Shown one piece after another: positions 1 through 64,000 of a stretch of 64,000 nt of DNA. The notes beneath the pieces were generated by a model, which did not search any database, was not told where the DNA came from, and saw nothing but the letters and a program-made list of their open reading frames with translations. The stretch comes from Rhodobacter sp. (GTDB lineage: Bacteria > Pseudomonadota > Alphaproteobacteria > Rhodobacterales > Rhodobacteraceae). The position numbers were made by a program, and so were the translations under genes. Every line of letters starts with the position of its first letter. Position 1 is the first letter of the stretch. Location of the stretch: positions 62,001 to 126,000 of the forward strand of contig JAIXUH010000039.1 of NCBI GenBank assembly GCA_027484145.1. The letters run 5' to 3'.

Positions 1-670
1 CAAACTCCACCAGCATCCGGGGGTTCATGTGGCGGCGATTGGCTTCTTCGGTATAGCCGTCGGGTGTGGCGTCGATGTTCAGCGGGTTGTTTTTGCCCTT
101 GCCCGCCGAAATGATGCGGTGACCCATGGCCGAGACAAACTCGATCAACTCCATGCAGGACGATGGCTCATCCCCGGCCCCCAGCGAATAGATCACGCCC
201 AGCCGTTCCGCCTCGGCGCGCAGATAGGCGCCAATGGTCACATCTGCCTCGACGTTCATCATGACAAGGTGTTTGCCGCGCTCCATTGCCCGTAGGCCGA
301 TTTCGGCACCCACGGCGGGAACCCCGGTGGCATCAACAACAACATCGATCAAGCCCGCTTCAAGCAGTGCGTTCACATTGTCAGTGACGGCAACCTTGCC
401 TGATTCCATGGCTGCATTTGCAGCATCGGCGGTACCGACCTGCATGACCCGGTCACTGTTGCCATAGGCGATTTCGACAGAACGCGCCGCAGCACCGGGC
501 TTTAGCTCGCTGATGGCGCCGATTTCGATGCCGCGCATGTGGGCCACGCGGCTGACAATGTCGGTGCCCATTTCGCCTGCACCAACCAGACCAATGCGAA
601 TCGGGCGGCCGCTATCGGCTTTGGCAGCCAGATCTCTGGCCAGTCCGGTAAGGGCAACATTGGTTGGCAT
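1..670 (-). CDS. NAD(P)-dependent oxidoreductase, homoserine-dehydrogenase-like (partial, 3' end outside window)
   Basis: Reading the minus strand from 670 gives an open frame to the window edge, about 223 residues, cut at its C-terminus. Residues 22-35 hold a Rossmann dinucleotide-binding motif (IRIGLVGAGEMGTD). The segment that follows (VVVDATGVPAVGAEI, then GKHLVMMNVEAD) resembles the predicted homoserine dehydrogenase/SAF-domain oxidoreductases often found beside sugar importers. The ATG at 670 is preferred over the in-frame ATG at 676 because GAGGAG lies six bases upstream of 670. It is divergent from the ABC importer at 933, so it may belong to the same sugar or sugar-acid pathway. The substrate cannot be read from the sequence, and the SAF domain would lie outside the window. 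Confidence 0.75.
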   Translation of the reverse strand, partial: MPTNVALTGLARDLAAKADSGRPIRIGLVGAGEMGTDIVSRVAHMRGIEIGAISELKPGAAARSVEIAYGNSDRVMQVGTADAANAAMESGKVAVTDNVNALLEAGLIDVVVDATGVPAVGAEIGLRAMERGKHLVMMNVEADVTIGAYLRAEAERLGVIYSLGAGDEPSSCMELIEFVSAMGHRIISAGKGKNNPLNIDATPDGYTEEANRRHMNPRMLVEF

Positions 671-773
671 CGGCATCTCCTCGGCACGTTTGGGCCAAAG
701 GTATTTGAACATCTGTCATTCTGTCAATCAAGAGTTCATGCCGCACTGCAGAATACATGGAAAATATTGGTCA

Positions 774-803
774 TTGACAGGTTCAAGGGGATGCACACAT
801 TAT
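774..803 (+). promoter_or_regulatory. Putative sigma70-type promoter for the first ABC importer
   Basis: TTGACA at 774-779 is a perfect -35 box. An AT-rich stretch (CATTATATAT, 798-807) at roughly the right distance (18 bases to CATTAT) could be the -10. It lies in the 262-bp divergent gap between the oxidoreductase and the binding-protein gene. The gap also has a tandem TCTGTCA repeat (715-728) and TGAAC/GTTCA inverted elements (708-712 and 734-738) that could be regulator contacts. Assigned by eye only. Confidence 0.35.
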
Positions 804-932
804 ATATTTGCGAAACGAAAGTTCACGCACCGCAGTTCGGGCAGGCAATGCGTAGGTGGAGACCGCATTGCCGCATGGCTTGCACGGCGCGCGGGTAATC
901 GATCAAGTATCGCAATAGGGAGGACGACCATA

Positions 933-2486
933 ATGACCATTCGTTTGCGGGGCATGTCCCGCCGCTCGTTCTTGCGCACGGGGGCCGCCTTTGGGGTTGC
1001 CACTGGCGCAGTCGGGCTGAAGTCACCGGCTTTGGCGCAATCGGATCTGCCCGACATTCAGGCCACGCTGGATACCATTTCCGTTGAGAAATACGTGCGC
1101 GAAGACTATCGCAAGCTGTATGGCATGACGGGAGAGCCGCTGTGGGACCCGGCCAAGGACTGGATCCGCACCGTCGATTGGGAAAAGGTCCGGTCTGAAC
1201 TGGGCGGCACCACCGTTCGCTTCGCCATCGGCGCGGCAGACCAGGAATCGGCAGCCTCTGGCCTTGCTCCGTTTGAGGCTTTGTCAGGCATCAAGGTCGA
1301 ACTGGTTCCGATTCCGGATGACAGCATCTATGACAAGGCGATTTCCGAGTTCATCTCGGGCAATGCCTCGTTCGATGCGCTACAGTTCTTCTCGGCATGG
1401 CTGGGCGACTTTGCAGCACCCGGCTTCCTTGCGCCGCTGGATGACTATGCCGCCAAGTGGAAGCTGCCGCTGGACGATTTCTATGACACCTATCGCCTGA
1501 ATTATGGCTATTTCGGTGGCAAGCTGGTTGGCATTCCCTTTGACTGCGACATCCAGATGGTTCACCTGCGCAAGTCGGTGATGGAGCCGATCTTGGGCGG
1601 GCCGATCGATCTGGCAAATTCGGTTCCGACCTATGAAGAACTGATCCGCATCACGGCCGAGGCGAACAAGCTGGGTGGCGGCGTTGCGGGCATTGGCCTG
1701 CTGGGTGCGCGCGGGTTCTGGTCCACCTACACGTGGGAACACATTGCCGCGCAGGCCGGGATGCAGTTGTTCGACGCAAACTGGAACCCGACGCTGAACA
1801 CCGACGCCGGCATGAAGGGCATGGAAACGCTTATGGCGTTGGCCCAGAACGCCATCGAAGGCGTGTCGGGCGCAGGCTGGGGCGAAAACCGCGCGGCATG
1901 GCTGGGTGGTCAGGTGGCAGCGAACATCAGCTGGCAAGACAGCGGCACGCAGGCGATGCGTCCGGACCAAAGCCAGATCGTCGATGATTTCGTCACCATC
2001 TACGAACCCCGCATCGCCGGCGGCATCTTTGCGCCGCCAAACATCGCCGGTTCCACCTCGGTCGTCACGGCCACCAGCCAGAACCCCGAAGGGGCGTTCC
2101 TGATGCTGGCCTTCCTGACCACCAGCTCGATCATGGCGATGAACGAAGCCAATGCCAATGGCGTGGCACCGGGCTATCGTTCGGTTCTGTCGAACGAACG
2201 CCTGCGCGCCGTGTCGCAGCCAATGAAGGTCTGGGCTGACAGCCTGGATCACGCATGGTGCAGCCCGCGTCTGCCCGGCATGTTCGAGATGGAACAGGCT
2301 CTTGGCAACGAGATCAACCGGGCCATTACCGGTCAGATCACCGCCAAGGAAGCGCTGGACAACGGGCAGGCGGCCTGGGTGTCGATCATGGCCAAGAACG
2401 GCTTCAAGGATGGCGGCGGCCCTGTGGCCTATGCCGATGTGGCGCCGGGCCTTTACGTAGGCGCGGGCAAAGCCCTGCCGTTCTGA
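933..2486 (+). CDS. ABC transporter extracellular solute-binding protein (family 1, sugar type), Tat signal
   Basis: A 517-residue periplasmic binding protein. The N-terminus carries a twin-arginine signal (MSRRSFLRTGAAFG) ending in a likely signal peptidase site at ALAQ, so it is exported folded. The mature part has the family 1 binding-protein pattern: an opening strand (TTVRFAIGAAD), FEALSGIKVELVPIP, and a GGKLVGIPFDCD hinge region. Start 933 was chosen because AGGGAGGA (918-925) precedes it; the open frame extends further upstream but without a start signal. It is the first gene of a complete importer with two permeases and an ATPase immediately downstream. The kinase and inositol-type enzymes nearby suggest a sugar or polyol ligand. 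Ligand identity is inference. Confidence 0.9.
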   Translation: MTIRLRGMSRRSFLRTGAAFGVATGAVGLKSPALAQSDLPDIQATLDTISVEKYVREDYRKLYGMTGEPLWDPAKDWIRTVDWEKVRSELGGTTVRFAIGAADQESAASGLAPFEALSGIKVELVPIPDDSIYDKAISEFISGNASFDALQFFSAWLGDFAAPGFLAPLDDYAAKWKLPLDDFYDTYRLNYGYFGGKLVGIPFDCDIQMVHLRKSVMEPILGGPIDLANSVPTYEELIRITAEANKLGGGVAGIGLLGARGFWSTYTWEHIAAQAGMQLFDANWNPTLNTDAGMKGMETLMALAQNAIEGVSGAGWGENRAAWLGGQVAANISWQDSGTQAMRPDQSQIVDDFVTIYEPRIAGGIFAPPNIAGSTSVVTATSQNPEGAFLMLAFLTTSSIMAMNEANANGVAPGYRSVLSNERLRAVSQPMKVWADSLDHAWCSPRLPGMFEMEQALGNEINRAITGQITAKEALDNGQAAWVSIMAKNGFKDGGGPVAYADVAPGLYVGAGKALPF

Positions 2487-2490
2487 TCAC

Positions 2491-3438
2491 ATGCCGACTG
2501 ACGCTCCTTCGGTTCTGGCAAAGGGGGTGGCGCAAGCCGCCCCCATCCGCCCAACACAACCGCGCCGCCGCCGCAGCCCGGCCTTGCGCAAGGCGTTTCC
2601 CTATCTTCTGGTCGCCCCGGCTGTGGCCTATCTGCTGGTGATCACGCTGTATCCGGGCCTTTTCGCGATTTACCAAAGCCTGTTCGTCGTCAAGTTCCTG
2701 ACCTGGACTTGGGCGGGGGCCGACAACTACACCACGATTTTGCAAGACCGCGAATTCTGGGCGGCGCTGGGCAATACGGCCATCATCGGTGGCATTTCCC
2801 TGTGCCTGCAAACCGCCATCGCGCTGACCCTTGCCTATTTCGCCTATCGTGATCCGCTGATCCGCGGCTGGCGTATCGTCTATCTGATGCCGATGCTGTT
2901 CATGCCATCGGCAGTGGCGTTCATCTGGAAGCTGGCCTTCAATGATGGCCGAGTGATTTCCGACCTGCTGGGGCGTCTTGGTCTGATTGAAGGCAACGTC
3001 GATTGGCTGGGCAGCATCTGGCTGTCGCGCATGACGCTGATCGTGGCTGATGTCTGGCAATGGACGCCGTTCCTGTTCATCATCTTTGTGGCGGCCCTGC
3101 AGGGTCAGGATCAGGAGATCGAAGAGGCCGCGCGTCTGGATGGTGCCAGCTGGCCAAAAATCTTCTGGAACATCAGCCTGCCAATGATGCGGCCCGTGAT
3201 CGTTGTGGCTGTCACCCTGCGCGGCATCGACATCACCACCATGTTCACCAACGTCTTTGTCATGACCCAAGGCACACCGGGCGGTGCGACCGAAACGATG
3301 AGTTACTTCATCTATCGACAGGGATTTCGCATGTTCAATTTCGGCTATGCTTCGGCGGCGTCGGTGCTGATGCTGATCCTGACGATCATCATTGCCCAGA
3401 CCGTTGTGAAGCGCGCCTTTCATTCGGGGAAAAGCTAA
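2491..3438 (+). CDS. ABC transporter permease, MalF/UgpA-like
   Basis: A 315-residue inner-membrane permease. After a basic N-terminus (about 30 residues, PRRRRSPALRK) there are about six membrane segments, starting at LLVAPAVAYLLVITLYPGL. The cytoplasmic EAA loop that docks on the ATPase is visible as EIEEAARLDGASWPKIFWN followed by ISLP, about 90-100 residues from the end, as in the family. The gene begins 4 bases after the binding-protein stop and its stop abuts the next permease, so all are in one operon. It pairs with the second permease to form the channel. Confidence 0.92.
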   Translation: MPTDAPSVLAKGVAQAAPIRPTQPRRRRSPALRKAFPYLLVAPAVAYLLVITLYPGLFAIYQSLFVVKFLTWTWAGADNYTTILQDREFWAALGNTAIIGGISLCLQTAIALTLAYFAYRDPLIRGWRIVYLMPMLFMPSAVAFIWKLAFNDGRVISDLLGRLGLIEGNVDWLGSIWLSRMTLIVADVWQWTPFLFIIFVAALQGQDQEIEEAARLDGASWPKIFWNISLPMMRPVIVVAVTLRGIDITTMFTNVFVMTQGTPGGATETMSYFIYRQGFRMFNFGYASAASVLMLILTIIIAQTVVKRAFHSGKS

Positions 3439-4281
3439 ATGGCCAGCGCCCGCAAAAGCCGCGGTGAAAGCCTGCTGCTGCGTTACCTTGTGCTGGGCAC
3501 ATGGGCGCTGGTCTGTCTGCTGCCGATCTTGTGGTTCCTGTCGATCGGATTTCGTCCCCGCACCGAGGTGATCACCCCGCAGCCGATTTTCTGGCCGACC
3601 TTTTCGCTGGATGCGTGGCATCTGCTGATGAGCGACTGGCCCATTGCGATGTATCTGCGCAACTCGGTCATCGCGGTGGCCGGATCTGTGGTGATTGACC
3701 TGATCCTTGCCATTCCGGCGGCTTATGCCCTTGCACGCTATGACTTCAAGGGGCGCGAGGATATCGGGTTCTACATCCTGTCCACCCGGATGATGGCCCC
3801 CGCTATCGTGGCCGTGCCGATCTTTTTTCTGTTCAAGACGCTTGGCCTGCTGGATTCGGTCTGGGCCTTGATGCTGATCTATGCGGCCATCAACCTCAGC
3901 CTCGTGACATGGATCATCCGCAGCTACATGCTGGACATCCCGAAAGAGCTGGAAGATGCCGCCCGCACGGATGGGGCGAGTGATCTTCGCATTCTGTGGG
4001 AGATCATCATTCCGGCCTGCCTGCCGGGGATCATCACCGCCGCTGTCATCGCGGCCATCTTCGCCATCAACGAGTTCCTGTTCACGCTGCTGATCGCCTC
4101 GACCGCGAATGCCTATACCATGTCGGTGGCGCTTGCGAATTTCACCGGCGGGTCTGACGGCATCATCTACAACGCAATCGCCCTTGTCTCGTTCATCGCC
4201 TTTGTGCCGATCCTGATCCTTGTGATCCTGATTCAGAAGCACCTGTCGCGCGGTCTGACAATGGGCGCGGTCAAAGGGTAA
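3439..4281 (+). CDS. ABC transporter permease, MalG/UgpE-like
   Basis: A 280-residue permease with about six membrane segments. The first is LGTWALVCLLPILWFLSIGF, followed by the periplasmic loop and NSVIAVAGSVVIDLILAIP. The EAA loop reads ELEDAARTDGASDLRILWE then IIIPACLPG. It starts directly after the stop of the preceding permease with no gap and ends 3 bases before the ATPase gene, so translation is probably coupled. It forms the transmembrane heterodimer with the 2491-3438 product. Confidence 0.92.
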   Translation: MASARKSRGESLLLRYLVLGTWALVCLLPILWFLSIGFRPRTEVITPQPIFWPTFSLDAWHLLMSDWPIAMYLRNSVIAVAGSVVIDLILAIPAAYALARYDFKGREDIGFYILSTRMMAPAIVAVPIFFLFKTLGLLDSVWALMLIYAAINLSLVTWIIRSYMLDIPKELEDAARTDGASDLRILWEIIIPACLPGIITAAVIAAIFAINEFLFTLLIASTANAYTMSVALANFTGGSDGIIYNAIALVSFIAFVPILILVILIQKHLSRGLTMGAVKG

Positions 4282-4284
4282 GCC

Positions 4285-5331
4285 ATGGCTTCGATCCATC
4301 TGCAAAACATTGTCAAACGCTATGGCGGTTTCGTGGGCGTGCAGAACATGTCGCTGGAAATCGCGGATGAGGAGTTCCTTGTGCTGTTGGGGCCGTCGGG
4401 CTGCGGCAAGACCACGACCATGCGGATGATTGCCGGGCTGGAAGTGCCGACTGACGGCAAGATCATGATCGGCGGCGAGGTAATGAACGACGTCGATGCC
4501 CGCGACCGTGATGTGGCGATGGTGTTTCAGGGCTATGCGCTTTACCCGAACATGTCGATTTATGAGAACATCCGCTTTCCGCTGCGGATGCGTGGTGTGC
4601 CGGCGTCTGAGCATGATGCACGCATCCGGCAGGCGGCTGAAATGGTGGAACTGGGCGCCTATCTGGACCGCAAGCCTGCGGCCCTGTCCGGGGGCCAGCG
4701 GCAGCGCGCGGCCCTTGCCCGTGCCGTGGTGCGCCAACCGCAGGTTTTCCTGATGGACGAGCCGCTGTCGAACCTTGACGCGAAACTGCGCCAAAGCATG
4801 CGCGTGCAGATCAAGCACATGCAGCGGCAGTTGAAGGTTACCACGGTGTATGTGACCCATGACCAAATCGAGGCGATGACGCTGGCCGACCGGATCGTGA
4901 TCATGAACAAGGGAGCCATTCAGCAAGTGGGCACGCCGGATGAGATTTATTCCGATCCTGCCAATACCTTTGTGGCCGGGTTCATTGGCAGCCCGCCGAT
5001 GAACCTGATCGAGGGCACGGCGCAGGGCGGTCGGTTTAACGCGCCGGGTGTGTCAGCGCCTTGTCCATCCAATGTGCAGGGCAAGGTGACGCTTGGCATC
5101 CGCCCCGAAGATTGCAGGATCGGGGGCGATAATGTGCAGGGTCTTGTCTATGGCGTAGAACCAACCGGCGACACCACGTATCTGACCGTGCTGGCCGGCA
5201 CCAAGAAGATCGAGGTCAAGGCCGCACGTGATTATCGCTCTGATATCGACGTCAGCATCGGCATCACCTTTGATCCAGCGCGTCTTTACTTCTTCGGTCA
5301 AGATGGTGAGCGTATCCGGGGGGTCGCATGA
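4285..5331 (+). CDS. ABC transporter ATP-binding protein, MalK/UgpC-like
   Basis: A 348-residue ATPase with a complete set of motifs: Walker A GPSGCGKTT, Q-loop MVFQGYALYP, signature LSGGQRQR, Walker B VFLMDEPLSNLD, and an intact H-loop VTHDQIEAM. A C-terminal TOBE/OB regulatory domain (about residues 235-348, with GIRPEDCRIG) is typical of CUT1 sugar importers. It closes the four-gene importer and overlaps the next kinase gene by 4 bases (ATGA). A homodimer would drive both permeases. Confidence 0.92.
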   Translation: MASIHLQNIVKRYGGFVGVQNMSLEIADEEFLVLLGPSGCGKTTTMRMIAGLEVPTDGKIMIGGEVMNDVDARDRDVAMVFQGYALYPNMSIYENIRFPLRMRGVPASEHDARIRQAAEMVELGAYLDRKPAALSGGQRQRAALARAVVRQPQVFLMDEPLSNLDAKLRQSMRVQIKHMQRQLKVTTVYVTHDQIEAMTLADRIVIMNKGAIQQVGTPDEIYSDPANTFVAGFIGSPPMNLIEGTAQGGRFNAPGVSAPCPSNVQGKVTLGIRPEDCRIGGDNVQGLVYGVEPTGDTTYLTVLAGTKKIEVKAARDYRSDIDVSIGITFDPARLYFFGQDGERIRGVA

Positions 5332-6275
5332 GCCCGACATTCGACTATACCTCGATGGGCTTCATCACCTTTGATGCCCTGTGCCGCCCGGTCACGCAAA
5401 TTCCGCCCGGTGGGGATACCTACTTCGTCGAGGACTTTACGCTGGCCGTTTCGGGGGCAGCGGGCAGTGCGGTCATCGTCGCCGCCAAGCATGGGTTGCG
5501 GGCCCGTGCCGTGGGTGGCGTCGGAAACGATGACATGGGCGACTGGGTGCTGATGAAGCTGGCGCGCTTTGGCATCGACATCACGATGATGGAACGCTGC
5601 GCCGATTTTAGCACGTCATCTTCGCTGGTGACCACGCGCCCCGATGGCGCGCGCCCGGCGTTGCACAAGCGCGGCGCGACAGATGGGTTCTATATCACCG
5701 ATGCGCAGGTTGATGATCTGCTGGACACGCGCATCCTGCATGTTGGCGGCGTGGGCCTGATGAACCGGATGGATCAGGGCCGCACCGAAGAGATCATGGC
5801 CGAAGCGCGCCGTCGTGGGGTGATCACCACGCTGGATGTCTTTGCCTCGACCCCTGATGATCTGCCCAAGGTGGCGCGACTGCTGCCGCACACCGATTAT
5901 TTCCTGCCCTCTGAAGAAGAGGCCCGCGCCTTGTCCGGGCTGCACGACAACCATGATCTGGCCCGCTTTCTGATCGACCGGGGGGCCAGTTGCGTGATCC
6001 TGACCCTTGGGGCGGATGGTGCGTTCCTGCAGCACCGTGACGGCACATCATTTCATGTTCCGGCCTTTGCGGTGGATGTGAAGTGTACCTGCGGCTGCGG
6101 CGATTGTTTCAACGGCGGTTTTGCAACCGGGCTGATCAAGGGCCTGCCGCTGCGCGACTGTGTGCAGATCGCACAGGCCTCATCTGCCCAGAATGCCACC
6201 GGGCTTGGCAGTCAGGCCGGGGTCAGGGACTATGCCACCACCCTTGCCTTCATCCAATCAACTTCGCAGCGCTGA
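5328..6275 (+). CDS. PfkB-family carbohydrate kinase
   Basis: A 315-residue ribokinase/PfkB-fold kinase. The N-terminal glycine-rich region (VSGAAGSAVIVAAKHG, GGVGNDDMGDWV) and the C-terminal ATP/anion-hole motif are present. The usual GAGD is GCGD (residues 256-259, TCGCGDCFNGGF), keeping the catalytic aspartate D259. It overlaps the importer ATPase by ATGA, so it is part of the transport operon and probably phosphorylates the imported sugar or a derivative. The cysteine-rich active-site segment (CTCGCGDC) is unusual. The exact sugar cannot be told; a ribokinase-type or sulfofructose/deoxyketose-type kinase is possible. Confidence 0.85.
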   Translation: MSPTFDYTSMGFITFDALCRPVTQIPPGGDTYFVEDFTLAVSGAAGSAVIVAAKHGLRARAVGGVGNDDMGDWVLMKLARFGIDITMMERCADFSTSSSLVTTRPDGARPALHKRGATDGFYITDAQVDDLLDTRILHVGGVGLMNRMDQGRTEEIMAEARRRGVITTLDVFASTPDDLPKVARLLPHTDYFLPSEEEARALSGLHDNHDLARFLIDRGASCVILTLGADGAFLQHRDGTSFHVPAFAVDVKCTCGCGDCFNGGFATGLIKGLPLRDCVQIAQASSAQNATGLGSQAGVRDYATTLAFIQSTSQR

Positions 6276-6278
6276 CTG

Positions 6279-6341
6279 AAGGACAACTTGGTATCCTGAC
6301 GGGCATGGGCTATATCCTGTGAAAGCCATGGAGTTGTCCTT
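6279..6341 (+). promoter_or_regulatory. Inverted repeat around a start codon (possible translational hairpin)
   Basis: AAGGACAACT (6279-6288) and AGTTGTCCTT (6332-6341) are perfect 10-base inverted copies 43 bases apart, just after the kinase stop. In the transcript they could pair and place the ATG at 6328 at the base of a stem. The loop holds no strong ribosome site for the next gene. It could lower expression of the two unknown genes relative to the transporter and kinase. No U-tract follows, so a terminator is less likely. Confidence 0.4.
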
Positions 6342-7050
6342 GTCTCGCCAGACGCCCGTTACACCCGATGCGATGCCCCTGCGCGAAGCACTGCGTGGGT
6401 TGCGGTTCATGTTGCGTCGCGGGGGCGAAACGCTGGTGGAAACACTCAGCGTGGACAGCTTGCCCAAACCGGCCGCCGATCTGGCGGGCGCGGTCCTGCG
6501 CGAAGTGGGTGAATTGGCCCGTTCGGTGGATGGCATGGCGTCAGAAATGGCGAAAACCGTGCTGGGCGGGCATGAAAACCAGTCGCTTCCGCTGCAGGAC
6601 ATGATTCATCAGCAAGATGCAGCGGGCCAGTTTGCCGCCGCCTTCTATGTGGCACTCAGTTCGGTCGTGCGGCGGTTGGGTGCCCCTTCGGTCTTTATCA
6701 GCGAAGCTGCGGCCAAATCGGTGTTCACCCGTACGGCCACGCATGATCCAGGCGTTTCCACAACGCGGCAGGCCGCCAACATGACCATCAGCCTGATCGA
6801 GGCAAAGGTGGTGCGTGGCACGACCGCCGAGCAGGCCGCCCGTGTTCCGGGTTCGGCGCTGGAACCCGTGGCGATTTTTGCTGTCATGCTGTGGCTGCAG
6901 GCCGCGCGGTCCGAGGCCGAGAATGAAGCCGCCCTTGATGCTGCTACGGATCTGGCCGTGGCGCTTGCACTGGATATCGCCGGGGCCTGCACGCAGCGCA
7001 ATGCCGAACAGATCGAGGCGCTTTACACAAGGCTGGTGCCGCATGTCTGA
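6328..7050 (+). CDS. Hypothetical protein (unknown function)
   Basis: A 240-residue protein I do not recognise. It is mostly alpha-helical and alanine-rich, with no signal peptide, membrane segment or obvious catalytic motif. An N-terminal region (LREALRGLRFMLRRGGETL) is basic and amphipathic. The ATG at 6328 was chosen over a GTG at 6319; neither has a strong ribosome site, and the start lies inside an inverted repeat. Its stop overlaps the start of the next unknown gene (ATGTCTGA), so the two are probably made together. Position behind an importer and kinase suggests an accessory or regulatory role in that operon, which is inference. Confidence 0.7.
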   Translation: MELSLSRQTPVTPDAMPLREALRGLRFMLRRGGETLVETLSVDSLPKPAADLAGAVLREVGELARSVDGMASEMAKTVLGGHENQSLPLQDMIHQQDAAGQFAAAFYVALSSVVRRLGAPSVFISEAAAKSVFTRTATHDPGVSTTRQAANMTISLIEAKVVRGTTAEQAARVPGSALEPVAIFAVMLWLQAARSEAENEAALDAATDLAVALALDIAGACTQRNAEQIEALYTRLVPHV

Positions 7051-7633
7051 CATTCGCCTGCACCCGGAATCCCTTCCCGCCACCAATGAGCCGTTGCGGA
7101 TTGCCGTGCGCCGGATGCGCTGGTTCAAATCGGCCTTCCTGCGCTATGTGCAGGCGTCAAGTACTGAGCTTGGCTGCACATTCGAGGTGGATGAAACCAA
7201 GCTGGCGGCGGCTTTCGTGCGGTGGCTTGAGTCGATTGAACGCCAAAAGCCGACCGACAAAACGCAACGGCGCGCGTTTTTCGAGTTTGCGGCTGCGCTG
7301 ATGCTGCGCGAGCTGACAAGCGACATGCCTCTGAAGGTTTCGGGCACGCCTGCCAAGGCCAAGGCAGACTCGGCCGCCGCCTTCTGGCCCGAGGGGTATT
7401 GCTGCACGATGTTCTGCCTGTCGGTCCACGCTGCGGCCATGGCACAGGAATTCAAGACCGACACCGAGATTGACCATGCCGCCGATGATTTGCGTCAATG
7501 GTGGTCGTTCAAGGAAAACGCGGTGACGGATGCCAGTTTTTCTGCCGGGTTTTTGCAGCTTTTGCTGGGGCGCGAGCCGAACTGGGTGTTCCCGGATGTG
7601 TTCCGCGCGCGGCTGTCAAAAGAACTGGAATGA
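7043..7633 (+). CDS. Hypothetical protein (unknown function), coupled to upstream gene
   Basis: A 196-residue soluble protein of unknown function. The start at 7043 overlaps the previous stop by 8 bases; longer upstream frames run through the coding region of that gene and are rejected. The sequence has helical, charged stretches (RMRWFKSAFLRYVQAS) and a cysteine/aromatic segment (WPEGYCCTMFCLSVHAAAM). No signal peptide or known domain is apparent. It is convergent with the aldolase gene. The pair 6328/7043 looks like a conserved two-gene unit, possibly subunits of one complex. Confidence 0.7.
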   Translation: MSDIRLHPESLPATNEPLRIAVRRMRWFKSAFLRYVQASSTELGCTFEVDETKLAAAFVRWLESIERQKPTDKTQRRAFFEFAAALMLRELTSDMPLKVSGTPAKAKADSAAAFWPEGYCCTMFCLSVHAAAMAQEFKTDTEIDHAADDLRQWWSFKENAVTDASFSAGFLQLLLGREPNWVFPDVFRARLSKELE

Positions 7634-7639
7634 TGGCGT

Positions 7640-7662
7640 CCCCCGCGGCTTGGGGGCGGAAA
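7640..7662. terminator. Possible short bidirectional terminator
   Basis: In the 31-base gap between convergent genes, a CCCCC/GGGGG stem with a 7-base loop (CCCCCGCGGCTTGGGGG) is present. There is no strong T-tract on either side, so this is a weak call. Confidence 0.3.
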
Positions 7663-7664
7663 CC

Positions 7665-8525
7665 CTAGGCTTGGCCCGCCGTTGCATGAACCGGATCGGG
7701 GACGAGTGACGCGATGGCGGCGCGTGCGGCCTGCACCATCGGGCCATATGTCGCGGAAAGAATCTGGTTACGGTCAAATACGGCAGGGTCTGCCGCCAAT
7801 GCGGCGCGCAGGCTGGCGCCAAAGCATTGGCGCAGTTCGGTTCCGATGTTGAACTTGCAAATCGTGGTGTCGCGCGCCAGACGCGCCCGCAGATCGGCGC
7901 TGATGCCCGATCCGCCATGCAGAACAAGGGGCAGGCCGGGCGCGGCAGACTGGATCTCGTGCAGTAGATCATCGTCAATGCTGGCACCGCTGGTCTGCAT
8001 CAGGTGGCTGTTGCCGATGGATACGGCCAAGGCATCAACCCCGGTTTCGGCGGCAAAGCGGGCAACTTCGTCAGGGTTCGTGCCCCGTGACGGTGCCCCG
8101 TTGCTGTATCCGACAAAGCCAAGTTCGGCCTCGACCGAGACGCCAAAGCCCTGCGCCATGCTGACGATGGCGGCGGTTCGGGCGATGTTTTCGGACAGGG
8201 GCAGGGCCGAGCCGTCATACATGACCGAGGTGAAGCCATAGGTGATGGCCTGCGCGCAGACCTCAAGCGACTCGCCGTGGTCAAGATGGCAGACCACCGG
8301 CACGCTTGCCTGTTCGGCCAGATGGGTGAACATCGGCCCCAGCACGGCCAAGGGCGTATGGGCCCGGCACCCCGGCCCGGCCTGCAAGATGACGGGGCGG
8401 TGTTCCGCCGCGGCGGCGGCAACAAAGGCCTTTGCATCCTCCCACCCCAGCACCACCAGACCGGCAATGGCGGTGCCATCGTGCAGGCAGGGGCGCAGCA
8501 CGTCTGACAGGGTTGCGCGGGTCAT
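7665..8525 (-). CDS. Class II aldolase, IolJ/fructose-bisphosphate aldolase family
   Basis: A 286-residue zinc-dependent aldolase. Metal and catalytic motifs are visible: VVCHLDHGES (H80, D82, H83), EAELGFVG, a retained histidine in GNSHLM, LHGGSGIS and the phosphate-binding KFNIGTEL. In inositol catabolism the family member IolJ splits 2-deoxy-5-keto-gluconate-6-phosphate into DHAP and malonate semialdehyde. That role fits here because iolB and iolC lie directly upstream on the same strand; the start overlaps iolB by 4 bases. Tagatose- or fructose-bisphosphate aldolase activity is the alternative. Confidence 0.85.
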   Translation of the reverse strand: MTRATLSDVLRPCLHDGTAIAGLVVLGWEDAKAFVAAAAAEHRPVILQAGPGCRAHTPLAVLGPMFTHLAEQASVPVVCHLDHGESLEVCAQAITYGFTSVMYDGSALPLSENIARTAAIVSMAQGFGVSVEAELGFVGYSNGAPSRGTNPDEVARFAAETGVDALAVSIGNSHLMQTSGASIDDDLLHEIQSAAPGLPLVLHGGSGISADLRARLARDTTICKFNIGTELRQCFGASLRAALAADPAVFDRNQILSATYGPMVQAARAAIASLVPDPVHATAGQA

Positions 8526-9364
8526 TTGAATTTGGCGATCATGTCCTTGATCCCCGGAATGGTTTCAATCTGGTCGGCATGGCTGGGCTGGAAATACTGC
8601 ACCAGCGACCGCTGGCTGTTTCCGGCAAGGATCGTGAAATAATACATCTCATATCCCGGCAGCACACAGCAGGGGTGATAGCCCTTGTCGATGGCAATCG
8701 TTGACCCGTCGACGATGTGATAGGCCGCGCCCGGTTGACCATCCTCGCGCTGCAGCATTTGCAGGCCCGACCCATGCGGTGGGTTGAAGCGGAAGTTGTA
8801 AACCTCGTCATGGTGCGATTCCAAGGGCAGGCGGTCGGTGTCGTGTTTGTGGCTGGGAAAGCCCGACCAGCCCCCTTTGCCCACCGTATACAACTCCGAC
8901 ACCAGCAGGCGGCCGACGCGGCCATGATACTTGGTGCCAAGGATGTGCTTGATCTTGCGGTGGGTCTTCGTCTCATCCGATCCGTATTGCACCATGTCGA
9001 TGTCTTCGGCGCGGACGGCAAAGGCGGGCAGCACCTGATCAAATCGCGCACCGGCCACGAAAACCTCGGCCTTTTCCGAAAGGCAGGTGATTTCCGCCGC
9101 TGCACCCGATGGCACATAGGCGCCCTCAGGCTCGGCGTCCCAGACATGCTTGCGGCGCTTGCCGATGCGCGAAAAGGTCTGGCCGTCTGTCATGACATCC
9201 ACCGTGCCCGTCGCTGGCACGACGCAGGTTTCATAACCGTCAAACTGGCTGACAAAGGTCTGCCCCCGCGTCAGCTTGACGATGTTGAAGCAGGCCAGCG
9301 GCACCACCCGGCCACCGGGGGCCACGACGGGTAGATTGGCATTGTCATACGGGGGAATGTGCAT
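8522..9364 (-). CDS. iolB: 5-deoxy-glucuronate isomerase
   Basis: A 280-residue KduI/IolB-family bicupin. The metal-site region reads WSGFPSHKHDTD followed by LESHHDEVYNFRF, and a second conserved block is DKGYHPCCVLPGYEMYYF. IolB converts 5-deoxy-glucuronate to 2-deoxy-5-keto-gluconate, the substrate of IolC. The gene sits between iolC (14-base gap upstream) and the aldolase (ATGA overlap downstream), giving a continuous IolC-IolB-IolJ series. Length is as expected for the family. Confidence 0.9.
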   Translation of the reverse strand: MHIPPYDNANLPVVAPGGRVVPLACFNIVKLTRGQTFVSQFDGYETCVVPATGTVDVMTDGQTFSRIGKRRKHVWDAEPEGAYVPSGAAAEITCLSEKAEVFVAGARFDQVLPAFAVRAEDIDMVQYGSDETKTHRKIKHILGTKYHGRVGRLLVSELYTVGKGGWSGFPSHKHDTDRLPLESHHDEVYNFRFNPPHGSGLQMLQREDGQPGAAYHIVDGSTIAIDKGYHPCCVLPGYEMYYFTILAGNSQRSLVQYFQPSHADQIETIPGIKDMIAKFK

Positions 9365-9378
9365 GTGCGGCCCTTTGT

Positions 9379-10356
9379 TCAGAGGCTTGGGTTTCGGGCA
9401 AGAAAGACTTCAAGGGTATCGCTGCGCGGCGATGCCGGGGCGCAGCCGATGCCGGCCACGATCATGGCGGCTGTGGCGGCCCCGCGGCGCAAGGCCTCGG
9501 TCAGGCTGTGACCTTGCGCCAAAGCGGCCATCAGCCCGCCCATGAAACCATCGCCCGCCCCCAGCGGCTTGAGCGCCTTGACCGCAAAGATCGGGGTCGT
9601 GATCGGACCGTCGCGTGTAAAGGTGGTCGCGCCATCCGGGCCGCGTTTGTACACGCAGAACCGCGCGCTGGTTTGTGCCAGCGACTGCGCCAAGGCTGCG
9701 CCCTTGTCGTGGCCGCCAGCCAAAAGACCGAATTCATCATCATTGCCGATCACCACGTCGGCAAGGGCGGCCATTTGCCCGCAAAGGGAGGCCGCCTCAT
9801 TCGCCGAAGCCCAGGCAGCAGGGCGCCAGTCAACATCTAGTACTGTCATGGCCCCTGCCGCTTTTGCCTGCGCCATGGCGGCAAGGGTGGCCGCGCGTGA
9901 TGGTTCGGTTGATAGTGCGGTTCCGGTGACAATCAGGGCACCGACACGGTCGAAATCGACAAGATTCACATCAGCCAGCGTCAGCAACAGATCAGCCGCA
10001 CCGTTCCGATAAAGCACGGCCTGACAATTGCTTGGTACAGTTTCGGCGATGGCAAGCGCGTTGCGGACCTGCCCGCCCACCGTGCGAACATGGGTGGTAT
10101 CCACGCCATACCGATCAAGTTCGGCCAGACAATAGCGCCCGACGGCATCGTCCGACGTGCAAGTCAGCAGGGAAACCTGCGCGCCCTGCCGCGCCAAAGC
10201 CACGCAGATATTGCCAGCAGACCCGCCCAAGGCGGCGGTAAAGGTCAGCGCCTCTTCGATCCGGGTGCCGGGCGGGGCGGCGTAAAGGTCAAGCCCGACG
10301 CGCCCCAGCACCACAAAGCGGTTCAGGCGCAGACGCTGGTCGAACGGCCCGATCAT
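9379..10356 (-). CDS. iolC: 5-dehydro-2-deoxygluconokinase
   Basis: A 325-residue PfkB-family kinase. The N-terminal GRVGLDLYAAPPGTRIEEA followed by LGGSAGNICVALARQG is close to the IolC pattern, and the catalytic motif is GAGDGFMGG (D269). IolC phosphorylates 2-deoxy-5-keto-gluconate. It is the first gene of the leftward iolC-iolB-aldolase operon. A perfect palindromic operator lies 77-94 bases upstream, shared with the divergent dehydrogenase operon. It differs clearly from the other PfkB kinase in the window (5328-6275), which lacks the DLY motif. Confidence 0.85.
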   Translation of the reverse strand: MIGPFDQRLRLNRFVVLGRVGLDLYAAPPGTRIEEALTFTAALGGSAGNICVALARQGAQVSLLTCTSDDAVGRYCLAELDRYGVDTTHVRTVGGQVRNALAIAETVPSNCQAVLYRNGAADLLLTLADVNLVDFDRVGALIVTGTALSTEPSRAATLAAMAQAKAAGAMTVLDVDWRPAAWASANEAASLCGQMAALADVVIGNDDEFGLLAGGHDKGAALAQSLAQTSARFCVYKRGPDGATTFTRDGPITTPIFAVKALKPLGAGDGFMGGLMAALAQGHSLTEALRRGAATAAMIVAGIGCAPASPRSDTLEVFLARNPSL

Positions 10357-10432
10357 GCCACGCCCTTTCGCACTGTCAGAACATCGCCATTCTGATTTCT
10401 GTTGACCTTAAGCATGGCGTGACGCTACCACT

Positions 10433-10450
10433 TTTGCAACCGGTTGCAAA
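10433..10450. promoter_or_regulatory. Perfect 18-bp palindrome, probable LacI-family operator
   Basis: TTTGCAACCGGTTGCAAA is a perfect 18-bp palindrome with a central CG step, the hallmark of LacI/GalR-family operators. It lies in the gap between the divergent iolC operon and the dehydrogenase operon. The LacI-type regulator gene at the far end of the cluster (13634-14632) is the obvious candidate to bind it and control both directions. Confidence 0.75.
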
Positions 10451-10472
10451 CGTGCGGAAGTGGAATTGCCCG

Positions 10473-11573
10473 ATGGGTGAAATTGGCATCGGGATCGTGG
10501 GCGGCGGCTATATGGGCAAAGCCCATTCCGTTGCCATGGCTGCCGTGGGGGCCGTGTTTGACACCGCCCTTCGCCCCCGGCTGGAAATGATCTGCGCCAC
10601 GTCAGACAGCAGTGCCGAACGCTATCGCATGGCTTATGGTTTTGCCCGCGGCACGGCAGACTGGCGCGTGCTGGTGGCTGATCCGCAGGTTCAGGCGGTG
10701 GTGATCGCATCGCCGCAGGAAACCCACCGCGCCATTGCCGAAGCCGCCTTTGCGCTTGGCAAGCCGGTGTTTTGCGAAAAGCCCCTTGGCGCTGATCTGG
10801 CAGACAGCCGGGCCATGGTGGCGGCGGCTCGCGCCTCGCGCTGCATCAACATGGTCGGCTTCAACTATATCCGCACGCCGGCATCGCAATATGCGCGCGC
10901 CCTGTTGGCGGCGGGTGAGATTGGTCAGGTCACATGGTTTCGCGGTGAACATACCGAAGACTTCGATGCTGATCCGGACAAGCCCGCTTCGTGGCGCAAC
11001 TTTGGCGCGGCCAATGGGACGATGGGTGATCTGGCGCCGCACATGGTCAACGCGGCCCTTGCGCTGATCGGGCCGATTGCGCGGCTGAATGCTGATATTG
11101 CCACGGTCTACACCACACGTCCGGGGGCCGAAGGGAAGCAGGTCAACGATGACATCGGGCAGTTCATGTGCCGCTTTACCAACGGGGCGATGGGGCATCT
11201 TTCGTTCAGCCGCGTCGCGACGGGCCGCAAGATGGGCTATCAGTATGAGGTGACGGGTACCAAGGGCGCGATCCGTTTTGATCAGGAAGACCAGAATGCG
11301 CTTTGGCTTTACCGCGCTGATGACCCGCCGGGGCAGCGCGGTTTCCGCAAGATCCTGACCGGGCCGGAGCATCCCGATTACCTGCCGTTTTGTCAGGGTC
11401 CGGGGCATGGCACCGGATATCAGGACCAGATCATCATCGAGGCGCGCGACTTTCTGCACGCCATCCACACCAAAACCCCGGTCTGGCCGACGTTTGATGA
11501 CGGTATGGAGGTGAACCGCGTCATCGCGGCCGCCCATGCCAGCCACGCGTCGGGCACATGGATTGATCTTTGA
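10473..11573 (+). CDS. Gfo/Idh/MocA-family oxidoreductase (inositol-dehydrogenase-like)
   Basis: A 366-residue NAD(P)-dependent dehydrogenase. The Rossmann motif GIGIVGGGYMGKAHS is at the N-terminus and the catalytic EKP motif appears as FCEKPLGADL. The family includes myo- and scyllo-inositol dehydrogenases (IolG, IolX, IolW). Start 10473 was chosen because upstream in-frame starts would put the 10433-10450 operator inside the gene. It leads a three-gene operon with the IolE-like enzyme (10-base gap) and a second dehydrogenase. The likely role is oxidation of a cyclitol or its derivative. Confidence 0.85.
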   Translation: MGEIGIGIVGGGYMGKAHSVAMAAVGAVFDTALRPRLEMICATSDSSAERYRMAYGFARGTADWRVLVADPQVQAVVIASPQETHRAIAEAAFALGKPVFCEKPLGADLADSRAMVAAARASRCINMVGFNYIRTPASQYARALLAAGEIGQVTWFRGEHTEDFDADPDKPASWRNFGAANGTMGDLAPHMVNAALALIGPIARLNADIATVYTTRPGAEGKQVNDDIGQFMCRFTNGAMGHLSFSRVATGRKMGYQYEVTGTKGAIRFDQEDQNALWLYRADDPPGQRGFRKILTGPEHPDYLPFCQGPGHGTGYQDQIIIEARDFLHAIHTKTPVWPTFDDGMEVNRVIAAAHASHASGTWIDL

Positions 11574-11583
11574 AAGGACCAAA

Positions 11584-12468
11584 ATGATCCATATCGGCAA
11601 TGCGCCCTGTTCGTGGGGTGTTGAATTCGCAAATGACCCGCGCAATCCGCCGTGGCGGCGCGTGCTGTCCGACTGCGCGGCGGCGGGCTACACCGGCATC
11701 GAGTTGGGGCCTGTTGGCTTTATGCCTGAAGACCCGATCGAACTGGGCGAGGCTTTGGCCGAAAACGGCATGACCCTGATCGGCGGTGTGGTGTTCCGCC
11801 CCTTCCATGACCCGGATGCTTGGGATGATGTTTGGGATGGTGCACAACGCACCTGCAAGGCGTTGGTGGCACATGGGGCGCGGCATCTGGTGCTGATCGA
11901 TTCCATCTCGCCCCGCCGGGCACCCACGGCCGGGCGCGCGGCCGAGGCCGAGCAAATGGGCGCTGATGAATGGGCTGCCTTTGTGGGGCGCATCCGCACG
12001 GTGGCGGAATTGGGCGCAGACCATGGGCTGGTTGTGGGGATTCATGCCCACGCGGCGGGTTTCATTGACTTTGAGCCCGAGTTGGAACGTCTGCTTAACG
12101 ATGTCGACGATGATCTGCTGAAGATCTGTTTTGACACCGGGCATCATTCCTATGCCGGATATGACCCGGTGGCGTTCATGAAGCGGCATATGGGGCGCAT
12201 TTCCTATATGCACTTCAAGGACATTGATCCTGTGGTCAAGGCGCGCTGCGTGGAAAACCGGACCGGGTTCTATGATGCCTGCGGTCAGGGAATCTTTTGC
12301 AATTTGGGCAAGGGCGACGTTGATTTCGCGGCGGTCCGGCATCTGTTGCTGGAGTCCGGGTTCAACGGCTGGTGCACCGTCGAACAGGATTGTGATCCGG
12401 CAGGAACAACATCGCCGGTGGCGGATGCACGGGCGAACCGCGATTATCTCGCCTCGATCGGGTTTTGA
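11584..12468 (+). CDS. IolE-like sugar phosphate isomerase/epimerase (TIM barrel)
   Basis: A 294-residue xylose-isomerase-like TIM-barrel enzyme. The opening IGNAPCSWGVEFANDP is like that of inosose dehydratases and related epimerases. Metal-site segments are visible as CFDTGHHSYAG, ISYMHFKDIDP and WCTVEQDCDP. IolE removes water from scyllo-inosose; within this iol-type cluster that is the best guess, but 3-keto-sugar isomerases have the same fold. A clear ribosome site (AAAGGA) precedes the ATG, and the next gene follows after 11 bases. Confidence 0.8.
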   Translation: MIHIGNAPCSWGVEFANDPRNPPWRRVLSDCAAAGYTGIELGPVGFMPEDPIELGEALAENGMTLIGGVVFRPFHDPDAWDDVWDGAQRTCKALVAHGARHLVLIDSISPRRAPTAGRAAEAEQMGADEWAAFVGRIRTVAELGADHGLVVGIHAHAAGFIDFEPELERLLNDVDDDLLKICFDTGHHSYAGYDPVAFMKRHMGRISYMHFKDIDPVVKARCVENRTGFYDACGQGIFCNLGKGDVDFAAVRHLLLESGFNGWCTVEQDCDPAGTTSPVADARANRDYLASIGF

Positions 12469-12479
12469 AAGGACATCGC

Positions 12480-13637
12480 ATGAAGCGCTTGAACTGGGGA
12501 ATGATTGGCGGCGGTGAGGGCAGCCAGATCGGGCCGGCGCACCGTCTGGCCGCAGGGCTGGACGCAGCATTCGTGCTGAGTGCGGGTGCGCTGGACCATG
12601 ACCCCGCGGCTGGCCGCGATTTCGCGCAGCGCCTTGGCATTGCAGCGGACCGCGCTTATGGCGACTGGCGCGAGATGCTGGCGGGTGAGCGCAACCGCCC
12701 CGACAAGGTTGACCTTGTGACCGTGGCCACACCTAACGCGACACACTACGAGATTACCAAGGCTTTCCTTGAGGCCGGGATTCACGTGCTGTGCGAAAAG
12801 CCGATGACCGTGACCGAGGCCGAGGCCGAAGATCTGGTGCTGACAGCCCGCAAGGCCGGGCGCATCTGCGCGGTGAACTATGGCTATACCGGCTATGCGC
12901 TGGTGCGGCACATGCGGGCTATGGTGGCGCGGGGCGATATTGGTGCCGTGCGTCTGGTGGTGGCGGAATTTGCCCATGGCCATCATGCCGATGCGGCCAA
13001 TGCCGACAATCCGCGTGTGCGGTGGCGCTATGATCCGGCGCAGGCAGGTGTTTCGGCGCAGTTTGCCGATTGCGGCATTCATGCGCTGCATATGGCGAGC
13101 TTTGTGACAGGGCAGGAAGTGGCCACGCTGTCGGCTGACTTTGCGTCTTGCCTGCCGTCGCGGGTGCTGGAAGACGACGCCATGGTCAACTTTCGCATGG
13201 ATCGCGGCACGGTCGGGCGGTTGTGGACATCATCTGTCGCCATCGGGCGGCAGCATGGCCTGACGATTCAGGTGTTTGGCGAAACGGGCGGTCTGCGCTG
13301 GGCGCAGGAACAGCCCAACCAGTTGTTCTATATGCCCTTGGGCCAGCGCCTGCAGGTGATTGAGCGTGGTGAAGGCAACCTGTCGCCCGAAGCGGACCGC
13401 GCCAGCCGCGTGACCGTTGGCCATGCCGAAGGGATGCCGCTGGCCTTTGGCAACATCTACCGTGATCTGGCCGAAGGCATTGCTGCGATGGAGGCTGGGC
13501 GCGCACCTGACCCTGCAATTTCGCTGTACCCGCGTGCCGAAGATGGCCTGCGGTCCATCGCCGCCATTCATGCGGCTGTGCGGTCGGCTGCGGGCAAGGG
13601 CGAATGGGTGGATGCCCGGCCGAAGCTTTTTCGCTAG
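12480..13637 (+). CDS. Gfo/Idh/MocA-family oxidoreductase (second copy)
   Basis: A 385-residue dehydrogenase with the Rossmann motif GMIGGGEGSQIGPAHR and the EKP motif VLCEKPMTVTEAEAE. The GEGSQIG/AHR signature marks a different branch from the 10473 enzyme, so the two probably oxidise different stereoisomers or act at different steps (compare IolX and IolW in Bacillus, which handle scyllo-inositol). AAAGGACATCGC provides the ribosome site. Its TAG stop shares the palindrome CTAG with the stop of the convergent LacI gene. Confidence 0.85.
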   Translation: MKRLNWGMIGGGEGSQIGPAHRLAAGLDAAFVLSAGALDHDPAAGRDFAQRLGIAADRAYGDWREMLAGERNRPDKVDLVTVATPNATHYEITKAFLEAGIHVLCEKPMTVTEAEAEDLVLTARKAGRICAVNYGYTGYALVRHMRAMVARGDIGAVRLVVAEFAHGHHADAANADNPRVRWRYDPAQAGVSAQFADCGIHALHMASFVTGQEVATLSADFASCLPSRVLEDDAMVNFRMDRGTVGRLWTSSVAIGRQHGLTIQVFGETGGLRWAQEQPNQLFYMPLGQRLQVIERGEGNLSPEADRASRVTVGHAEGMPLAFGNIYRDLAEGIAAMEAGRAPDPAISLYPRAEDGLRSIAAIHAAVRSAAGKGEWVDARPKLFR

Positions 13638-14632
13638 GGCAAAGGCCGCAAAGTGCCGCGTTCGGTGATGCGGCAGGGGTAAATCCGGGCCTCGGGCAGC
13701 CTGTCTGGGGCTTTGATGCTGGCGATGATCATGGCCACGGCGGCGCGGATGATCTCGGGGAAGGGCTGGTGGATGGTGGTCAGGTGCACCAATGCCCATC
13801 CGGCCATATCCATGTCGTTCAGCCCGATGATGCCCAGATCATCGGGCACGACCAGACCCGCATCGCGTGCGGCGGAAAGCGCGCCGATGGACAGAACGTC
13901 ATCGCCGCAGAAGTAGGCTTCAGCGGGCGTGTTGTGCAGCAGGTTCAGCATCTCGGCGCGGCCCGCCTCAAAGCTATAGGCGGCGGCAAAGCTCGCAGTG
14001 GCCGTAACGCCGCCATGGGCTGCAGCAGCAGCGCGGAACCCCGCCCAACGGTCTTGGGTTGTTGACGCCGTTTGCGGCCCGCCCATGAACCCGATCCTGC
14101 GATAGCCGCGTGCGATCAGTGTCTCGGCGGCCATTTCCCCGGCGCGGTGGTTGTCGATGCCCACCACATGCACATCCGGCGCGCGGGTGGCACGGCCAAA
14201 GGCATGCACCACCGGAATGCCTGCCTGATGAAAGGCCAGCGCAAAGTCTGCGGGCAGGTGCGACGAGGCGATGATGACACCATCGACCGAATATTGCCGC
14301 AACAACCGGATCGACTGTGCGGGATCAACCTCATCCGTCAGGTTGACCAGCAGCGGGCGCAAACCCTGTTCCTGCAAGGCGCGGGTGAACAGGTCGAAGA
14401 TCTGCAGAAAGACCGGGTTGTGAAAGTTGTTCGAGACAAGCCCGATCAGTTCCGTCCGCCGCGTGGTCAAGCTACGGGCAAGCATGTTTGGGCTGTAGCC
14501 CAGTTCGGTCGCGGCTTGGGTCACCTTTGCGCGGGTCTTGGCAGAGACCGAGGCACCGGGGGTAAAGGTGCGCGACACCGCCGCACGTGACACGCCTGCC
14601 CGTTCGGCGACGTCTTTCAGTGTCACACCCAT
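13634..14632 (-). CDS. LacI-family transcriptional regulator
   Basis: A 332-residue repressor. The N-terminal helix-turn-helix with hinge (MGVTLKDVAERAGVSRAAV, then GYSPNMLARSLTTRRT) is followed by a periplasmic-binding-like sensor domain (ELIGLVSNNFHNPVF, GVIIASSHLPAD, FMGGPQTASTTQDR). Start 14632 is the family start; an upstream extension to 14671 is not supported. It is convergent with the second dehydrogenase and ends the carbohydrate region. The probable target is the perfect palindrome at 10433-10450. The inducer would be a sugar or cyclitol intermediate (inference). Confidence 0.92.
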   Translation of the reverse strand: MGVTLKDVAERAGVSRAAVSRTFTPGASVSAKTRAKVTQAATELGYSPNMLARSLTTRRTELIGLVSNNFHNPVFLQIFDLFTRALQEQGLRPLLVNLTDEVDPAQSIRLLRQYSVDGVIIASSHLPADFALAFHQAGIPVVHAFGRATRAPDVHVVGIDNHRAGEMAAETLIARGYRRIGFMGGPQTASTTQDRWAGFRAAAAAHGGVTATASFAAAYSFEAGRAEMLNLLHNTPAEAYFCGDDVLSIGALSAARDAGLVVPDDLGIIGLNDMDMAGWALVHLTTIHQPFPEIIRAAVAMIIASIKAPDRLPEARIYPCRITERGTLRPLP

Positions 14633-14793
14633 GAAAATCGACCCACCCTTCGCCCGTGTGTGGGCAAACACTAGTCATGCCCTCAGGCAATGTCATGGCC
14701 AAGCGTGATTTGAACAAGAGGGCGGTCATGCGGTGCCTTGCATCGGCAGGCGTTTGGCTATCCCATGGTGTCTGTGCCCCAAGGGAGAGTGTC

Positions 14794-15987
14794 GTGACCC
14801 CGCATTTTGCCGAACGGATGGATCTTGTGCAGCCATCGGCGATCCGCGAGCTTTTGGCGCTTGGGGCAGACCCGTCGATCATTTCATTCGGGGGCGGCTA
14901 TCCCGATGCTTTGCTGTTTCCGAAGGATCAGTTGGAGGCTGTGTTCCGCGAGGTGATCCAGCAACCGGGCGGCGCGGCAATGCAATATGCGCCGTCAGTT
15001 GGGCTGCCGCGTCTGCGCGAACAGGTTGCCGCCTTGATGACGGCGGATGGCACGCCATGCACGGCAGCGGATGTGCTGATCCTGCAAGGGTCGCAGCAGG
15101 GCCTTGATTTCGCGGCGCGGATGTTGGTTGACCCCGGCGATGTGATCATCGCCGAAGACCCGACGTTTCTGGGGGCGCTGATCGCCTTTAACCCCAGCCA
15201 ACCCCGCTATGCCGCCGTGCCGATGGACGGCGAGGGGATGCGGATGGATTTGCTTGAGGCGGCCTTGCAGACGAACCGCAAGGTCCGGATGATCTATACC
15301 GTGCCAGATTTCCAGAACCCGACCGGGGTAACACTGTCCGTGGCGCGGCGGCAACGGCTGATCGAACTGGCCGAGGCCTATGATGTGATCGTGCTGGAAG
15401 ATACGCCCTATCGGCACATCCGTTTCGCAGGCGAGACGCTGCCAACGCTGAAGTCGCTGGATCGGTCGGGCCGCGTGATTCATCTGGGCAGCTTTTCCAA
15501 GGTGCTGGTGCCGGGCCTGCGGATCGGCTGGGCCATTGCCGCACCAGTTTTGCTGGAGCGGATGGGGCTGTTGAAGGTGGCGCAGGATACCCAGACATCC
15601 ACGCTGAACATGGCTGCCGCCAGCCTGTTTCTGGACCGCTATGATCTGGGCGCGCACATCACGGGGCTGCGCGCGGCTTACCGTCGTAAGAAAGAGGTCA
15701 TGCTGGACGCGATCCGCCAGCATTTCCCGCAAGAAGTGACAGTGACGGACCCAGAAGGTGGCCTGTTCACATGGGCCACCTTTCCTGACGGGTTCGATGC
15801 CGCGGTGTTCATGCTCGATGTTGCCCTGCCACAGGCGCGCGTGGCCTATGTGCCGGGGGGCAGCTTCTTTGCCGTGACCCAGCGGGCGAACCATGCCCGC
15901 ATCAACTTTTCCGCACCATCCGAAGACCGCATTCGCGAAGGGATTGCTGCCCTTGGCCGTGCGCTGAAGGCATACCCCATCCCCTGA
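14794..15987 (+). CDS. PLP-dependent aminotransferase, class I/II (2-aminoadipate transaminase/LysN-like)
   Basis: A 397-residue fold-type I aminotransferase. The PLP lysine lies in GSFSKVLVPGLRIGW (K236). Other family blocks are SFGGGYPDALLFP near the N-terminus and YTVPDFQNPTGVTLS. The GTG at 14794 is chosen because AAGGGAGAG (14781-14789) precedes it and the family starts there; the frame stays open upstream to 14656. It resembles the catalytic half of MocR regulators but has no DNA-binding domain. The amino donor is unknown. It is followed 13 bases later by an RraA-like gene. Confidence 0.85.
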   Translation: MTPHFAERMDLVQPSAIRELLALGADPSIISFGGGYPDALLFPKDQLEAVFREVIQQPGGAAMQYAPSVGLPRLREQVAALMTADGTPCTAADVLILQGSQQGLDFAARMLVDPGDVIIAEDPTFLGALIAFNPSQPRYAAVPMDGEGMRMDLLEAALQTNRKVRMIYTVPDFQNPTGVTLSVARRQRLIELAEAYDVIVLEDTPYRHIRFAGETLPTLKSLDRSGRVIHLGSFSKVLVPGLRIGWAIAAPVLLERMGLLKVAQDTQTSTLNMAAASLFLDRYDLGAHITGLRAAYRRKKEVMLDAIRQHFPQEVTVTDPEGGLFTWATFPDGFDAAVFMLDVALPQARVAYVPGGSFFAVTQRANHARINFSAPSEDRIREGIAALGRALKAYPIP

Positions 15988-16000
15988 CACCGAGGCCAGC

Positions 16001-16672
16001 ATGCCCGTGACCGTTTTCACGCCGCCCAAATCCACCCTGACCATGGCCGAGATCGCGCGATGGCGCGTTGTACCTGTGGCGGTCGCCGTTGATCTTGGGC
16101 GCGATGCAGGCCAGATCGACCCCGCGATCCGGCCCCTGTGCCCACCGGGGCGGCAGCCACGCCTGTTTGGCCGCGCCGTGACCGTGCGTTGCGAGCCGCC
16201 GGATTTCGGGGCCGTTTTGCAGGCGCTCGATATTGCGGCAGCGGGTGATGTGCTGGTGATCAACGCCGGCGGGCACCGCGACACGGCGATGATCGGCGAC
16301 ATCCTGTCAGGTCATCTGCGACAAAAGGGTGTGGCGGGTCTGGTCGTTGATGGGGCGGTGCGCGACGTGGGCACCTTGGGGGCATGGCCGGACTTTTCGG
16401 TGTTTTCACGCTGGATTACCCCGCGCGGCCCCATTGGCACTGATCGGGGGGCGGTCAACCTGCCCGTTGTCGTCGGCGGTTGCCAGATCAACCCCGGTGA
16501 TCTGGTGATTGGCGATGATGACGGTCTGGTCGCCTTGACCCCCGATGTGGTTCGGGCGCGGATCGGCGATGCCGAGGCAAAACTTGCGCGCGAGGCGATA
16601 TGGATTGAGGGCCTTGGCAGCGGCCAGTCGGCGGCCGAAGTGTTTTGCCTGCCTCCGGCGCTGAAGGACTGA
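16001..16672 (+). CDS. RraA-like / 4-hydroxy-4-methyl-2-oxoglutarate aldolase family protein
   Basis: A 223-residue protein with the RraA-like fold. Family blocks include DVLVINAGGHRDTAMIGDI and GLVVDGAVRDVG, the latter carrying the DGxxRD motif that in HMG/CHA aldolases and oxaloacetate decarboxylases helps bind substrate and metal. GEDDG-type residues near the end appear as GDDDGLVAL. Adjacent to the aminotransferase on the same strand, it could handle a 2-oxo acid product of transamination. RNase E inhibitor function is less likely in this context. Confidence 0.8.
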   Translation: MPVTVFTPPKSTLTMAEIARWRVVPVAVAVDLGRDAGQIDPAIRPLCPPGRQPRLFGRAVTVRCEPPDFGAVLQALDIAAAGDVLVINAGGHRDTAMIGDILSGHLRQKGVAGLVVDGAVRDVGTLGAWPDFSVFSRWITPRGPIGTDRGAVNLPVVVGGCQINPGDLVIGDDDGLVALTPDVVRARIGDAEAKLAREAIWIEGLGSGQSAAEVFCLPPALKD

Positions 16673-16682
16673 CCGGGACGGT

Positions 16683-17843
16683 TCAGCCGGCCAGCAACGT
16701 CCGCTCGACGAACCAATAGGCGCCAACGATGGCGATCATGGCCGAAGCCGGGATCGAGATTCGGCTGCGATACCAAGGCTTGTCGCGGAACCACAGCCCG
16801 ACCAGCAGGAAGGCGCAGAAGATCACGAACAACTGCCCCAGTTCGACGCCAATATTGAACCCGATCAGGGCCGCAACAAAGCCGTCCTGCGGCAGCCCGA
16901 ATTCCTTCAGCACCGAGGCAAAGCCCAATCCGTGCAGCAGTCCAAAGGAAAACACGACCAGTGGCCGCCAGCGGCTCAGGCGGTCTGACAGGATGTTTTC
17001 CACGGCCACAAAGACGATAGAGGCGGCGATGATCGGCTCTACAATGGCCGCAGGCACGCGGACATAGCCAAGCGCCCCCAAGGCCAAAGTGATCGTATGG
17101 GCCAGCGTGAACAAGGACACCTGCCAGATCAGCGTGCGCGGGCGGGTGGACAGAAAAAAAAGGCCCAGAACGAACAAGATGTGGTCCAGACCTTTGGGCA
17201 CGATATGGTCAAACCCCACCGGCACATAGGACAGGAACGCTTGCACTGCGCTCATCTTGCTGCCGCCCGCGATGGCGATGGCTGGCGATTGTGCGCCCGC
17301 CTCCAGATAGCCGTCATAGGGGTTTTCAACGCCGTTCTGCCGCAAGACGATGGGGCCAAATTCCGATTTCCAGCCAAACACGAATTCTGTCGCTTCCGCT
17401 GGCACCGCTGCCGTCAGCCGAAAGGTCGAGGCGCGCGACAGCGACACATCTCCCACCTCGGGCACGCTGATGCTGTCGAGCGCAAGCGTCAGCGACCCGG
17501 CGTTCGTTTGCGCGGTGATGCCTGCCGCCATGTCGGGGTAAAAGGCGCGGAATCCTTCGGCAAGCTGCTCGGGCGTCAAGGCGCGCAGGGCATCATAGGT
17601 GGCGGCCTGCGGGGCGGTGTTGGTGTCTGCGACGGTTGTCAGGTCGATCTCGGCCAGAAAGCCTTCAAGGTTCGCGCGCACATCAAGGGTCAGGGTGCCA
17701 TTGTCGATCTGCATATTGGCAATCGTTGGCGTCACCTCATGCGCCATGACCGTGCTGGCAGGCGCGCAAAACGCAAGGCTGATGACCAGGCCGTGCAACA
17801 GGGTGACTAGGGGCGATCTTGCCCAACCAAAACTGCGCTTCAT
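16683..17843 (-). CDS. HupE/UreJ-family membrane protein (probable nickel/cobalt uptake)
   Basis: A 386-residue protein with a signal peptide (hydrophobic LLHGLVISLAFCA, cleavage near VMAHE). A periplasmic beta-rich domain of about 170 residues is followed by about six membrane helices starting at the conserved GLDHILFVLGLFFLS. The histidine motif LFTLAHTITLALGALG is typical of the HupE/UreJ_2 branch, which includes proposed metal permeases. Start 17843 follows GAGGG; a longer frame to 18014 has no start signal. It is divergent from a DUF4198 protein, a pairing that suggests a metal-uptake system. The metal is inferred. Confidence 0.75.
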   Translation of the reverse strand: MKRSFGWARSPLVTLLHGLVISLAFCAPASTVMAHEVTPTIANMQIDNGTLTLDVRANLEGFLAEIDLTTVADTNTAPQAATYDALRALTPEQLAEGFRAFYPDMAAGITAQTNAGSLTLALDSISVPEVGDVSLSRASTFRLTAAVPAEATEFVFGWKSEFGPIVLRQNGVENPYDGYLEAGAQSPAIAIAGGSKMSAVQAFLSYVPVGFDHIVPKGLDHILFVLGLFFLSTRPRTLIWQVSLFTLAHTITLALGALGYVRVPAAIVEPIIAASIVFVAVENILSDRLSRWRPLVVFSFGLLHGLGFASVLKEFGLPQDGFVAALIGFNIGVELGQLFVIFCAFLLVGLWFRDKPWYRSRISIPASAMIAIVGAYWFVERTLLAG

Positions 17844-18048
17844 GGCACCCTCTATCCTTGCAAGCCCTGACACTGTCGTCGGTATAGGGGGGAACGAGGC
17901 CAAATGGATCAAAGTTTCATCGCATGACGACGAAATGTCGGGGGACATTGCTGGCCGCACAGACCGCACGCAACTGTGTTCAGGCGCGCCACAATTTTTC
18001 TGCCTTTGCGGCAAGATGGCCTATAACCCTGATGGATAACAAAGGGTG

Positions 18049-18858
18049 ATGCCGATGCCACGTCTTTTCCTGATCTGTCTGGTTCTGGCGGTCGCGCCGT
18101 TTCGACTTTGGGCACATGAATTCTGGCTGGACCCTGTAAAACCGATGGTCACGCAGGCCGAGCGGGTTCAGGTCCGCATCTTTATCGGCAGTGATTTCGC
18201 GGGGGACGAGGTCGGGAACTTCCCCAGCATGCAAGAGCGCGTTGATCTGTTTGTTGGCGGCGTGCCCGAACCCGTAAAAGGGCGGGTCGGTGATCTGCCT
18301 GCCTTTGATTTTCAGCCGCAGGCAACAGGGCTGCATGTGCTGCGCTATCAGTCAAAGCCCAATGTGCTGACCTATGACAGCTATGACAAGTATCTGCGCT
18401 TTCTGGCCGAAGCCGAGCGTGAAGATCTGGCGGCTGTTCACGATGCGCGCGGCCTGTCGCGTGAGGGGATTTCCGAGGTCTATTTCCGCTATGCCAAGGG
18501 GCTGATTGCCGTGGGTGACGGCGCGGGGGCAGATGTGGCCACAGGCATGCCATTTGAACTGGTCGCCACCGAAAACCCCTATCAGCGCGAGGGCGATGCT
18601 GTGACCTTTACGCTGTTGCTGGCGGGCGAACCCCTGCCGGATGCGGCGCTGCACATCTGGCACCGCAAGGCTGATGGCACGATTTCGTCGTTCCGCATGC
18701 GGACGGATGCCGCAGGACTGGTCGAGGTTCCGGCACAGGAGTCGGGGTTTTATCTGATCAACGCCATTCACATCACCCCCGCCCCCGAAGGATTAAAGCT
18801 GGCAAAGCCGGTTAGCTGGCAGTCGCAATGGGCCTCGATCACCTATCAGATTCAATAG
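18049..18858 (+). CDS. DUF4198 (NikM-like) periplasmic protein
   Basis: About 269 residues, with a signal peptide (RLFLICLVLAVAPFRLWA) and the characteristic mature start AHEFWLDP found in DUF4198 proteins, which are linked to nickel or cobalt uptake. A later repeat-like beta domain (GEPLPDAALHIWHRKADG) looks like a carboxypeptidase-regulatory or immunoglobulin-like fold. Possible starts are GTG 18046, ATG 18049 and ATG 18055; AAGGG lies just upstream. Divergent from the HupE-like gene with a 205-bp shared control region, and convergent with sbcC (6-base gap). Confidence 0.8.
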   Translation: MPMPRLFLICLVLAVAPFRLWAHEFWLDPVKPMVTQAERVQVRIFIGSDFAGDEVGNFPSMQERVDLFVGGVPEPVKGRVGDLPAFDFQPQATGLHVLRYQSKPNVLTYDSYDKYLRFLAEAEREDLAAVHDARGLSREGISEVYFRYAKGLIAVGDGAGADVATGMPFELVATENPYQREGDAVTFTLLLAGEPLPDAALHIWHRKADGTISSFRMRTDAAGLVEVPAQESGFYLINAIHITPAPEGLKLAKPVSWQSQWASITYQIQ

Positions 18859-18864
18859 GACCCG

Positions 18865-21800
18865 TCACAGGCGCGGCCCGGTCACGCTAACCGCGCTTTT
18901 GCCGCCGCCCTGCCGTGTGACACGAATCTGGGTGGGAATACGGTCCTTCATTGCATCGACATGGCTGATCACACCCACGCTACAGCCTTGGGATTGCAGG
19001 GTTTCCAGTGCGTCGATGGCCAGATCAAGGCTTTCGGCATCCAGCGATCCGAAACCTTCGTCAATGAACAGTGTCGCGGCGAGACCGCCCTTGCCGCCCA
19101 TGCGCGACAGAGCGAGCGCCAGTGCAAGCGAAACCAGAAAGCGTTCCCCGCCGGACAGGCTGCGGGTGGCGCGCGCCTCGCCGCCCATATCGCGGTCTTC
19201 GACCTGCAGGGCCAGATCGGCGGCACGTTTCAGCCGATAGCGCGGCTTCAGATCGGTCAGATGGTGGTTTGCGCGGTCAACCAGCAAATCCAGCGTGATC
19301 GACTGGGCGATGCGGGCGAAACGGTCGCCATTGCGTGACCCGATAGCGGCGTTCACGGCCAGCCAGATGTCATGGTCGGCCTTGGCCGCGGCGATCTGCG
19401 CCTCAAGCCCGCCAAGGGCCTGCCGGGACGCAGTATCTGCGGCGACCTGCGCGTTGATGGCGCCGATGCGTTCCTGATGCGCGCCTTGGGTGGCGTCGAG
19501 GGCTGCCAGTTCAAGCATCAGCGCATCGGGCGTTGCATCGGGGATGCCGGCCGCCATGGCCTGTTCAACATCGTTGCGGCGGGCCTGTACGGCCGACAGG
19601 GCAGCGGTCACGGCATCGTCGATATGGCGAAGCTGCTGGCGCAAGGATTCCGCCTCGGCGCGCGGTGTGGCCAGCAACCCCGGCAGTTGGTCAGGCTGAA
19701 TGGCGTGCTCTGCCATGGCGGTGGCCAGCGTGATTTGCGCCTGTTCAACCTGCGCTGAAGCCGTGGTCTGTGCCGTCAAACAGGCCCGCACCTGCCCCTC
19801 GGCCGATGCCAGTTGCGCCTCGGCCGCAGAAAGGGCGTGGCTCGCCGCCTCTTTCGCATTCTGGCTGGCGATACGCGCCGCGTTGATGCGGGTGCGGTGC
19901 TGCTCGGTCGCTTCACCGCCCAGCAAGGCGGCGCGCTTGGCGCAAAGGGCGGTCAGGCTGGCTTGCCGCCCGGTCAGGGCTGTGGCCGTCTCTGCCGCGC
20001 GGTGAGCGGCCTCTTTTGCACGTCCCGCAGCTTCGGCCAGACGCGGGGCAAGGGTGTTCAGCGTGGCTGTTGCTGCTTGGGCTGCCGCATATGCATGGGC
20101 ATAGGCGGTGACCTTGGCCTGCAGGCGGTCCTGCAAGGCGTCAGCATCTGCCAGGGCCGCAACCCCCTCGCCCGCCGCAGCCAGAAGCGGGACCAGCGTA
20201 TCGCACAGCGCCTTCCCGCGTTGCGCGTGACTTTCAGCCGCCTGCTGTGCAAGTGCCGCGCCCTGCCTTGCCACAGCCAAAGCCTCTTCCACGGCCCTGC
20301 GCGTGGCTGCCGCCGCTTCCATCTGGGTTGAAAGCGCCGTGATCTTTTCGGTGAGCTTGGTCAGTTCGGCCCGCAGGGCCGCAAGATGGTCCAGCAAAGC
20401 CAAGGCGGCGCTTCGCGCTCGTTCGGTGGCGGTGCGTGCCGCCGCCAAAGCCGGGGCCGCATCCTGTGGGTCATCCGGTAGCGCCGGGCAACGGTCAAGC
20501 GCGCGGGCCGTGGCAAGCCCCACCTGCCAGGCATGACGGGCATCCTCTTGTTGCACGGCGGCGGTTTGCATCGCCGTGGCGGCCAAGGCTGCGCGTGCCA
20601 CGGCGGCAGCGGCAGCCCCTTCGGCCTGCGTGCGGGCATGGCGCGCTGTGCTGGCCGCCTCTTGTGCCTGCGTCACGTCCGCCCGCAAGGCTGCGGCCAG
20701 ATCGGCCAAGGCGGTATCGGTATGTATGGCATGTTCCGTTGCCCCGCAGACCGGGCAGGGCACGCCGGGTTCAAGCCGTAGCCGCAGATCGTGCGCCTGC
20801 TCTGACAGCGCCATGTTGGCGCGGGCAAGCGGGGCTGCCAAGGCGGTCGCGGCGGCTTCGGCGGCACGCAGGGCTATGTCCGCCCCGGCCTTTGCCTGAT
20901 CGGCCGCCCCGGCATCTGCATCCGCTGCCGTCTTTGCCACGGTTGCGGCCTGGCCTGCCGCCTGCGCATGGATCAGATCCGTGCGGATCCGGTCCAGATG
21001 GTCAAGGGCTGCGGCCAAGCCGTTCAGATGCTGCACATCTGTCTGCGGTTGCTGCGCCTCGGCCGCCCGAATTTGCGTCGCAAATTCGTCTGCCCCCTGC
21101 CGCAGGGATTGGCGAGCCAAGTGATGTTCGGCTTCTGTAGCCGACAAAGTGGCAAGGTCTTGCAACCGTTCGGCCGCGGTCGTCTTGAACGCGACAACCT
21201 CTGCCAAGGCCGCAGCCTCGGCTTGCCGGGCCTGAGAATGTGCGGCCAGATCGTGTTGCAGTTGATCCCATTTCTGGGCCAGTGGCGCAAGCGGTGCCAG
21301 ATCGGCCAGTGTCTGGTTGGCTGATGCCAGTGCCGCGTCTGCCTCCGTTGCCGATTGGGTCAGGCTGATGTGCTGCGCGCGAGTCTGTTCCGCCAGCAGG
21401 GCAGCGGCCTCTGCCGCCGCCTGACTGGTGTCAACCTCGCCCGTCGCGGCCGATATCTGCGCGTCCAGTTGCGTGGCCTCGGTCCAGACCGGCCCAAAAG
21501 CCTTGAACGCTGCCTCTTGTGCGATGTGATCGGCCTGCGCGGCGTTGGCAGTGATGCGGTGATCTGCCACCGCGGCTTCGGCAGCCTTGCGGGCGGCGTC
21601 TGCTGCGATGAATGTGCTTTGCGCCTGTGCCAAAGCCAAGGCGGCGGTCTGCGCCGCGCCCCATGGCAGGCGAAGCGGTTCGGCCTGATCAATAAGGGAG
21701 AGGCGGGCGCGTTCCGCCGTTGCCTCACCTTGGGCCCGCTGTGCCGCGTCGGCGGCCTGACCGGCCTCGGCCAGACGGGCATGGGCATCGGTCAGGCGGG

Positions 21801-22596
21801 CATGCCCGGCCAGATCTGCCGTCAGACGCGCCTGTGTGGCGCGGCCTGCCTCGGCCTGCAGCGACAGAGCCTCACGTTCATCTGTCAGGGAGGCCAGATC
21901 GGTGGGGTCAAGCAGGCGGTGTTCATCGCGCCGCATCTGCAAGGCCGCGTGGGCCGACCGGGCCGCTTCGGTGCGATCATAGACGCGGGTGGAAATGGCG
22001 CGATAAAGCTCGGTCCCCGTCACCTTTTCCAGCAGGGCGGCGCGGTCATTGGTGTCTGCCTTGAGAAAAGCGTCAAAGTCACCTTGGGCCAGCAGAAGCG
22101 TGCGGCGGAATTCATCATAGCTGAGACCGGTCAGGGCCTGCACCTGATCAGTGACTGCCGAAACCTGACTGGCCAGAACCTGACCATCCGACAGGCGGAT
22201 CAGGGCGCGCGATACGGCTTGCAGCTTGCCATCGGCGCGGTCGCGCGCGCGGCGCGCGGTCCATCTGGCGGCATAATCGGCGCCGTCCAGCCCGGTGAAG
22301 GTGACGCAGGCCCACCCCGTGACGGCCCCTCGGCGCAGAATGGCGCGCGGATCTTTGGCCTTGATCGCCTCGCCGGCCACATCTGGCACTTCGTCCTGCG
22401 CGCTGCCCACGGTCAGCCGCGGCGCATCGCCGTAAAGGGCAAGGCACATGGCATCGAGGATCGAGGATTTTCCCGCCCCGGTTTCGCCCGTGATGGCAAA
22501 CAGTCCCGCGCTGCAGAGCGGTTCGGCGACGAAGTCTATATGGAAAGCATCGGCAAGGCTGGCGATGTTCTGGCCCGAGATGGACAGGATGCGCAT
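18865..22596 (-). CDS. sbcC: Nuclease SbcCD subunit C (SMC-like ATPase)
   Basis: A 1243-residue Rad50-type ATPase. Walker A (GETGAGKSS) is at residues 37-45. Two very long alanine- and glutamine-rich coiled-coil arms flank a zinc-hook CxxC in GVPCPVCGATEH near residue 613. The C-terminal half-domain has signature SLSGGERFLVSLALALALS and Walker B TLFIDEGFGSLD. With SbcD it cleaves DNA hairpins and processes ends during repair. sbcD ends 3 bases upstream, so they form one operon. The arms are unusually alanine-rich, as in other high-GC alphaproteobacteria. Confidence 0.95.
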   Translation of the reverse strand: MRILSISGQNIASLADAFHIDFVAEPLCSAGLFAITGETGAGKSSILDAMCLALYGDAPRLTVGSAQDEVPDVAGEAIKAKDPRAILRRGAVTGWACVTFTGLDGADYAARWTARRARDRADGKLQAVSRALIRLSDGQVLASQVSAVTDQVQALTGLSYDEFRRTLLLAQGDFDAFLKADTNDRAALLEKVTGTELYRAISTRVYDRTEAARSAHAALQMRRDEHRLLDPTDLASLTDEREALSLQAEAGRATQARLTADLAGHARLTDAHARLAEAGQAADAAQRAQGEATAERARLSLIDQAEPLRLPWGAAQTAALALAQAQSTFIAADAARKAAEAAVADHRITANAAQADHIAQEAAFKAFGPVWTEATQLDAQISAATGEVDTSQAAAEAAALLAEQTRAQHISLTQSATEADAALASANQTLADLAPLAPLAQKWDQLQHDLAAHSQARQAEAAALAEVVAFKTTAAERLQDLATLSATEAEHHLARQSLRQGADEFATQIRAAEAQQPQTDVQHLNGLAAALDHLDRIRTDLIHAQAAGQAATVAKTAADADAGAADQAKAGADIALRAAEAAATALAAPLARANMALSEQAHDLRLRLEPGVPCPVCGATEHAIHTDTALADLAAALRADVTQAQEAASTARHARTQAEGAAAAAVARAALAATAMQTAAVQQEDARHAWQVGLATARALDRCPALPDDPQDAAPALAAARTATERARSAALALLDHLAALRAELTKLTEKITALSTQMEAAAATRRAVEEALAVARQGAALAQQAAESHAQRGKALCDTLVPLLAAAGEGVAALADADALQDRLQAKVTAYAHAYAAAQAATATLNTLAPRLAEAAGRAKEAAHRAAETATALTGRQASLTALCAKRAALLGGEATEQHRTRINAARIASQNAKEAASHALSAAEAQLASAEGQVRACLTAQTTASAQVEQAQITLATAMAEHAIQPDQLPGLLATPRAEAESLRQQLRHIDDAVTAALSAVQARRNDVEQAMAAGIPDATPDALMLELAALDATQGAHQERIGAINAQVAADTASRQALGGLEAQIAAAKADHDIWLAVNAAIGSRNGDRFARIAQSITLDLLVDRANHHLTDLKPRYRLKRAADLALQVEDRDMGGEARATRSLSGGERFLVSLALALALSRMGGKGGLAATLFIDEGFGSLDAESLDLAIDALETLQSQGCSVGVISHVDAMKDRIPTQIRVTRQGGGKSAVSVTGPRL

Positions 22597-22599
22597 GGC

Positions 22600-23817
22600 C
22601 TAGACCTCGGCCAAGGCGTCACGGAACGCGGCAAGGTGGCGGTCGTCGGGTTCGGTGCCATTCGTGGCCCGGAACGCATCGATGAACAGGTTTTCCGGCG
22701 TGGTGTCATCCAGCGTGGGGGGCGGCGCATCCCTGACTTCGATCGCGCTGCGCTGGATGCGCAGACTGGCAAGGCGGACCGGATAGCGTTCCAGCATCGC
22801 CTCGGCCTCGGCCAGCAGGCTGGCGGCAGGGCGGTCGGGTGTCAGCGTGATGTGGACAAAGGGCTGCAGGCCGCGTGGGGTTGCCGTGGAAAACGCGAGT
22901 GCGGCAAGGGCGGCCTCAACCTCGGGCAAAGGTGCAGCACCGGTTTTCGGCAGGCGCAGGCAGGGCACGGGGCTGGCGAACGGGATATGCCGATGGGTCA
23001 ACCCACCTGCCAGATCAAGTATCGTGACGCCGTGATCATAGCCGATTTCCGTGGCCGACAACGGAAAGGGTGATCCGGCATAGCGCACGCGACCGCCATC
23101 CAGTGATTGCGCACGGTGCAGGTGTCCAAGCGCCACATAGGCCAAGGCAGCGGGAAAAATGTCAGGCGGGGCGGCGTGTTCGCCCCCGATCATGATGCGC
23201 CGCTCGGCCCCTTCGGATTCAAGGCCCCCGGCACAGGTCAGATGGCCCATGGCAATAATCGGCACGCCATTTGCCCGCAGCAAAGCGGCGTCGACCATTG
23301 TGGCATGCAGCGCCCGCGTAGCCGCAACAACAGCACTTTCACCAACACCCGCCGCGCCAAGGCTGAGGCCCGGCAGATCAGCGGCACGCAGAAAGGGCAC
23401 GGCAAGAACTTGCGCCCGGACAAAGCCCGTTGCATCGCACAACGGGATCAGATGGCGGTCAAGATCAACAATCGCGCCCGTGCGGTGCAAGGTGCCGATC
23501 AGGTGGATGCCCAGTTCACGGAACGCCTGTTCGGGGGCATCAAACCGCGCCGCGCCATCATGGTTGCCTGCGGTCATGATGATCTTCAGACCCGGACGTC
23601 GCCGCAGAAACCCGATCAACGCACCATAAAGCAGGCGCATAGAATCGGCCGAAGGGTTGATGCCATCAAAGACATCGCCCGCGACGATCAGGGCATCGAC
23701 ATCCTCGGCGACGATCACATCGGCCAAATGGTCCAGAAAGGCGCGATGCTCGGCCTCACGCGACCAGCCGTTCAGCGTTTGGCCGATGTGCCAGTCAGCC
23801 GTGTGCAGGATGCGCAT
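22600..23817 (-). CDS. sbcD: Nuclease SbcCD subunit D (Mre11-like)
   Basis: A 405-residue metallophosphoesterase nuclease. Catalytic metal motifs are in order: HTADWHIGQT, IVAGDVFDG, MTAGNHDG, MGHLT and ALGHLHRAQ. Start 23817 (MRILHTADWH) is the family start; an upstream extension to 23841 lacks support. It precedes sbcC by 3 bases. The WYL-domain regulator gene lies upstream on the same strand with a 67-bp gap, so it may be co-transcribed. Confidence 0.95.
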   Translation of the reverse strand: MRILHTADWHIGQTLNGWSREAEHRAFLDHLADVIVAEDVDALIVAGDVFDGINPSADSMRLLYGALIGFLRRRPGLKIIMTAGNHDGAARFDAPEQAFRELGIHLIGTLHRTGAIVDLDRHLIPLCDATGFVRAQVLAVPFLRAADLPGLSLGAAGVGESAVVAATRALHATMVDAALLRANGVPIIAMGHLTCAGGLESEGAERRIMIGGEHAAPPDIFPAALAYVALGHLHRAQSLDGGRVRYAGSPFPLSATEIGYDHGVTILDLAGGLTHRHIPFASPVPCLRLPKTGAAPLPEVEAALAALAFSTATPRGLQPFVHITLTPDRPAASLLAEAEAMLERYPVRLASLRIQRSAIEVRDAPPPTLDDTTPENLFIDAFRATNGTEPDDRHLAAFRDALAEV

Positions 23818-23884
23818 GCTCGTGACCTTTAGAGGAATCATTCAGCATGATCTGGCTGATGAGGGTGACAAAACGTGACCTGTC

Positions 23885-24880
23885 CTATGGCAGTGCCGCA
23901 AAATCGTTGCGGCGAAAGCGGGCGACCATGTCGCGCAGGCTTTCAGGGGCCAGCACCTCGACGGCATCGCCCCACTGATACAGGTGCCATGTCATTTCCA
24001 GATGGCCCGCCGCCCGGAACCGCACGGTCAGGCTGCCGTCGGGTTCGTCGGTCATCTCTTGCACCGGGTGAAAGGTGAACTCGCGTGCTGACGCGGCGGC
24101 CTTGGGCGCAAAGCGCCAGATCACCTCGCCATACTCACGGTCATCGTGGAAACTGCCAAAGGCCCGTGCGGCGTGGGCGGCCAGATCAAAGGCCGGGTCG
24201 CGCAGAAAAGACGATGCCTCGAGCGTGGCCGAGGCGATCCTATCCAGCCGGAAATGCTGCATCCGGCCATCACCCTTGGCGTCACGCGCCACCAGATAGC
24301 GGCGTGTTCCCAGCAACAGGCCGTGCGGTTCCAGCACCCGCTGGCGCATCGGGTCGCGTCCACCTGAATAGCTAATGGTCAGAAGATGCGGCCCTTTCAA
24401 CGCCTGCGCGATGGTACTGAGCAGATCGGCAGACGCCCGCACCTTTGGCCCCGGCCGTGACGCAAAGCCATAGGCCTCCAGCACCGCCTCGGCATCCGCC
24501 TCGACCCGCCGGGCAAGACTGCCGGGCATGGCGGCCAGCAATTTGTCGCGCAAGGCCGACAGGGACCGGACTTCGTTCGTTGCGCCGTCACGCTCGGCCC
24601 GACGGATGGCGATTTCCAGCGCGGACAGTTCGCTGTCGCGCAGACCCTGCGCCAGCATCAACTTTGCATCGGTGGCGTTCAGCTTCCAGAACTTGCGGCG
24701 TTCGTCGTCCACGCGGGTGCTGACCTTAGGGAAGGTGTCCTCCAGCGCCTTGGTCATGCGTTGGGCCGTGCGGCGGTCGACGCCGAAGCTTTCCTCGATT
24801 TCGGTCAGGGACACGCCCGCATAACGGGCCGTGGCCATTTCGGCCAGACGCAACAGATCGGCGGCTTTCTGGAAGGACAT
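23885..24880 (-). CDS. WYL-domain transcriptional regulator (DeoR-like HTH)
   Basis: A 331-residue regulator. An N-terminal winged helix (LRLAEMATARYAGVSLTEI, DRRTAQRMTKALED) is followed by a WYL domain (LLTISYSGGRDPMRQRVLEPHGLLL, with RRYLVARD in place of the classical WYL tripeptide) and a C-terminal WCX extension (FHPVQEMTDEPDGSLTVRFR). WYL domains sense nucleic acid or nucleotides in several characterised regulators. It lies directly upstream of sbcDC on the same strand and 90 bp from a divergent unknown gene, so it may control either. Confidence 0.88.
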   Translation of the reverse strand: MSFQKAADLLRLAEMATARYAGVSLTEIEESFGVDRRTAQRMTKALEDTFPKVSTRVDDERRKFWKLNATDAKLMLAQGLRDSELSALEIAIRRAERDGATNEVRSLSALRDKLLAAMPGSLARRVEADAEAVLEAYGFASRPGPKVRASADLLSTIAQALKGPHLLTISYSGGRDPMRQRVLEPHGLLLGTRRYLVARDAKGDGRMQHFRLDRIASATLEASSFLRDPAFDLAAHAARAFGSFHDDREYGEVIWRFAPKAAASAREFTFHPVQEMTDEPDGSLTVRFRAAGHLEMTWHLYQWGDAVEVLAPESLRDMVARFRRNDFAALP

Positions 24881-24970
24881 CGCGCACCCATGACAGAATC
24901 TGACGCCGTTATCGCACATGTTGGCAGTGTTGACGATTCTTATACCCTTTCCCCTGACCCGGAGGTCCAT

Positions 24971-25687
24971 GTGAACATTTCAGATCCAGAAACGTCGCGG
25001 TCGGTCTCGCTTCGCATGTCGCTCAAGCGCGGTCTGGCGCGGCAGGCCTTTGACCATGCGCGTACGGGCGAAGCGGATTTGCCGCACCTGCTTGCCCTTG
25101 CTGCGGACCTGCGCCCGAACCGCAAGGCGACAGAGCGGCTAGCCCACAGGGCGCGCAAGTGTACAGGTGTTGTGCGTGCGTCCATCGCCGCCGATGGGGC
25201 GGGGCTGGTCCTTGTGGCGCGCAGTCTGCGGGTTGTGGTGACGCAGGTCGAAGGCACGGCGCTGTTTGGCGAAACCTCGCTTGTCTATACCCGTCTTTTC
25301 GCCGGGTTTGACCGGGCAAAGCTGGTGTTTCACCTGTCGCGGGCCAGTTTTTGCCAGCATGCGCTGGAACGTCTGGTGGAGCGCAGCCGCCTTGCCCTTG
25401 ACCAGCCGATGCTGCCTACGGTCGATACCGAGGCGATTGCCCTGTTGCGCGGCCTGTCGAAGGGCACCTTGATCGTCGAGGATGACGATCAGTTCATGCC
25501 AGCCATCGAACCGGGGGTCTGGGCGGGTGGCGTTGACATGATGGTCGTGGAACCGGATTGGAACCTTCGCGTTGATCCCACGATGTGCATGCCCGTCTTT
25601 TCGGTGCGCACGTTTCTGGGGCCAAACGAAATGCGCCGCTCGCTTTGGCAGCGTGTCAGGAACGACCCCAGTCTGACTGTCGTCTAA
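24971..25687 (+). CDS. Hypothetical protein divergent from the WYL regulator
   Basis: A 238-residue protein I do not recognise. GTG 24971 is chosen because GGAGG (24961-24965) lies 5 bases upstream; an ATG at 24890 would add 27 residues. No signal peptide or membrane span. It contains basic N-terminal stretches (RSVSLRMSLKRGLARQAFDH), conserved-looking histidines and cysteines (RASFCQHALERLVER) and an acidic patch (GTLIVEDDDQFMP). Shared control region with the WYL regulator suggests WYL control. Function is open. Confidence 0.7.
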   Translation: MNISDPETSRSVSLRMSLKRGLARQAFDHARTGEADLPHLLALAADLRPNRKATERLAHRARKCTGVVRASIAADGAGLVLVARSLRVVVTQVEGTALFGETSLVYTRLFAGFDRAKLVFHLSRASFCQHALERLVERSRLALDQPMLPTVDTEAIALLRGLSKGTLIVEDDDQFMPAIEPGVWAGGVDMMVVEPDWNLRVDPTMCMPVFSVRTFLGPNEMRRSLWQRVRNDPSLTVV

Positions 25688-25719
25688 TCCGGGCGTTCGC
25701 ACCCTGGCGTCCGGATCAG

Positions 25720-25758
25720 TCCATGCACGCGGAAACGTCCCCATTCCGCGTGCATGGA
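25720..25758. terminator. Strong hairpin between convergent genes (bidirectional terminator)
   Basis: A perfect 15-bp inverted repeat (TCCATGCACGCGGAA and its complement, 25720-25734 and 25744-25758) with a 9-base loop lies between the unknown gene (+) and oxyR (-). T-rich stretches flank it on the right (CTTCTTTAG). It can end transcripts from both sides. Confidence 0.75.
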
Positions 25759-25765
25759 GCCTTCT

Positions 25766-26677
25766 TTAGTCCGTTTGGCTATGGCGCAAAATCTCGGCCG
25801 ATTGCCGGACAACTTCGGCAATTTGCAAAAGCTGTTTTGCCAGAGGGCTGGTCTTGCGCCAGATCATTCCGACGGTACGTGACGGCTGCGGCCCGGCAAA
25901 TCGGGCGATGGAGACGGGGGCCGAACGGGTTTCGACCGCAACGGCCATTTCGGGGATCAAGGTCACGCCAATTCCGGCCCCGACCATTTGCACCAAGGTT
26001 GTCAGCGCGCTGCCATCCAGCAACTCGCGTGGCAGGGCCGAATGCATGTTGCAAAACGACAGCGCTTGATCGCGGAAGCAATGGCCTTCTTCCAGCAGCA
26101 AAAGCCGCATCTCGCGCAGCATTTCGCGGTTGGGAACGGGTTTGTCGGCATCTTCGCTGGGGCGGACCAGCACGAAATCTTCGGTAAACAGCGCAACTTC
26201 GGTCAGGGACGGTTCTGATACGGGAAGGGCCACGATGGCGGTATCCAGCCGCCCTTCGGCCAGTTCCTGCAACAACTTGGGCGTGACAGTTTCGCGCACG
26301 TGCAGATCAAGCCCGGCATTCATGCGGTTCAGGTTGCTGATGATCGTTGGCAGCAGATAGGGCGCAATGGTGGGAATCACGCCGATCCGCAGCCGCCCCA
26401 AAAGCTGGTCGCGCGAGGTGCGGGCCAGATCTTCCAGCTCATCGACAGACCGCAGGATATCACGCACGCGCTTGGCAAATTCCATGCCCATGTTTGACAA
26501 CTGCACCTGCCGGGCCCCGCGTTCGAAAAGCTCGGTCCCCAGTGTTTCTTCCATCTCCTTGATCTGCATCGACAAGGCGGGTTGGGAAATGGCGCAGGCA
26601 TCGGCGGCCCGTCCAAAATGCCCGTGCCGCGACAGGGCTTCGAAATAGCGCAGTTGTTTGAGGGTCAGGTTCGCCAT
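25766..26677 (-). CDS. oxyR: Hydrogen peroxide-sensing LysR-type regulator
   Basis: A 303-residue LysR-family activator. The N-terminal helix-turn-helix is FGRAADACAISQPALSMQI. The redox centre of OxyR is recognisable: EEGHCFRDQALSFC puts cysteines at 200 and 209, matching the C199/C208 disulfide pair of E. coli OxyR. It is divergent from katG with a 185-bp shared region, the classical arrangement for peroxide control of catalase. Length agrees with the family. Confidence 0.93.
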   Translation of the reverse strand: MANLTLKQLRYFEALSRHGHFGRAADACAISQPALSMQIKEMEETLGTELFERGARQVQLSNMGMEFAKRVRDILRSVDELEDLARTSRDQLLGRLRIGVIPTIAPYLLPTIISNLNRMNAGLDLHVRETVTPKLLQELAEGRLDTAIVALPVSEPSLTEVALFTEDFVLVRPSEDADKPVPNREMLREMRLLLLEEGHCFRDQALSFCNMHSALPRELLDGSALTTLVQMVGAGIGVTLIPEMAVAVETRSAPVSIARFAGPQPSRTVGMIWRKTSPLAKQLLQIAEVVRQSAEILRHSQTD

Positions 26678-26850
26678 AACCGCACCTTATTGTCGCAATC
26701 AGAAAATCCAACTTAAACTAATGGAACTCTTTTGGTAGACCCTACGCATCGACGCAAAATGAGCCACCGATGCAGGCACCCCGGCCCACCCTTGTGGTTG
26801 CCGAAGTGCTTGTGTTCGGCACGCTTGCGGGACAGGCAACACACCCATGA

Positions 26851-29073
<2,223 letters not shown>

Positions 29074-29106
29074 CCCGCCGTTCACGTGATGATGGCATGA
29101 CATCTG

Positions 29107-29137
29107 ACGCCGCAGGCCCCCTTCAGGCTTGCGGCGT
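29107..29137 (+). terminator. Rho-independent-type terminator of katG
   Basis: A 12-bp stem (ACGCCGCAGGCC with GGCTTGCGGCGT, one G-T pair) and a 7-base loop start 34 bases after the katG stop, followed by TTGT. The T-tract is short, but the stem is strong and well placed. Confidence 0.7.
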
Positions 29138-29480
29138 TTGTCGTTTGGCGGCGTGGTTGGTCAATCACGCGGCACATGTTGGCAAGGCGGGCCAGATACC
29201 AGCTATCTTTCCCCGCGATGGCTTGCGTGGCAGTCTTGCTTTCCGGCGGTGGCGCGCGTCAGTCTTGCCAAGCGCATCAAGGGTTTGGCCCGCGTTCCGG
29301 CACCCTTTGCACGGATTTCGGGCGGATATTCAGGTTACGACCGCACGAGGGGCCGCCAATTTGCCTGTTGGCAGACTGGCGCAAGTCCGATCATCCTTTC
29401 CCTTGGCAAAATCGTCACGTCGCAGGTCATGGCCCCCCTTGGTTCTTGGGGTGTCACACCTGAATGCAGCGGAGAGTCTG
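29138..29480. other. Gene-free stretch upstream of the first hyu pair
   Basis: About 340 bases between the katG terminator and the first hyuA. Short frames here have no ribosome site or recognisable product. The hyuA frame stays open leftward through it but without a start signal. A small inverted repeat GCCAA/TTGGC (29355-29359 and 29368-29372) might be a LysR-type contact. Otherwise I see nothing; the promoter of the hyuA-hyuB-lysR-reductase operon should be here. Confidence 0.5.
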
Positions 29481-31580
29481 ATGATCAGGGTTGGCGTTGA
29501 TGTGGGCGGCACGTTTACCGACCTAGTGCTTGAGGTGGTCGACAGTGCCAAAGGGCAGGCGGTCTTCACCCACAAGGTGCCCAGCACGGCCAGCGACCAG
29601 TCGATTGCTGTGGTGCAGGGGGTGGTGGAGTTGTGCCGGATCGCCGGGGTGCACCCGGGCGAGATTGACGCGCTGTTTCACGGCACCACCGTGGCCACCA
29701 ACATCGTAATCGAACGCGATGGGGCCGAGGTGGGGATGATCACCACCAAGGGATTCCGCGACATTCTGCACATGGGCCGCCACAAACGCCCGCACAACTT
29801 TTCGTTGCAGTTCGACGTACCATGGCAAAGCGCGCCGCTGATCAAGCGCCGCAACCGCATTGCGGTGAGTGAGCGGATCATGCCGCCCACCGGCGTGGTG
29901 GAAACACCATTGGATGAGGATGAGGTGAAGCGCGCGGCCGAGCTTTTTGCGCAGCGTGGCCTTGATGCAGTGGTGATCGGCTTTTTGTTTTCGTTTCTGA
30001 ACAACGACCACGAACTGCGCGCCAAAGAGATCGTCCGCACGATCCTGCCCGATGCCTTTGTCTGCGCATCAAGCGAGGTTGTGAACACAATCCGCGAATA
30101 TGAACGTTTCTCGACCGCCGCGATGAACGCCTATATCGGGCCGCGCACCAAGCGTTACCTTGACAATCTGCAGCGGCGCCTGCGCGAAGCGGGGGTCAAC
30201 GCCTTTGTGCGGATCATGCAATCGAATGGTGGCGTGACCACGGTGGAACAGGCCAGCCGCAACCCGGTAGGGCTGTTGCTATCGGGGCCGGCGGGTGGCG
30301 TGATCGGCGGGCGCTGGACGGGCGAGGCTTGTGGCCAGCGGGAGATTATTACGATCGACATCGGCGGCACATCGGCCGATATCAGCGTGATCCGGGATGG
30401 TCAGCTGACCATCAAGAACCCGCGCGACACCGAAGTGGCGCATATGCCGGTGCTGGCCCCGATGATCGATATCGACGCCATCGGCGCGGGTGGCGGATCC
30501 ATCGCCTATGTCGACAGCGGCGGCGCGTTTCGTGTGGGGCCACGCTCCGCCGGGGCGGAACCGGGACCTGCCTGCTATGGCAAAGGTGGGGTGAACCCGA
30601 CGGTTACGGATGCTCAGGTCGTGCTGGGCCGGCTGGACCCCGAGCATTTTCTTGGCGGCGGGCTGAAAATCGACCCTGCGCTTTCCGAAACGGCAATCCG
30701 CGAAAAACTGGCCGTACCGCTTGGCATGACTGTCAAGGACGCCGCCCTTGGCGTGTTGAAAATCATCAACAATACCATGGCCTTGACCATTGCGTCGAAT
30801 TCCGTGGCACGCGGGATTGATCCTCGTGGATACAGCCTGATGGCCTTTGGCGGGGCCGGGCCGCTGCACGGTGTGGCCTTGGGACAGTTGATTTCGGCCA
30901 AGAACGTGATTGCGCCCCTGCATCCGGGGATCACCGCCGCCATGGGTCTGTTGGTCACCGAACCGCGGTATGAGTTTACCCAGTCTGCGCTGACCATCCT
31001 GCAAGGCGCCGATGCCACGTCGCTGGAAGCCATTGGTGCGGCGTTCAACCGTTTGCAGCTTGAGGCCGAAGCGCAGTTGCATGCCGATGGCATTGCGGCG
31101 GCCGATCAGCATTTTGCCCGTGTGGCTGAATGCCGGTATCTGGGGCAAGGGTTTGAACTGCGGGTGGATGTGCCGGATGGCCCCTTTACCGCCGATGTTG
31201 CGGCAGAACTGGCGCGCCGGTTCTTTGCCACACACCGCACCGAATATGGTCATGCATTCGAAGATCAGGCCGTGCAACTGGTGACCTTGCGGGTGATCGG
31301 CACCTCATCCTCGGATACCCTGCGCTTGCCCGCTCTGGAAAAGGGGGGGCGCAATAACCCCTCTGATGCCGCGCTTTATGCCCGCCCCACCACCTTTGAC
31401 GATGGTCAAACCATTCAGACCCCACGCTTTGACCGCATGAAACTGAAGGCAGGTGATACCGTCACCGGGCCTGCGGTGATTGTGCAGCAGAACTCGACGA
31501 CCATCCTGCCACCCGGCTTTGCCGCCAAGGTGATGCCACTGGGTGACCTTGTCATCAGCCGCGATAGCGAGGAGGCCTGA
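29481..31580 (+). CDS. hyuA: Hydantoinase/oxoprolinase family protein, subunit A (copy 1)
   Basis: A 699-residue HyuA-type ATPase subunit. The actin/HSP70-like nucleotide folds show as VGVDVGGTFTDLV at the N-terminus, TIDIGGTSADIS mid-protein and the GPACYGKGG/TVTDAQVVLGRL block. With HyuB it uses ATP to open cyclic amides such as N-methylhydantoin, hydantoins, lactams or 5-oxoproline. Start 29481 has GGAGAG just upstream; 128 in-frame codons further upstream are rejected. hyuB follows after 3 bases. The protein closely resembles the copy at 39787 (same TGFRDILHxGRHKRP-type region), pointing to duplication. Confidence 0.92.
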   Translation: MIRVGVDVGGTFTDLVLEVVDSAKGQAVFTHKVPSTASDQSIAVVQGVVELCRIAGVHPGEIDALFHGTTVATNIVIERDGAEVGMITTKGFRDILHMGRHKRPHNFSLQFDVPWQSAPLIKRRNRIAVSERIMPPTGVVETPLDEDEVKRAAELFAQRGLDAVVIGFLFSFLNNDHELRAKEIVRTILPDAFVCASSEVVNTIREYERFSTAAMNAYIGPRTKRYLDNLQRRLREAGVNAFVRIMQSNGGVTTVEQASRNPVGLLLSGPAGGVIGGRWTGEACGQREIITIDIGGTSADISVIRDGQLTIKNPRDTEVAHMPVLAPMIDIDAIGAGGGSIAYVDSGGAFRVGPRSAGAEPGPACYGKGGVNPTVTDAQVVLGRLDPEHFLGGGLKIDPALSETAIREKLAVPLGMTVKDAALGVLKIINNTMALTIASNSVARGIDPRGYSLMAFGGAGPLHGVALGQLISAKNVIAPLHPGITAAMGLLVTEPRYEFTQSALTILQGADATSLEAIGAAFNRLQLEAEAQLHADGIAAADQHFARVAECRYLGQGFELRVDVPDGPFTADVAAELARRFFATHRTEYGHAFEDQAVQLVTLRVIGTSSSDTLRLPALEKGGRNNPSDAALYARPTTFDDGQTIQTPRFDRMKLKAGDTVTGPAVIVQQNSTTILPPGFAAKVMPLGDLVISRDSEEA

Positions 31581-31583
31581 GCC

Positions 31584-33359
31584 ATGGCAAATCCGATTGA
31601 CCCGATCACCCTGCAAGTCATTGGCGGCGCGTTGCATGCCATAGCCGAACAGATGGGCAATGTGCTGTATCGCATGTCCTATTCCTCGATCATCCGCGAA
31701 AGTCAGGATCTGGGCGCCGGGCTGTTTGATCTGGACTACAACACCTTGTGCGAGTCGGATTCGACGCCGATGCACATCGGCTCGATCCCCGGCTACATGC
31801 GCGGGATCGAGAAGAGCATTCCGCTTTCAGACTGGGTCGAAGGTGATGTGGTGATTCACAATCACCCCTATTATGGCGCCAGCCACTCGCCAGACATCGG
31901 CATCGTCATGCCGATCTTCTACAAGGGTGAGTTGGTCGGCTTTTCGGCCAATACCGCGCACCATCTGGACATCGGGGCGGCCACGCCGGGGCTGATCATC
32001 GATGTGCCGGATGTGTTTGCCGAAGGGATGCTGCTGAACGGGCTGAAACTGGTCGAGGCAGGCAAACGCAACGATACCCTTTGGCGCTATATCAGTGGCA
32101 ACACGCGGGTGCCGGGGCTGGTCATGCGCGACCTTGAGGCGCAGATCGCCTCGGCCGAACTGGGGGTCAGGCGGTATTGTGAACTGATGGACACATATGG
32201 CCGTGCCACCGTGGAACAGGCGGCCAAACAGCTGATGGATTATTCCGAGGCGATGTTGCGGCGCGAAATCGCCAAGATCCCCGATGGCGATTACACGGCC
32301 AGTGGGTTCATGGATGATGATGGCCGCACGCGCGGGGTGCATCTGCCCATCGTCGTAACGGTGCGGGTGCGCGGCGATAATGTTGAGGTTGACCTGACCG
32401 GGTCTTCGCCACAGGTGCCGACCGCGTTCAACGTGCCCTTCGAAGGGTCGACCAAGGTGGCCTGCTACTTCGCGTTCCGGGCGCTTTTGCTGGATACCTA
32501 TACCAACAGCGAATACATCCCGCAGAACGAAGGGTCATTCCGCCCGGTCAAGGTGACGGCACCGCTGGGGTCGATCTTCAACCCGATTGCCCCTGCCGCC
32601 TGCGAGGCGCGGTTCAACCAGATTCAGCGCGTGGTTGATCTGATCATCAAGGCGCTTGCCCCGGTGCTGCCGGATAAGTGCACCGCAGGCAACGCGGCTT
32701 GTTTGTCGTTCGCCTCATACTCGGGCGTCAAACCTTCGGGTGACTACTGGGTGCTGATCGAAGTCAACGAAGCCGCCATGGGTGCGCGGCCACGGTCTGA
32801 CGGGCCTGACACGATTGAAGAGTTGATGCGCAACACCCGCAACAACCCGCTCGAGGATCTGGGCATGCAACTGCCCATGATCTGTGACCGCTATGAAATC
32901 CGCGATGATGTGTTCCCTGGTGCGGGCGAGTATCGTGGTGGCATGGGCGTGGTCAAATCGCAGCGCTTTCTGACGCCGGGGTTCATGACCCACGAAAGTG
33001 ACCGCAACGAAGATGTGCCATGGGGCATCTTTGGCGGCCACGAGGGCGCGACTGCGGCTGTTCGCATCCACAACCATGAAAGCGACGAGGCACCGCGCGA
33101 TGTGGCCGCCAAATTCTCGGGCATGCGGGCCGAACTGGGCGACGTGGTCACCTACCTTTCGCCCTGCGGCGGCGGCTACGGTAACCCGTTGAACCGCGAC
33201 CCGGCCAAGGTTCTGGATGATCTGCTGGATGGATACATCACCGCCGACCATGCCCGTCAGGTGTATGGCGTGGTGTTCAAAGCTGTCAGCAACGGATACG
33301 GCTGGGGCTTGGACATGACCGCAACCGATGCGCTGCGTTCCAGCCTTCGCGCTGGATGA
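31584..33359 (+). CDS. hyuB: Hydantoinase B/oxoprolinase family protein (copy 1)
   Basis: A 591-residue HyuB-family catalytic partner. It opens with DPITLQVIGGALHAIAEQMG, the standard family start, and contains the metal-site-like block GDVVIHNHPYYGASHSPDIG. The C-terminus has the glycine-rich SPCGGGYGNPLNRDP. Three bases separate it from hyuA copy 1, so the subunits are made together. It ends 25 bases before a LysR-type gene on the same strand. Closely similar to the 41884 copy. Confidence 0.92.
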   Translation: MANPIDPITLQVIGGALHAIAEQMGNVLYRMSYSSIIRESQDLGAGLFDLDYNTLCESDSTPMHIGSIPGYMRGIEKSIPLSDWVEGDVVIHNHPYYGASHSPDIGIVMPIFYKGELVGFSANTAHHLDIGAATPGLIIDVPDVFAEGMLLNGLKLVEAGKRNDTLWRYISGNTRVPGLVMRDLEAQIASAELGVRRYCELMDTYGRATVEQAAKQLMDYSEAMLRREIAKIPDGDYTASGFMDDDGRTRGVHLPIVVTVRVRGDNVEVDLTGSSPQVPTAFNVPFEGSTKVACYFAFRALLLDTYTNSEYIPQNEGSFRPVKVTAPLGSIFNPIAPAACEARFNQIQRVVDLIIKALAPVLPDKCTAGNAACLSFASYSGVKPSGDYWVLIEVNEAAMGARPRSDGPDTIEELMRNTRNNPLEDLGMQLPMICDRYEIRDDVFPGAGEYRGGMGVVKSQRFLTPGFMTHESDRNEDVPWGIFGGHEGATAAVRIHNHESDEAPRDVAAKFSGMRAELGDVVTYLSPCGGGYGNPLNRDPAKVLDDLLDGYITADHARQVYGVVFKAVSNGYGWGLDMTATDALRSSLRAG

Positions 33360-33384
33360 CGGGGGTCGGGAAGGAACCGGAACC

Positions 33385-34308
33385 GTGGAACTGCTGGACC
33401 TGCGCTATTTCGTCAGCATTGCCGAGACGGGCAGTTTCACGAAATCGGCCTTGCAGAACAACATTGCGCAATCGGCGTTAAGCCGCCGCGTGCGTGATCT
33501 GGAGGCAGATGTGGGCGTGGCGCTGTTCTATCGCAACGGCAGGGGTGTGTTGCTGACCGAGGCGGGAGAGACCTTTTTGGCCCGTGCGCGAACCATCCTC
33601 GCCGATGTCGAAGGGCTACGGCAGGAAATGGGCCGCACTGCGGGGGTGCTGGATGGGACGGTCACACTTGCCGTGCCCCCGTCGGTCGGGCTGATCCTGC
33701 TGGCGCCGCTTTTGTCACAGATACGCGCCGATCATCCGCGCATCCGGATGCGCGTGTTGGAAGGGTTCAGCGGCCATGTCGCGGAATGGCTGGCGGCGGG
33801 CAAGGTTGACCTTGCGGTCCTATACAAGACCCGCTCCAGCGCGTTGCTGGACGCCGAGCATTTGCTGTTCGAAGACATGTATCTGATCTCATCCCCGCAG
33901 GTGGCCAGGATCGGTCAGGATGATGGCGTGCAGCTTGCCGATATCGCTGGCGTGGAACTGGCACTGCCCGGCCCGCCGCATGGGTTGCGGATCATGGTGG
34001 ACGAGGCTTCGGCCCGCGCGCAGGTGCCCCTGACCGTGGCGATGGAGCTTGAGACGCTGCCCACGATCTGTGATCTGGTGGCGGCGGGAACGATCCGTAC
34101 CATTCTGCCGCTGACGGCCGTACAGCATGATCTAACATCCGGACGGCTGATCGCGCAAAAGATCATCGATCCGATCATCAGCCGGGAACTGATCCTTGCC
34201 CACGCGCCCCACCGTGCGGCTGCCCCTGTGACAAAGGCGGTTGTGCGACTGATCCGTAGCCACATCAACCGCCTTGTGCGTTCGGGCCTTTGGGTCGGGC
34301 GGATATAG
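33385..34308 (+). CDS. LysR-family transcriptional regulator
   Basis: A 307-residue LTTR. The DNA-binding domain begins at once (MELLDLRYFVSIAETGSF, then QSALSRRVRDLEADVGVAL), followed by the periplasmic-binding-like effector domain. The GTG at 33385 is chosen from AAGGA nine bases upstream and from the family start. Unlike most LTTRs it is transcribed with its probable targets (hyuA-hyuB before it, an ene-reductase after it) rather than divergently. Its ligand may be the ring compound or ring-opened acid. Confidence 0.9.
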   Translation: MELLDLRYFVSIAETGSFTKSALQNNIAQSALSRRVRDLEADVGVALFYRNGRGVLLTEAGETFLARARTILADVEGLRQEMGRTAGVLDGTVTLAVPPSVGLILLAPLLSQIRADHPRIRMRVLEGFSGHVAEWLAAGKVDLAVLYKTRSSALLDAEHLLFEDMYLISSPQVARIGQDDGVQLADIAGVELALPGPPHGLRIMVDEASARAQVPLTVAMELETLPTICDLVAAGTIRTILPLTAVQHDLTSGRLIAQKIIDPIISRELILAHAPHRAAAPVTKAVVRLIRSHINRLVRSGLWVGRI

Positions 34309-34332
34309 GTGCCATATCATTAGGAGAATAAG

Positions 34333-35514
34333 ATGGCCGAAGCCTTTCCGACTTTGTTCAGCGGCATCACTCTGGGTCCTTTGACCCTGCGAAACCGCAT
34401 CGCCATGGCCCCCTTGACGCGCCAGATGGCCGAAGCTGATGGCACTCCGACCGATGAAATGGTCGCCTATTATGCGCGCCGTGCGCGGGGTGGCCTTGGC
34501 CTGATCATTACCGAAGGCACCTATGAACAGGCAGCCTATCAATCGCGGGCCTATCTGTCACAGCCGGGTATCACCAACGACAAGCAACAGGCGGGTTGGG
34601 CCAAGGTGATGGATGCCGTTCATCAGCACGGGTGCAAGATCATTGTGCAACTGATGCATGGCGGCCGGGTCTGTGACCCACGCACGTTGTACGGGCAACC
34701 GCCGGTCAGCGCCTCGGCCACACAAAGCGGTGGCTGGACGCTTTACACCGACAATGACTATGAAAAGCAGATCCGCAACATTTCGGGCGATTGGCCCAAG
34801 GTGACCTTTCCGCCCGCGCGGGCGCTGACGGTTGAAGAGATTCACGCCGTGGCCGACGGGTTTGCGGCGGGTGCCAAGCGTGCGGTTGATGCCGGGGCGG
34901 ATGGGGTCGAGGTACACGGCGCCAACGGCTATCTTCTGTGGCAGTTCATCACGCCAAAGACCAACCTGAGGACGGATGAATTCGGTGGCTCGCCCGAAAA
35001 CAATGTGCGCTTTGCCCGTTTGGTGGGTGAAAAGATCCGGGCTGCCATCGGGCCAGACAAGCTGATCACGTTGCGCCTGTCGCAGGATGGGGTGGATGAT
35101 TTCGTGGGGGCATGGCCGGGGGGTGTGACCTATGCCAAGGCGATCGGGCAGGCGCTGAAAGGGTCGGCCTATGATGCGCTGCACTGGTCCAGCTTCAACT
35201 ACCTTGACAATCGCGATCCGGCTGACCCGACTCCCATGGCAACCGTGCTGCGGCAAGCTTCGGGCCTACCACTGATCACCAACGGTGGTATCGCCGATGG
35301 TCCGGGGGCCGAGGCGGCGCTGACTTCGGGTGCCGCAGATGTGGTAGCCATTGGTCGGCCGATCTTTGCCCATCCGGACTGGGCCTATCTGGTGCGAAGC
35401 GGCGTTGATTACCCGTGGATGGACTTTGACCGCAAATATGTGATCCGGCCGCCGCTGGACTATGCCCATGCCTATCCGCTTGGGCTGGTCGATCCGGAAT
35501 GGCCGCAGCCCTGA
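34333..35514 (+). CDS. NADH:flavin oxidoreductase, old yellow enzyme family
   Basis: A 393-residue FMN TIM-barrel ene-reductase. Family motifs are clear: APLTRQMAEADGTPTDEM, QLMHGGRV, GVEVHGANGYLLWQFITP with the substrate-binding H/N pair, TDEFGGSPENN, and the phosphate-binding LITNGGIADG/VAIGRPIFAHP. A typical family member reduces activated C=C bonds, such as those of enones, maleimides or unsaturated lactams. It is the last gene of the hyuAB-lysR operon, so reduction of an unsaturated ring before or after ATP-dependent opening is plausible. It has the simple single-domain form without the 2,4-dienoyl-CoA reductase extension. Confidence 0.9.
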   Translation: MAEAFPTLFSGITLGPLTLRNRIAMAPLTRQMAEADGTPTDEMVAYYARRARGGLGLIITEGTYEQAAYQSRAYLSQPGITNDKQQAGWAKVMDAVHQHGCKIIVQLMHGGRVCDPRTLYGQPPVSASATQSGGWTLYTDNDYEKQIRNISGDWPKVTFPPARALTVEEIHAVADGFAAGAKRAVDAGADGVEVHGANGYLLWQFITPKTNLRTDEFGGSPENNVRFARLVGEKIRAAIGPDKLITLRLSQDGVDDFVGAWPGGVTYAKAIGQALKGSAYDALHWSSFNYLDNRDPADPTPMATVLRQASGLPLITNGGIADGPGAEAALTSGAADVVAIGRPIFAHPDWAYLVRSGVDYPWMDFDRKYVIRPPLDYAHAYPLGLVDPEWPQP

Positions 35515-35541
35515 CCTGCGGTGCTGAGCCCTGCCAAGCGT

Positions 35542-36663
35542 CTAGCGCGGCAGGAACTCGGCACGGATACGGTCCGTGTCGGCCCCAAGTGCCGGCACGG
35601 GGCCGCTTTCTGCGGCGGCCGTGCGGGTTGGTGGCCGGGGGATCGAGATGGTCTGCCCGGTTGAGAGCGGCACCTGTACACGGCGAAGGGCTGGATGTGC
35701 GGCAAGATCGGCAGGTGAGCGTAACTGGCCCCAGGCAATGCGCCCCTCTGTCAGCCGTGCGGTAACCTCGGCAAGCGGCAGGTCGGCCAGTATGGGCATG
35801 ACCTCGGCGTCCAGCGCGGTGCGATTGGCCTGACGTAGTGTATTGCTGGCAAAGCGCGTGTCCTGCGCCAGTTCGGGCCGCCCGATGAGCGTTTCACAGA
35901 AGCGCACCCATTCCGCATTGGTCTGCACGGCCACGATCACAGTGCCATCGCGGCAGACCATCGGGCCATAGGGGTAGATGACGGCATGGGCCAGACCATG
36001 GCGCTGCGTGTTGCGCCCGGCTTGTTCCTTGTGCAGCAAAGGCACGGTCATCCAGTCGGCCATCACATCGAACATGGCCACCTCGATCTGCTGGCCGCGC
36101 CCTGTGGTGCTGCGTTCGATCAGCGCCTCGAGCACGGCGGAATAGGCGGTCATCCCCGTCGCAATATCGGCGGCGGACACCCCGATCTTGCAGGCTTGAT
36201 CTGCCGTTCCCGTGACTCCGGCGATGCCGCTTTCCGCCTGTATCAGCAGGTCATAGGCGCGCATGTCGGCATAGGGCGTGTCCTGCCCATAGCCCACGAT
36301 ATTGACCACGATCAGCCGGGGGTATTGCTCGCTGATCCGCTCAGCCGTCAGACCCAGCCGCGCCAATGCCCCGGGGACCAGATTCTGCACCAGAACATCG
36401 GCCTTGCCGAGCATCGCCGCGAACAGAGCCATATCGGCATCTGCCTTCAGGTCCAGCACGGCGCTTTCCTTGCCGCGGTTCAGCCAAGCGAAATAGGCCG
36501 ACGTGCCCATGACCGTGGCGTCGTAATGCCGCGCGGTTTCGCCACCCTCCCGCTCCACCTTGATCACCCGCGCGCCTGCATCGGCCAGACGCTGTGTGCA
36601 AAAGGGTGCCGCGACGGCCTGTTCCAGCGCCACCACCATAAGGTTGGCAAGCGCCCCTGCCAT
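35542..36663 (-). CDS. CoA-transferase, family III (CaiB/BaiF)
   Basis: A 373-residue family III CoA-transferase. The N-terminal domain has VVALEQAVAAPFCTQRLAD and ARVIKVEREGG; LNRGKESAVLDLKA is a standard block, and the active-site aspartate region is seen as YDLLIQAESGIAGVTG. It activates a carboxylic acid by transfer of CoA from a donor such as succinyl-CoA. Start at ATG 36663, 2 bases after the stop of the acyl-CoA dehydrogenase gene, so both form one operon. Together they would activate and desaturate the acid released by ring opening. Confidence 0.9.
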   Translation of the reverse strand: MAGALANLMVVALEQAVAAPFCTQRLADAGARVIKVEREGGETARHYDATVMGTSAYFAWLNRGKESAVLDLKADADMALFAAMLGKADVLVQNLVPGALARLGLTAERISEQYPRLIVVNIVGYGQDTPYADMRAYDLLIQAESGIAGVTGTADQACKIGVSAADIATGMTAYSAVLEALIERSTTGRGQQIEVAMFDVMADWMTVPLLHKEQAGRNTQRHGLAHAVIYPYGPMVCRDGTVIVAVQTNAEWVRFCETLIGRPELAQDTRFASNTLRQANRTALDAEVMPILADLPLAEVTARLTEGRIAWGQLRSPADLAAHPALRRVQVPLSTGQTISIPRPPTRTAAAESGPVPALGADTDRIRAEFLPR

Positions 36664-36665
36664 GG

Positions 36666-37826
36666 TCAATAAGACCGTGGCAGACCAAGCACATGCTCGG
36701 CCAGATAGGACAGGATCAGGTTGGTCGAGATGGGGGCCACCTGATACAGACGCGTTTCACGAAACTTGCGTTCAATGTCGTATTCTTCGGCAAAGCCAAA
36801 TCCGCCATGGGTCTGGATGCAGGTATTGGCCGCCTCGAAACTCGCATCGGCGGCCAGCATTTTGGCCATGTTCGCTTCGGCCCCCGGATTGGCGCCCGCG
36901 TCATACAAGCGGATCGCCTCGCGCACCATCAATTCGGCTGCGCGCATGTTGGCATAGGCCTTGGCGATGGGGAATTGCACGCCCTGGTTTTGGCCAATGG
37001 CCCGGCCAAAGACCACGCGGTCCTTGGCATAGGCCGTGGCGCGGTCGATGAACCACTTGGCATCGCCCACACATTCCGCCGCGATCAGAATACGCTCGGC
37101 GTTCATGCCGGTCAGGATATAGCGAAACCCCTTGCCCTCGTCCCCGATCAGGTTTTCGGCTGGTACGCGCAGGTTGTCAAAGAACACCTCGGTCGTGGCG
37201 TGGTTCATCATGGTGCGGATGGGCCGGATGGTCAGCCCGTTGCTGCGGGCCTGCTGCATGTCCACCAGAATGACGGAAAGGCCATCGGTTTTCTTCATGC
37301 CATTGGTCAGGGGCGTTGTGCGCGCCAGCAAAAGCATCAGGTCAGACTGCTCGGCCCGGCTGGTCCAGATTTTCTGGCCGTTGATCACGAAGTCATCGCC
37401 CTCGCGCCGGGCCGTGGTGCGCAACGCGCCGGTGTCAGTGCCACTGGTCGGTTCGGTCACGCCAAAGGCCTGCAGACGCAGGGCCCCGCTGGCGATCTGC
37501 GGCAGATACTGCTGCTTTTGCGCGGGTGATCCGTGCCGCAAAAGGGTGCCCATCGTATACATCTGCGCGTGGCATGCCCCACCGTTGCATCCGGCGCGCT
37601 GGATCTCTTCCAGTACGGCGGCGGCGGCGGCCAAGGGCAGACCTGCGCCGCCGTATTCCTCGGGGATCAGCATGGCCAAATAACCAGCCTCGGTCAGGGC
37701 CTGCACAAAATCCTGCGGATAGGCCATGTCGCGATCAAGCTTGCGCCAATAGGTGCCGGGAAACCGGGCACACAGCTTTGCCACGGCATCGCGGATCTCT
37801 GCAAAGGGTTCATGTTCCTGCGCCAT
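36666..37826 (-). CDS. Acyl-CoA dehydrogenase
   Basis: A 386-residue FAD-dependent acyl-CoA dehydrogenase. The flavin and substrate region is FGVTEPTSGTDTGAL, and the C-terminal domain has YDIERKFRETRLYQ. Where MCAD has its catalytic glutamate in YEGT, this protein reads YQVAPISTN, so the usual base is absent. A glutamate at E244 (TGMNAERILIA) occupies the position used as base in isovaleryl-CoA dehydrogenase, and is the likely base. Start 37826 was chosen from the family N-terminus. Operon with the CoA-transferase; a LysR gene is upstream on the same strand. Confidence 0.9.
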   Translation of the reverse strand: MAQEHEPFAEIRDAVAKLCARFPGTYWRKLDRDMAYPQDFVQALTEAGYLAMLIPEEYGGAGLPLAAAAAVLEEIQRAGCNGGACHAQMYTMGTLLRHGSPAQKQQYLPQIASGALRLQAFGVTEPTSGTDTGALRTTARREGDDFVINGQKIWTSRAEQSDLMLLLARTTPLTNGMKKTDGLSVILVDMQQARSNGLTIRPIRTMMNHATTEVFFDNLRVPAENLIGDEGKGFRYILTGMNAERILIAAECVGDAKWFIDRATAYAKDRVVFGRAIGQNQGVQFPIAKAYANMRAAELMVREAIRLYDAGANPGAEANMAKMLAADASFEAANTCIQTHGGFGFAEEYDIERKFRETRLYQVAPISTNLILSYLAEHVLGLPRSY

Positions 37827-37931
37827 CGGCCCGCCTGACTGTTCGCATCTGCAACCTAGCCCGCTTTGTGGGCACACGACAGGCATTCGCGGGCACAAAC
37901 AGTTATGCCGATTTCACATGCCGTTCTTGGC

Positions 37932-38834
37932 TCACACAGGCGAAGGTGGAAGCGAGGTTGCCACATCGACAAAGGCGCGCAGTTGCGGGCTGTGGTTGTG
38001 CCGTTTCCAGACAAGTGCCGTGCGGCTGCGAAACGACGGATGCATGATCTGCCGCACCTCGACGTTGCGCCCTAGGAACCCGATCAGGCTTTCGGGATAT
38101 ATGGTAACCCCAAGGCCCGCCGCGACCAGCCCGATCAGGGCCAGCGTATTTGACGCCTCAAGCACCACGTTCAGGGCCACGCCTTCGCCATTGAACAGGT
38201 CATTCAGCCGCCAGCGATATTCATCCCATTCGCGCATGTCGCCCAAGATAACGGGCTGATCGACAAGGTCGGCAGGGGTGATCGTGGCGCGGTGCAGCAA
38301 GGCATGGTTGCGCGGCGTGACCACATAGAGGGGTTCGGTCGACAGGATCACGCTGTGATAATCGGGGTGGTCGAACGGGCCAATAAGATAGCCTGCGTCA
38401 ATCTCATCATTCGCAAGTGCCAGTTTCTGGCCCTGCGTGCGGATATAGGTCAGCGCCACATCTATATGAGGATGGCTGCGGCGAAACCGGGCGATGGCAG
38501 TCGGCATCAGTTCGGTTGCGGCAAAGGCCATATAGGCCACGCGCAACAGCCCCGCCTTGCCCTGCGAGATTCGTCGGGCGGCGGTCACGGCCTCGGCATA
38601 GCGCAAAAGCAGATGGGCGTTGTCGCGATAGAACGACTGCCCCGCCTGTGTCAGCACCACTTCGCGCGTTGTGCGTTCCAGCAGCGTAAAGCCCAGCAGA
38701 TGTTCCAGCTTCTGGATGCGGCGGGTCAGAGCGGACTGGTCAAGGTTCAGCCGGTCGGCGGCGCGGCGGAAATTCAGCTCTTCCGCCACGGTCAGAAAGG
38801 ATTGGACCAGATCAAGGCCGGGGCTTGGGTGCAT
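37932..38834 (-). CDS. LysR-family transcriptional regulator
   Basis: A 300-residue LTTR with helix-turn-helix FRRAADRLNLDQSALTRRI at residues 22-40 and an effector domain (LLRVAYMAFAATELMPTAI). It is divergent from the amidase-hyuA-hyuB operon and upstream of the acyl-CoA dehydrogenase/CoA-transferase operon. A perfect inverted repeat of LysR-box shape lies 14 bases upstream of its start, so it probably regulates itself and the divergent genes. Confidence 0.9.
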   Translation of the reverse strand: MHPSPGLDLVQSFLTVAEELNFRRAADRLNLDQSALTRRIQKLEHLLGFTLLERTTREVVLTQAGQSFYRDNAHLLLRYAEAVTAARRISQGKAGLLRVAYMAFAATELMPTAIARFRRSHPHIDVALTYIRTQGQKLALANDEIDAGYLIGPFDHPDYHSVILSTEPLYVVTPRNHALLHRATITPADLVDQPVILGDMREWDEYRWRLNDLFNGEGVALNVVLEASNTLALIGLVAAGLGVTIYPESLIGFLGRNVEVRQIMHPSFRSRTALVWKRHNHSPQLRAFVDVATSLPPSPV

Positions 38835-38847
38835 GATGCCCTTTTGG

Positions 38848-38868
38848 TTGATGCGTTTGGTGCATCAA
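38848..38868. promoter_or_regulatory. LysR-type operator (perfect 7-7-7 inverted repeat)
   Basis: TTGATGC, seven bases, then GCATCAA: a perfect dyad containing the T-N11-A core of LysR-family binding sites. It lies in the 154-bp gap between the LysR gene and the divergent isochorismatase-type hydrolase, close to the LysR start as expected for autoregulation. Confidence 0.7.
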
Positions 38869-38988
38869 TGATTGCTGACATGGCAATTCCACTGCGTCAA
38901 TCCGGGTGTGATGATCCGGGAAAGGCCAGCACTTCAGCCTTGGTATCATCATTGCGGGCCTTGCCCTGCCGACAAAAGGACACTTTGA

Positions 38989-39711
38989 ATGAGCGACGTT
39001 GACGCAAAAGAACTGGATCGCCTGCTGCAGCAAGCCTTCGACACCGCCAGCAAACTATATCAGGAACGCGGCTTTCAGCGCCGGGTCGGGTTCGGCAAGC
39101 GCCCGGCGCTGGTCAGCGTCGATCTGGCCAATGCCTGGACGCGGCCAGGAAATCCGTTCACCTGTGATCAGGAAAAGATGGATAACGAGATTATCCCCGG
39201 CATGCAGAAACTGCTCAAGGCGTTTCGCGCCGCGGGGTTGCCTGTCATTCATGTGACCACGGCTTACGAGATCACAGACCGCAATGCCGAGTTCACGGAT
39301 ATGGGCTTGTGGCACAACAAGATTCCGGTTGATGTGGTCAACCTGAAGGACACGAACCTGTGGGCAATTGACAGCCGCATCGCACCGATTGAAGGCGAAT
39401 ACACGCTGCTGAAAAAGCGCGCGTCTGCGTTTCACGGCACGGAACTGGGGGGCATCCTGCGGGCGGGTGGGGTGGATACCATTCTGGTTACGGGGGTGAC
39501 GGCCTGTGCCTGTGTGCGCCAGACGGTCTGCGACGGGCTGGCCGATGGCTTCCGACCGATTGCCGTGCGCGATTGCATCGGTGACCGCGTTCCGGGCGCT
39601 GTGGCGTGGAACCTGTTCGACATCGACGCCAAGTTTGGTGATGTCCACAGCTCGGATGAATGCGTGGCATACATCAATGGCTTGGCAAAGGCCTCACTCG
39701 CGGCGGAATAA
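38989..39711 (+). CDS. Isochorismatase-family amidohydrolase (N-carbamoylsarcosine amidase-like)
   Basis: A 240-residue cysteine hydrolase. The catalytic triad of the family can be read: D45 in LVSVDLANAW, K142 in LLKKRASAFHGT and C175 in VTACACVRQTV. The extended N-terminus and the VDLANAWTRPGNPFT block are like N-carbamoylsarcosine amidohydrolase. It stands directly before hyuA-hyuB, as expected for a route where ATP-dependent N-methylhydantoinase yields an N-carbamoyl amino acid that this enzyme splits to amine, CO2 and NH3. Maleamate or ureidoacrylate amidohydrolase are alternatives. Confidence 0.87.
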   Translation: MSDVDAKELDRLLQQAFDTASKLYQERGFQRRVGFGKRPALVSVDLANAWTRPGNPFTCDQEKMDNEIIPGMQKLLKAFRAAGLPVIHVTTAYEITDRNAEFTDMGLWHNKIPVDVVNLKDTNLWAIDSRIAPIEGEYTLLKKRASAFHGTELGGILRAGGVDTILVTGVTACACVRQTVCDGLADGFRPIAVRDCIGDRVPGAVAWNLFDIDAKFGDVHSSDECVAYINGLAKASLAAE

Positions 39712-39786
39712 GCCGAACCTTGGGGCTGGGCCACAGGTCCGGCCCCGGTGCTGCACATGCAACTGGCGGGCGACGGGGACAGGGTA

Positions 39787-41865
39787 ATGGCAAGAATTGG
39801 CGTCGATGTGGGCGGGACGAACACCGATCTGGTGCTGGAATGTGCAAAGGGCGTCTTTTACCACAAAGTGCCGACGACCCTGAAAAATCAGTCCATCGGG
39901 GTGGTTGACGGCGTGCGTGGCATCTGCCGCATTGCGGGTATCGACACGGCCGAGGTTGAGACCATCGTGCACGGCACGACAACCGCCACGAACATCACCA
40001 TCGAGCATAACGGTGCCGAGTGCGGGATGCTGACGACCGAAGGCTTCCGCGACATTCTGCATATCGGGCGGCACAAACGGCCCTATAACTTCAGCCTGCA
40101 CTTCGATGTTCCGTGGCAAAGCCAGCCGTTGGTCAAGCGGCGCAACCGGATCGGCATTCCCGAACGCATTCTGCCGCCGACGGGTGCCATCGATATTCCG
40201 CTGGACGAAGATGCTGTGCGGGCCGCGTGTGCCCTGTTCCGCAAGCGCGGCATCACGTCGATTGTCATCGGCTTTATGTTCGCCTTTCTGAATGATGCCC
40301 ACGAACGCCGCGCCAAAGAGATCGTGCAAGAAGAGATCCCGGGCGCCTACATCACCCTGTCGACCGAAGTGGCGAATGTGATGCGGGAATATGAACGCTT
40401 TTCGACTGCCGCCATGAATTCCTATGTGGGGCCGAAAACGGCGTTCTATCTGCGCGATCTGGAGGCGCGTCTGCGCGAGGCGGGCGTTGCCTCCAAACTG
40501 CGGATCATGCAGTCGAATGGCGGGCTTTCCACGGTCGAGGCCTGCGCGCGCCGCCCGGTTCGCATTCTGATGTCGGGCCCGGCGGGTGGTGTCATCGGCG
40601 GTGCCGCCGAAGGGGCGATGACGGGTGTCAACAGCCTGATTACCGTCGATATCGGCGGCACCTCGGCAGATATTTCGACCATTCCCAACGGTCTGATCAA
40701 GATCATGAATCCGCGGGAAACCTATGTTGCTGGCCAGCCGGTGCTGACCCCGATGATTGATCTGGTCACAATCGGCGCGGGTGGCGGTTCGGTGGCCTAT
40801 ATCGATCAGGCGGGTGGCTTTCATGTGGGGCCGCGTTCTGCGGGGTCTGAACCGGGGCCTGCCTGCTATGGCCGCGGCGGAACCGAACCAACAGTAACCG
40901 ACGCCCAGATCGTGCTGGGGCGGTTGGACCCGGACATGGCCCTTGGCGGCGATCTGAAACTGGATGCTGCCCTGTCGTGGGCGGCGATCGAGGAAAAGAT
41001 TGCCCGCCCACTTGGACTGACGGTGATCGAGGCGGCGCTTGGGATCATTCGCATCATCAACAACAACATGGTGCTTGCCATCCGCTCGAACTCTGTCGCG
41101 CGCGGCATCGATCCGCGCGATTTCTCGATCATGCCATTCGGGGGGGCGGGTCCGCTGCATGGCGTGGCTTTGGCCGAGGCGATGGCCGCCAAGGATGTGA
41201 TTGTGCCCGTTGCGCCGGGGATCACGGCGGCGGTGGGTCTGCTAAAAACCGACCTGCGCTATGAACATACGGAATCGGTGATTGTGGAACTGACCCATGC
41301 TGATGCGGCGGGCATTGCGCGCATCAATGCGGCGGCGGCCACGCTTCAGGCGCATGTGCGGGCGGAACTGGACAGTGACGGCATCCCCCCGGCGCAGCAA
41401 TCGGTGACGCTGGTGGCCGAATGTCGCTATCACGGTCAGGGGTTCGAGTTGCGCGCGCAGATGCCGGATGGCGCGGTGACAGCCGATAACCTGCGCGGTG
41501 TGATCGACAGTTTCCACGACCAGCATCATCTGGATTACGGCTACAGCTATCGCACAGCCGAGGTTGAGTTGATCACCCTGCGCGCCATCGGCAAGGCCAG
41601 CATTCCGCGCATCGAGATCCCGCGTGTGGGCGTAGCGGATGGCACCCCGCCCACGCGCGCCCTGATGTTCACCCGGCCCACAACCTTTGACGACGGGCGC
41701 ACGCTGGATACCCCGCGTTTTGACCGCACCCGCCTGCTGTGTGGCGACCGGATCGAAGGCCCCGCCATCCTGCACCAGCACAACGCGACCACGCTGATCC
41801 CGCCCGGCTATGTCGCCGAAACGCTGGAATACGGCAACACCCGCATCCGCGCCATTGGCGCCTGA
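39787..41865 (+). CDS. hyuA: Hydantoinase/oxoprolinase family protein, subunit A (copy 2)
   Basis: A 692-residue HyuA-type ATPase subunit with ARIGVDVGGTNTDLVLE, TVDIGGTSADIST and GPACYGRGGTEPTVTDAQ. By eye it is clearly closer to copy 1 (29481) than to copy 3 (47571), with many identical blocks. Start 39787 is the family start; 13 upstream in-frame codons lack a ribosome site. Downstream, hyuB copy 2 begins after 18 bases. The upstream amidase makes hydantoin-type substrates (creatinine/N-methylhydantoin-like) the best guess for this copy. Confidence 0.92.
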   Translation: MARIGVDVGGTNTDLVLECAKGVFYHKVPTTLKNQSIGVVDGVRGICRIAGIDTAEVETIVHGTTTATNITIEHNGAECGMLTTEGFRDILHIGRHKRPYNFSLHFDVPWQSQPLVKRRNRIGIPERILPPTGAIDIPLDEDAVRAACALFRKRGITSIVIGFMFAFLNDAHERRAKEIVQEEIPGAYITLSTEVANVMREYERFSTAAMNSYVGPKTAFYLRDLEARLREAGVASKLRIMQSNGGLSTVEACARRPVRILMSGPAGGVIGGAAEGAMTGVNSLITVDIGGTSADISTIPNGLIKIMNPRETYVAGQPVLTPMIDLVTIGAGGGSVAYIDQAGGFHVGPRSAGSEPGPACYGRGGTEPTVTDAQIVLGRLDPDMALGGDLKLDAALSWAAIEEKIARPLGLTVIEAALGIIRIINNNMVLAIRSNSVARGIDPRDFSIMPFGGAGPLHGVALAEAMAAKDVIVPVAPGITAAVGLLKTDLRYEHTESVIVELTHADAAGIARINAAAATLQAHVRAELDSDGIPPAQQSVTLVAECRYHGQGFELRAQMPDGAVTADNLRGVIDSFHDQHHLDYGYSYRTAEVELITLRAIGKASIPRIEIPRVGVADGTPPTRALMFTRPTTFDDGRTLDTPRFDRTRLLCGDRIEGPAILHQHNATTLIPPGYVAETLEYGNTRIRAIGA

Positions 41866-41883
41866 CGTCAGGGAATACAGACC

Positions 41884-43668
41884 ATGAACAAGGCCCATCG
41901 TGACGCCGCCATTGTTGACCCGATCACGCTGCAAGTGATCCGCGGCAGTTTTGAAACCATCGCCGAAGAGATGGGGCATGTGCTGTACCGCATGTCGTTT
42001 TCATCGATCATCCGCGAAAGCCAGGATCTGGGGGCGGGGCTGTTCGATACGGATTTCAACACCCTGTGCGAGTCTGAATCGACGCCCATGCACAGTGGCT
42101 CTATCCCCGGGTATCTGCGCGGCATCGCTCAGACACTGGAGGATGACGAATGGTATGAGGGTGATGTTGTCGTGCACAACCACCCCTATTACGGCGCATC
42201 GCATACGCCGGATCTGGCCATCGTCGTGCCGGTCTATTTTCAGGGTCGCTTGGTGGGGTATGCCGGGAATACCGCGCACCATGTTGATATCGGGGCCGCC
42301 ACGCCGGGGCTGATCATCGACGTGCCGGATGTGTTTGCCGAAGGCATGCTGTTCGCCGGAACCAAGCTTTACCGCAAGGGCGAACCGAACCGCGCCATGT
42401 GGAACTACATCCGCCGCAACAGTCGCGCGGCGGGGCAGTTGGTCTCGGATATCGAGGCGCAGGTCGCCTCGGCCCGCCTTGGGGCAAGGCGGTTTGTCGA
42501 ATTGCTTGAGAAATACGGCGAAGTGACGGTGTTCACCGCGTCGCGGATGCTGATGGATTATGCCGAGCGGATCACCCGTCAGCGCATTTCAGAGATTCCG
42601 GATGGAGATTACACTGCGGAAGGCTGGCTGGATGACGACGGGCGCAACCGGGATAGGCCGCTGAAGGTCAAGGTGACCCTGCGGGTGCGCGGCGATGAGG
42701 TTGAGGTTGATCTGACGGGGTCGGCTGACCAGACGCCCACCGCCTATAACGTGCCGTTCGAAGGGTCGACCAAGGTGGCTGCCTATGCCGCCTTTCGCAA
42801 ACTGTTGTTGGATGCGGCCACGACCGATACGCGCGTGCCGTCGAATGAAGGGTCGTTCCGCCCCATCAAGGTGACGGCACCCTTGGGGTCGATCTTCAAC
42901 CCTAAGGCCCCGGCATCCGCCGAGGCGCGCTTTACCCAGTGCAACCGGATGATTGACCTGATCATCCGCGCACTTGCCCCCGTGATGCCGGAAAAGATCA
43001 TCGCGGGGTCGTCGGCTTCGATCAGTTTTGCCGCCTATTCAGGTGTGCGGCCTTCGGGCGACTATTGGGTGTTTCTGGAGGTGAACGAGGGGGCCTATGG
43101 TGGGCGGCCACGGTCTGACGGGCCCGACAGCATTGACAACCTGATGGCCAACACCCGCAACAACCCGCTGGAAGATCTGGCGATGCATATCCCCATGATC
43201 TGTGACCGGTATGAATTGCGCGATGATGTGCCGCCCGGGGCGGGGGCCTTTCGTGGCGGAATCGGGGTGGTCAAGTCGCAGCGGGTTCTGACCCCGGCCT
43301 TTATCACCCACGAATCCGAACGGCACACCGAGGCGCCTTGGGGCATCTTTGGCGGGCATGACGGGGCGGTGGGCCGCTGTACCATCACCAACCGCAACCG
43401 CCCCGGTGAGGTGCGGGACATGTATTCCAAGTTCTCTGGGCTGGAGGTGGTGGCCGATGATGTCATGACCTATTACAGCCCGAATGGCGGTGGCTATGGC
43501 AACCCGCTGGACCGGCCGGCGCAAAAGGTGCTGGAAGACGTGCTTGACGGCTTTTGCACGGTGGCACAGGCCCGCACTGCCTATGGCGTGCTTGTCGACC
43601 CCGAGGCAGAGACCGTTGACATGGCCGCGACCGAGGCGTTGCGTCAGCAGATGCGTTCAGTTGGCTGA
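41884..43668 (+). CDS. hyuB: Hydantoinase B/oxoprolinase family protein (copy 2)
   Basis: A 594-residue HyuB. DPITLQVIRGSFETIAEEMG opens the family domain, followed by VLYRMSFSSIIRESQDLGAG and GDVVVHNHPYYGASHTPDLA, nearly the same as copy 1. The C-terminal SPNGGGYGNPLDRP is conserved. It forms the catalytic pair with the preceding hyuA. A MaoC-type dehydratase gene follows on the same strand. Confidence 0.92.
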   Translation: MNKAHRDAAIVDPITLQVIRGSFETIAEEMGHVLYRMSFSSIIRESQDLGAGLFDTDFNTLCESESTPMHSGSIPGYLRGIAQTLEDDEWYEGDVVVHNHPYYGASHTPDLAIVVPVYFQGRLVGYAGNTAHHVDIGAATPGLIIDVPDVFAEGMLFAGTKLYRKGEPNRAMWNYIRRNSRAAGQLVSDIEAQVASARLGARRFVELLEKYGEVTVFTASRMLMDYAERITRQRISEIPDGDYTAEGWLDDDGRNRDRPLKVKVTLRVRGDEVEVDLTGSADQTPTAYNVPFEGSTKVAAYAAFRKLLLDAATTDTRVPSNEGSFRPIKVTAPLGSIFNPKAPASAEARFTQCNRMIDLIIRALAPVMPEKIIAGSSASISFAAYSGVRPSGDYWVFLEVNEGAYGGRPRSDGPDSIDNLMANTRNNPLEDLAMHIPMICDRYELRDDVPPGAGAFRGGIGVVKSQRVLTPAFITHESERHTEAPWGIFGGHDGAVGRCTITNRNRPGEVRDMYSKFSGLEVVADDVMTYYSPNGGGYGNPLDRPAQKVLEDVLDGFCTVAQARTAYGVLVDPEAETVDMAATEALRQQMRSVG

Positions 43669-43752
43669 ACCTGCCGCGCAGGCGTCGCAATTCAGGTTGC
43701 GGGACAACACCCGGGGCGGCTAGGGATTGGCGGCAGACAGGGGTTGGCGCAG

Positions 43753-44595
43753 ATGAAAGATGAAACGGACGACAGCCCAGAGGCGTGGATCGGGCGCAGC
43801 CGTCAGCGCCTTGATGTGGTCACGCCCCGGCTGATCGAACAGTTTCGCGCCACCTTGGCCGAGACTCTGGCGCCCGCCGATGTGCCGCTTGGCCTGTTCT
43901 GGGCGCTTGGCCCCGAGGCGCTGCCCCCCGCGGACCTTGGCCGCGATGGCCACCCGCATCTGGGCCTGATCCTGCCGCGCCTGCCATTGCCACGGCGCAT
44001 GTGGGCGGGTGGCGAGGTTGAGTTTCCCGGCGCCCTGCGGATCGGCGATGCCGTGCGCCGCGACAGCCGGGTCGAGGCGATCACCTTCAAAACCGGATCG
44101 ACCGGGCCATTGGGGTTCGTGTCCGTGCGGCATGATTATCTGGTGGACGGGCAACTGCAGGTCACCGAACGGCAGGATCTGGTTTACCGTGAAGACCCGG
44201 TGCCGGGCGCGCGGCAGCCTGTGGCCCCGGCCGCCGCTGACCTTGGCCCGCCCTTGGCGGGTCTGACCCTGTTTCCGGACCCGGTCTTGCTGTTCCGGTA
44301 TTCGGCCATCACCTTCAACGGGCACCGCATCCACTATGACCGCAGCTATGCGACCGAGGTTGAGGGATATGATGATCTGGTGGTGCATGGCCCCATGCAG
44401 GCAACCCTCATGCTGAACGTGGCCGCGATGGCCATGGGGCGGTGCCCGCAACGGTTCAGCTATCGCGGCGTGTCGCCGCTGACCTGCGGCAAGAAGATCA
44501 GGGTCGAGGCGCATGAAGGTGCGGACGGCGGTTTGTCGCTGCGCGTGTCACATGACGGCGGTGCTGTCACGATGATTGGCACCGCGCATCTGTGA
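43753..44595 (+). CDS. MaoC/HTD2-type hydratase (mesaconyl-C4-CoA hydratase-like)
   Basis: A 280-residue double-hotdog protein. The C-terminal hotdog has the hydratase signature FNGHRIHYDRSYATEVEGY followed by LVVHGPMQATLM, as in mesaconyl-C4-CoA hydratases and fungal-type FAS1-like dehydratases. Start at ATG 43753; a TTG at 43744 is less likely. It is the last gene of the amidase-hyuA-hyuB operon and convergent with an AraC gene. With the CoA-transferase and acyl-CoA dehydrogenase nearby it could hydrate the enoyl-CoA they make. Confidence 0.85.
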   Translation: MKDETDDSPEAWIGRSRQRLDVVTPRLIEQFRATLAETLAPADVPLGLFWALGPEALPPADLGRDGHPHLGLILPRLPLPRRMWAGGEVEFPGALRIGDAVRRDSRVEAITFKTGSTGPLGFVSVRHDYLVDGQLQVTERQDLVYREDPVPGARQPVAPAAADLGPPLAGLTLFPDPVLLFRYSAITFNGHRIHYDRSYATEVEGYDDLVVHGPMQATLMLNVAAMAMGRCPQRFSYRGVSPLTCGKKIRVEAHEGADGGLSLRVSHDGGAVTMIGTAHL

Positions 44596-44601
44596 CATGC
44601 G

Positions 44602-45597
44602 TCAGGAATGCAGCTGCGAAGCCCGCGACTGCTGGGCGCGATAGCTGGTTGGCGTTTGGCCAAACATCGCCTTGAACAGCCGCGAGAACTGCGCCTGATC
44701 GGAAAAGCCAAAGCGATAGGCCACGTCAGACATCGGCCCCGGATTGGGCAACTGCAACAGGTCACGCGCCGCGATCAGGCGCTGTTCGCGGATGAACTGC
44801 GCCACGGTGCTGTTCACGTCGGCAAAAACTTCGTGCAGGTAGCGCTTTGAAATGCCGCAGGTATCGGCCACCATTCCGGGCGACAGATCCGGGTGTGACA
44901 GGTTGCGGCGGATCACGTCTTCGGCCCGCCGCAGATGCGCCGCCCGTACCGCCGATCCGGCCCCCGGCCCGCTGTCGGAATTGCGGTCAAGGCACAAGGC
45001 CAGCAACTCGATCAGGTGCCGCCCCAGAACCGTGCCGCCTTGATCTGGCGTGATTTGTTCCACTTGCTGCGCCATCGTCGTGAAAAGGCCGCCCAGACCA
45101 CTCTGCCCGTCAAACACGATCGCACAGAACCTGTCCGGGTTTCGCAGCTTTTCCGCAAGCAAGGGCTTTGCGACCTTCAGCACGCACAGATCATTCGCCG
45201 CCGCATAAGAGAACCGATAGGGTTCATCCCCGCGTTCCAGCAGAAAGCCGCCGGGATCACAGCGAACTTCTCGGCCCAGTTGCCGGAACTCGACCGGCGA
45301 CCGCAGCGGTATGGTGATCAGATACTGTTCTTCCGTGGCCCCGGTGATGTGGCGGGGCTGGCGTTCGTACTGCACAGGTTCGGTTCGCAGACGAGACAGG
45401 CCGACCTCTCCCACATTTCGCATCTCAAGGTTGCCCTGAAACCGCGCCGCATCGCGAAAGGTCAGTTGCAGGGGAAAGTACGCCTCGGCGATGACACCAT
45501 GCCAATGCTTCGCGCGGTCAGGCGCGGGAAGGCTGTCGGTGCTGTGACGCGCAACACTCACCCTGTTCTCCCTTGGCCATGCGTGCAGGCCAGACAT
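44602..45597 (-). CDS. AraC-family transcriptional regulator
   Basis: A 331-residue activator. The N-terminal half is an AraC-binding-like domain (ITIPLRSPVEFRQLGREV) of the FeaR/NphR kind. The C-terminal half has the two helix-turn-helix motifs (LSPGMVADTCGISKRYLHE and MSDVAYRFGFSDQAQFSRL). It is divergent from the hyuB-hyuA-pxp operon with a 213-bp gap and is its likely regulator. A TGTTAACTG/GAGTCAACA imperfect dyad (45605-45629) just upstream may be its site. Confidence 0.9.
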   Translation of the reverse strand: MSGLHAWPRENRVSVARHSTDSLPAPDRAKHWHGVIAEAYFPLQLTFRDAARFQGNLEMRNVGEVGLSRLRTEPVQYERQPRHITGATEEQYLITIPLRSPVEFRQLGREVRCDPGGFLLERGDEPYRFSYAAANDLCVLKVAKPLLAEKLRNPDRFCAIVFDGQSGLGGLFTTMAQQVEQITPDQGGTVLGRHLIELLALCLDRNSDSGPGAGSAVRAAHLRRAEDVIRRNLSHPDLSPGMVADTCGISKRYLHEVFADVNSTVAQFIREQRLIAARDLLQLPNPGPMSDVAYRFGFSDQAQFSRLFKAMFGQTPTSYRAQQSRASQLHS

Positions 45598-45604
45598 CAG
45601 CTTT

Positions 45605-45629
45605 TGTTAACTGCGCGCCTGAGTCAACA
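45605..45629. promoter_or_regulatory. Imperfect dyad upstream of the AraC gene, possible regulator site
   Basis: TGTTAACTG and GAGTCAACA match as inverted copies at 7 of 9 positions and lie 8 bases before the AraC start. AraC-type proteins often use direct repeats, so the assignment is weak. Confidence 0.3.
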
Positions 45630-45810
45630 GCGCCGAAGGGGGGTGTGGCAATCGAACGGGTCGAGTGCCAGCAAAGGTGCGTCCTGTGACAAAACCTTGT
45701 GCGCGCGGACGCAAGACGACCCTTCGCAAAGGGGCCAGTGTTGAACCAGCGGCCCCGCGTTCCGGGGTCTTGCACGAATTGCCCGCCGGGCACTGCAACA
45801 GGGAAACACA

Positions 45811-47559
45811 ATGGCCAAACGCAATGTCGACCCGATCACGCTGTCTGTGGTGCGCGGAGTGCTGGAGACGACGCAACGCGAAATGACGCTGACCTTGGAA
45901 CAGACAGCGCGCAGTTCGGTGTTCAATCTGGCGCATGATTACTCGACCGCTTTGTTCAACCATACGCCCGAGATGATCTTGCAGGGGCAGGACATTCCCA
46001 TTCACCTTGGCAGCCTGATCCCGGCGATGAAGTCGGTGGCGAAGTATTTCGCGGGCGATATCCATGAGGGTGACCTGATTCTGCACAACGACCCCAGCTA
46101 TGGCGGGTCGCACATCATCGACACCTGCATGTACTATCCGGTGTTTTATCAGGGTGAGTTGTTGTTCTGGACGGTGTGCAAGGGCCACCTGACCGATATC
46201 GGCGGCCCGGTGCCCGCCGGCTATAACCCCGCCGCGACCGAGATTTATGCCGAAGGCCTGCGCATTCCGCCGTTGAAGATCTGGGACAAGGGCAAGCCGC
46301 GCAATGACGTGATGAACCTGCTGCTGTCAAACATGAGGGCGCGGCGCGATCAAGAGGGCGATTTCAACGCGCTGATCGGGGCCTGTCAGGTGGGAGCGCG
46401 GGCGCTGATCCGGCTGATTGAGAAGTACGGCAAGGATACGGTGCAGGACTGCATCGCCGAACTGCTGGATATGGCCGAACACCATATGCGCAGCCTGATC
46501 GCCGAAGTGCCGGATGGCGTCTATACCGGCACGGCGGTGCTGGAAGATGCTGGCCACGGCTATGGCGATTTCGACATTACCGCGACGGTTACGATCAAGG
46601 GCAACGGCTGCCACATCGCCATCCAGTCGCCACCGCAGATTCCCTATTTCATCAACAGCTACGAAGGGAACAGCCATTCCGGCGTCTACCTTGGCCTGAT
46701 GATGTTCGCCCAACTGCCGCCGCCCTATAACGAGGGGCTGTATCGCTGTGTGACCACGGACATGGGGCCGCTTGGCACGCTGTGCAACGCCAAGTCCCCG
46801 GCGCCGCACATGAACTGCACCACCACCCCGATGGAGACGCTGACCGATGCCGTGCGGCTGGCCTTTGAACAAGCGGCCCCTGCGAAAGTGTCGGCCAGCT
46901 GGGGCCATGCCAACGGCTGCAACATCGCAGGCTGGGACAAGCGGCATGACGAGGAATATGTGACGATGGTTTTGGCCAGCATCATCTCGGGTGCCGGGGC
47001 GACGGCGCAGGCCGATGGGTGGCATGCGGTGGGGCCGGAGTGCTGTTTTGGCGCACTGACATCTGGCGATATCGAGATGCTGGAGCACAGCTACCCGATC
47101 ATCATCCACCGCTATTCGCTGATGGAGGATTCGGGCGGCGCGGGGCGCAACCGGGGCGGGTCTGGCACCTGTTGGGAGGTGGAGCCCCTGGACACGCCGA
47201 TGACGCTGATCACTTTTGGCGAGGGGCGGCGCATTCCGGCGATGGGGGCGGCAGGGGCGAAATCAGCGATGGTGTCGTCCAAGGTCGGGCGGCTGGAACT
47301 TACCCGTAACGGAGCCACCCAGATCATCACCGACAATGTGATCGAAACCATCCAGCCGGGTGAACGTGCGGCGAACCGCAACCCCGGCGGTGGCGGTTTT
47401 GGCAACGCCTTTGAACGCGAGGTGCAAAAGGTGGTCGAAGATGTGCGCAACGGTCTGGTCAGCCTTGAAGGCGCGCGGCTGGATTACGGCGTTGTCATCA
47501 CCGACCGCGAAACGCTGACCGTTGACTACGCGGCCACTGCCGCCTTGCGCGCTGCCTGA
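45811..47559 (+). CDS. hyuB: Hydantoinase B/oxoprolinase family protein (copy 3)
   Basis: A 582-residue HyuB of a different branch from copies 1 and 2: it opens with DPITLSVVRGVLETTQREMT and has GDLILHNDPSYGGSHIIDT where the others have HNHPYYGASH. The C-terminus keeps RNPGGGGFGNAFERE. It leads a seven-gene operon (hyuB, hyuA, pxpA, biotin carrier, biotin carboxylase, pxpB, pxpC) with small gaps or overlaps. Placement before the oxoprolinase-type genes suggests a related cyclic amide substrate. Divergent from the AraC regulator. Confidence 0.92.
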   Translation: MAKRNVDPITLSVVRGVLETTQREMTLTLEQTARSSVFNLAHDYSTALFNHTPEMILQGQDIPIHLGSLIPAMKSVAKYFAGDIHEGDLILHNDPSYGGSHIIDTCMYYPVFYQGELLFWTVCKGHLTDIGGPVPAGYNPAATEIYAEGLRIPPLKIWDKGKPRNDVMNLLLSNMRARRDQEGDFNALIGACQVGARALIRLIEKYGKDTVQDCIAELLDMAEHHMRSLIAEVPDGVYTGTAVLEDAGHGYGDFDITATVTIKGNGCHIAIQSPPQIPYFINSYEGNSHSGVYLGLMMFAQLPPPYNEGLYRCVTTDMGPLGTLCNAKSPAPHMNCTTTPMETLTDAVRLAFEQAAPAKVSASWGHANGCNIAGWDKRHDEEYVTMVLASIISGAGATAQADGWHAVGPECCFGALTSGDIEMLEHSYPIIIHRYSLMEDSGGAGRNRGGSGTCWEVEPLDTPMTLITFGEGRRIPAMGAAGAKSAMVSSKVGRLELTRNGATQIITDNVIETIQPGERAANRNPGGGGFGNAFEREVQKVVEDVRNGLVSLEGARLDYGVVITDRETLTVDYAATAALRAA

Positions 47560-47570
47560 AGGGATAAACC

Positions 47571-49649
47571 ATGCAAAATCAATATCGTCTTGGCATCGAC
47601 GCGGGTGGCACCTTCACCGATTTCATCCTTGCCGACCGTGAAGGTGAGGTGCGCATCTTCAAGGCGCTGTCCACCCCGCAAGACCCGACGCAAGCCATCC
47701 GCAACGGCTTGAAGCTGATCGAGGAAGAAACCGGGATCACCGCGCATCAGATCGTGTCCAACGCCGATCTGTGCATCAACGGCACCACCGTGGGCCTGAA
47801 CGCGCTGATCCAGCACAAGGGCGCCAAAACCGGGTTGATCGCCACCAAGGGGCATGAGGACAGCATTGAAATTCGTCTTGGGCACAAGGAAGACGGCTAT
47901 CGCTATGACCCGGAATATCCGCCCGCGACCATGCTGGTGCCGCGCTATTTGCGGCGCGGGATTTCGGAACGGGTGATTTCGACTGGCGCTGTGCACACAC
48001 CGATGAACGAAGATGATGTGCGCGATGCCTGCCGTCACTTCATTCGTGAAGGGGTCGAGGCGGTGGCAATCTCCTTTGTCTGGTCCGTCCTGCACCCGGC
48101 ACATGAATTGCGTGCGGCCGAAATCGTGCGCGAGATGATGCCAAACGTCCGCCTGACGGTGGGGTCGCACCTTTACCCTCAGGTGCGCGAATACACCCGC
48201 ACGTCAACGGCCGTGGTCAACGCCTATCTGTCGCCGATCCTGTCGGACTATGTCGAGGCGGTGGACGGCTATTTCGCAAGCCTTGGCGCGAAGAATCCGG
48301 TGCGATACTTCCAGTCGAACGGCGGGTTGGCCTTGGGGTCTGTAGTGTCCGATCAGTCGGTCTATGCGATCAACTCGGGCCCGGCCTCGGCCCCGCAGGC
48401 GGCACTATACATCGGCGAGCCCTGGGGGCTGCAGAACATCATCACTGTCGACATGGGTGGCACGTCGTTCGACATTACCCTGACGCGGGATGGCCGTGCG
48501 AATGTGTCGAAGAATATCGACTTCCTGCGCTATCGCATCGGGATTCCGATGATTCAGGTGGAAACGCTGGGCGCGGGCGGCGGATCGATCGGCTGGATCG
48601 ACAGTATGGGTCTGCTCCAGATGGGCCCGCAGTCGGCCGGGTCTGAACCGGGGCCTGCCTGCTATGACCAAGGCGGTGATAAGCCGACGACGACCGATGC
48701 TAACCTTGTACTGGGGTATCTGAACCCCGATGGTCTGGTCGGCGGGCGGTTGCCGCTGCACACGGGGCGGGCGCGGACGGCAATTCAGACAGGCTTGGCT
48801 GATCCGCTGGGCCTGAGCGTGGAACAGGCCGCCTATGGCATGTACACCATCGTCAACAACAACATGGTCAACGCCATTCGACGCGTCTCGGTAGAGCGCG
48901 GCTATGACCCGCGCGATTTTGTGCTGAACTGCGCGGGCGGGGCAACGGGCGCGCATATCACGGCGCTTGCACGGGAAATGGGCATCACCCGCATTCTGGT
49001 GTCAAAACTCGCCTCGGGGCTCTGTGCCTACGGGCAGATCATCTCGGACGTCAAGTACAACTACATGGCCCCTGCGCCCGTGCGGTTGGAAGGGGCGGCC
49101 TCGGCCGCCAAGCTGGACGCGCTGTTCACCGGGCTGGAAACCAAGGGCGAGGCGGACCTGACGCGCGACGGGTTTGAGCGTGACCGCATTTCCATCCGTC
49201 GCAGTCTGGACATGCGCTATGTAGGGCAGGTGCACGAATGCACCGTCGACATCGATCCTTTCACGCTGGACGAGGCGGCGCTGGAGAAGCTGAAGGCCGC
49301 CTTCCACGCCCGACATGAGGAGCTTTACACCTATTCCGAACCGCAAAGCGTGGTCGAGGTGGTGAACGTAGAGAGCGCGATCCTTGGCCGCGTGGACCGA
49401 CCACGCCGCATGACGATTGCGGGGGGCAAGGGGGCTGACAGCGCAAAGTCGGGCACACGGCCGATGATCTTTGCCGCCAATGGTGAGACGGTGGACACGC
49501 CGGTCTACGCCGGCGCGGGCCTTGGCGCAGGGGACAGGATCTCTGGCCCGGCGGTGATCGAAGAAGTGACGACAACCATTGTCATTGAACCGGGCTGGAC
49601 GGCAGAGTTGCACGAGTCGGGCGTTTATGTGCTTGATTGGCAGGGCTAA
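47571..49649 (+). CDS. hyuA: Hydantoinase/oxoprolinase family protein, subunit A (copy 3)
   Basis: A 692-residue HyuA subunit. LGIDAGGTFTDFILADREG is the N-terminal phosphate-binding motif; TVDMGGTSFDITLTRDG and GPACYDQGGDKPTTTDANL are the second-domain blocks. It differs throughout from copies 1 and 2, and the gene order is hyuB-hyuA instead of hyuA-hyuB. It begins 11 bases after the hyuB stop and ends 15 bases before pxpA. Confidence 0.92.
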   Translation: MQNQYRLGIDAGGTFTDFILADREGEVRIFKALSTPQDPTQAIRNGLKLIEEETGITAHQIVSNADLCINGTTVGLNALIQHKGAKTGLIATKGHEDSIEIRLGHKEDGYRYDPEYPPATMLVPRYLRRGISERVISTGAVHTPMNEDDVRDACRHFIREGVEAVAISFVWSVLHPAHELRAAEIVREMMPNVRLTVGSHLYPQVREYTRTSTAVVNAYLSPILSDYVEAVDGYFASLGAKNPVRYFQSNGGLALGSVVSDQSVYAINSGPASAPQAALYIGEPWGLQNIITVDMGGTSFDITLTRDGRANVSKNIDFLRYRIGIPMIQVETLGAGGGSIGWIDSMGLLQMGPQSAGSEPGPACYDQGGDKPTTTDANLVLGYLNPDGLVGGRLPLHTGRARTAIQTGLADPLGLSVEQAAYGMYTIVNNNMVNAIRRVSVERGYDPRDFVLNCAGGATGAHITALAREMGITRILVSKLASGLCAYGQIISDVKYNYMAPAPVRLEGAASAAKLDALFTGLETKGEADLTRDGFERDRISIRRSLDMRYVGQVHECTVDIDPFTLDEAALEKLKAAFHARHEELYTYSEPQSVVEVVNVESAILGRVDRPRRMTIAGGKGADSAKSGTRPMIFAANGETVDTPVYAGAGLGAGDRISGPAVIEEVTTTIVIEPGWTAELHESGVYVLDWQG

Positions 49650-49664
49650 GGCGGGGGCGTGGAC

Positions 49665-50384
49665 ATGACGATCATCAATTGTGACATGGGCGAAGGCTTT
49701 GGCCTTTACCGCATCGGTGACGACGAGGGCTTGATGCCGCTGATCGATGTGGCCAACGTGGCCTGCGGCTTTCATGCCTCAGACTTCAACCACATGCGGC
49801 GCACAGTGCAACTGGCCAAGCAGCATGGCGTCAAGGTTGGCGCGCACCCATCCTTGCCCGACCTGCAGGGCTTTGGCCGGCGCGAGATGAAGATCGGGCG
49901 CGAGGAACTGACCAACTGCATGATCTACCAGGTCGGTGCGCTGAAGGGGTTTCTGGACGCCGAAGGCATGGTCCTGAACCACATCAAGCCGCATGGGTCC
50001 CTCTATGGCATGGCCGCGCGGATGGAAGATGTGGCCCACGCCGTGGCCGATGCGGCAGATGTCTACAAAGTGCCGCTGTTTGGCATGGCGGGCACCTTGC
50101 ACGAAAAGGTCTATACGGCGCGCGGCCATAGCTTTGTGTCCGAGTTTTATGCCGATCTTGACTATAACGACGAAGGTGGTCTGATAATCACCCGCGAACA
50201 TGCCGCGACGGATGAGACCTATGCCGCAGCAGCCTGTGTGCGTGCGATCACCGAAGGCAAGGTTGCCAGCGTGGGCGGAAAGGATGTGGCCGTGCGGGCT
50301 GATGCAATCTGCGTGCATTCGGATACACCCAACGCCGTTGCGGTCGCGCAGGCGGTGCGTGCGGCAATTGCCGCCTATCGCTAA
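49665..50384 (+). CDS. pxpA: 5-oxoprolinase subunit PxpA (LamB/YcsF family)
   Basis: A 239-residue LamB/YcsF-family protein. The signature blocks are INCDMGEGFGLYRIGDDEG, VACGFHASDF, VGAHPSLPDLQGFGRREM and IKPHGSLYGM. In E. coli PxpA works with PxpBC to hydrolyse 5-oxoproline with ATP. ATG 49665 is preferred to GTG 49659. Here pxpA is separated from pxpB/pxpC by a biotin carrier and a biotin carboxylase, an arrangement suggesting a carboxylation-dependent variant of the reaction. Substrate may be 5-oxoproline or another cyclic amide. Confidence 0.9.
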   Translation: MTIINCDMGEGFGLYRIGDDEGLMPLIDVANVACGFHASDFNHMRRTVQLAKQHGVKVGAHPSLPDLQGFGRREMKIGREELTNCMIYQVGALKGFLDAEGMVLNHIKPHGSLYGMAARMEDVAHAVADAADVYKVPLFGMAGTLHEKVYTARGHSFVSEFYADLDYNDEGGLIITREHAATDETYAAAACVRAITEGKVASVGGKDVAVRADAICVHSDTPNAVAVAQAVRAAIAAYR

Positions 50385-50415
50385 GAAAACAAAGAAAAGA
50401 CAGGGAAGCCAGACG

Positions 50416-50652
50416 ATGACCAAACAAATCCTTTCACCGTTGCCCGGCACGTTCTATCGCCGCCCTTCGCCGGATCAGCCGGTGTTCAAAGAGGTGGGCG
50501 ATACCGTGGCCGTCGGCGATGTGATTGGCCTGATCGAGGTGATGAAGTCGTTCAACGAGGTGCAGGCCGATCAGGCAGGCACCCTGACCGCTTTTGTTGC
50601 CGATGACGAAGAACCTGTGATGGCAGGTCAGGCTTTGGCCGAACTGAACTGA
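50416..50652 (+). CDS. Small biotin carboxyl carrier protein
   Basis: A 78-residue single-domain biotinyl carrier. The biotinylation motif is EVMKSFNEV with K44; SPLPGTFYRRPSPDQP at the start is the usual lipoyl/biotinyl-domain opening. It has no linker or N-terminal domain, so it is about half the size of fatty-acid AccB. It ends 2 bases before the biotin carboxylase gene and so serves that enzyme; its carboxyltransferase partner is probably PxpB/PxpC rather than AccAD. Confidence 0.92.
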   Translation: MTKQILSPLPGTFYRRPSPDQPVFKEVGDTVAVGDVIGLIEVMKSFNEVQADQAGTLTAFVADDEEPVMAGQALAELN

Positions 50653-50654
50653 CC

Positions 50655-52037
50655 ATGGCGATCACCAAGCTGCTGGTTGCCAATCGGGGCGAAATCGCGG
50701 TCCGGATCATTCGGGCCGCGCGTGAGCTGGGTTTGAAAACCGTGCAGGTTCACAGCGCCGCCGATACGGAAAGTCTGGCCGTGAAAATGGCGGATGAGGC
50801 GGTGAACATCGGCCCGCCGATGGCGTCAAAATCCTATCTGAACATCGCCAATATCCTGAAAGCGGCGGCCGATACGGGGGCCGATGCCGTGCACCCCGGA
50901 TATGGCTTTCTGGCCGAGAATGCCGACTTTGCCGATGCGGTGCAGGCCGCCGGTCTGTGCTGGATCGGGCCTGCGGGCGATGCCATCCGGCAGATGGGTG
51001 ACAAGGTGGCGGCCCGTGTTGCCGCACAGGCCGCAGGTGTGCCCGTTGTGCCGGGGTCGGACGGGCGGATTGATGACCCCGACCGTGCCCGCGCCATTGC
51101 TTTGGCTATCGGTTTCCCGGTGATGATCAAGGCGGCGGCCGGTGGGGGCGGGCGGGGCATCCGCATTGCCCACGATATGGAGGAATTTGACCGCCTGATG
51201 CCGCAAGCCAGTGCCGAGGCAAAATCGGCCTTTGGCGATGGTGGCCTGTATCTGGAAAAGGTCATCGAACGGGCGCGCCATATCGAGGTGCAGATTCTGG
51301 GCGACGGCACCCGCGCGATCCATCTGTTCGAGCGGGAATGTTCCCTGCAACGCCGCCGTCAAAAGGTTTGGGAAGAAGCGCCTTCGGCCAGTCTCCCGCA
51401 AGCCATGCGCGAGAAACTCTGCGCCTCGGCCGTGGCCTTGGCCGAAGCGGTGGGGTATCGCGGCGCGGGCACGCTGGAATATCTTTATGATGATGCCTCG
51501 GGCCAGTTCTATTTCATCGAGATGAACACCCGGATTCAGGTGGAACATCCCGTCACGGAAATGATCACTGGCGTTGATCTGGTGCGCGAAATGATCCGCG
51601 TCTGCGCTGGTGAACCGCTGCGATTTGCCCAAGACGACATCCGACTGAAAGGCCATTCCATCGAGGTGCGGATTTGCGCCGAAGACCCTGCGAAGAATTT
51701 TCAACCCGGTCCCGGCACGGTGACAGATATGATTGTGCCGGGTGGTGGCGGGGTTCGGTTCGATACCATGCTGTATCCCGGCTATCAGGTGCCGCCGTTT
51801 TATGACTCGTTGCTCGGAAAACTGATCGTCTGGGACGAAGACCGCGCGGCGGCGATCACCCGGATGGGCCGGGCCTTGCAGGAATTGCATGTGGGCGGTT
51901 TGCCCACCACCCGCGCCTTGCACCAGTTGCTGGCGCGCGACCCCGAGGTTCAGGCGGGCGCGTTTCATACGCGGTGGCTGGAACCCTGGCTGGAACAGAA
52001 TGCCCACAGGATCGGGACAGAGGAGACCAAGGAATGA
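50655..52037 (+). CDS. Biotin carboxylase (AccC-like)
   Basis: A 460-residue ATP-grasp biotin carboxylase. LLVANRGEIAVRIIRAARE is the N-terminal domain, AAAGGGGRGIRI the glycine-rich ATP loop, and EMNTRIQVEHPVTEMITG the catalytic/biotin site. It carboxylates the biotin of the adjacent carrier using ATP and bicarbonate. No accA/accD-type carboxyltransferase is present; instead its stop overlaps the pxpB start (ATGA), whose family is homologous to the carboxyltransferase half of urea carboxylase. So it is probably not for fatty-acid synthesis. Confidence 0.92.
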   Translation: MAITKLLVANRGEIAVRIIRAARELGLKTVQVHSAADTESLAVKMADEAVNIGPPMASKSYLNIANILKAAADTGADAVHPGYGFLAENADFADAVQAAGLCWIGPAGDAIRQMGDKVAARVAAQAAGVPVVPGSDGRIDDPDRARAIALAIGFPVMIKAAAGGGGRGIRIAHDMEEFDRLMPQASAEAKSAFGDGGLYLEKVIERARHIEVQILGDGTRAIHLFERECSLQRRRQKVWEEAPSASLPQAMREKLCASAVALAEAVGYRGAGTLEYLYDDASGQFYFIEMNTRIQVEHPVTEMITGVDLVREMIRVCAGEPLRFAQDDIRLKGHSIEVRICAEDPAKNFQPGPGTVTDMIVPGGGGVRFDTMLYPGYQVPPFYDSLLGKLIVWDEDRAAAITRMGRALQELHVGGLPTTRALHQLLARDPEVQAGAFHTRWLEPWLEQNAHRIGTEETKE

Positions 52038-52909
52038 CCACCAGATATTCCTTCGGCGGGGATGAGCACATCTTTGTCGAATGTGACGAGGAAATGTCGC
52101 TTGAGGCCTTCTTCAAGGGCCTGTCGATCACCAACGCGCTGAAGGCCGCCCAGATCAAGGGCGTGACCGAGATTTGCCCGGCCAACGCATCGTTTCAGGT
52201 GCGGTTCGACCCCGACGTGATTGCGCCTGACGACATGATGCGCGAACTGAAGGCGCTGGAAGCGGCGGCGCAATCTGCGCCTTCGACGCTGGAAACCCGC
52301 ATCATCGAAGTGCCTGTGTTCTATAATGATCCGTGGACACACGAGACGGGCCAGCGGTTCCGTGAGCGGCATCAGGACCCGACCTCGACCGATATCGAAT
52401 ACACCGCCCGGATCAACGGGCTGGACGGGATCGATGGCTTTATCAAGGCCCATTCGGGCGCGCCGTGGTTCGTGTCGATGGTGGGCTTTGTGGCAGGCTT
52501 GCCGTTCCTGTATCAGATGACGGACCGCAGCCGCCAGATTCAGTCACCCAAATACCTGCGCCCGCGCACTGATACGCCGCGCCTGACTGTCGGGCACGGT
52601 GGGTGCTTTGCCTGCATCTATTCGGTGCGCGGCGCGGGCGGCTATCAGATGTTCGGCATCACGCCGATGCCGATCTATGACCCGCACCAGACCACACCAT
52701 ATCTGCGCGATTTCATGTGCTTGTTCAAACCCGGCGACATCGTGAAGTGGAAACCGATCGACCGCGCCGAGTATGACCACACGGTGGCAGAAGTGGACGC
52801 TGGCCGCTGGATGCCGCGCATTGCGCCCGTGACCTTTTCGCTGGCCGAGTTTCAGGCCGATATCGATGGCACCAATGCACGCGTGATGGAGGCTTTGAAT
52901 GGCCATTAA
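52034..52909 (+). CDS. pxpB: 5-oxoprolinase subunit B / KipI-like carboxyltransferase-type subunit
   Basis: A 291-residue CT_C_D (AHS1) family protein. The family core is seen as MVGFVAGLPFLYQM, PRTDTPRLTVGHGG and YQMFGITPMPIYDP. It is longer than E. coli PxpB (about 218 residues) owing to an insert around residues 100-145 and a C-terminal tail (FKPGDIVKWKPIDRAEYD) like that of urea carboxylase. Start 52034 overlaps the biotin carboxylase stop by 4 bases, and the gene overlaps pxpC by 11 bases. It should form a heteromer with PxpC. Confidence 0.87.
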   Translation: MTTRYSFGGDEHIFVECDEEMSLEAFFKGLSITNALKAAQIKGVTEICPANASFQVRFDPDVIAPDDMMRELKALEAAAQSAPSTLETRIIEVPVFYNDPWTHETGQRFRERHQDPTSTDIEYTARINGLDGIDGFIKAHSGAPWFVSMVGFVAGLPFLYQMTDRSRQIQSPKYLRPRTDTPRLTVGHGGCFACIYSVRGAGGYQMFGITPMPIYDPHQTTPYLRDFMCLFKPGDIVKWKPIDRAEYDHTVAEVDAGRWMPRIAPVTFSLAEFQADIDGTNARVMEALNGH

Positions 52910-53867
52910 TGTGATCAAGCCGGGGCTTTCGACCACGGTACAGGATCTGGGGCGTCCGGGCTATTACCACATCGGGATTCCGACATCGGGCGGGATGGAT
53001 ATGCTGTCTTTGGCCGCGGCCAACCTTGCCGTGGGCAATCCGGCAGGGGCGGCGGTGCTTGAAGCCGTGTTCATGGGGCCAGAACTGGAGTTTACCGCCG
53101 ATGCGGTGGTGGCTGTAACGGGGGCCGACCTGCCGCCAAAGGTAGATGGCGTTGAGCAGGCGGGCTGGGAATCTTTCCCTGTGAAAAAGGGACAGGTCCT
53201 GAGCTTTGCCTTTCTGAAGGCCGGTGCGCGGGCCTATATCGCGGTGTCGGGCGGCATTGATGTGCCGGTCGTTCTGGGGTCGCGGTCGACCTATACGTTG
53301 GGGGCCCTCGGTGGGTTCGAAGGGCGCAAACTGCAGGCAGGCGATGTGCTGCCCGTTGGGCAGGGCGCGGGCAAGGCGGGGCGGTCCGTGCCTGCCGCGT
53401 TGCGCCGGATGCCGGGCGGCCCTGCCGAACTGCGGATGCTTCCGGGGCTGTACTGGCACCGTATCACCGAAGCGGCGGGCAAAGGTTTCTTCGAGGACAC
53501 GTGGAAGGTTGCACCCGAGGCTGACCGGATTGGCTATCGCTTCAAGGCGGGTCGCCCGCTGGAATTTGAGCCGCGCGAACAGCCCTTTGGCGCGGGCTCT
53601 GACCCGTCGAATATCGTGGATGCCTGCTATCCCTATGGGTCGGTGCAGGTGCCGGGCGGAACAGAACCCATCGTGCTGCACCGCGATGCTGTCTCAGGTG
53701 GGGGCTACTTCATGCTGGGCACGGTGGTTTCGGCCGATATGGACCTGATCGGCCAGTTGCAGCCGCATACGCCGACGCGGTTTGTCAAAGTGAGCATGGA
53801 ACAGGCGTTGCAGGCACGCCATGACCGTAAGGCCGTGCTGGACGGAATTGCTGCCGCACTGGCCTGA
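52899..53867 (+). CDS. pxpC: 5-oxoprolinase subunit C / KipA-like carboxyltransferase-type subunit
   Basis: A 322-residue CT_A_B (AHS2) family protein. INVIKPGLSTTVQDLGRPGY is the classic opening; YIAVSGGIDVPVVLGSRST and QVPGGTEPIVLHRDAVSGGG are further family blocks. It overlaps pxpB by 11 bases, fitting equal synthesis of the two subunits. It ends the hyu-pxp-biotin operon; a strong hairpin follows 7 bases after the stop. In the urea carboxylase fold this part builds the N-carboxylation site. Confidence 0.9.
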   Translation: MAINVIKPGLSTTVQDLGRPGYYHIGIPTSGGMDMLSLAAANLAVGNPAGAAVLEAVFMGPELEFTADAVVAVTGADLPPKVDGVEQAGWESFPVKKGQVLSFAFLKAGARAYIAVSGGIDVPVVLGSRSTYTLGALGGFEGRKLQAGDVLPVGQGAGKAGRSVPAALRRMPGGPAELRMLPGLYWHRITEAAGKGFFEDTWKVAPEADRIGYRFKAGRPLEFEPREQPFGAGSDPSNIVDACYPYGSVQVPGGTEPIVLHRDAVSGGGYFMLGTVVSADMDLIGQLQPHTPTRFVKVSMEQALQARHDRKAVLDGIAAALA

Positions 53868-53874
53868 ACCAACT

Positions 53875-53901
53875 GGCTGCGGCAGGGGTTCTGCCGCAGC
53901 C
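53875..53901 (+). terminator. Hairpin after pxpC
   Basis: A perfect 11-bp stem (GGCTGCGGCAG with CTGCCGCAGCC) and a 5-base loop just after the pxpC stop. No T-tract follows, so it may be a partial terminator or an mRNA-end stabiliser. It separates the pxp operon from the sensor pair that follows. Confidence 0.65.
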
Positions 53902-53921
53902 CGATCTGCAAGGATGAATGA

Positions 53922-55166
53922 ATGGTATCGCCTGGGGCCGAACTCGCCTCGCCTGCACAGATTCAACGTCGGCGGTTGCGGGTGCGTGGAACGTCGATTT
54001 CGCTGCTGGCTCAGGTGCATGATCAGGCCGAGGCCGACCTTGGCTTTGCCGTGGACTACGAGTTGCTGGAGTTTCCGACCTGTCAGCGCGTCGCCGCGAT
54101 GGAGCCGGAAGGCTATGATGTTTATGAACAATGCTTTCATAACCTTGATATCGTCTGGTTCTGGGGTGCCTTGCAGCCCATCGACATCAACCGCATCGAA
54201 GAATGGAACAAGATCAGCGATCTGGCCAAGCAGGGCGGGATCAGCAAATATGCGTGGCGCGGCCATGGTGATGCCCCGGTGCGCAAGCTGTATGTGCAGC
54301 CGGGCGGCTTTCTGGGGCCCAAACCATCGCGCTATATCAGCATGTTGCCGACTGTTCTGAATATGGACAGCTTCGGTTACGACACCCGCATTTTCGGGCG
54401 GGCGGAGCGGGGCCGGTCAAGCTGGTCATGGCTTTTGGACAAGCGCGCAAAGGGGCGGATTGCGCTCGTGGATGAACCCGCCATCGGGTTCTTTGACGCG
54501 GCCTTGGCGGCCGAAGCCTCGGGAGAGTTGGAGTTTGCCGATATCGGCAACATGACGATCGAAGAGATAAATGCGCTGATGGCCCTGTTGGAAGATCGTC
54601 GTCGCCAAGGGTATTTCTGCGGTGCGTGGCGCGATGGGGATCAGGCCGCGCAACTTGTGCGGGACCGCAACGTGGCCGCGCAAAGCATGTGGTCGCCGGT
54701 CTATGGCAAACTGGGGCCCGAGTTGCAGAATTTTGCCGAAGCCGAACCCGCCGAGGGCTACAGGGCGTGGCATGGCGGGGCGAGTTTGTCGCGCTACCTG
54801 GCCGGGGCCGAACTGGACATGGCCTATGAGTATCTTAACTGGTGGCTCAGCGGGTTTGCCGGTGCGGTCATGGCGCGGCAGGGCTATTACATCTCCAATC
54901 CTGACCGCAGCCGCGCCTATCTGACCCCGGCCGAATGGGCCTATTGGTATGATGGCGCCCCCGCTGCCACGGATCTGCCCGGACCCGCCGGGGAAATGGT
55001 AGTGCGCGCCGGCAGCCGCCGGCCGGGCGGCACTTATGAAGAACGCGCGAGCCGTATCGCCATCTGGAACACCGTGATGGATGAATACAATTATGCGGCG
55101 CGGGCCTGGGACAGGTTCATTGCCCGCGTTCATGACAGCGCGTCAGGCGACGGAGGTACCGTATGA
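53922..55166 (+). CDS. Solute-binding-protein homologue without export signal (putative intracellular sensor)
   Basis: A 414-residue protein related to polyamine-type (PotD-like) binding proteins. Its C-terminal part (WWLSGFAGAVMARQGYYIS, then PAEWAYWYDGAPA, residues 307-355) parallels the exported binding protein at 60753 (YWLSGGPAVAVSEQGYYS, PEKYAFWYEGAPW), as does PTVLNMDSFGYD (143-154) with PTVYNFDSIGYR. Unlike that protein it has no Tat or Sec signal: the N-terminus is MVSPGAELASPAQIQRRRLR. AAGGA lies 7 bases before the ATG. Its stop overlaps the GntR start by 4 bases. It may bind imported ligand in the cytoplasm and modulate the regulator; this is inference. Confidence 0.8.
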   Translation: MVSPGAELASPAQIQRRRLRVRGTSISLLAQVHDQAEADLGFAVDYELLEFPTCQRVAAMEPEGYDVYEQCFHNLDIVWFWGALQPIDINRIEEWNKISDLAKQGGISKYAWRGHGDAPVRKLYVQPGGFLGPKPSRYISMLPTVLNMDSFGYDTRIFGRAERGRSSWSWLLDKRAKGRIALVDEPAIGFFDAALAAEASGELEFADIGNMTIEEINALMALLEDRRRQGYFCGAWRDGDQAAQLVRDRNVAAQSMWSPVYGKLGPELQNFAEAEPAEGYRAWHGGASLSRYLAGAELDMAYEYLNWWLSGFAGAVMARQGYYISNPDRSRAYLTPAEWAYWYDGAPAATDLPGPAGEMVVRAGSRRPGGTYEERASRIAIWNTVMDEYNYAARAWDRFIARVHDSASGDGGTV

Positions 55167-56146
55167 TCCGGTCCGTCAATCCGTTCGCCCAAGAACCGCG
55201 CTATGAACTGGTGACGCGCGTCCTGCGCACGAACATCCAGCGCGGCACCCTGCCAGAAGGGTTGGTGCTGCTGGAAGGGCCGATTGCGGCGGTGATGCAG
55301 ACCAGCCGTGGCCCGGTGCAGGCGGCCTTGCGGCAGCTTTTGTCCGAAGGGGTTGTGCGCCGTTTTGATGGCCGCGGCTATCTGGTGGGGGCCGAGGGCA
55401 AGGACATTGCCCCCATCCGCCGCGATCTTGGTGAGTTCAACCTTGAGATTCCGGATGATGTGGATGATGCGCTGCAAACGCGTGGCACATGGCGGCATGT
55501 CTATGACGAGGTCGAGGAGCAGGTTGCTTCGTGCCAGATCTTTGGCGAATTCCGGATCGTTGAAACCGAGTTGTCCGATTATCTGGGGGTCAGCCGGACG
55601 GTGGCCCGCGACGTTCTGGCCCGGTTGCAAGAGCGCGGCCTGATCCGAAAAAGTGCAAGCTCGCATTGGATTGCGGGGCCCTTGACGGCGCGCACCGTGC
55701 GCGAAAAGTTCGAGCTTCGCAGCATCATCGAACCGGCTGCGTTACGTCTGGCGGCGCCACATATTCGCTACGCCGATGTCGAGGATCTTTTGGACCGGAT
55801 CGATTCGGGTGCTAAGCTAAGTTCAGAGTTGCTGAGCGATGCGCTCTTGGAACTTTGCATCGCGCAGGCACCGAACACTTCGCTGGTGGACATGGTTCGC
55901 AGCAACAGGCTGCTGCTGACCTCTGTCAACCGGGCACTGACTCTGCTTGGCCTTCCGAACGACGAAGCAACAATTGACCAGTACCGCACGCTTTTCGACC
56001 TTGTCGCCCGCCATCCTATTGACTCTGCATCAGAATATCTGCGCGACCATTTGCAGATCATGGCAAGGCGCAGTCTGGCAAGAATGAAGATCGTGGCCGT
56101 TATCCGCGAGACGGGCGAATTCGCTCCCTATCTTTTGCCGCAGTAA
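55163..56146 (+). CDS. GntR-family regulator with two winged-helix domains and an FCD-like domain
   Basis: A 327-residue regulator. A first winged helix spans about residues 14-77 (RGPVQAALRQLLSEGVVRRF, GRGYLVG) and a second about 110-172 (SDYLGVSRTVARDVLARLQE, RGLIRKSASSHWIAG). A helical FCD-type effector domain follows (ELRSIIEPAALRLAAPHIRY). Most FadR/FCD proteins have only one winged helix. The start overlaps the binding-protein homologue by ATGA, so the two are made together. A 28-bp palindrome with a GTATAC core begins at its stop codon, ahead of the importer operon it probably controls. Confidence 0.87.
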   Translation: MIRSVNPFAQEPRYELVTRVLRTNIQRGTLPEGLVLLEGPIAAVMQTSRGPVQAALRQLLSEGVVRRFDGRGYLVGAEGKDIAPIRRDLGEFNLEIPDDVDDALQTRGTWRHVYDEVEEQVASCQIFGEFRIVETELSDYLGVSRTVARDVLARLQERGLIRKSASSHWIAGPLTARTVREKFELRSIIEPAALRLAAPHIRYADVEDLLDRIDSGAKLSSELLSDALLELCIAQAPNTSLVDMVRSNRLLLTSVNRALTLLGLPNDEATIDQYRTLFDLVARHPIDSASEYLRDHLQIMARRSLARMKIVAVIRETGEFAPYLLPQ

Positions 56147-56173
56147 AACGGCTTACGTATACATAAACCGTTT
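56146..56173. promoter_or_regulatory. 28-bp near-perfect palindrome with GTATAC core, probable GntR operator
   Basis: The two halves AAACGGCTTACGTA and TACATAAACCGTTT are inverted copies with two mismatches, centred on GTATAC. FadR/FCD-type GntR regulators often bind TGTATACA-like palindromes. It begins at the last base of the gntR stop and precedes the importer operon. AT-rich arms make it a poor terminator, so an operator is preferred. Confidence 0.65.
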
Positions 56174-56200
56174 GTAGTTGCGCCTGCAGCCTGCATTTGG

Positions 56201-56222
56201 CTGTATAAATGGGCGTGTACAG
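56201..56222. promoter_or_regulatory. CTGTA/TACAG inverted repeat upstream of the importer operon
   Basis: CTGTA (56201-56205) and TACAG (56218-56222) are inverted halves 12 bases apart. The longer context (CTGTATAA, GTGTACAG) resembles pieces of the GTATAC operator. It could be a secondary GntR contact. Confidence 0.35.
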
Positions 56223-56269
56223 CAACGTAATGCATAGATAAGCGGCTAGCGAAGAAATTTAATGTCCTG

Positions 56270-56300
56270 TTGACAGAGATACAAAATCGCTATGTTATAC
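56270..56300 (+). promoter_or_regulatory. Putative sigma70-type promoter for the polyamine-type importer operon
   Basis: TTGACA (56270-56275) with TATGTTATAC (56291-56300) offers a -35/-10 pair at 15-19 bases depending on the hexamer chosen. It leaves an untranslated leader of about 120 bases to the GTG at 56426. Palindromic candidate operators lie 50-125 bases upstream. Confidence 0.4.
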
Positions 56301-56425
56301 GAACAACAGTTTTTCGGGTCCCAGTGGCGCGATATGTCGTGTGCCGTGTTGGATGCGAAGGCTGTCGATGGACCGGAGGGTGGCCTGCGCAATGCGCTGT
56401 CGCCCTGATCTCGAATGAGGTGGTG

Positions 56426-57499
56426 GTGGAAACGGCAGTTTTTCGGCTGGACGGTGTGACCAAGCGCTATGGCGACCTGCTGGCGCTGGATCAGGTAACG
56501 CTGGACGTGGGCGTAAATGAATACGTCTCATTCCTTGGGCCGTCCGGTTCTGGAAAGACCACGCTTTTGCGCGTCATCGCCGGGTTCGAAGCCCCCGATA
56601 CGGGGCGCGTCTTCTTTGAGGGCCGCGATATCACCCATCTGCCCGCGCATGAGCGTGGGATCGGCTTTGTTTTCCAGAACTTTGCGTTGTTTCCGCACCT
56701 GACCGTCCGGCAGAATGTCGGTTTTGGTCTGGCGTTCGGGAAAAACCCGCTTCCAGCCGCCGAGGTGGACCGCCGCAGTGCCGAGATGATCGCCATGGTG
56801 GGGTTGGCGGGGATGGAGGATCGTGGTGTCGATCAGATTTCAGGCGGGCAGCGGCAGCGCGTCGCCTTGGCTCGGACGCTGGCGATGCAGCCGAAACTGG
56901 TTCTGCTGGACGAACCCCTCGGGGCGCTTGATGCGAACCTGCGTGGGCGGATGCGCAACGAACTGCGCGCCATTCGTGAAAGGCTTGGGGTGACGTTCCT
57001 GCATGTGACGGGCAGCGAGAACGAAGCGCTTGCCATGGGTGACCGGGTGGTGGTGCTGGACCGGGGCCGCATCATTCAGAGTGGCACTTCGGACGAGATT
57101 TATGACACGCCCGCTTCGCCAGATGTGGCGCATTACCTGAACCGCTTTAACCTGTTCGACGGCACCCTGGCCGATGGCCAGTTCCGCGGACAGTTCGGCA
57201 CCGTGGCTGTTCCGGGTGCGCGACGCGCGGCCCGTGATGTCTATGCCGTGGGCTATGACCGGATGCGGGTGCTGCCGCTGTCGTCATCGGCGGATGGACC
57301 CAAGCTGAAGGCGACCTTTGTCGCCTCGGAATATCTTGGGTCATCGATCATGAACTTTTTCGAGGTGGATGGCGGTGGCGTGGTCGAGATGGAGCATCAT
57401 CTGAGCCTTGGCGCGCCCGAAACCTATGCCCCGAAGCAGGATTACCTGCTGACGTGGAACCCCGAGCACGCCATCGTTTTCGGCCGGGAGGCGCGCTGA
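56426..57499 (+). CDS. ABC transporter ATP-binding protein, PotA-like, lacking the H-loop histidine
   Basis: A 357-residue ATPase. Walker A GPSGSGKT (38-45), Q-loop FVFQNFALFP, signature ISGGQRQR (138-145) and Walker B LVLLDEPLGALD are intact. The H-loop, normally VTHDQEEA, reads VTGSENEA: the switch histidine is glycine (G196, GGC at 57011). The other ATPase in this operon keeps it. A TOBE domain follows. GTG 56426 is chosen with TGAGG just upstream; the longer frame to 56270 runs through the presumed promoter. It overlaps the next permease by one base (TGATG). Confidence 0.87.
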   Translation: METAVFRLDGVTKRYGDLLALDQVTLDVGVNEYVSFLGPSGSGKTTLLRVIAGFEAPDTGRVFFEGRDITHLPAHERGIGFVFQNFALFPHLTVRQNVGFGLAFGKNPLPAAEVDRRSAEMIAMVGLAGMEDRGVDQISGGQRQRVALARTLAMQPKLVLLDEPLGALDANLRGRMRNELRAIRERLGVTFLHVTGSENEALAMGDRVVVLDRGRIIQSGTSDEIYDTPASPDVAHYLNRFNLFDGTLADGQFRGQFGTVAVPGARRAARDVYAVGYDRMRVLPLSSSADGPKLKATFVASEYLGSSIMNFFEVDGGGVVEMEHHLSLGAPETYAPKQDYLLTWNPEHAIVFGREAR

Positions 57500-58371
57500 T
57501 GTCTGACGCAACCGCATCTGTTCCGCGCAAGGACAACACCACCCGGTGGCTTCTGCTGCCCGGCATCATCTGGATGGCGCTGTTTCTGGTGACGCCGATC
57601 CTGATGATTGTTTATGTGTCGTTCTGGACGCAGACCACCTTCAACATCTCGTCCGATCCGACACTGGCCAGCTGGAAGCAGTTCTTTTCGTCCGACACCT
57701 ATATCGGGTCGTTGTGGACGACGATCCGCATCTGGCTGATCGTTCTGGCCACGACCTTTATCGTGGGCTATCCGACGGCGCTGTTCGTAGGTCTGCTGGT
57801 CAAGAGCAAGACGCTGTCGACCGTGCTTCTGGTCATCTGCGTGATCCCGTTCTGGACATCGTTCCTGATCCGCGTGCTGGCGTGGCGGCCCATGCTGGGC
57901 AAAGAAGGTGCGATCAACATCATCTTGCTGAAAGTCGGGATCATCCAGCAACCGATCGAGGTTCTGCTATTCACCGAGCTTTCGGTCATCATCGGGATGA
58001 CGCAAATCTATTGCGTGTTCATGGTTGGCCCCATCGCCTTCATGCTGGCGCGGATTGACCGCAACATCATCGAAGCGGCGCGTGATCTGGGCGCAGGCTT
58101 TGGCCGCATCTTCTGGAAGATCATCTTCCCGCTGTCGCTGCCCGGTGTGGTGGTGGGCGCGATCTTTGTCAGCGTGATGGTGCTGGGCGAATTCGCCACC
58201 TCGGGCGCGCTTTCGGGCCGCAAGGTGAACCTTCTGGGCAATATCATCGTCACGCAGGTGGGGTCGCTGAAATGGGCCATGGCTTCGGTCGTGGGGGTGA
58301 TCCTGACGGTGGTGATGGGGATCGTGATTGCAGGGTTCCTGCGAATCGTCGATCTGAAGCGGGAGTTGTAA
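57499..58371 (+). CDS. ABC transporter permease, PotB/PotH-like
   Basis: A 290-residue permease with about six membrane segments; the first is LLLPGIIWMALFLVTPILM. The EAA loop is NIIEAARDLGAGFGRIFWK then IIFPLSLPG. The ATG overlaps the ATPase stop in TGATG; an extension to 57454 is not needed. With the next gene (3-base gap) it builds the channel of a polyamine/opine-type (PotBC-like) importer. Confidence 0.92.
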   Translation: MSDATASVPRKDNTTRWLLLPGIIWMALFLVTPILMIVYVSFWTQTTFNISSDPTLASWKQFFSSDTYIGSLWTTIRIWLIVLATTFIVGYPTALFVGLLVKSKTLSTVLLVICVIPFWTSFLIRVLAWRPMLGKEGAINIILLKVGIIQQPIEVLLFTELSVIIGMTQIYCVFMVGPIAFMLARIDRNIIEAARDLGAGFGRIFWKIIFPLSLPGVVVGAIFVSVMVLGEFATSGALSGRKVNLLGNIIVTQVGSLKWAMASVVGVILTVVMGIVIAGFLRIVDLKREL

Positions 58372-58374
58372 GGG

Positions 58375-59226
58375 ATGGAATCGCGCGTTCTGAAACCCAT
58401 CCTCGGCGTCTATGTCGCCGCTTTTCTGCTGTTCCTCTATGGCCCCTTTGTTGTGCTGACGATCATTTCGTTCCAGCAGGGGCCCGAAGGTGGACCACAG
58501 TTTCCGATCATCGAATGGTCGACCTATTGGTATAAGCACATCTTCGGTTTGACCCCGCCGTCGCGCATCGCGCCATTGCCGGTGGGCGAGGCGCTGTTCC
58601 GGTCGCTGGTACTGGCCTTCATGACCATGGTCACATCCACCGTGCTGGGTGTGATGGCGGCGCAGGCGTTCCGTAAACGGTTCAAGGGTGCCAGTTTCGT
58701 GTTCTATCTGATCGTGCTGGGCATGATGGTGCCGGGTGTTTTGACCGGTCTTGGCACATCGCTTCTGGCCAACAACATCATCGGCATCGAACGGCATTGG
58801 TATACGACCGCCTTTGCAACCCATGTCGCCTATACCTTCCCCTTTGCCTTCCTTGTGATGCTGGCGATCCTGAACCGCTTTGACGCCTCGGTCGAAGAGG
58901 CGGCGTGGTCGCTGGGCGTCAGCCCGTGGATGACGTTCCGCAAGATCACTTTTCCGCTGATCTTTCCGGGCGTGCTGTCGGCGATGCTGTTTGCCTTTAC
59001 GCTGTCCTTGGATGAATTCCCGCGCACGCTGTTTGCATCGGGCCGGGATCAGACGCTGCCGCTGGCGATTTACGGCACCTTCTCGGTCGAGATTCACCCC
59101 AACATCTTTGCCTTCGGTGTGCTGACCACACTGTTCTCATTCGCGCTGTTGTCGGTCTACGGCATCCTGATGGCGCTGTCCGTGCGTCGCGCCAAGAAGA
59201 TGGCGATGCAGGAGGATATTGTATGA
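58375..59226 (+). CDS. ABC transporter permease, PotC/PotI-like
   Basis: A 283-residue permease with about six membrane spans, beginning LGVYVAAFLLFLYGPFVVL. The EAA loop reads SVEEAAWSLGVSPWMTFRK then ITFPLIFPG. It is second partner of the 57499 permease. The stop overlaps the start of the first short-chain dehydrogenase (ATGA), tying transport to enzyme production. Confidence 0.92.
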   Translation: MESRVLKPILGVYVAAFLLFLYGPFVVLTIISFQQGPEGGPQFPIIEWSTYWYKHIFGLTPPSRIAPLPVGEALFRSLVLAFMTMVTSTVLGVMAAQAFRKRFKGASFVFYLIVLGMMVPGVLTGLGTSLLANNIIGIERHWYTTAFATHVAYTFPFAFLVMLAILNRFDASVEEAAWSLGVSPWMTFRKITFPLIFPGVLSAMLFAFTLSLDEFPRTLFASGRDQTLPLAIYGTFSVEIHPNIFAFGVLTTLFSFALLSVYGILMALSVRRAKKMAMQEDIV

Positions 59227-59951
59227 CCGCCAGCGTTGCGATCGTCACAGGTGCGGGGTCAGGCATCGGGCAGGCCATTGCGCTGCGGTTGGCAGAGGAT
59301 GGCTATAAGGTGCTGGTCAACGACTTTCGCGCCGATGCGGCGGCGGCCGTTGCGGCCCAGATCGGGGCAAACGCTGTATCCGTCGGCGGGGATGTTTCGG
59401 TTGAATCCGACGTGGCCGCCATGGTTGCGGCCTGTGAGGCCGCCTTTGGCCCGGTGACGCATATGATCAACAACGCAGGCCATGTGCATCAGGGGCGGTT
59501 CACCGACCTGACCGTGCAGGATTTCGACCGTATGGTCGCAGTGCATCTGCGCGGCACGTTTCTGTGCACGCATGCGGTGATGGCGGGTATGCTGGCGCGG
59601 GGGCATGGCGTGGTCGTGAACGTCGCATCGCAACTGGGGCAAGTGGGTGGCATTGAGCTGGTGCATTATTCCGCCGCCAAGGCCGGGATCATTGGGATGA
59701 CCAAGGCGCTGTCGCGCGAAGTTTCGGCGCAGGGCGTGCGGGTCAATGCCGTGGCCCCCGGCCCGATCAACACCCCCCTCGTGCGCAGCCTGTCCGAGGA
59801 TTGGCAGCGCGCCAAGGCTGCGCAATTGCCGTTGGGTCGGTTTGGCGAGCCCGAGGAAGTGGCCGCCGCCGTCGCCTTTTTGTGCTCACCCGCAGCATCG
59901 TTGTTTGTCGGGCAAACACTTGGTCCTAACTCCGGGGATGTGATGCTATGA
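59223..59951 (+). CDS. Short-chain dehydrogenase/reductase (SDR), copy 1
   Basis: A 242-residue classical SDR. Cofactor motif IVTGAGSGIGQAIALRL, NNAG at MINNAGHVHQG, catalytic Ser in NVASQLGQVG and YxxxK in VHYSAAKAGIIGMTKALS. Substrate type is an alcohol or ketone, not determinable further. It overlaps both neighbours by 4 bases (ATGA at each end), so it is part of the importer operon. Similar in size to the next SDR but only moderately alike. Confidence 0.92.
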   Translation: MTASVAIVTGAGSGIGQAIALRLAEDGYKVLVNDFRADAAAAVAAQIGANAVSVGGDVSVESDVAAMVAACEAAFGPVTHMINNAGHVHQGRFTDLTVQDFDRMVAVHLRGTFLCTHAVMAGMLARGHGVVVNVASQLGQVGGIELVHYSAAKAGIIGMTKALSREVSAQGVRVNAVAPGPINTPLVRSLSEDWQRAKAAQLPLGRFGEPEEVAAAVAFLCSPAASLFVGQTLGPNSGDVML

Positions 59952-60700
59952 CTGAAATCGTTCTGATCACTGGGTCGGGCATTGGCATTGGCCGGGCCAC
60001 CGCCCTCGCCTTTGGCAAAAGCGGCGCGCATGTCGTTGTGACCGATGTTCTGGAGGATGCGGGGCACGCGGTGGTGGCCGAGATTGTGGCAGCCGGGGGC
60101 AGCGCCGAGTTTCACCGGCTGGACGTGCGATCAACCGAAGGTGCCGATGCCGTTGTGGCAGCGGTCGAGGCAAAGCATGGACGGATTGATACGATCATCG
60201 CCAATGCCGGGATCGCGCATCGTGTGCCCTTGCCCGAACTGACCGATGAAAAGTGGGACTACACCTTTGATATCGATCTGAAGGGAATCTACCGCGTTGT
60301 CCGCCCCGCCTTGGCGGGGATGAAGGCGCGCAAATCCGGGTCGGTTGTGGCGCTGTCGTCGATCATGGGCATCGCCTATGGCTGGGACGAACACGTGCAT
60401 TATTCTGCGGCCAAGGCCGGTGTGGTGGGCCTTGTGCGCGGCCTTGCCGTCGAACTGGCACGCGAGGGCATCCGCGTGAACGGCGTGGCACCCGGCTACA
60501 TCCGCACCGCGCAGCTTTTGTCAAAGGAACACTCGTTGGGGCCTGATGCGGACAAGGCTGGCGAGTTCATTCCCATGGGGCGCATCGGCGAGCCTGAAGA
60601 TATCGCCGACGTGATCCTGTTTCTGGCATCCAACGGCGCCCGATACATGACCGGACAGGTCGTGGTCGTGGACGGAGGACTGCTTGTCGGGCGCTACTGA
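59948..60700 (+). CDS. Short-chain dehydrogenase/reductase (SDR), copy 2
   Basis: A 250-residue classical SDR with LITGSGIGIGRATALAFG, the catalytic serine in VALSSIMGIAYGW and VHYSAAKAGVVGLVRGLA. The C-terminus VVVDGGLLVGRY is typical. It is translationally coupled to SDR copy 1 and followed 52 bases later by the binding protein. Two SDRs in one importer operon suggest two sequential oxidations or reductions of the imported compound or a side chain. Confidence 0.92.
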   Translation: MTEIVLITGSGIGIGRATALAFGKSGAHVVVTDVLEDAGHAVVAEIVAAGGSAEFHRLDVRSTEGADAVVAAVEAKHGRIDTIIANAGIAHRVPLPELTDEKWDYTFDIDLKGIYRVVRPALAGMKARKSGSVVALSSIMGIAYGWDEHVHYSAAKAGVVGLVRGLAVELAREGIRVNGVAPGYIRTAQLLSKEHSLGPDADKAGEFIPMGRIGEPEDIADVILFLASNGARYMTGQVVVVDGGLLVGRY

Positions 60701-60752
60701 CCCGGCAGCACAAGAAGACGACCAACGAACGAAAACAACTGGAGGTATAAGA

Positions 60753-61979
60753 ATGAACGATATGTCTCTTTCCAGACGGAAGTTCCTGAAAGGAACGGCC
60801 GGTTCGGTTGCGGTTGCAGCCGCGGGGATGCCATTCCTTGGCGCCCAGCAAGCCTTTGCCGCTGCCCATCTTGAAGGGCAGGAACTGCGGACGGTCGGCC
60901 TTTCCGTGACCGTGCAAGAACGCATCCTGAACGAGTTCAAAGCAGCTTCGGGCGTGAAGGCTGTTTCGGGCAAGGCTGACATCTTCCCGAACACCCAGAC
61001 CGAACTGCTGTCGGGTTCTACCGCCTATGACTGCTGGGAAACCATCGGTGAGCGTCTGCCGTCGATCGTGCAGACCGGCCTTGTTTCGCCGATCCCGACC
61101 GCCAACCTGACCAACTGGACCGGCATTGGGGAAAGCTTCCTCAAGCCGTCCGACAAGTGGGAAGCCCGTGCCCAGATCGTGGGCCAGATCTGGACCGACG
61201 AAACCCAGACCGCGCTGAACATGGTTCCGACCGTGTATAACTTTGATTCGATCGGGTACCGCCCTGATCTGGTGGATGCGGAAGAAGCCTCGAACTGGTC
61301 GGCGCTGTTCGACCCCAAGTTCAAGGGCAAGACCGGCCTGAACGTGGACCCGCTGATTGCTTTCGGTCAGGCCGTCATGGCGATGAACGAACTGGGCCTG
61401 CTGGATGTGAAGAACCCCGGCAACCCGGACGCCGCCGCCATTGAAGAAGCGTCGAAGTTCCTGATCTCGAAGAAGAAGGAAGGCCAGTTCCGCGCCCTCT
61501 GGGGTGATTTTGGTGAACTGGTCAACCTGTTGGCCTCGGGCGAAATGATCATCGCCGACGCATGGCAGCCTGCTGTCATGGCCGTCAAGGCGCAGGGTGT
61601 TCAGTGCTCGTACGCCACAATGAAGAAGGGCTATCGTGGCTGGTCCATCGGGGTTTCGGCTCTGAAATCCTCGCCGAACCTTGATGCGGTCACCGCCTAT
61701 GCCGATTACTGGCTGTCGGGCGGCCCGGCGGTTGCTGTGTCGGAACAGGGCTACTATTCGCCCAACGACAAGGTCAAGGCCGTCATGGCACCCGAAAAGT
61801 ATGCCTTCTGGTATGAAGGTGCACCATGGGTTGGCCCGGAAGATCGCGGCATCAAGGAAGGCGATCTGCGCGACGGCGGCTCCTTGGCCACCCGTGCGGC
61901 CAACGTCGCTTACTGGCACCAGTGGCCAGATGAGTATGACCTGCTGATCACCAAGTGGGACGAGTTCCTCTCGGCCTGA
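60753..61979 (+). CDS. ABC transporter solute-binding protein, polyamine type (PotD-like), Tat signal
   Basis: A 408-residue exported binding protein. The Tat signal is MSLSRRKFLKGTAGSVAVAA, with cleavage near AFAAAHLEG. The mature protein has PTVYNFDSIGYRPD, SNWSALFDPKFKGKTGL and MIIADAWQPAVMAVKA. GGAGG (60741-60745) fixes the start at 60753. It is the periplasmic receptor of the 56426-63152 importer and the exported relative of the cytoplasmic homologue at 53922. A perfect hairpin follows its stop. Confidence 0.93.
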   Translation: MNDMSLSRRKFLKGTAGSVAVAAAGMPFLGAQQAFAAAHLEGQELRTVGLSVTVQERILNEFKAASGVKAVSGKADIFPNTQTELLSGSTAYDCWETIGERLPSIVQTGLVSPIPTANLTNWTGIGESFLKPSDKWEARAQIVGQIWTDETQTALNMVPTVYNFDSIGYRPDLVDAEEASNWSALFDPKFKGKTGLNVDPLIAFGQAVMAMNELGLLDVKNPGNPDAAAIEEASKFLISKKKEGQFRALWGDFGELVNLLASGEMIIADAWQPAVMAVKAQGVQCSYATMKKGYRGWSIGVSALKSSPNLDAVTAYADYWLSGGPAVAVSEQGYYSPNDKVKAVMAPEKYAFWYEGAPWVGPEDRGIKEGDLRDGGSLATRAANVAYWHQWPDEYDLLITKWDEFLSA

Positions 61980-61992
61980 TCCCATACCCTCT

Positions 61993-62019
61993 GCAGTCGG
62001 GGCCCCGTGCCCCGACTGC
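61993..62019 (+). terminator. Hairpin after the binding-protein gene (likely mRNA-stabilising or partial terminator)
   Basis: A perfect 11-bp stem (GCAGTCGGGGC with GCCCCGACTGC) and a 5-base loop starts 13 bases after the binding-protein stop. No T-tract follows, and the second ATPase gene continues 30 bases later. Such hairpins commonly raise the level of the binding protein relative to downstream genes. Confidence 0.7.
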
Positions 62020-62048
62020 GTCCTGCCCGTGAACCAAGGATCTTTCCT

Positions 62049-63152
62049 GTGGCCTATGACCTGCAACTTTCCCGGATTGGCAAGGTGTATGAGAACGGCA
62101 CGCCTGCCGTGATCGACTTCAACCTTGATGTTGAGAAGGGAGAGTTCATTGCCTTTCTTGGCCCGTCCGGCTGCGGCAAGACCACGACCCTGCGCATGAT
62201 TGCGGGGTTCGAGACCATCACGTCGGGCGATCTGTTGATCCGTGGCAAGCGGGTGAATGACCTGCCGCCGGAAAAGCGGCCCACATCGATGATCTTTCAG
62301 AATTACGCGCTGTTCCCGCACATGACGGTGCGGCAGAACGTGCATTTCGGGCTTGAGGTCAAGCAAACCCCAAAGGCCGAAGCCAACCGCAAAGTGGACC
62401 GCATTCTTGACAAACTGGGGCTGACCGAAGTGGCCGATGCCCGCCCTAACCGCCTGTCAGGTGGTCAGCGGCAGCGCATTGCCCTTGCGCGGTCACTGGT
62501 GGTGGAACCGGATATCCTGCTCTTGGACGAACCCTTGGGCGCGCTGGATGCGAACCTGCGCAAAAGCATTCAGAACGAATTGAAGCTTTTGCAACGTGAG
62601 CTGGGGATCACGTTCGTGTTCGTGACACATGCCCAGTCAGAAGCCTTGGCGCTGTCCGACCGGATCGTGGTGATGAACGCGGGCCGGGTCGAACAGATCA
62701 GCCCGCCGCGTGACCTGTATACGCGGCCACAAAGCCTGTTCGTGGCGCGGTTCATTGGCGCGAATACGCTGATTTCCGGTAAGGTGCGGCACAGCGGCGA
62801 CGGCAAAGTTCAGGTGGATTCGGCCTTTGGGCCGCTTGTCGCGCTTGAACATGGTGCAGCCGTGGCGGCGGGCGCGGCAGCGTCCATCGTCTTGCCAGCC
62901 GAGGCGATGCAGGTGGTTCCGGCGAGCATCTCGCAAGATGAGGTGCGCGCCACCTATGGGGCGAACGTCATTTCATGCCACATCAACCGGCTGCAACTTG
63001 TGGGCCATATCCTTCAGATTGCGCTGACGCTGCCCAACGGAGATTCCGTCAATCTGGAGGGGCATGCCGACAAATACCGCGGTCGTCTGGTGGCCGGCGC
63101 GCCGGGCTATATCGCCTGGTCCCCCGAAGCTGCGACGTTGATTGTGGAGTAG
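62049..63152 (+). CDS. ABC transporter ATP-binding protein, PotA-like (second ATPase, H-loop intact)
   Basis: A 367-residue ATPase with all motifs: GPSGCGKTTT, SMIFQNYALFPHM, LSGGQRQRIALA, ILLLDEPLGALD and the H-loop VTHAQSEALALSD. A TOBE domain follows (SIVLPAEAMQVVPASI). GTG 62049 has AAGGA eight bases upstream. It is the second ATPase in an operon with only one permease pair. It could pair with the 56426 product as a heterodimer or replace it. Confidence 0.9.
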   Translation: MAYDLQLSRIGKVYENGTPAVIDFNLDVEKGEFIAFLGPSGCGKTTTLRMIAGFETITSGDLLIRGKRVNDLPPEKRPTSMIFQNYALFPHMTVRQNVHFGLEVKQTPKAEANRKVDRILDKLGLTEVADARPNRLSGGQRQRIALARSLVVEPDILLLDEPLGALDANLRKSIQNELKLLQRELGITFVFVTHAQSEALALSDRIVVMNAGRVEQISPPRDLYTRPQSLFVARFIGANTLISGKVRHSGDGKVQVDSAFGPLVALEHGAAVAAGAAASIVLPAEAMQVVPASISQDEVRATYGANVISCHINRLQLVGHILQIALTLPNGDSVNLEGHADKYRGRLVAGAPGYIAWSPEAATLIVE

Positions 63153-63156
63153 GGCC

Positions 63157-64000
63157 TTGGGTGCGATTGGAACCGTCAGTCAACTGGCCCGAGATCTGCG
63201 CGATGGCACGCGCGACCCGCTTGATCTGGTCGCCGAGGTGTTTGACCGGATGGCTGCGCATGGTGATCCGGCCTTGTTCATCCGCACCTTTCGGCCCCGG
63301 GCCGAAGCCGAGGCCCGCGCCGCGCGCGAACGGCTGCGGGCGGGCAATCCTGCCAGTCTGGCCGATGGCGTGCCTGTGGCGTGGAAAGACCTGTTCGATG
63401 TGCTGGGCAGTGTGACCACCGCAGGATCGGCCGTGTTGCGTGATGCAGCCCCCGCTGCCGCCGATGCCTCGCTTGTGCACAACGCAATGCGGGCCGGGAT
63501 GGTCAGCGTTGGTGCTGTGAACATGACCGAGTTTGCCTATTCGGCCATCGGGTTGAATCCGCATTACGGCACGCCGCGCAACCCGCGCGATCCAAAGGTG
63601 GCACGGTCACCGGGCGGGTCATCTTCGGGCAGCGGGGCGGTAGTCGCGGCTGGCATCGTGCCCCTTTCCATCGGCACCGATACTGGCGGCTCTGTCCGCA
63701 TTCCGGCGTCGTTCAATGGTGTGGTTGGCTATAAAACATCGGTCGGACATTACCCGATGGGTGGGGTTTTCCCGTTGTCGCGCACGCTTGATACGCTTGG
63801 TCCCCTCGCACAGACGGTGGAAGATTGCGTGCTGGCAGATGCCGTGCTGCGCGGCCTTCGCAAACCGGTCGTGCAGGCGGCACCGCTTGAGTCGCTTGAT
63901 CTGGCCATTCCCGAGCAGCATTTTTGCGATGGCCTGGATGCCGCCGTTGCCGCCGATTTCGACGCCGCCGTGCAGCGGCTTCAGGCGGCTGGCGCACGGG
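63157..64000 (+). CDS. Amidase-signature hydrolase (partial, 3' end outside window)
   Basis: Open to the window edge, 281 residues seen. The Ser-cisSer-Lys catalytic set is present: lysine in VAWKDLFDV, the glycine-serine loop PGGSSSGSGAVVAAG and the nucleophile region GTDTGGSVRIPA. TTG 63157 is the probable start, with GGAG seven bases upstream; no in-frame ATG or GTG lies nearer. It follows the ATPase stop by 4 bases, so it is in the importer operon. It would hydrolyse an amide bond in the imported compound or a derivative; allophanate-hydrolase-like action is one option. Confidence 0.88.
   Translation, partial: MGAIGTVSQLARDLRDGTRDPLDLVAEVFDRMAAHGDPALFIRTFRPRAEAEARAARERLRAGNPASLADGVPVAWKDLFDVLGSVTTAGSAVLRDAAPAAADASLVHNAMRAGMVSVGAVNMTEFAYSAIGLNPHYGTPRNPRDPKVARSPGGSSSGSGAVVAAGIVPLSIGTDTGGSVRIPASFNGVVGYKTSVGHYPMGGVFPLSRTLDTLGPLAQTVEDCVLADAVLRGLRKPVVQAAPLESLDLAIPEQHFCDGLDAAVAADFDAAVQRLQAAGAR

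Follow-up and report, generated by a model that had tools for sequence, protein, structure and literature searches.

The window analysed here, a 64,000-nucleotide stretch of a Rhodobacter sp. contig, encodes a solute-binding protein with no recognisable export signal (cSBP), whose gene overlaps that of a GntR-family regulator with two winged helix-turn-helix (HTH) domains. The original prediction had proposed that this protein stays in the cytoplasm and works with the regulator, and our comparisons strongly support a cytoplasmic cSBP tied to the GntR: relatives lack signals, the two genes co-occur and are co-inherited, and the pair is retained through swaps of the transporter and enzymes around it. 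The most likely explanation, to which we give somewhat better than even odds, is that the pair forms a split intracellular sensor in which cSBP would bind the imported compound and control GntR at the importer promoter; its cellular location, its ligand, its contact with GntR, and the effect and sign of control are parts that we infer. The main rival is a role for cSBP as an enzyme or carrier. The relevant features of the window are as follows.

45811-47559 and 47571-49649, plus strand: HyuB and HyuA, a hydantoinase/oxoprolinase pair heading the gene run that ends in cSBP and GntR
49659..53867, plus strand: genes between HyuA and cSBP that we take to be YcsF/PxpA-, AccB-, AccC-, KipI/PxpB- and KipA/PxpC-like
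53922..55166, plus strand: cSBP, a signal-less solute-binding protein of predicted PotD/PotF fold, 414 residues (from the open reading frame, fold and relatives)
55163..56146, plus strand: GntR-family regulator with two winged HTH domains and a C-terminal FCD domain, the first two metal histidines replaced
56149..56170, no strand assigned: candidate GntR operator, the palindrome CGGCTTACGTATACATAAACCG of 22 bp, immediately following the GntR stop
56270..56312, plus strand: conserved block before the importer operon, with TTGACA at 56270-56275 and an ATAC-containing element at 56291-56312 (from an 18-locus alignment)
56429..59226, plus strand: ABC importer, comprising an ATPase (56429-57499) and two permeases (57499-58371 and 58375-59226)
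59223..60700, plus strand: two short-chain dehydrogenase (SDR) genes
60753..61979, plus strand: exported solute-binding protein of the importer, with a twin-arginine signal, a distant cousin of cSBP (27% identity)
62007..63152, plus strand: second ABC ATPase of the importer region (L039:11008-12153)

A binding protein without an export signal

An open reading frame check bore out the coordinates, the frame and the MVSPGAELASPAQ start originally given for cSBP, as well as its ATGA overlap with the GntR gene (ATG 55163-55165, TGA 55164-55166). The codon immediately 5′ of the cSBP ATG is an in-frame TGA, so no longer N-terminus is possible and the N-terminus MVSPGAELASPAQIQRRR is fixed; this rules out a mis-called start, and the relatives are alike.

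AlphaFold predicts a single-chain model with a mean pLDDT of 91.3 and a pTM of 0.88, for which Foldseek returned PotF, YdcS and PotD (TM-scores by query of 0.62-0.66 for PotF and YdcS), indicating that cSBP is a complete, full-length solute-binding protein with the two-lobed fold. The periplasmic PotD, PotF and YdcS thus share its predicted fold and its length, but cSBP differs from them in having no signal peptide, in being only 14-17% identical to the solved structures, and in not always lying beside an ABC importer. No Pfam family scored above its cut-off for cSBP, and NCBIfam gave only a weak match to YdcS. The likeness first noticed between cSBP and the neighbouring exported binding protein is not confined to the C-terminal half, since the two align over 391 residues at 26.9% identity. 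cSBP is closer to other Tat-exported binding proteins (33-40% identity) than to its neighbour (27%), and this low identity, together with their distance in the tree described below, rules out descent from that neighbour.

The 59 invariant columns in an alignment of 49 cSBPs suggest a kept function, with solute binding predicted. Compared with same-genus orthologs, dN/dS is 0.13 for both cSBP and the GntR gene, a rough value because dS exceeds 1; for cSBP this ratio, its full length and its retention over deep distances rule out a pseudogene. Residues 1-18 (window 53922-53975) form a short tail that is modeled with low confidence and keeps the motif aaPP..RR.LRV or aPAlh..GrP.LRV in cSBP and its relatives; it may serve as a docking peptide.

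When named genomes were scanned with a four-sequence alignment, 464 stretches encoding a relative emerged, and the best 80 were retained. They span the alpha-, beta- and gammaproteobacteria, with hosts that include Rhodobacterales, Rhizobiales, Inquilinus, Pelagibius, Burkholderia, Pseudomonas, Brenneria and Mangrovibacter. Cytoplasmic residence had been said to be refutable by a signal peptide encoded upstream in related genomes; none of these best 80 of 464 shows a Sec, Tat or lipoprotein signal as judged by hydrophobicity and by eye, not by SignalP (the N-terminus of L113, which starts 34 bases after its contig start, is partly visible). Upstream of the conserved LRVxGT there is either a short tail or an implausible extension, and an automatic “Tat” flag on L071, which sits in such an extension, is false. 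The N-termini of the cSBPs from 20 Rhodobacterales genomes, all inspected, likewise carry no signal. Exported-type paralogs encoded in the cSBP loci have a twin-arginine signal in 32 of 33 cases, the remaining one being a truncated ORF call.

In a tree of 127 binding proteins, 64 cytoplasmic sequences (L071 taken as one of them) fall on one side of a branch and 63 exported ones on the other, with an SH-aLRT of 96; this was a quick, unrooted search with 30 near-copy loci excluded beforehand, and the placement of long branches such as L032 and L033 is unsure. Among the 80 rows not counted as cytoplasmic, one is L071 and five have no automatic Tat flag, four of which show a twin-arginine motif by eye while L023 shows none.

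Taken at face value, these N-termini indicate that cSBP probably stays inside the cell. Export by an unrecognised route, for example by riding with a Tat-exported partner, would make it an ordinary periplasmic binding protein. The exported paralogs do use the Tat path, which moves folded proteins, but several clusters encode no exported binding protein of the family that could carry cSBP, and with all 80 relatives lacking a visible signal we find this reading very improbable.

Pairing with the GntR gene across changing clusters

In 35 of the best 80 loci (L040-L074), cSBP is followed directly by a double-winged-helix GntR gene, with an ATGA overlap in 32 cases, GTGA in one and a differing junction in two. 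The GntR gene also comes after cSBP in four Burkholderiaceae loci (L111-L114) and precedes it in G025 and on contig 26 of G001. In Rhizobiales and gammaproteobacteria it is mostly divergent and roughly 5-10 kb from cSBP, and in two Pelagibius-type genomes it lies about 25 kb away; in these clusters cSBP sits in the enzyme operon, a separation that counts against the split sensor discussed below. Of 22 genomes of cSBP loci that we examined, 21 contain such a GntR. The exception is L098, in whose 13 kb the only cluster genes visible are cSBP and an incomplete amidase gene.

Whether the pair is conserved together had been posed as a check. Among 390 Rhodobacterales genomes, cSBP was found in 20 and a GntR of this type in 26: both in 19, cSBP only in one, GntR only in seven and neither in 363 (Fisher p 1e-25, kinship ignored). 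The scan scored the best few candidates per genome, and the cut-offs were read off gaps in the lists: above 370 bits for cSBP, where exported proteins reach 345, and above 165 bits for GntR, where the next best scored 71. The only solitary cSBP (G306) lies in a decayed cluster with the CE4 hydrolase gene cut short. Retention of the GntR gene without its partner, named in advance as evidence against the pairing, does occur in seven of the 26 genomes with this type; these partnerless regulators lie beside other operons (in L218 also with YcsF- and KipA-like genes), are mostly more distant, and keep their FCD metal histidines.

The CE4 hydrolase of the cluster is a close relative of Helicobacter pylori HP0310 (3QBU, E 6e-145), which is reported to have no signal peptide and to be close to the PuuE allantoinase (PMC3084791). 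At an E-value of at most 1e-80 the hydrolase is found in 23 of the 390 genomes, 19 of which have both cSBP and GntR and four of which (G144, G191, G228 and G426) have neither; none has one alone. The CE4-importer clusters L257, L259 and L260 lack cSBP: L257 carries an ordinary single-HTH FCD GntR, and no GntR gene was seen among the gene labels of the L259 and L260 stretches examined. The similar cluster L261 does contain the pair, so that nature provides a swap of the regulatory part, and in G025 the hydrolase gene is in the same stretch as the pair. The CE4 proteins of G025, G144, G191, G426 and the window genome are 86-87% identical despite deep differences among the other cluster genes, which suggests exchange of the CE4 gene between clusters. 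Several CE4 relatives lie near CobW-type GTPases, perhaps metal suppliers.

Neighbouring genes vary more than the pair does. The transporter is of the ABC type in the 35 loci with cSBP directly before GntR, and an MFS permease in L210 and, by sequence likeness, in L212, L215 and L216; L225 and L226 have an NCS1 permease instead (Pfam identifications were made for L210, L225 and L226 only). As enzymes the clusters encode HyuA/B, either together with YcsF-Acc-Kip genes or on their own, an amidase plus the CE4 hydrolase, in many cases alongside a CobW-type GTPase, or CE4 combined with an amidohydrolase, and the pair persists across these transporters and differing hydrolases. Because several clusters have no ABC importer, the original proposal that the pair controls the importer is too narrow. 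The clusters with MFS or NCS1 transporters also rule out cSBP as an ABC importer component. They further bear on the idea that cSBP targets the transporter from inside the cell, for instance by inhibiting it in response to product: the window and the 35 loci do have cSBP next to genes of an ABC importer, but clusters that rely on an MFS or NCS1 permease, which has no binding protein, retain cSBP as well, and we consider such a role improbable.

A more serious competitor holds that cSBP evolved from a binding protein into a cytoplasmic enzyme or intermediate carrier of an amide, imide or lactam pathway and travels with GntR only as part of the cluster. Binding-protein folds have been turned into enzymes elsewhere, and in the gammaproteobacterial loci L210, L212 and L213 cSBP is the last gene of an enzyme run, apart from GntR, in which CE4, SDRs and, in L212, a CobW-type gene precede it. 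However, there are clusters with the same CE4 hydrolase in which both cSBP and the paired GntR are missing, and cSBP accompanies varied enzyme sets, such as the CapA-like HyuA (below the NCBIfam cut-off) and HyuB of L032. Pairwise distances point the same way, since those of cSBP track GntR and not CE4: across 22 clusters the cSBP–GntR correlation is 0.971 (partial correlation given CE4, 0.959), whereas CE4 distances correlate with those of cSBP and GntR at 0.58 and 0.55. Taking both CE4 and the amidase into account in 16 clusters, the partial correlations are 0.712 for cSBP–GntR, 0.413 for cSBP–amidase and 0.310 for GntR–amidase. Two of the four cluster sets (19 and 17 clusters) gave the contrary result, with 0.353 and 0.268 for cSBP–GntR and 0.955 and 0.948 for GntR–amidase; this arises because the L208 and L209 stretches end before cSBP, so that an exported paralog was taken instead. 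Without those two loci, the values for cSBP–GntR, cSBP–amidase and GntR–amidase are 0.760, 0.362 and 0.311 in 17 clusters, and 0.813, 0.074 and 0.503 in 15 clusters (L118 and L210 being one cluster). Such co-inheritance is likewise expected of any two genes travelling as a cassette. Weighing all of this, we judge the enzyme or carrier role unlikely, and prefer the split sensor.

The FCD domain and a sensor in two parts

The GntR protein comprises a GntR winged helix (residues 14-75), a second winged helix (approximately 110-170) and an FCD domain (183-298); both Pfam matches, PF00392 at 61.5 bits and PF07729 at 34.3 bits, are above their cut-offs. It shares the GntR winged helix and FCD domain with FCD-type regulators of the FadR subfamily such as VanR, TM0439 and PmiR, and its type differs from them in the extra winged helix between these domains, in the loss of most metal histidines, and in having a binding protein as partner. 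Double-winged-helix FCD GntRs also occur beside other operons, with no cSBP near, in L218-L224 and L230-L234.

Only the third of the three FCD metal histidines is kept in the window copy. In an alignment with a metal-type FCD protein, with identical sequences counted once, the first, second and third histidines are present in 14, 18 and 69 of 74 cSBP-linked GntRs, compared with 12, 12 and 12 of 12 unlinked ones (five of these 12 are additional copies from genomes that encode a linked GntR too, and one, L201, is on a contig of only 6.4 kb). All three are retained in 14 of the 74 linked proteins, namely gamma- and betaproteobacterial, Inquilinus and Pelagibius-type copies and those of L032 and G452/G455, and these could sense alone. 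The linked copies of G452 and G455 group weakly (56/91) with unlinked ones in a GntR tree from which 14 near-copy loci had been excluded.

FadR binds acyl-CoA. The DgoR work (PMC7674646) describes a divalent metal in the FCD domain that is needed for ligand binding and is held by three histidines in several relatives, with FadR lacking them. Loss of the histidines is thus no proof of a lost ligand, nor does it exclude the window protein from the FCD-type GntRs. FCD decay fits a transfer of sensing to cSBP but does not prove it.

The domain might instead sense its effector alone, with cSBP only buffering or tuning free ligand in the cytoplasm. The 14 linked GntRs with intact histidines favor this, as does PxpR, a one-HTH GntR regulator reported to bind 5-oxoproline directly with a KD of 726 nM (PMC13274462). 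Against it, most alphaproteobacterial pairs, the window copy included, lack a complete metal site, and a mere buffer fails to explain why the 23 CE4 genomes have both partners or neither. We therefore give sensing by FCD alone a small probability.

In the split sensor that we prefer, cSBP would fold in the cytoplasm and close around a small compound of the amide, imide or lactam type, or around a product of that compound. The open or closed form of cSBP would then bind the GntR protein and alter its grip on palindromes beside transporter or catabolic gene promoters. In ordinary relatives the FCD domain holds metal and effector, and we propose that metal histidines are gone from most linked copies because sensing has moved to cSBP. 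A broader history is conceivable at slightly less than even odds: a periplasmic-type binding protein returned to the cytoplasm a single time and assumed the sensing role of a double-winged-helix GntR whose FCD domain was decaying, and the two genes now travel as a cassette among the lactam, imide and hydantoin clusters of many Proteobacteria.

LacI- and LysR-type regulators carry a binding-protein-like sensor domain. The proposed pair would resemble them in having a cytoplasmic binding-protein fold do the sensing and govern the part that binds DNA, but those regulators are single chains, whereas two separate reading frames encode cSBP and GntR in the window and the loci examined, and the FCD domain is still present. 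In ChvE–VirA and NspS–MbaA, a solute-binding protein is a sensor subunit acting in trans on a membrane sensor; that happens in the periplasm, whereas the sensor proposed here would be cytoplasmic. PII and PipX are not binding-protein folds. Another parallel to the proposed pair is PlmA, a cyanobacterial GntR-like regulator which is contacted by a separate metabolite-sensing complex, PII–PipX (PMC5083789).

Our search of open-licence literature (top-ranked titles and abstract starts) covered signal-less or cytoplasmic binding proteins with regulators, two-HTH GntRs, regulators of lactam and oxoproline clusters, and the hydrolase; it returned no description of the cSBP–GntR pair or of the double-winged-helix FCD layout, which does not establish their absence from print. 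Binding proteins are assumed to be periplasmic, and the annotation “extracellular solute-binding protein” is attached to several plasmid-borne relatives of cSBP; if a cytoplasmic clade is widespread, such annotations would need correcting, and a transport part would be seen to become a regulator subunit without gene fusion. For lactams, imides or hydantoins the pair would make a natural biosensor in two parts, and an FCD metal site that decays next to a possible replacement partner makes transfer of sensing between proteins directly testable.

Candidate operator and gene neighbourhood

The cSBP–GntR pair closes a same-strand gene run from HyuB (45811), and the importer operon, with an ATPase start at 56429 chosen by homology, begins 282 bp after the GntR gene. 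The consensus of a 22-bp palindrome, tGatTTTTGcATgCAAAAatCa, was derived from 24 divergent intergenic regions that did not include the window. The site at 56149-56170 scores 10.4 against it, a value that none of 60 shuffles reached, and a single plus-strand site in the 64 kb, at 7230, ranks above it. In 36 held-out GntR–importer regions the palindrome beats all 60 shuffles in 14 and fails to do so in 22. It replaces an earlier operator idea, ATAC-N3-RTAC, which had no match in 14 divergent regions or in the window. The conserved block at 56270..56312 is likely the promoter of the importer and would include another, weak half-site resembling the operator, although a consensus promoter scan found no promoter in that region.

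Some neighbouring genes deserve mention. A gene named from its sequence as an AraC-type regulator (44602-45597, minus strand) is transcribed away from HyuB, and the catabolic run may therefore be under a regulator of its own in addition to GntR. A second pair, presumably HyuA/HyuB-like, lies at 39748-43668 with genes that we take to be isochorismatase-like and LysR-type (window 37932-43668), and two oxoprolinase-type systems are thus close together in the window. The HP0310/PuuE-like CE4 hydrolase gene (G000:C6:126556-127455) lies just beyond the window end and is part of the cluster.
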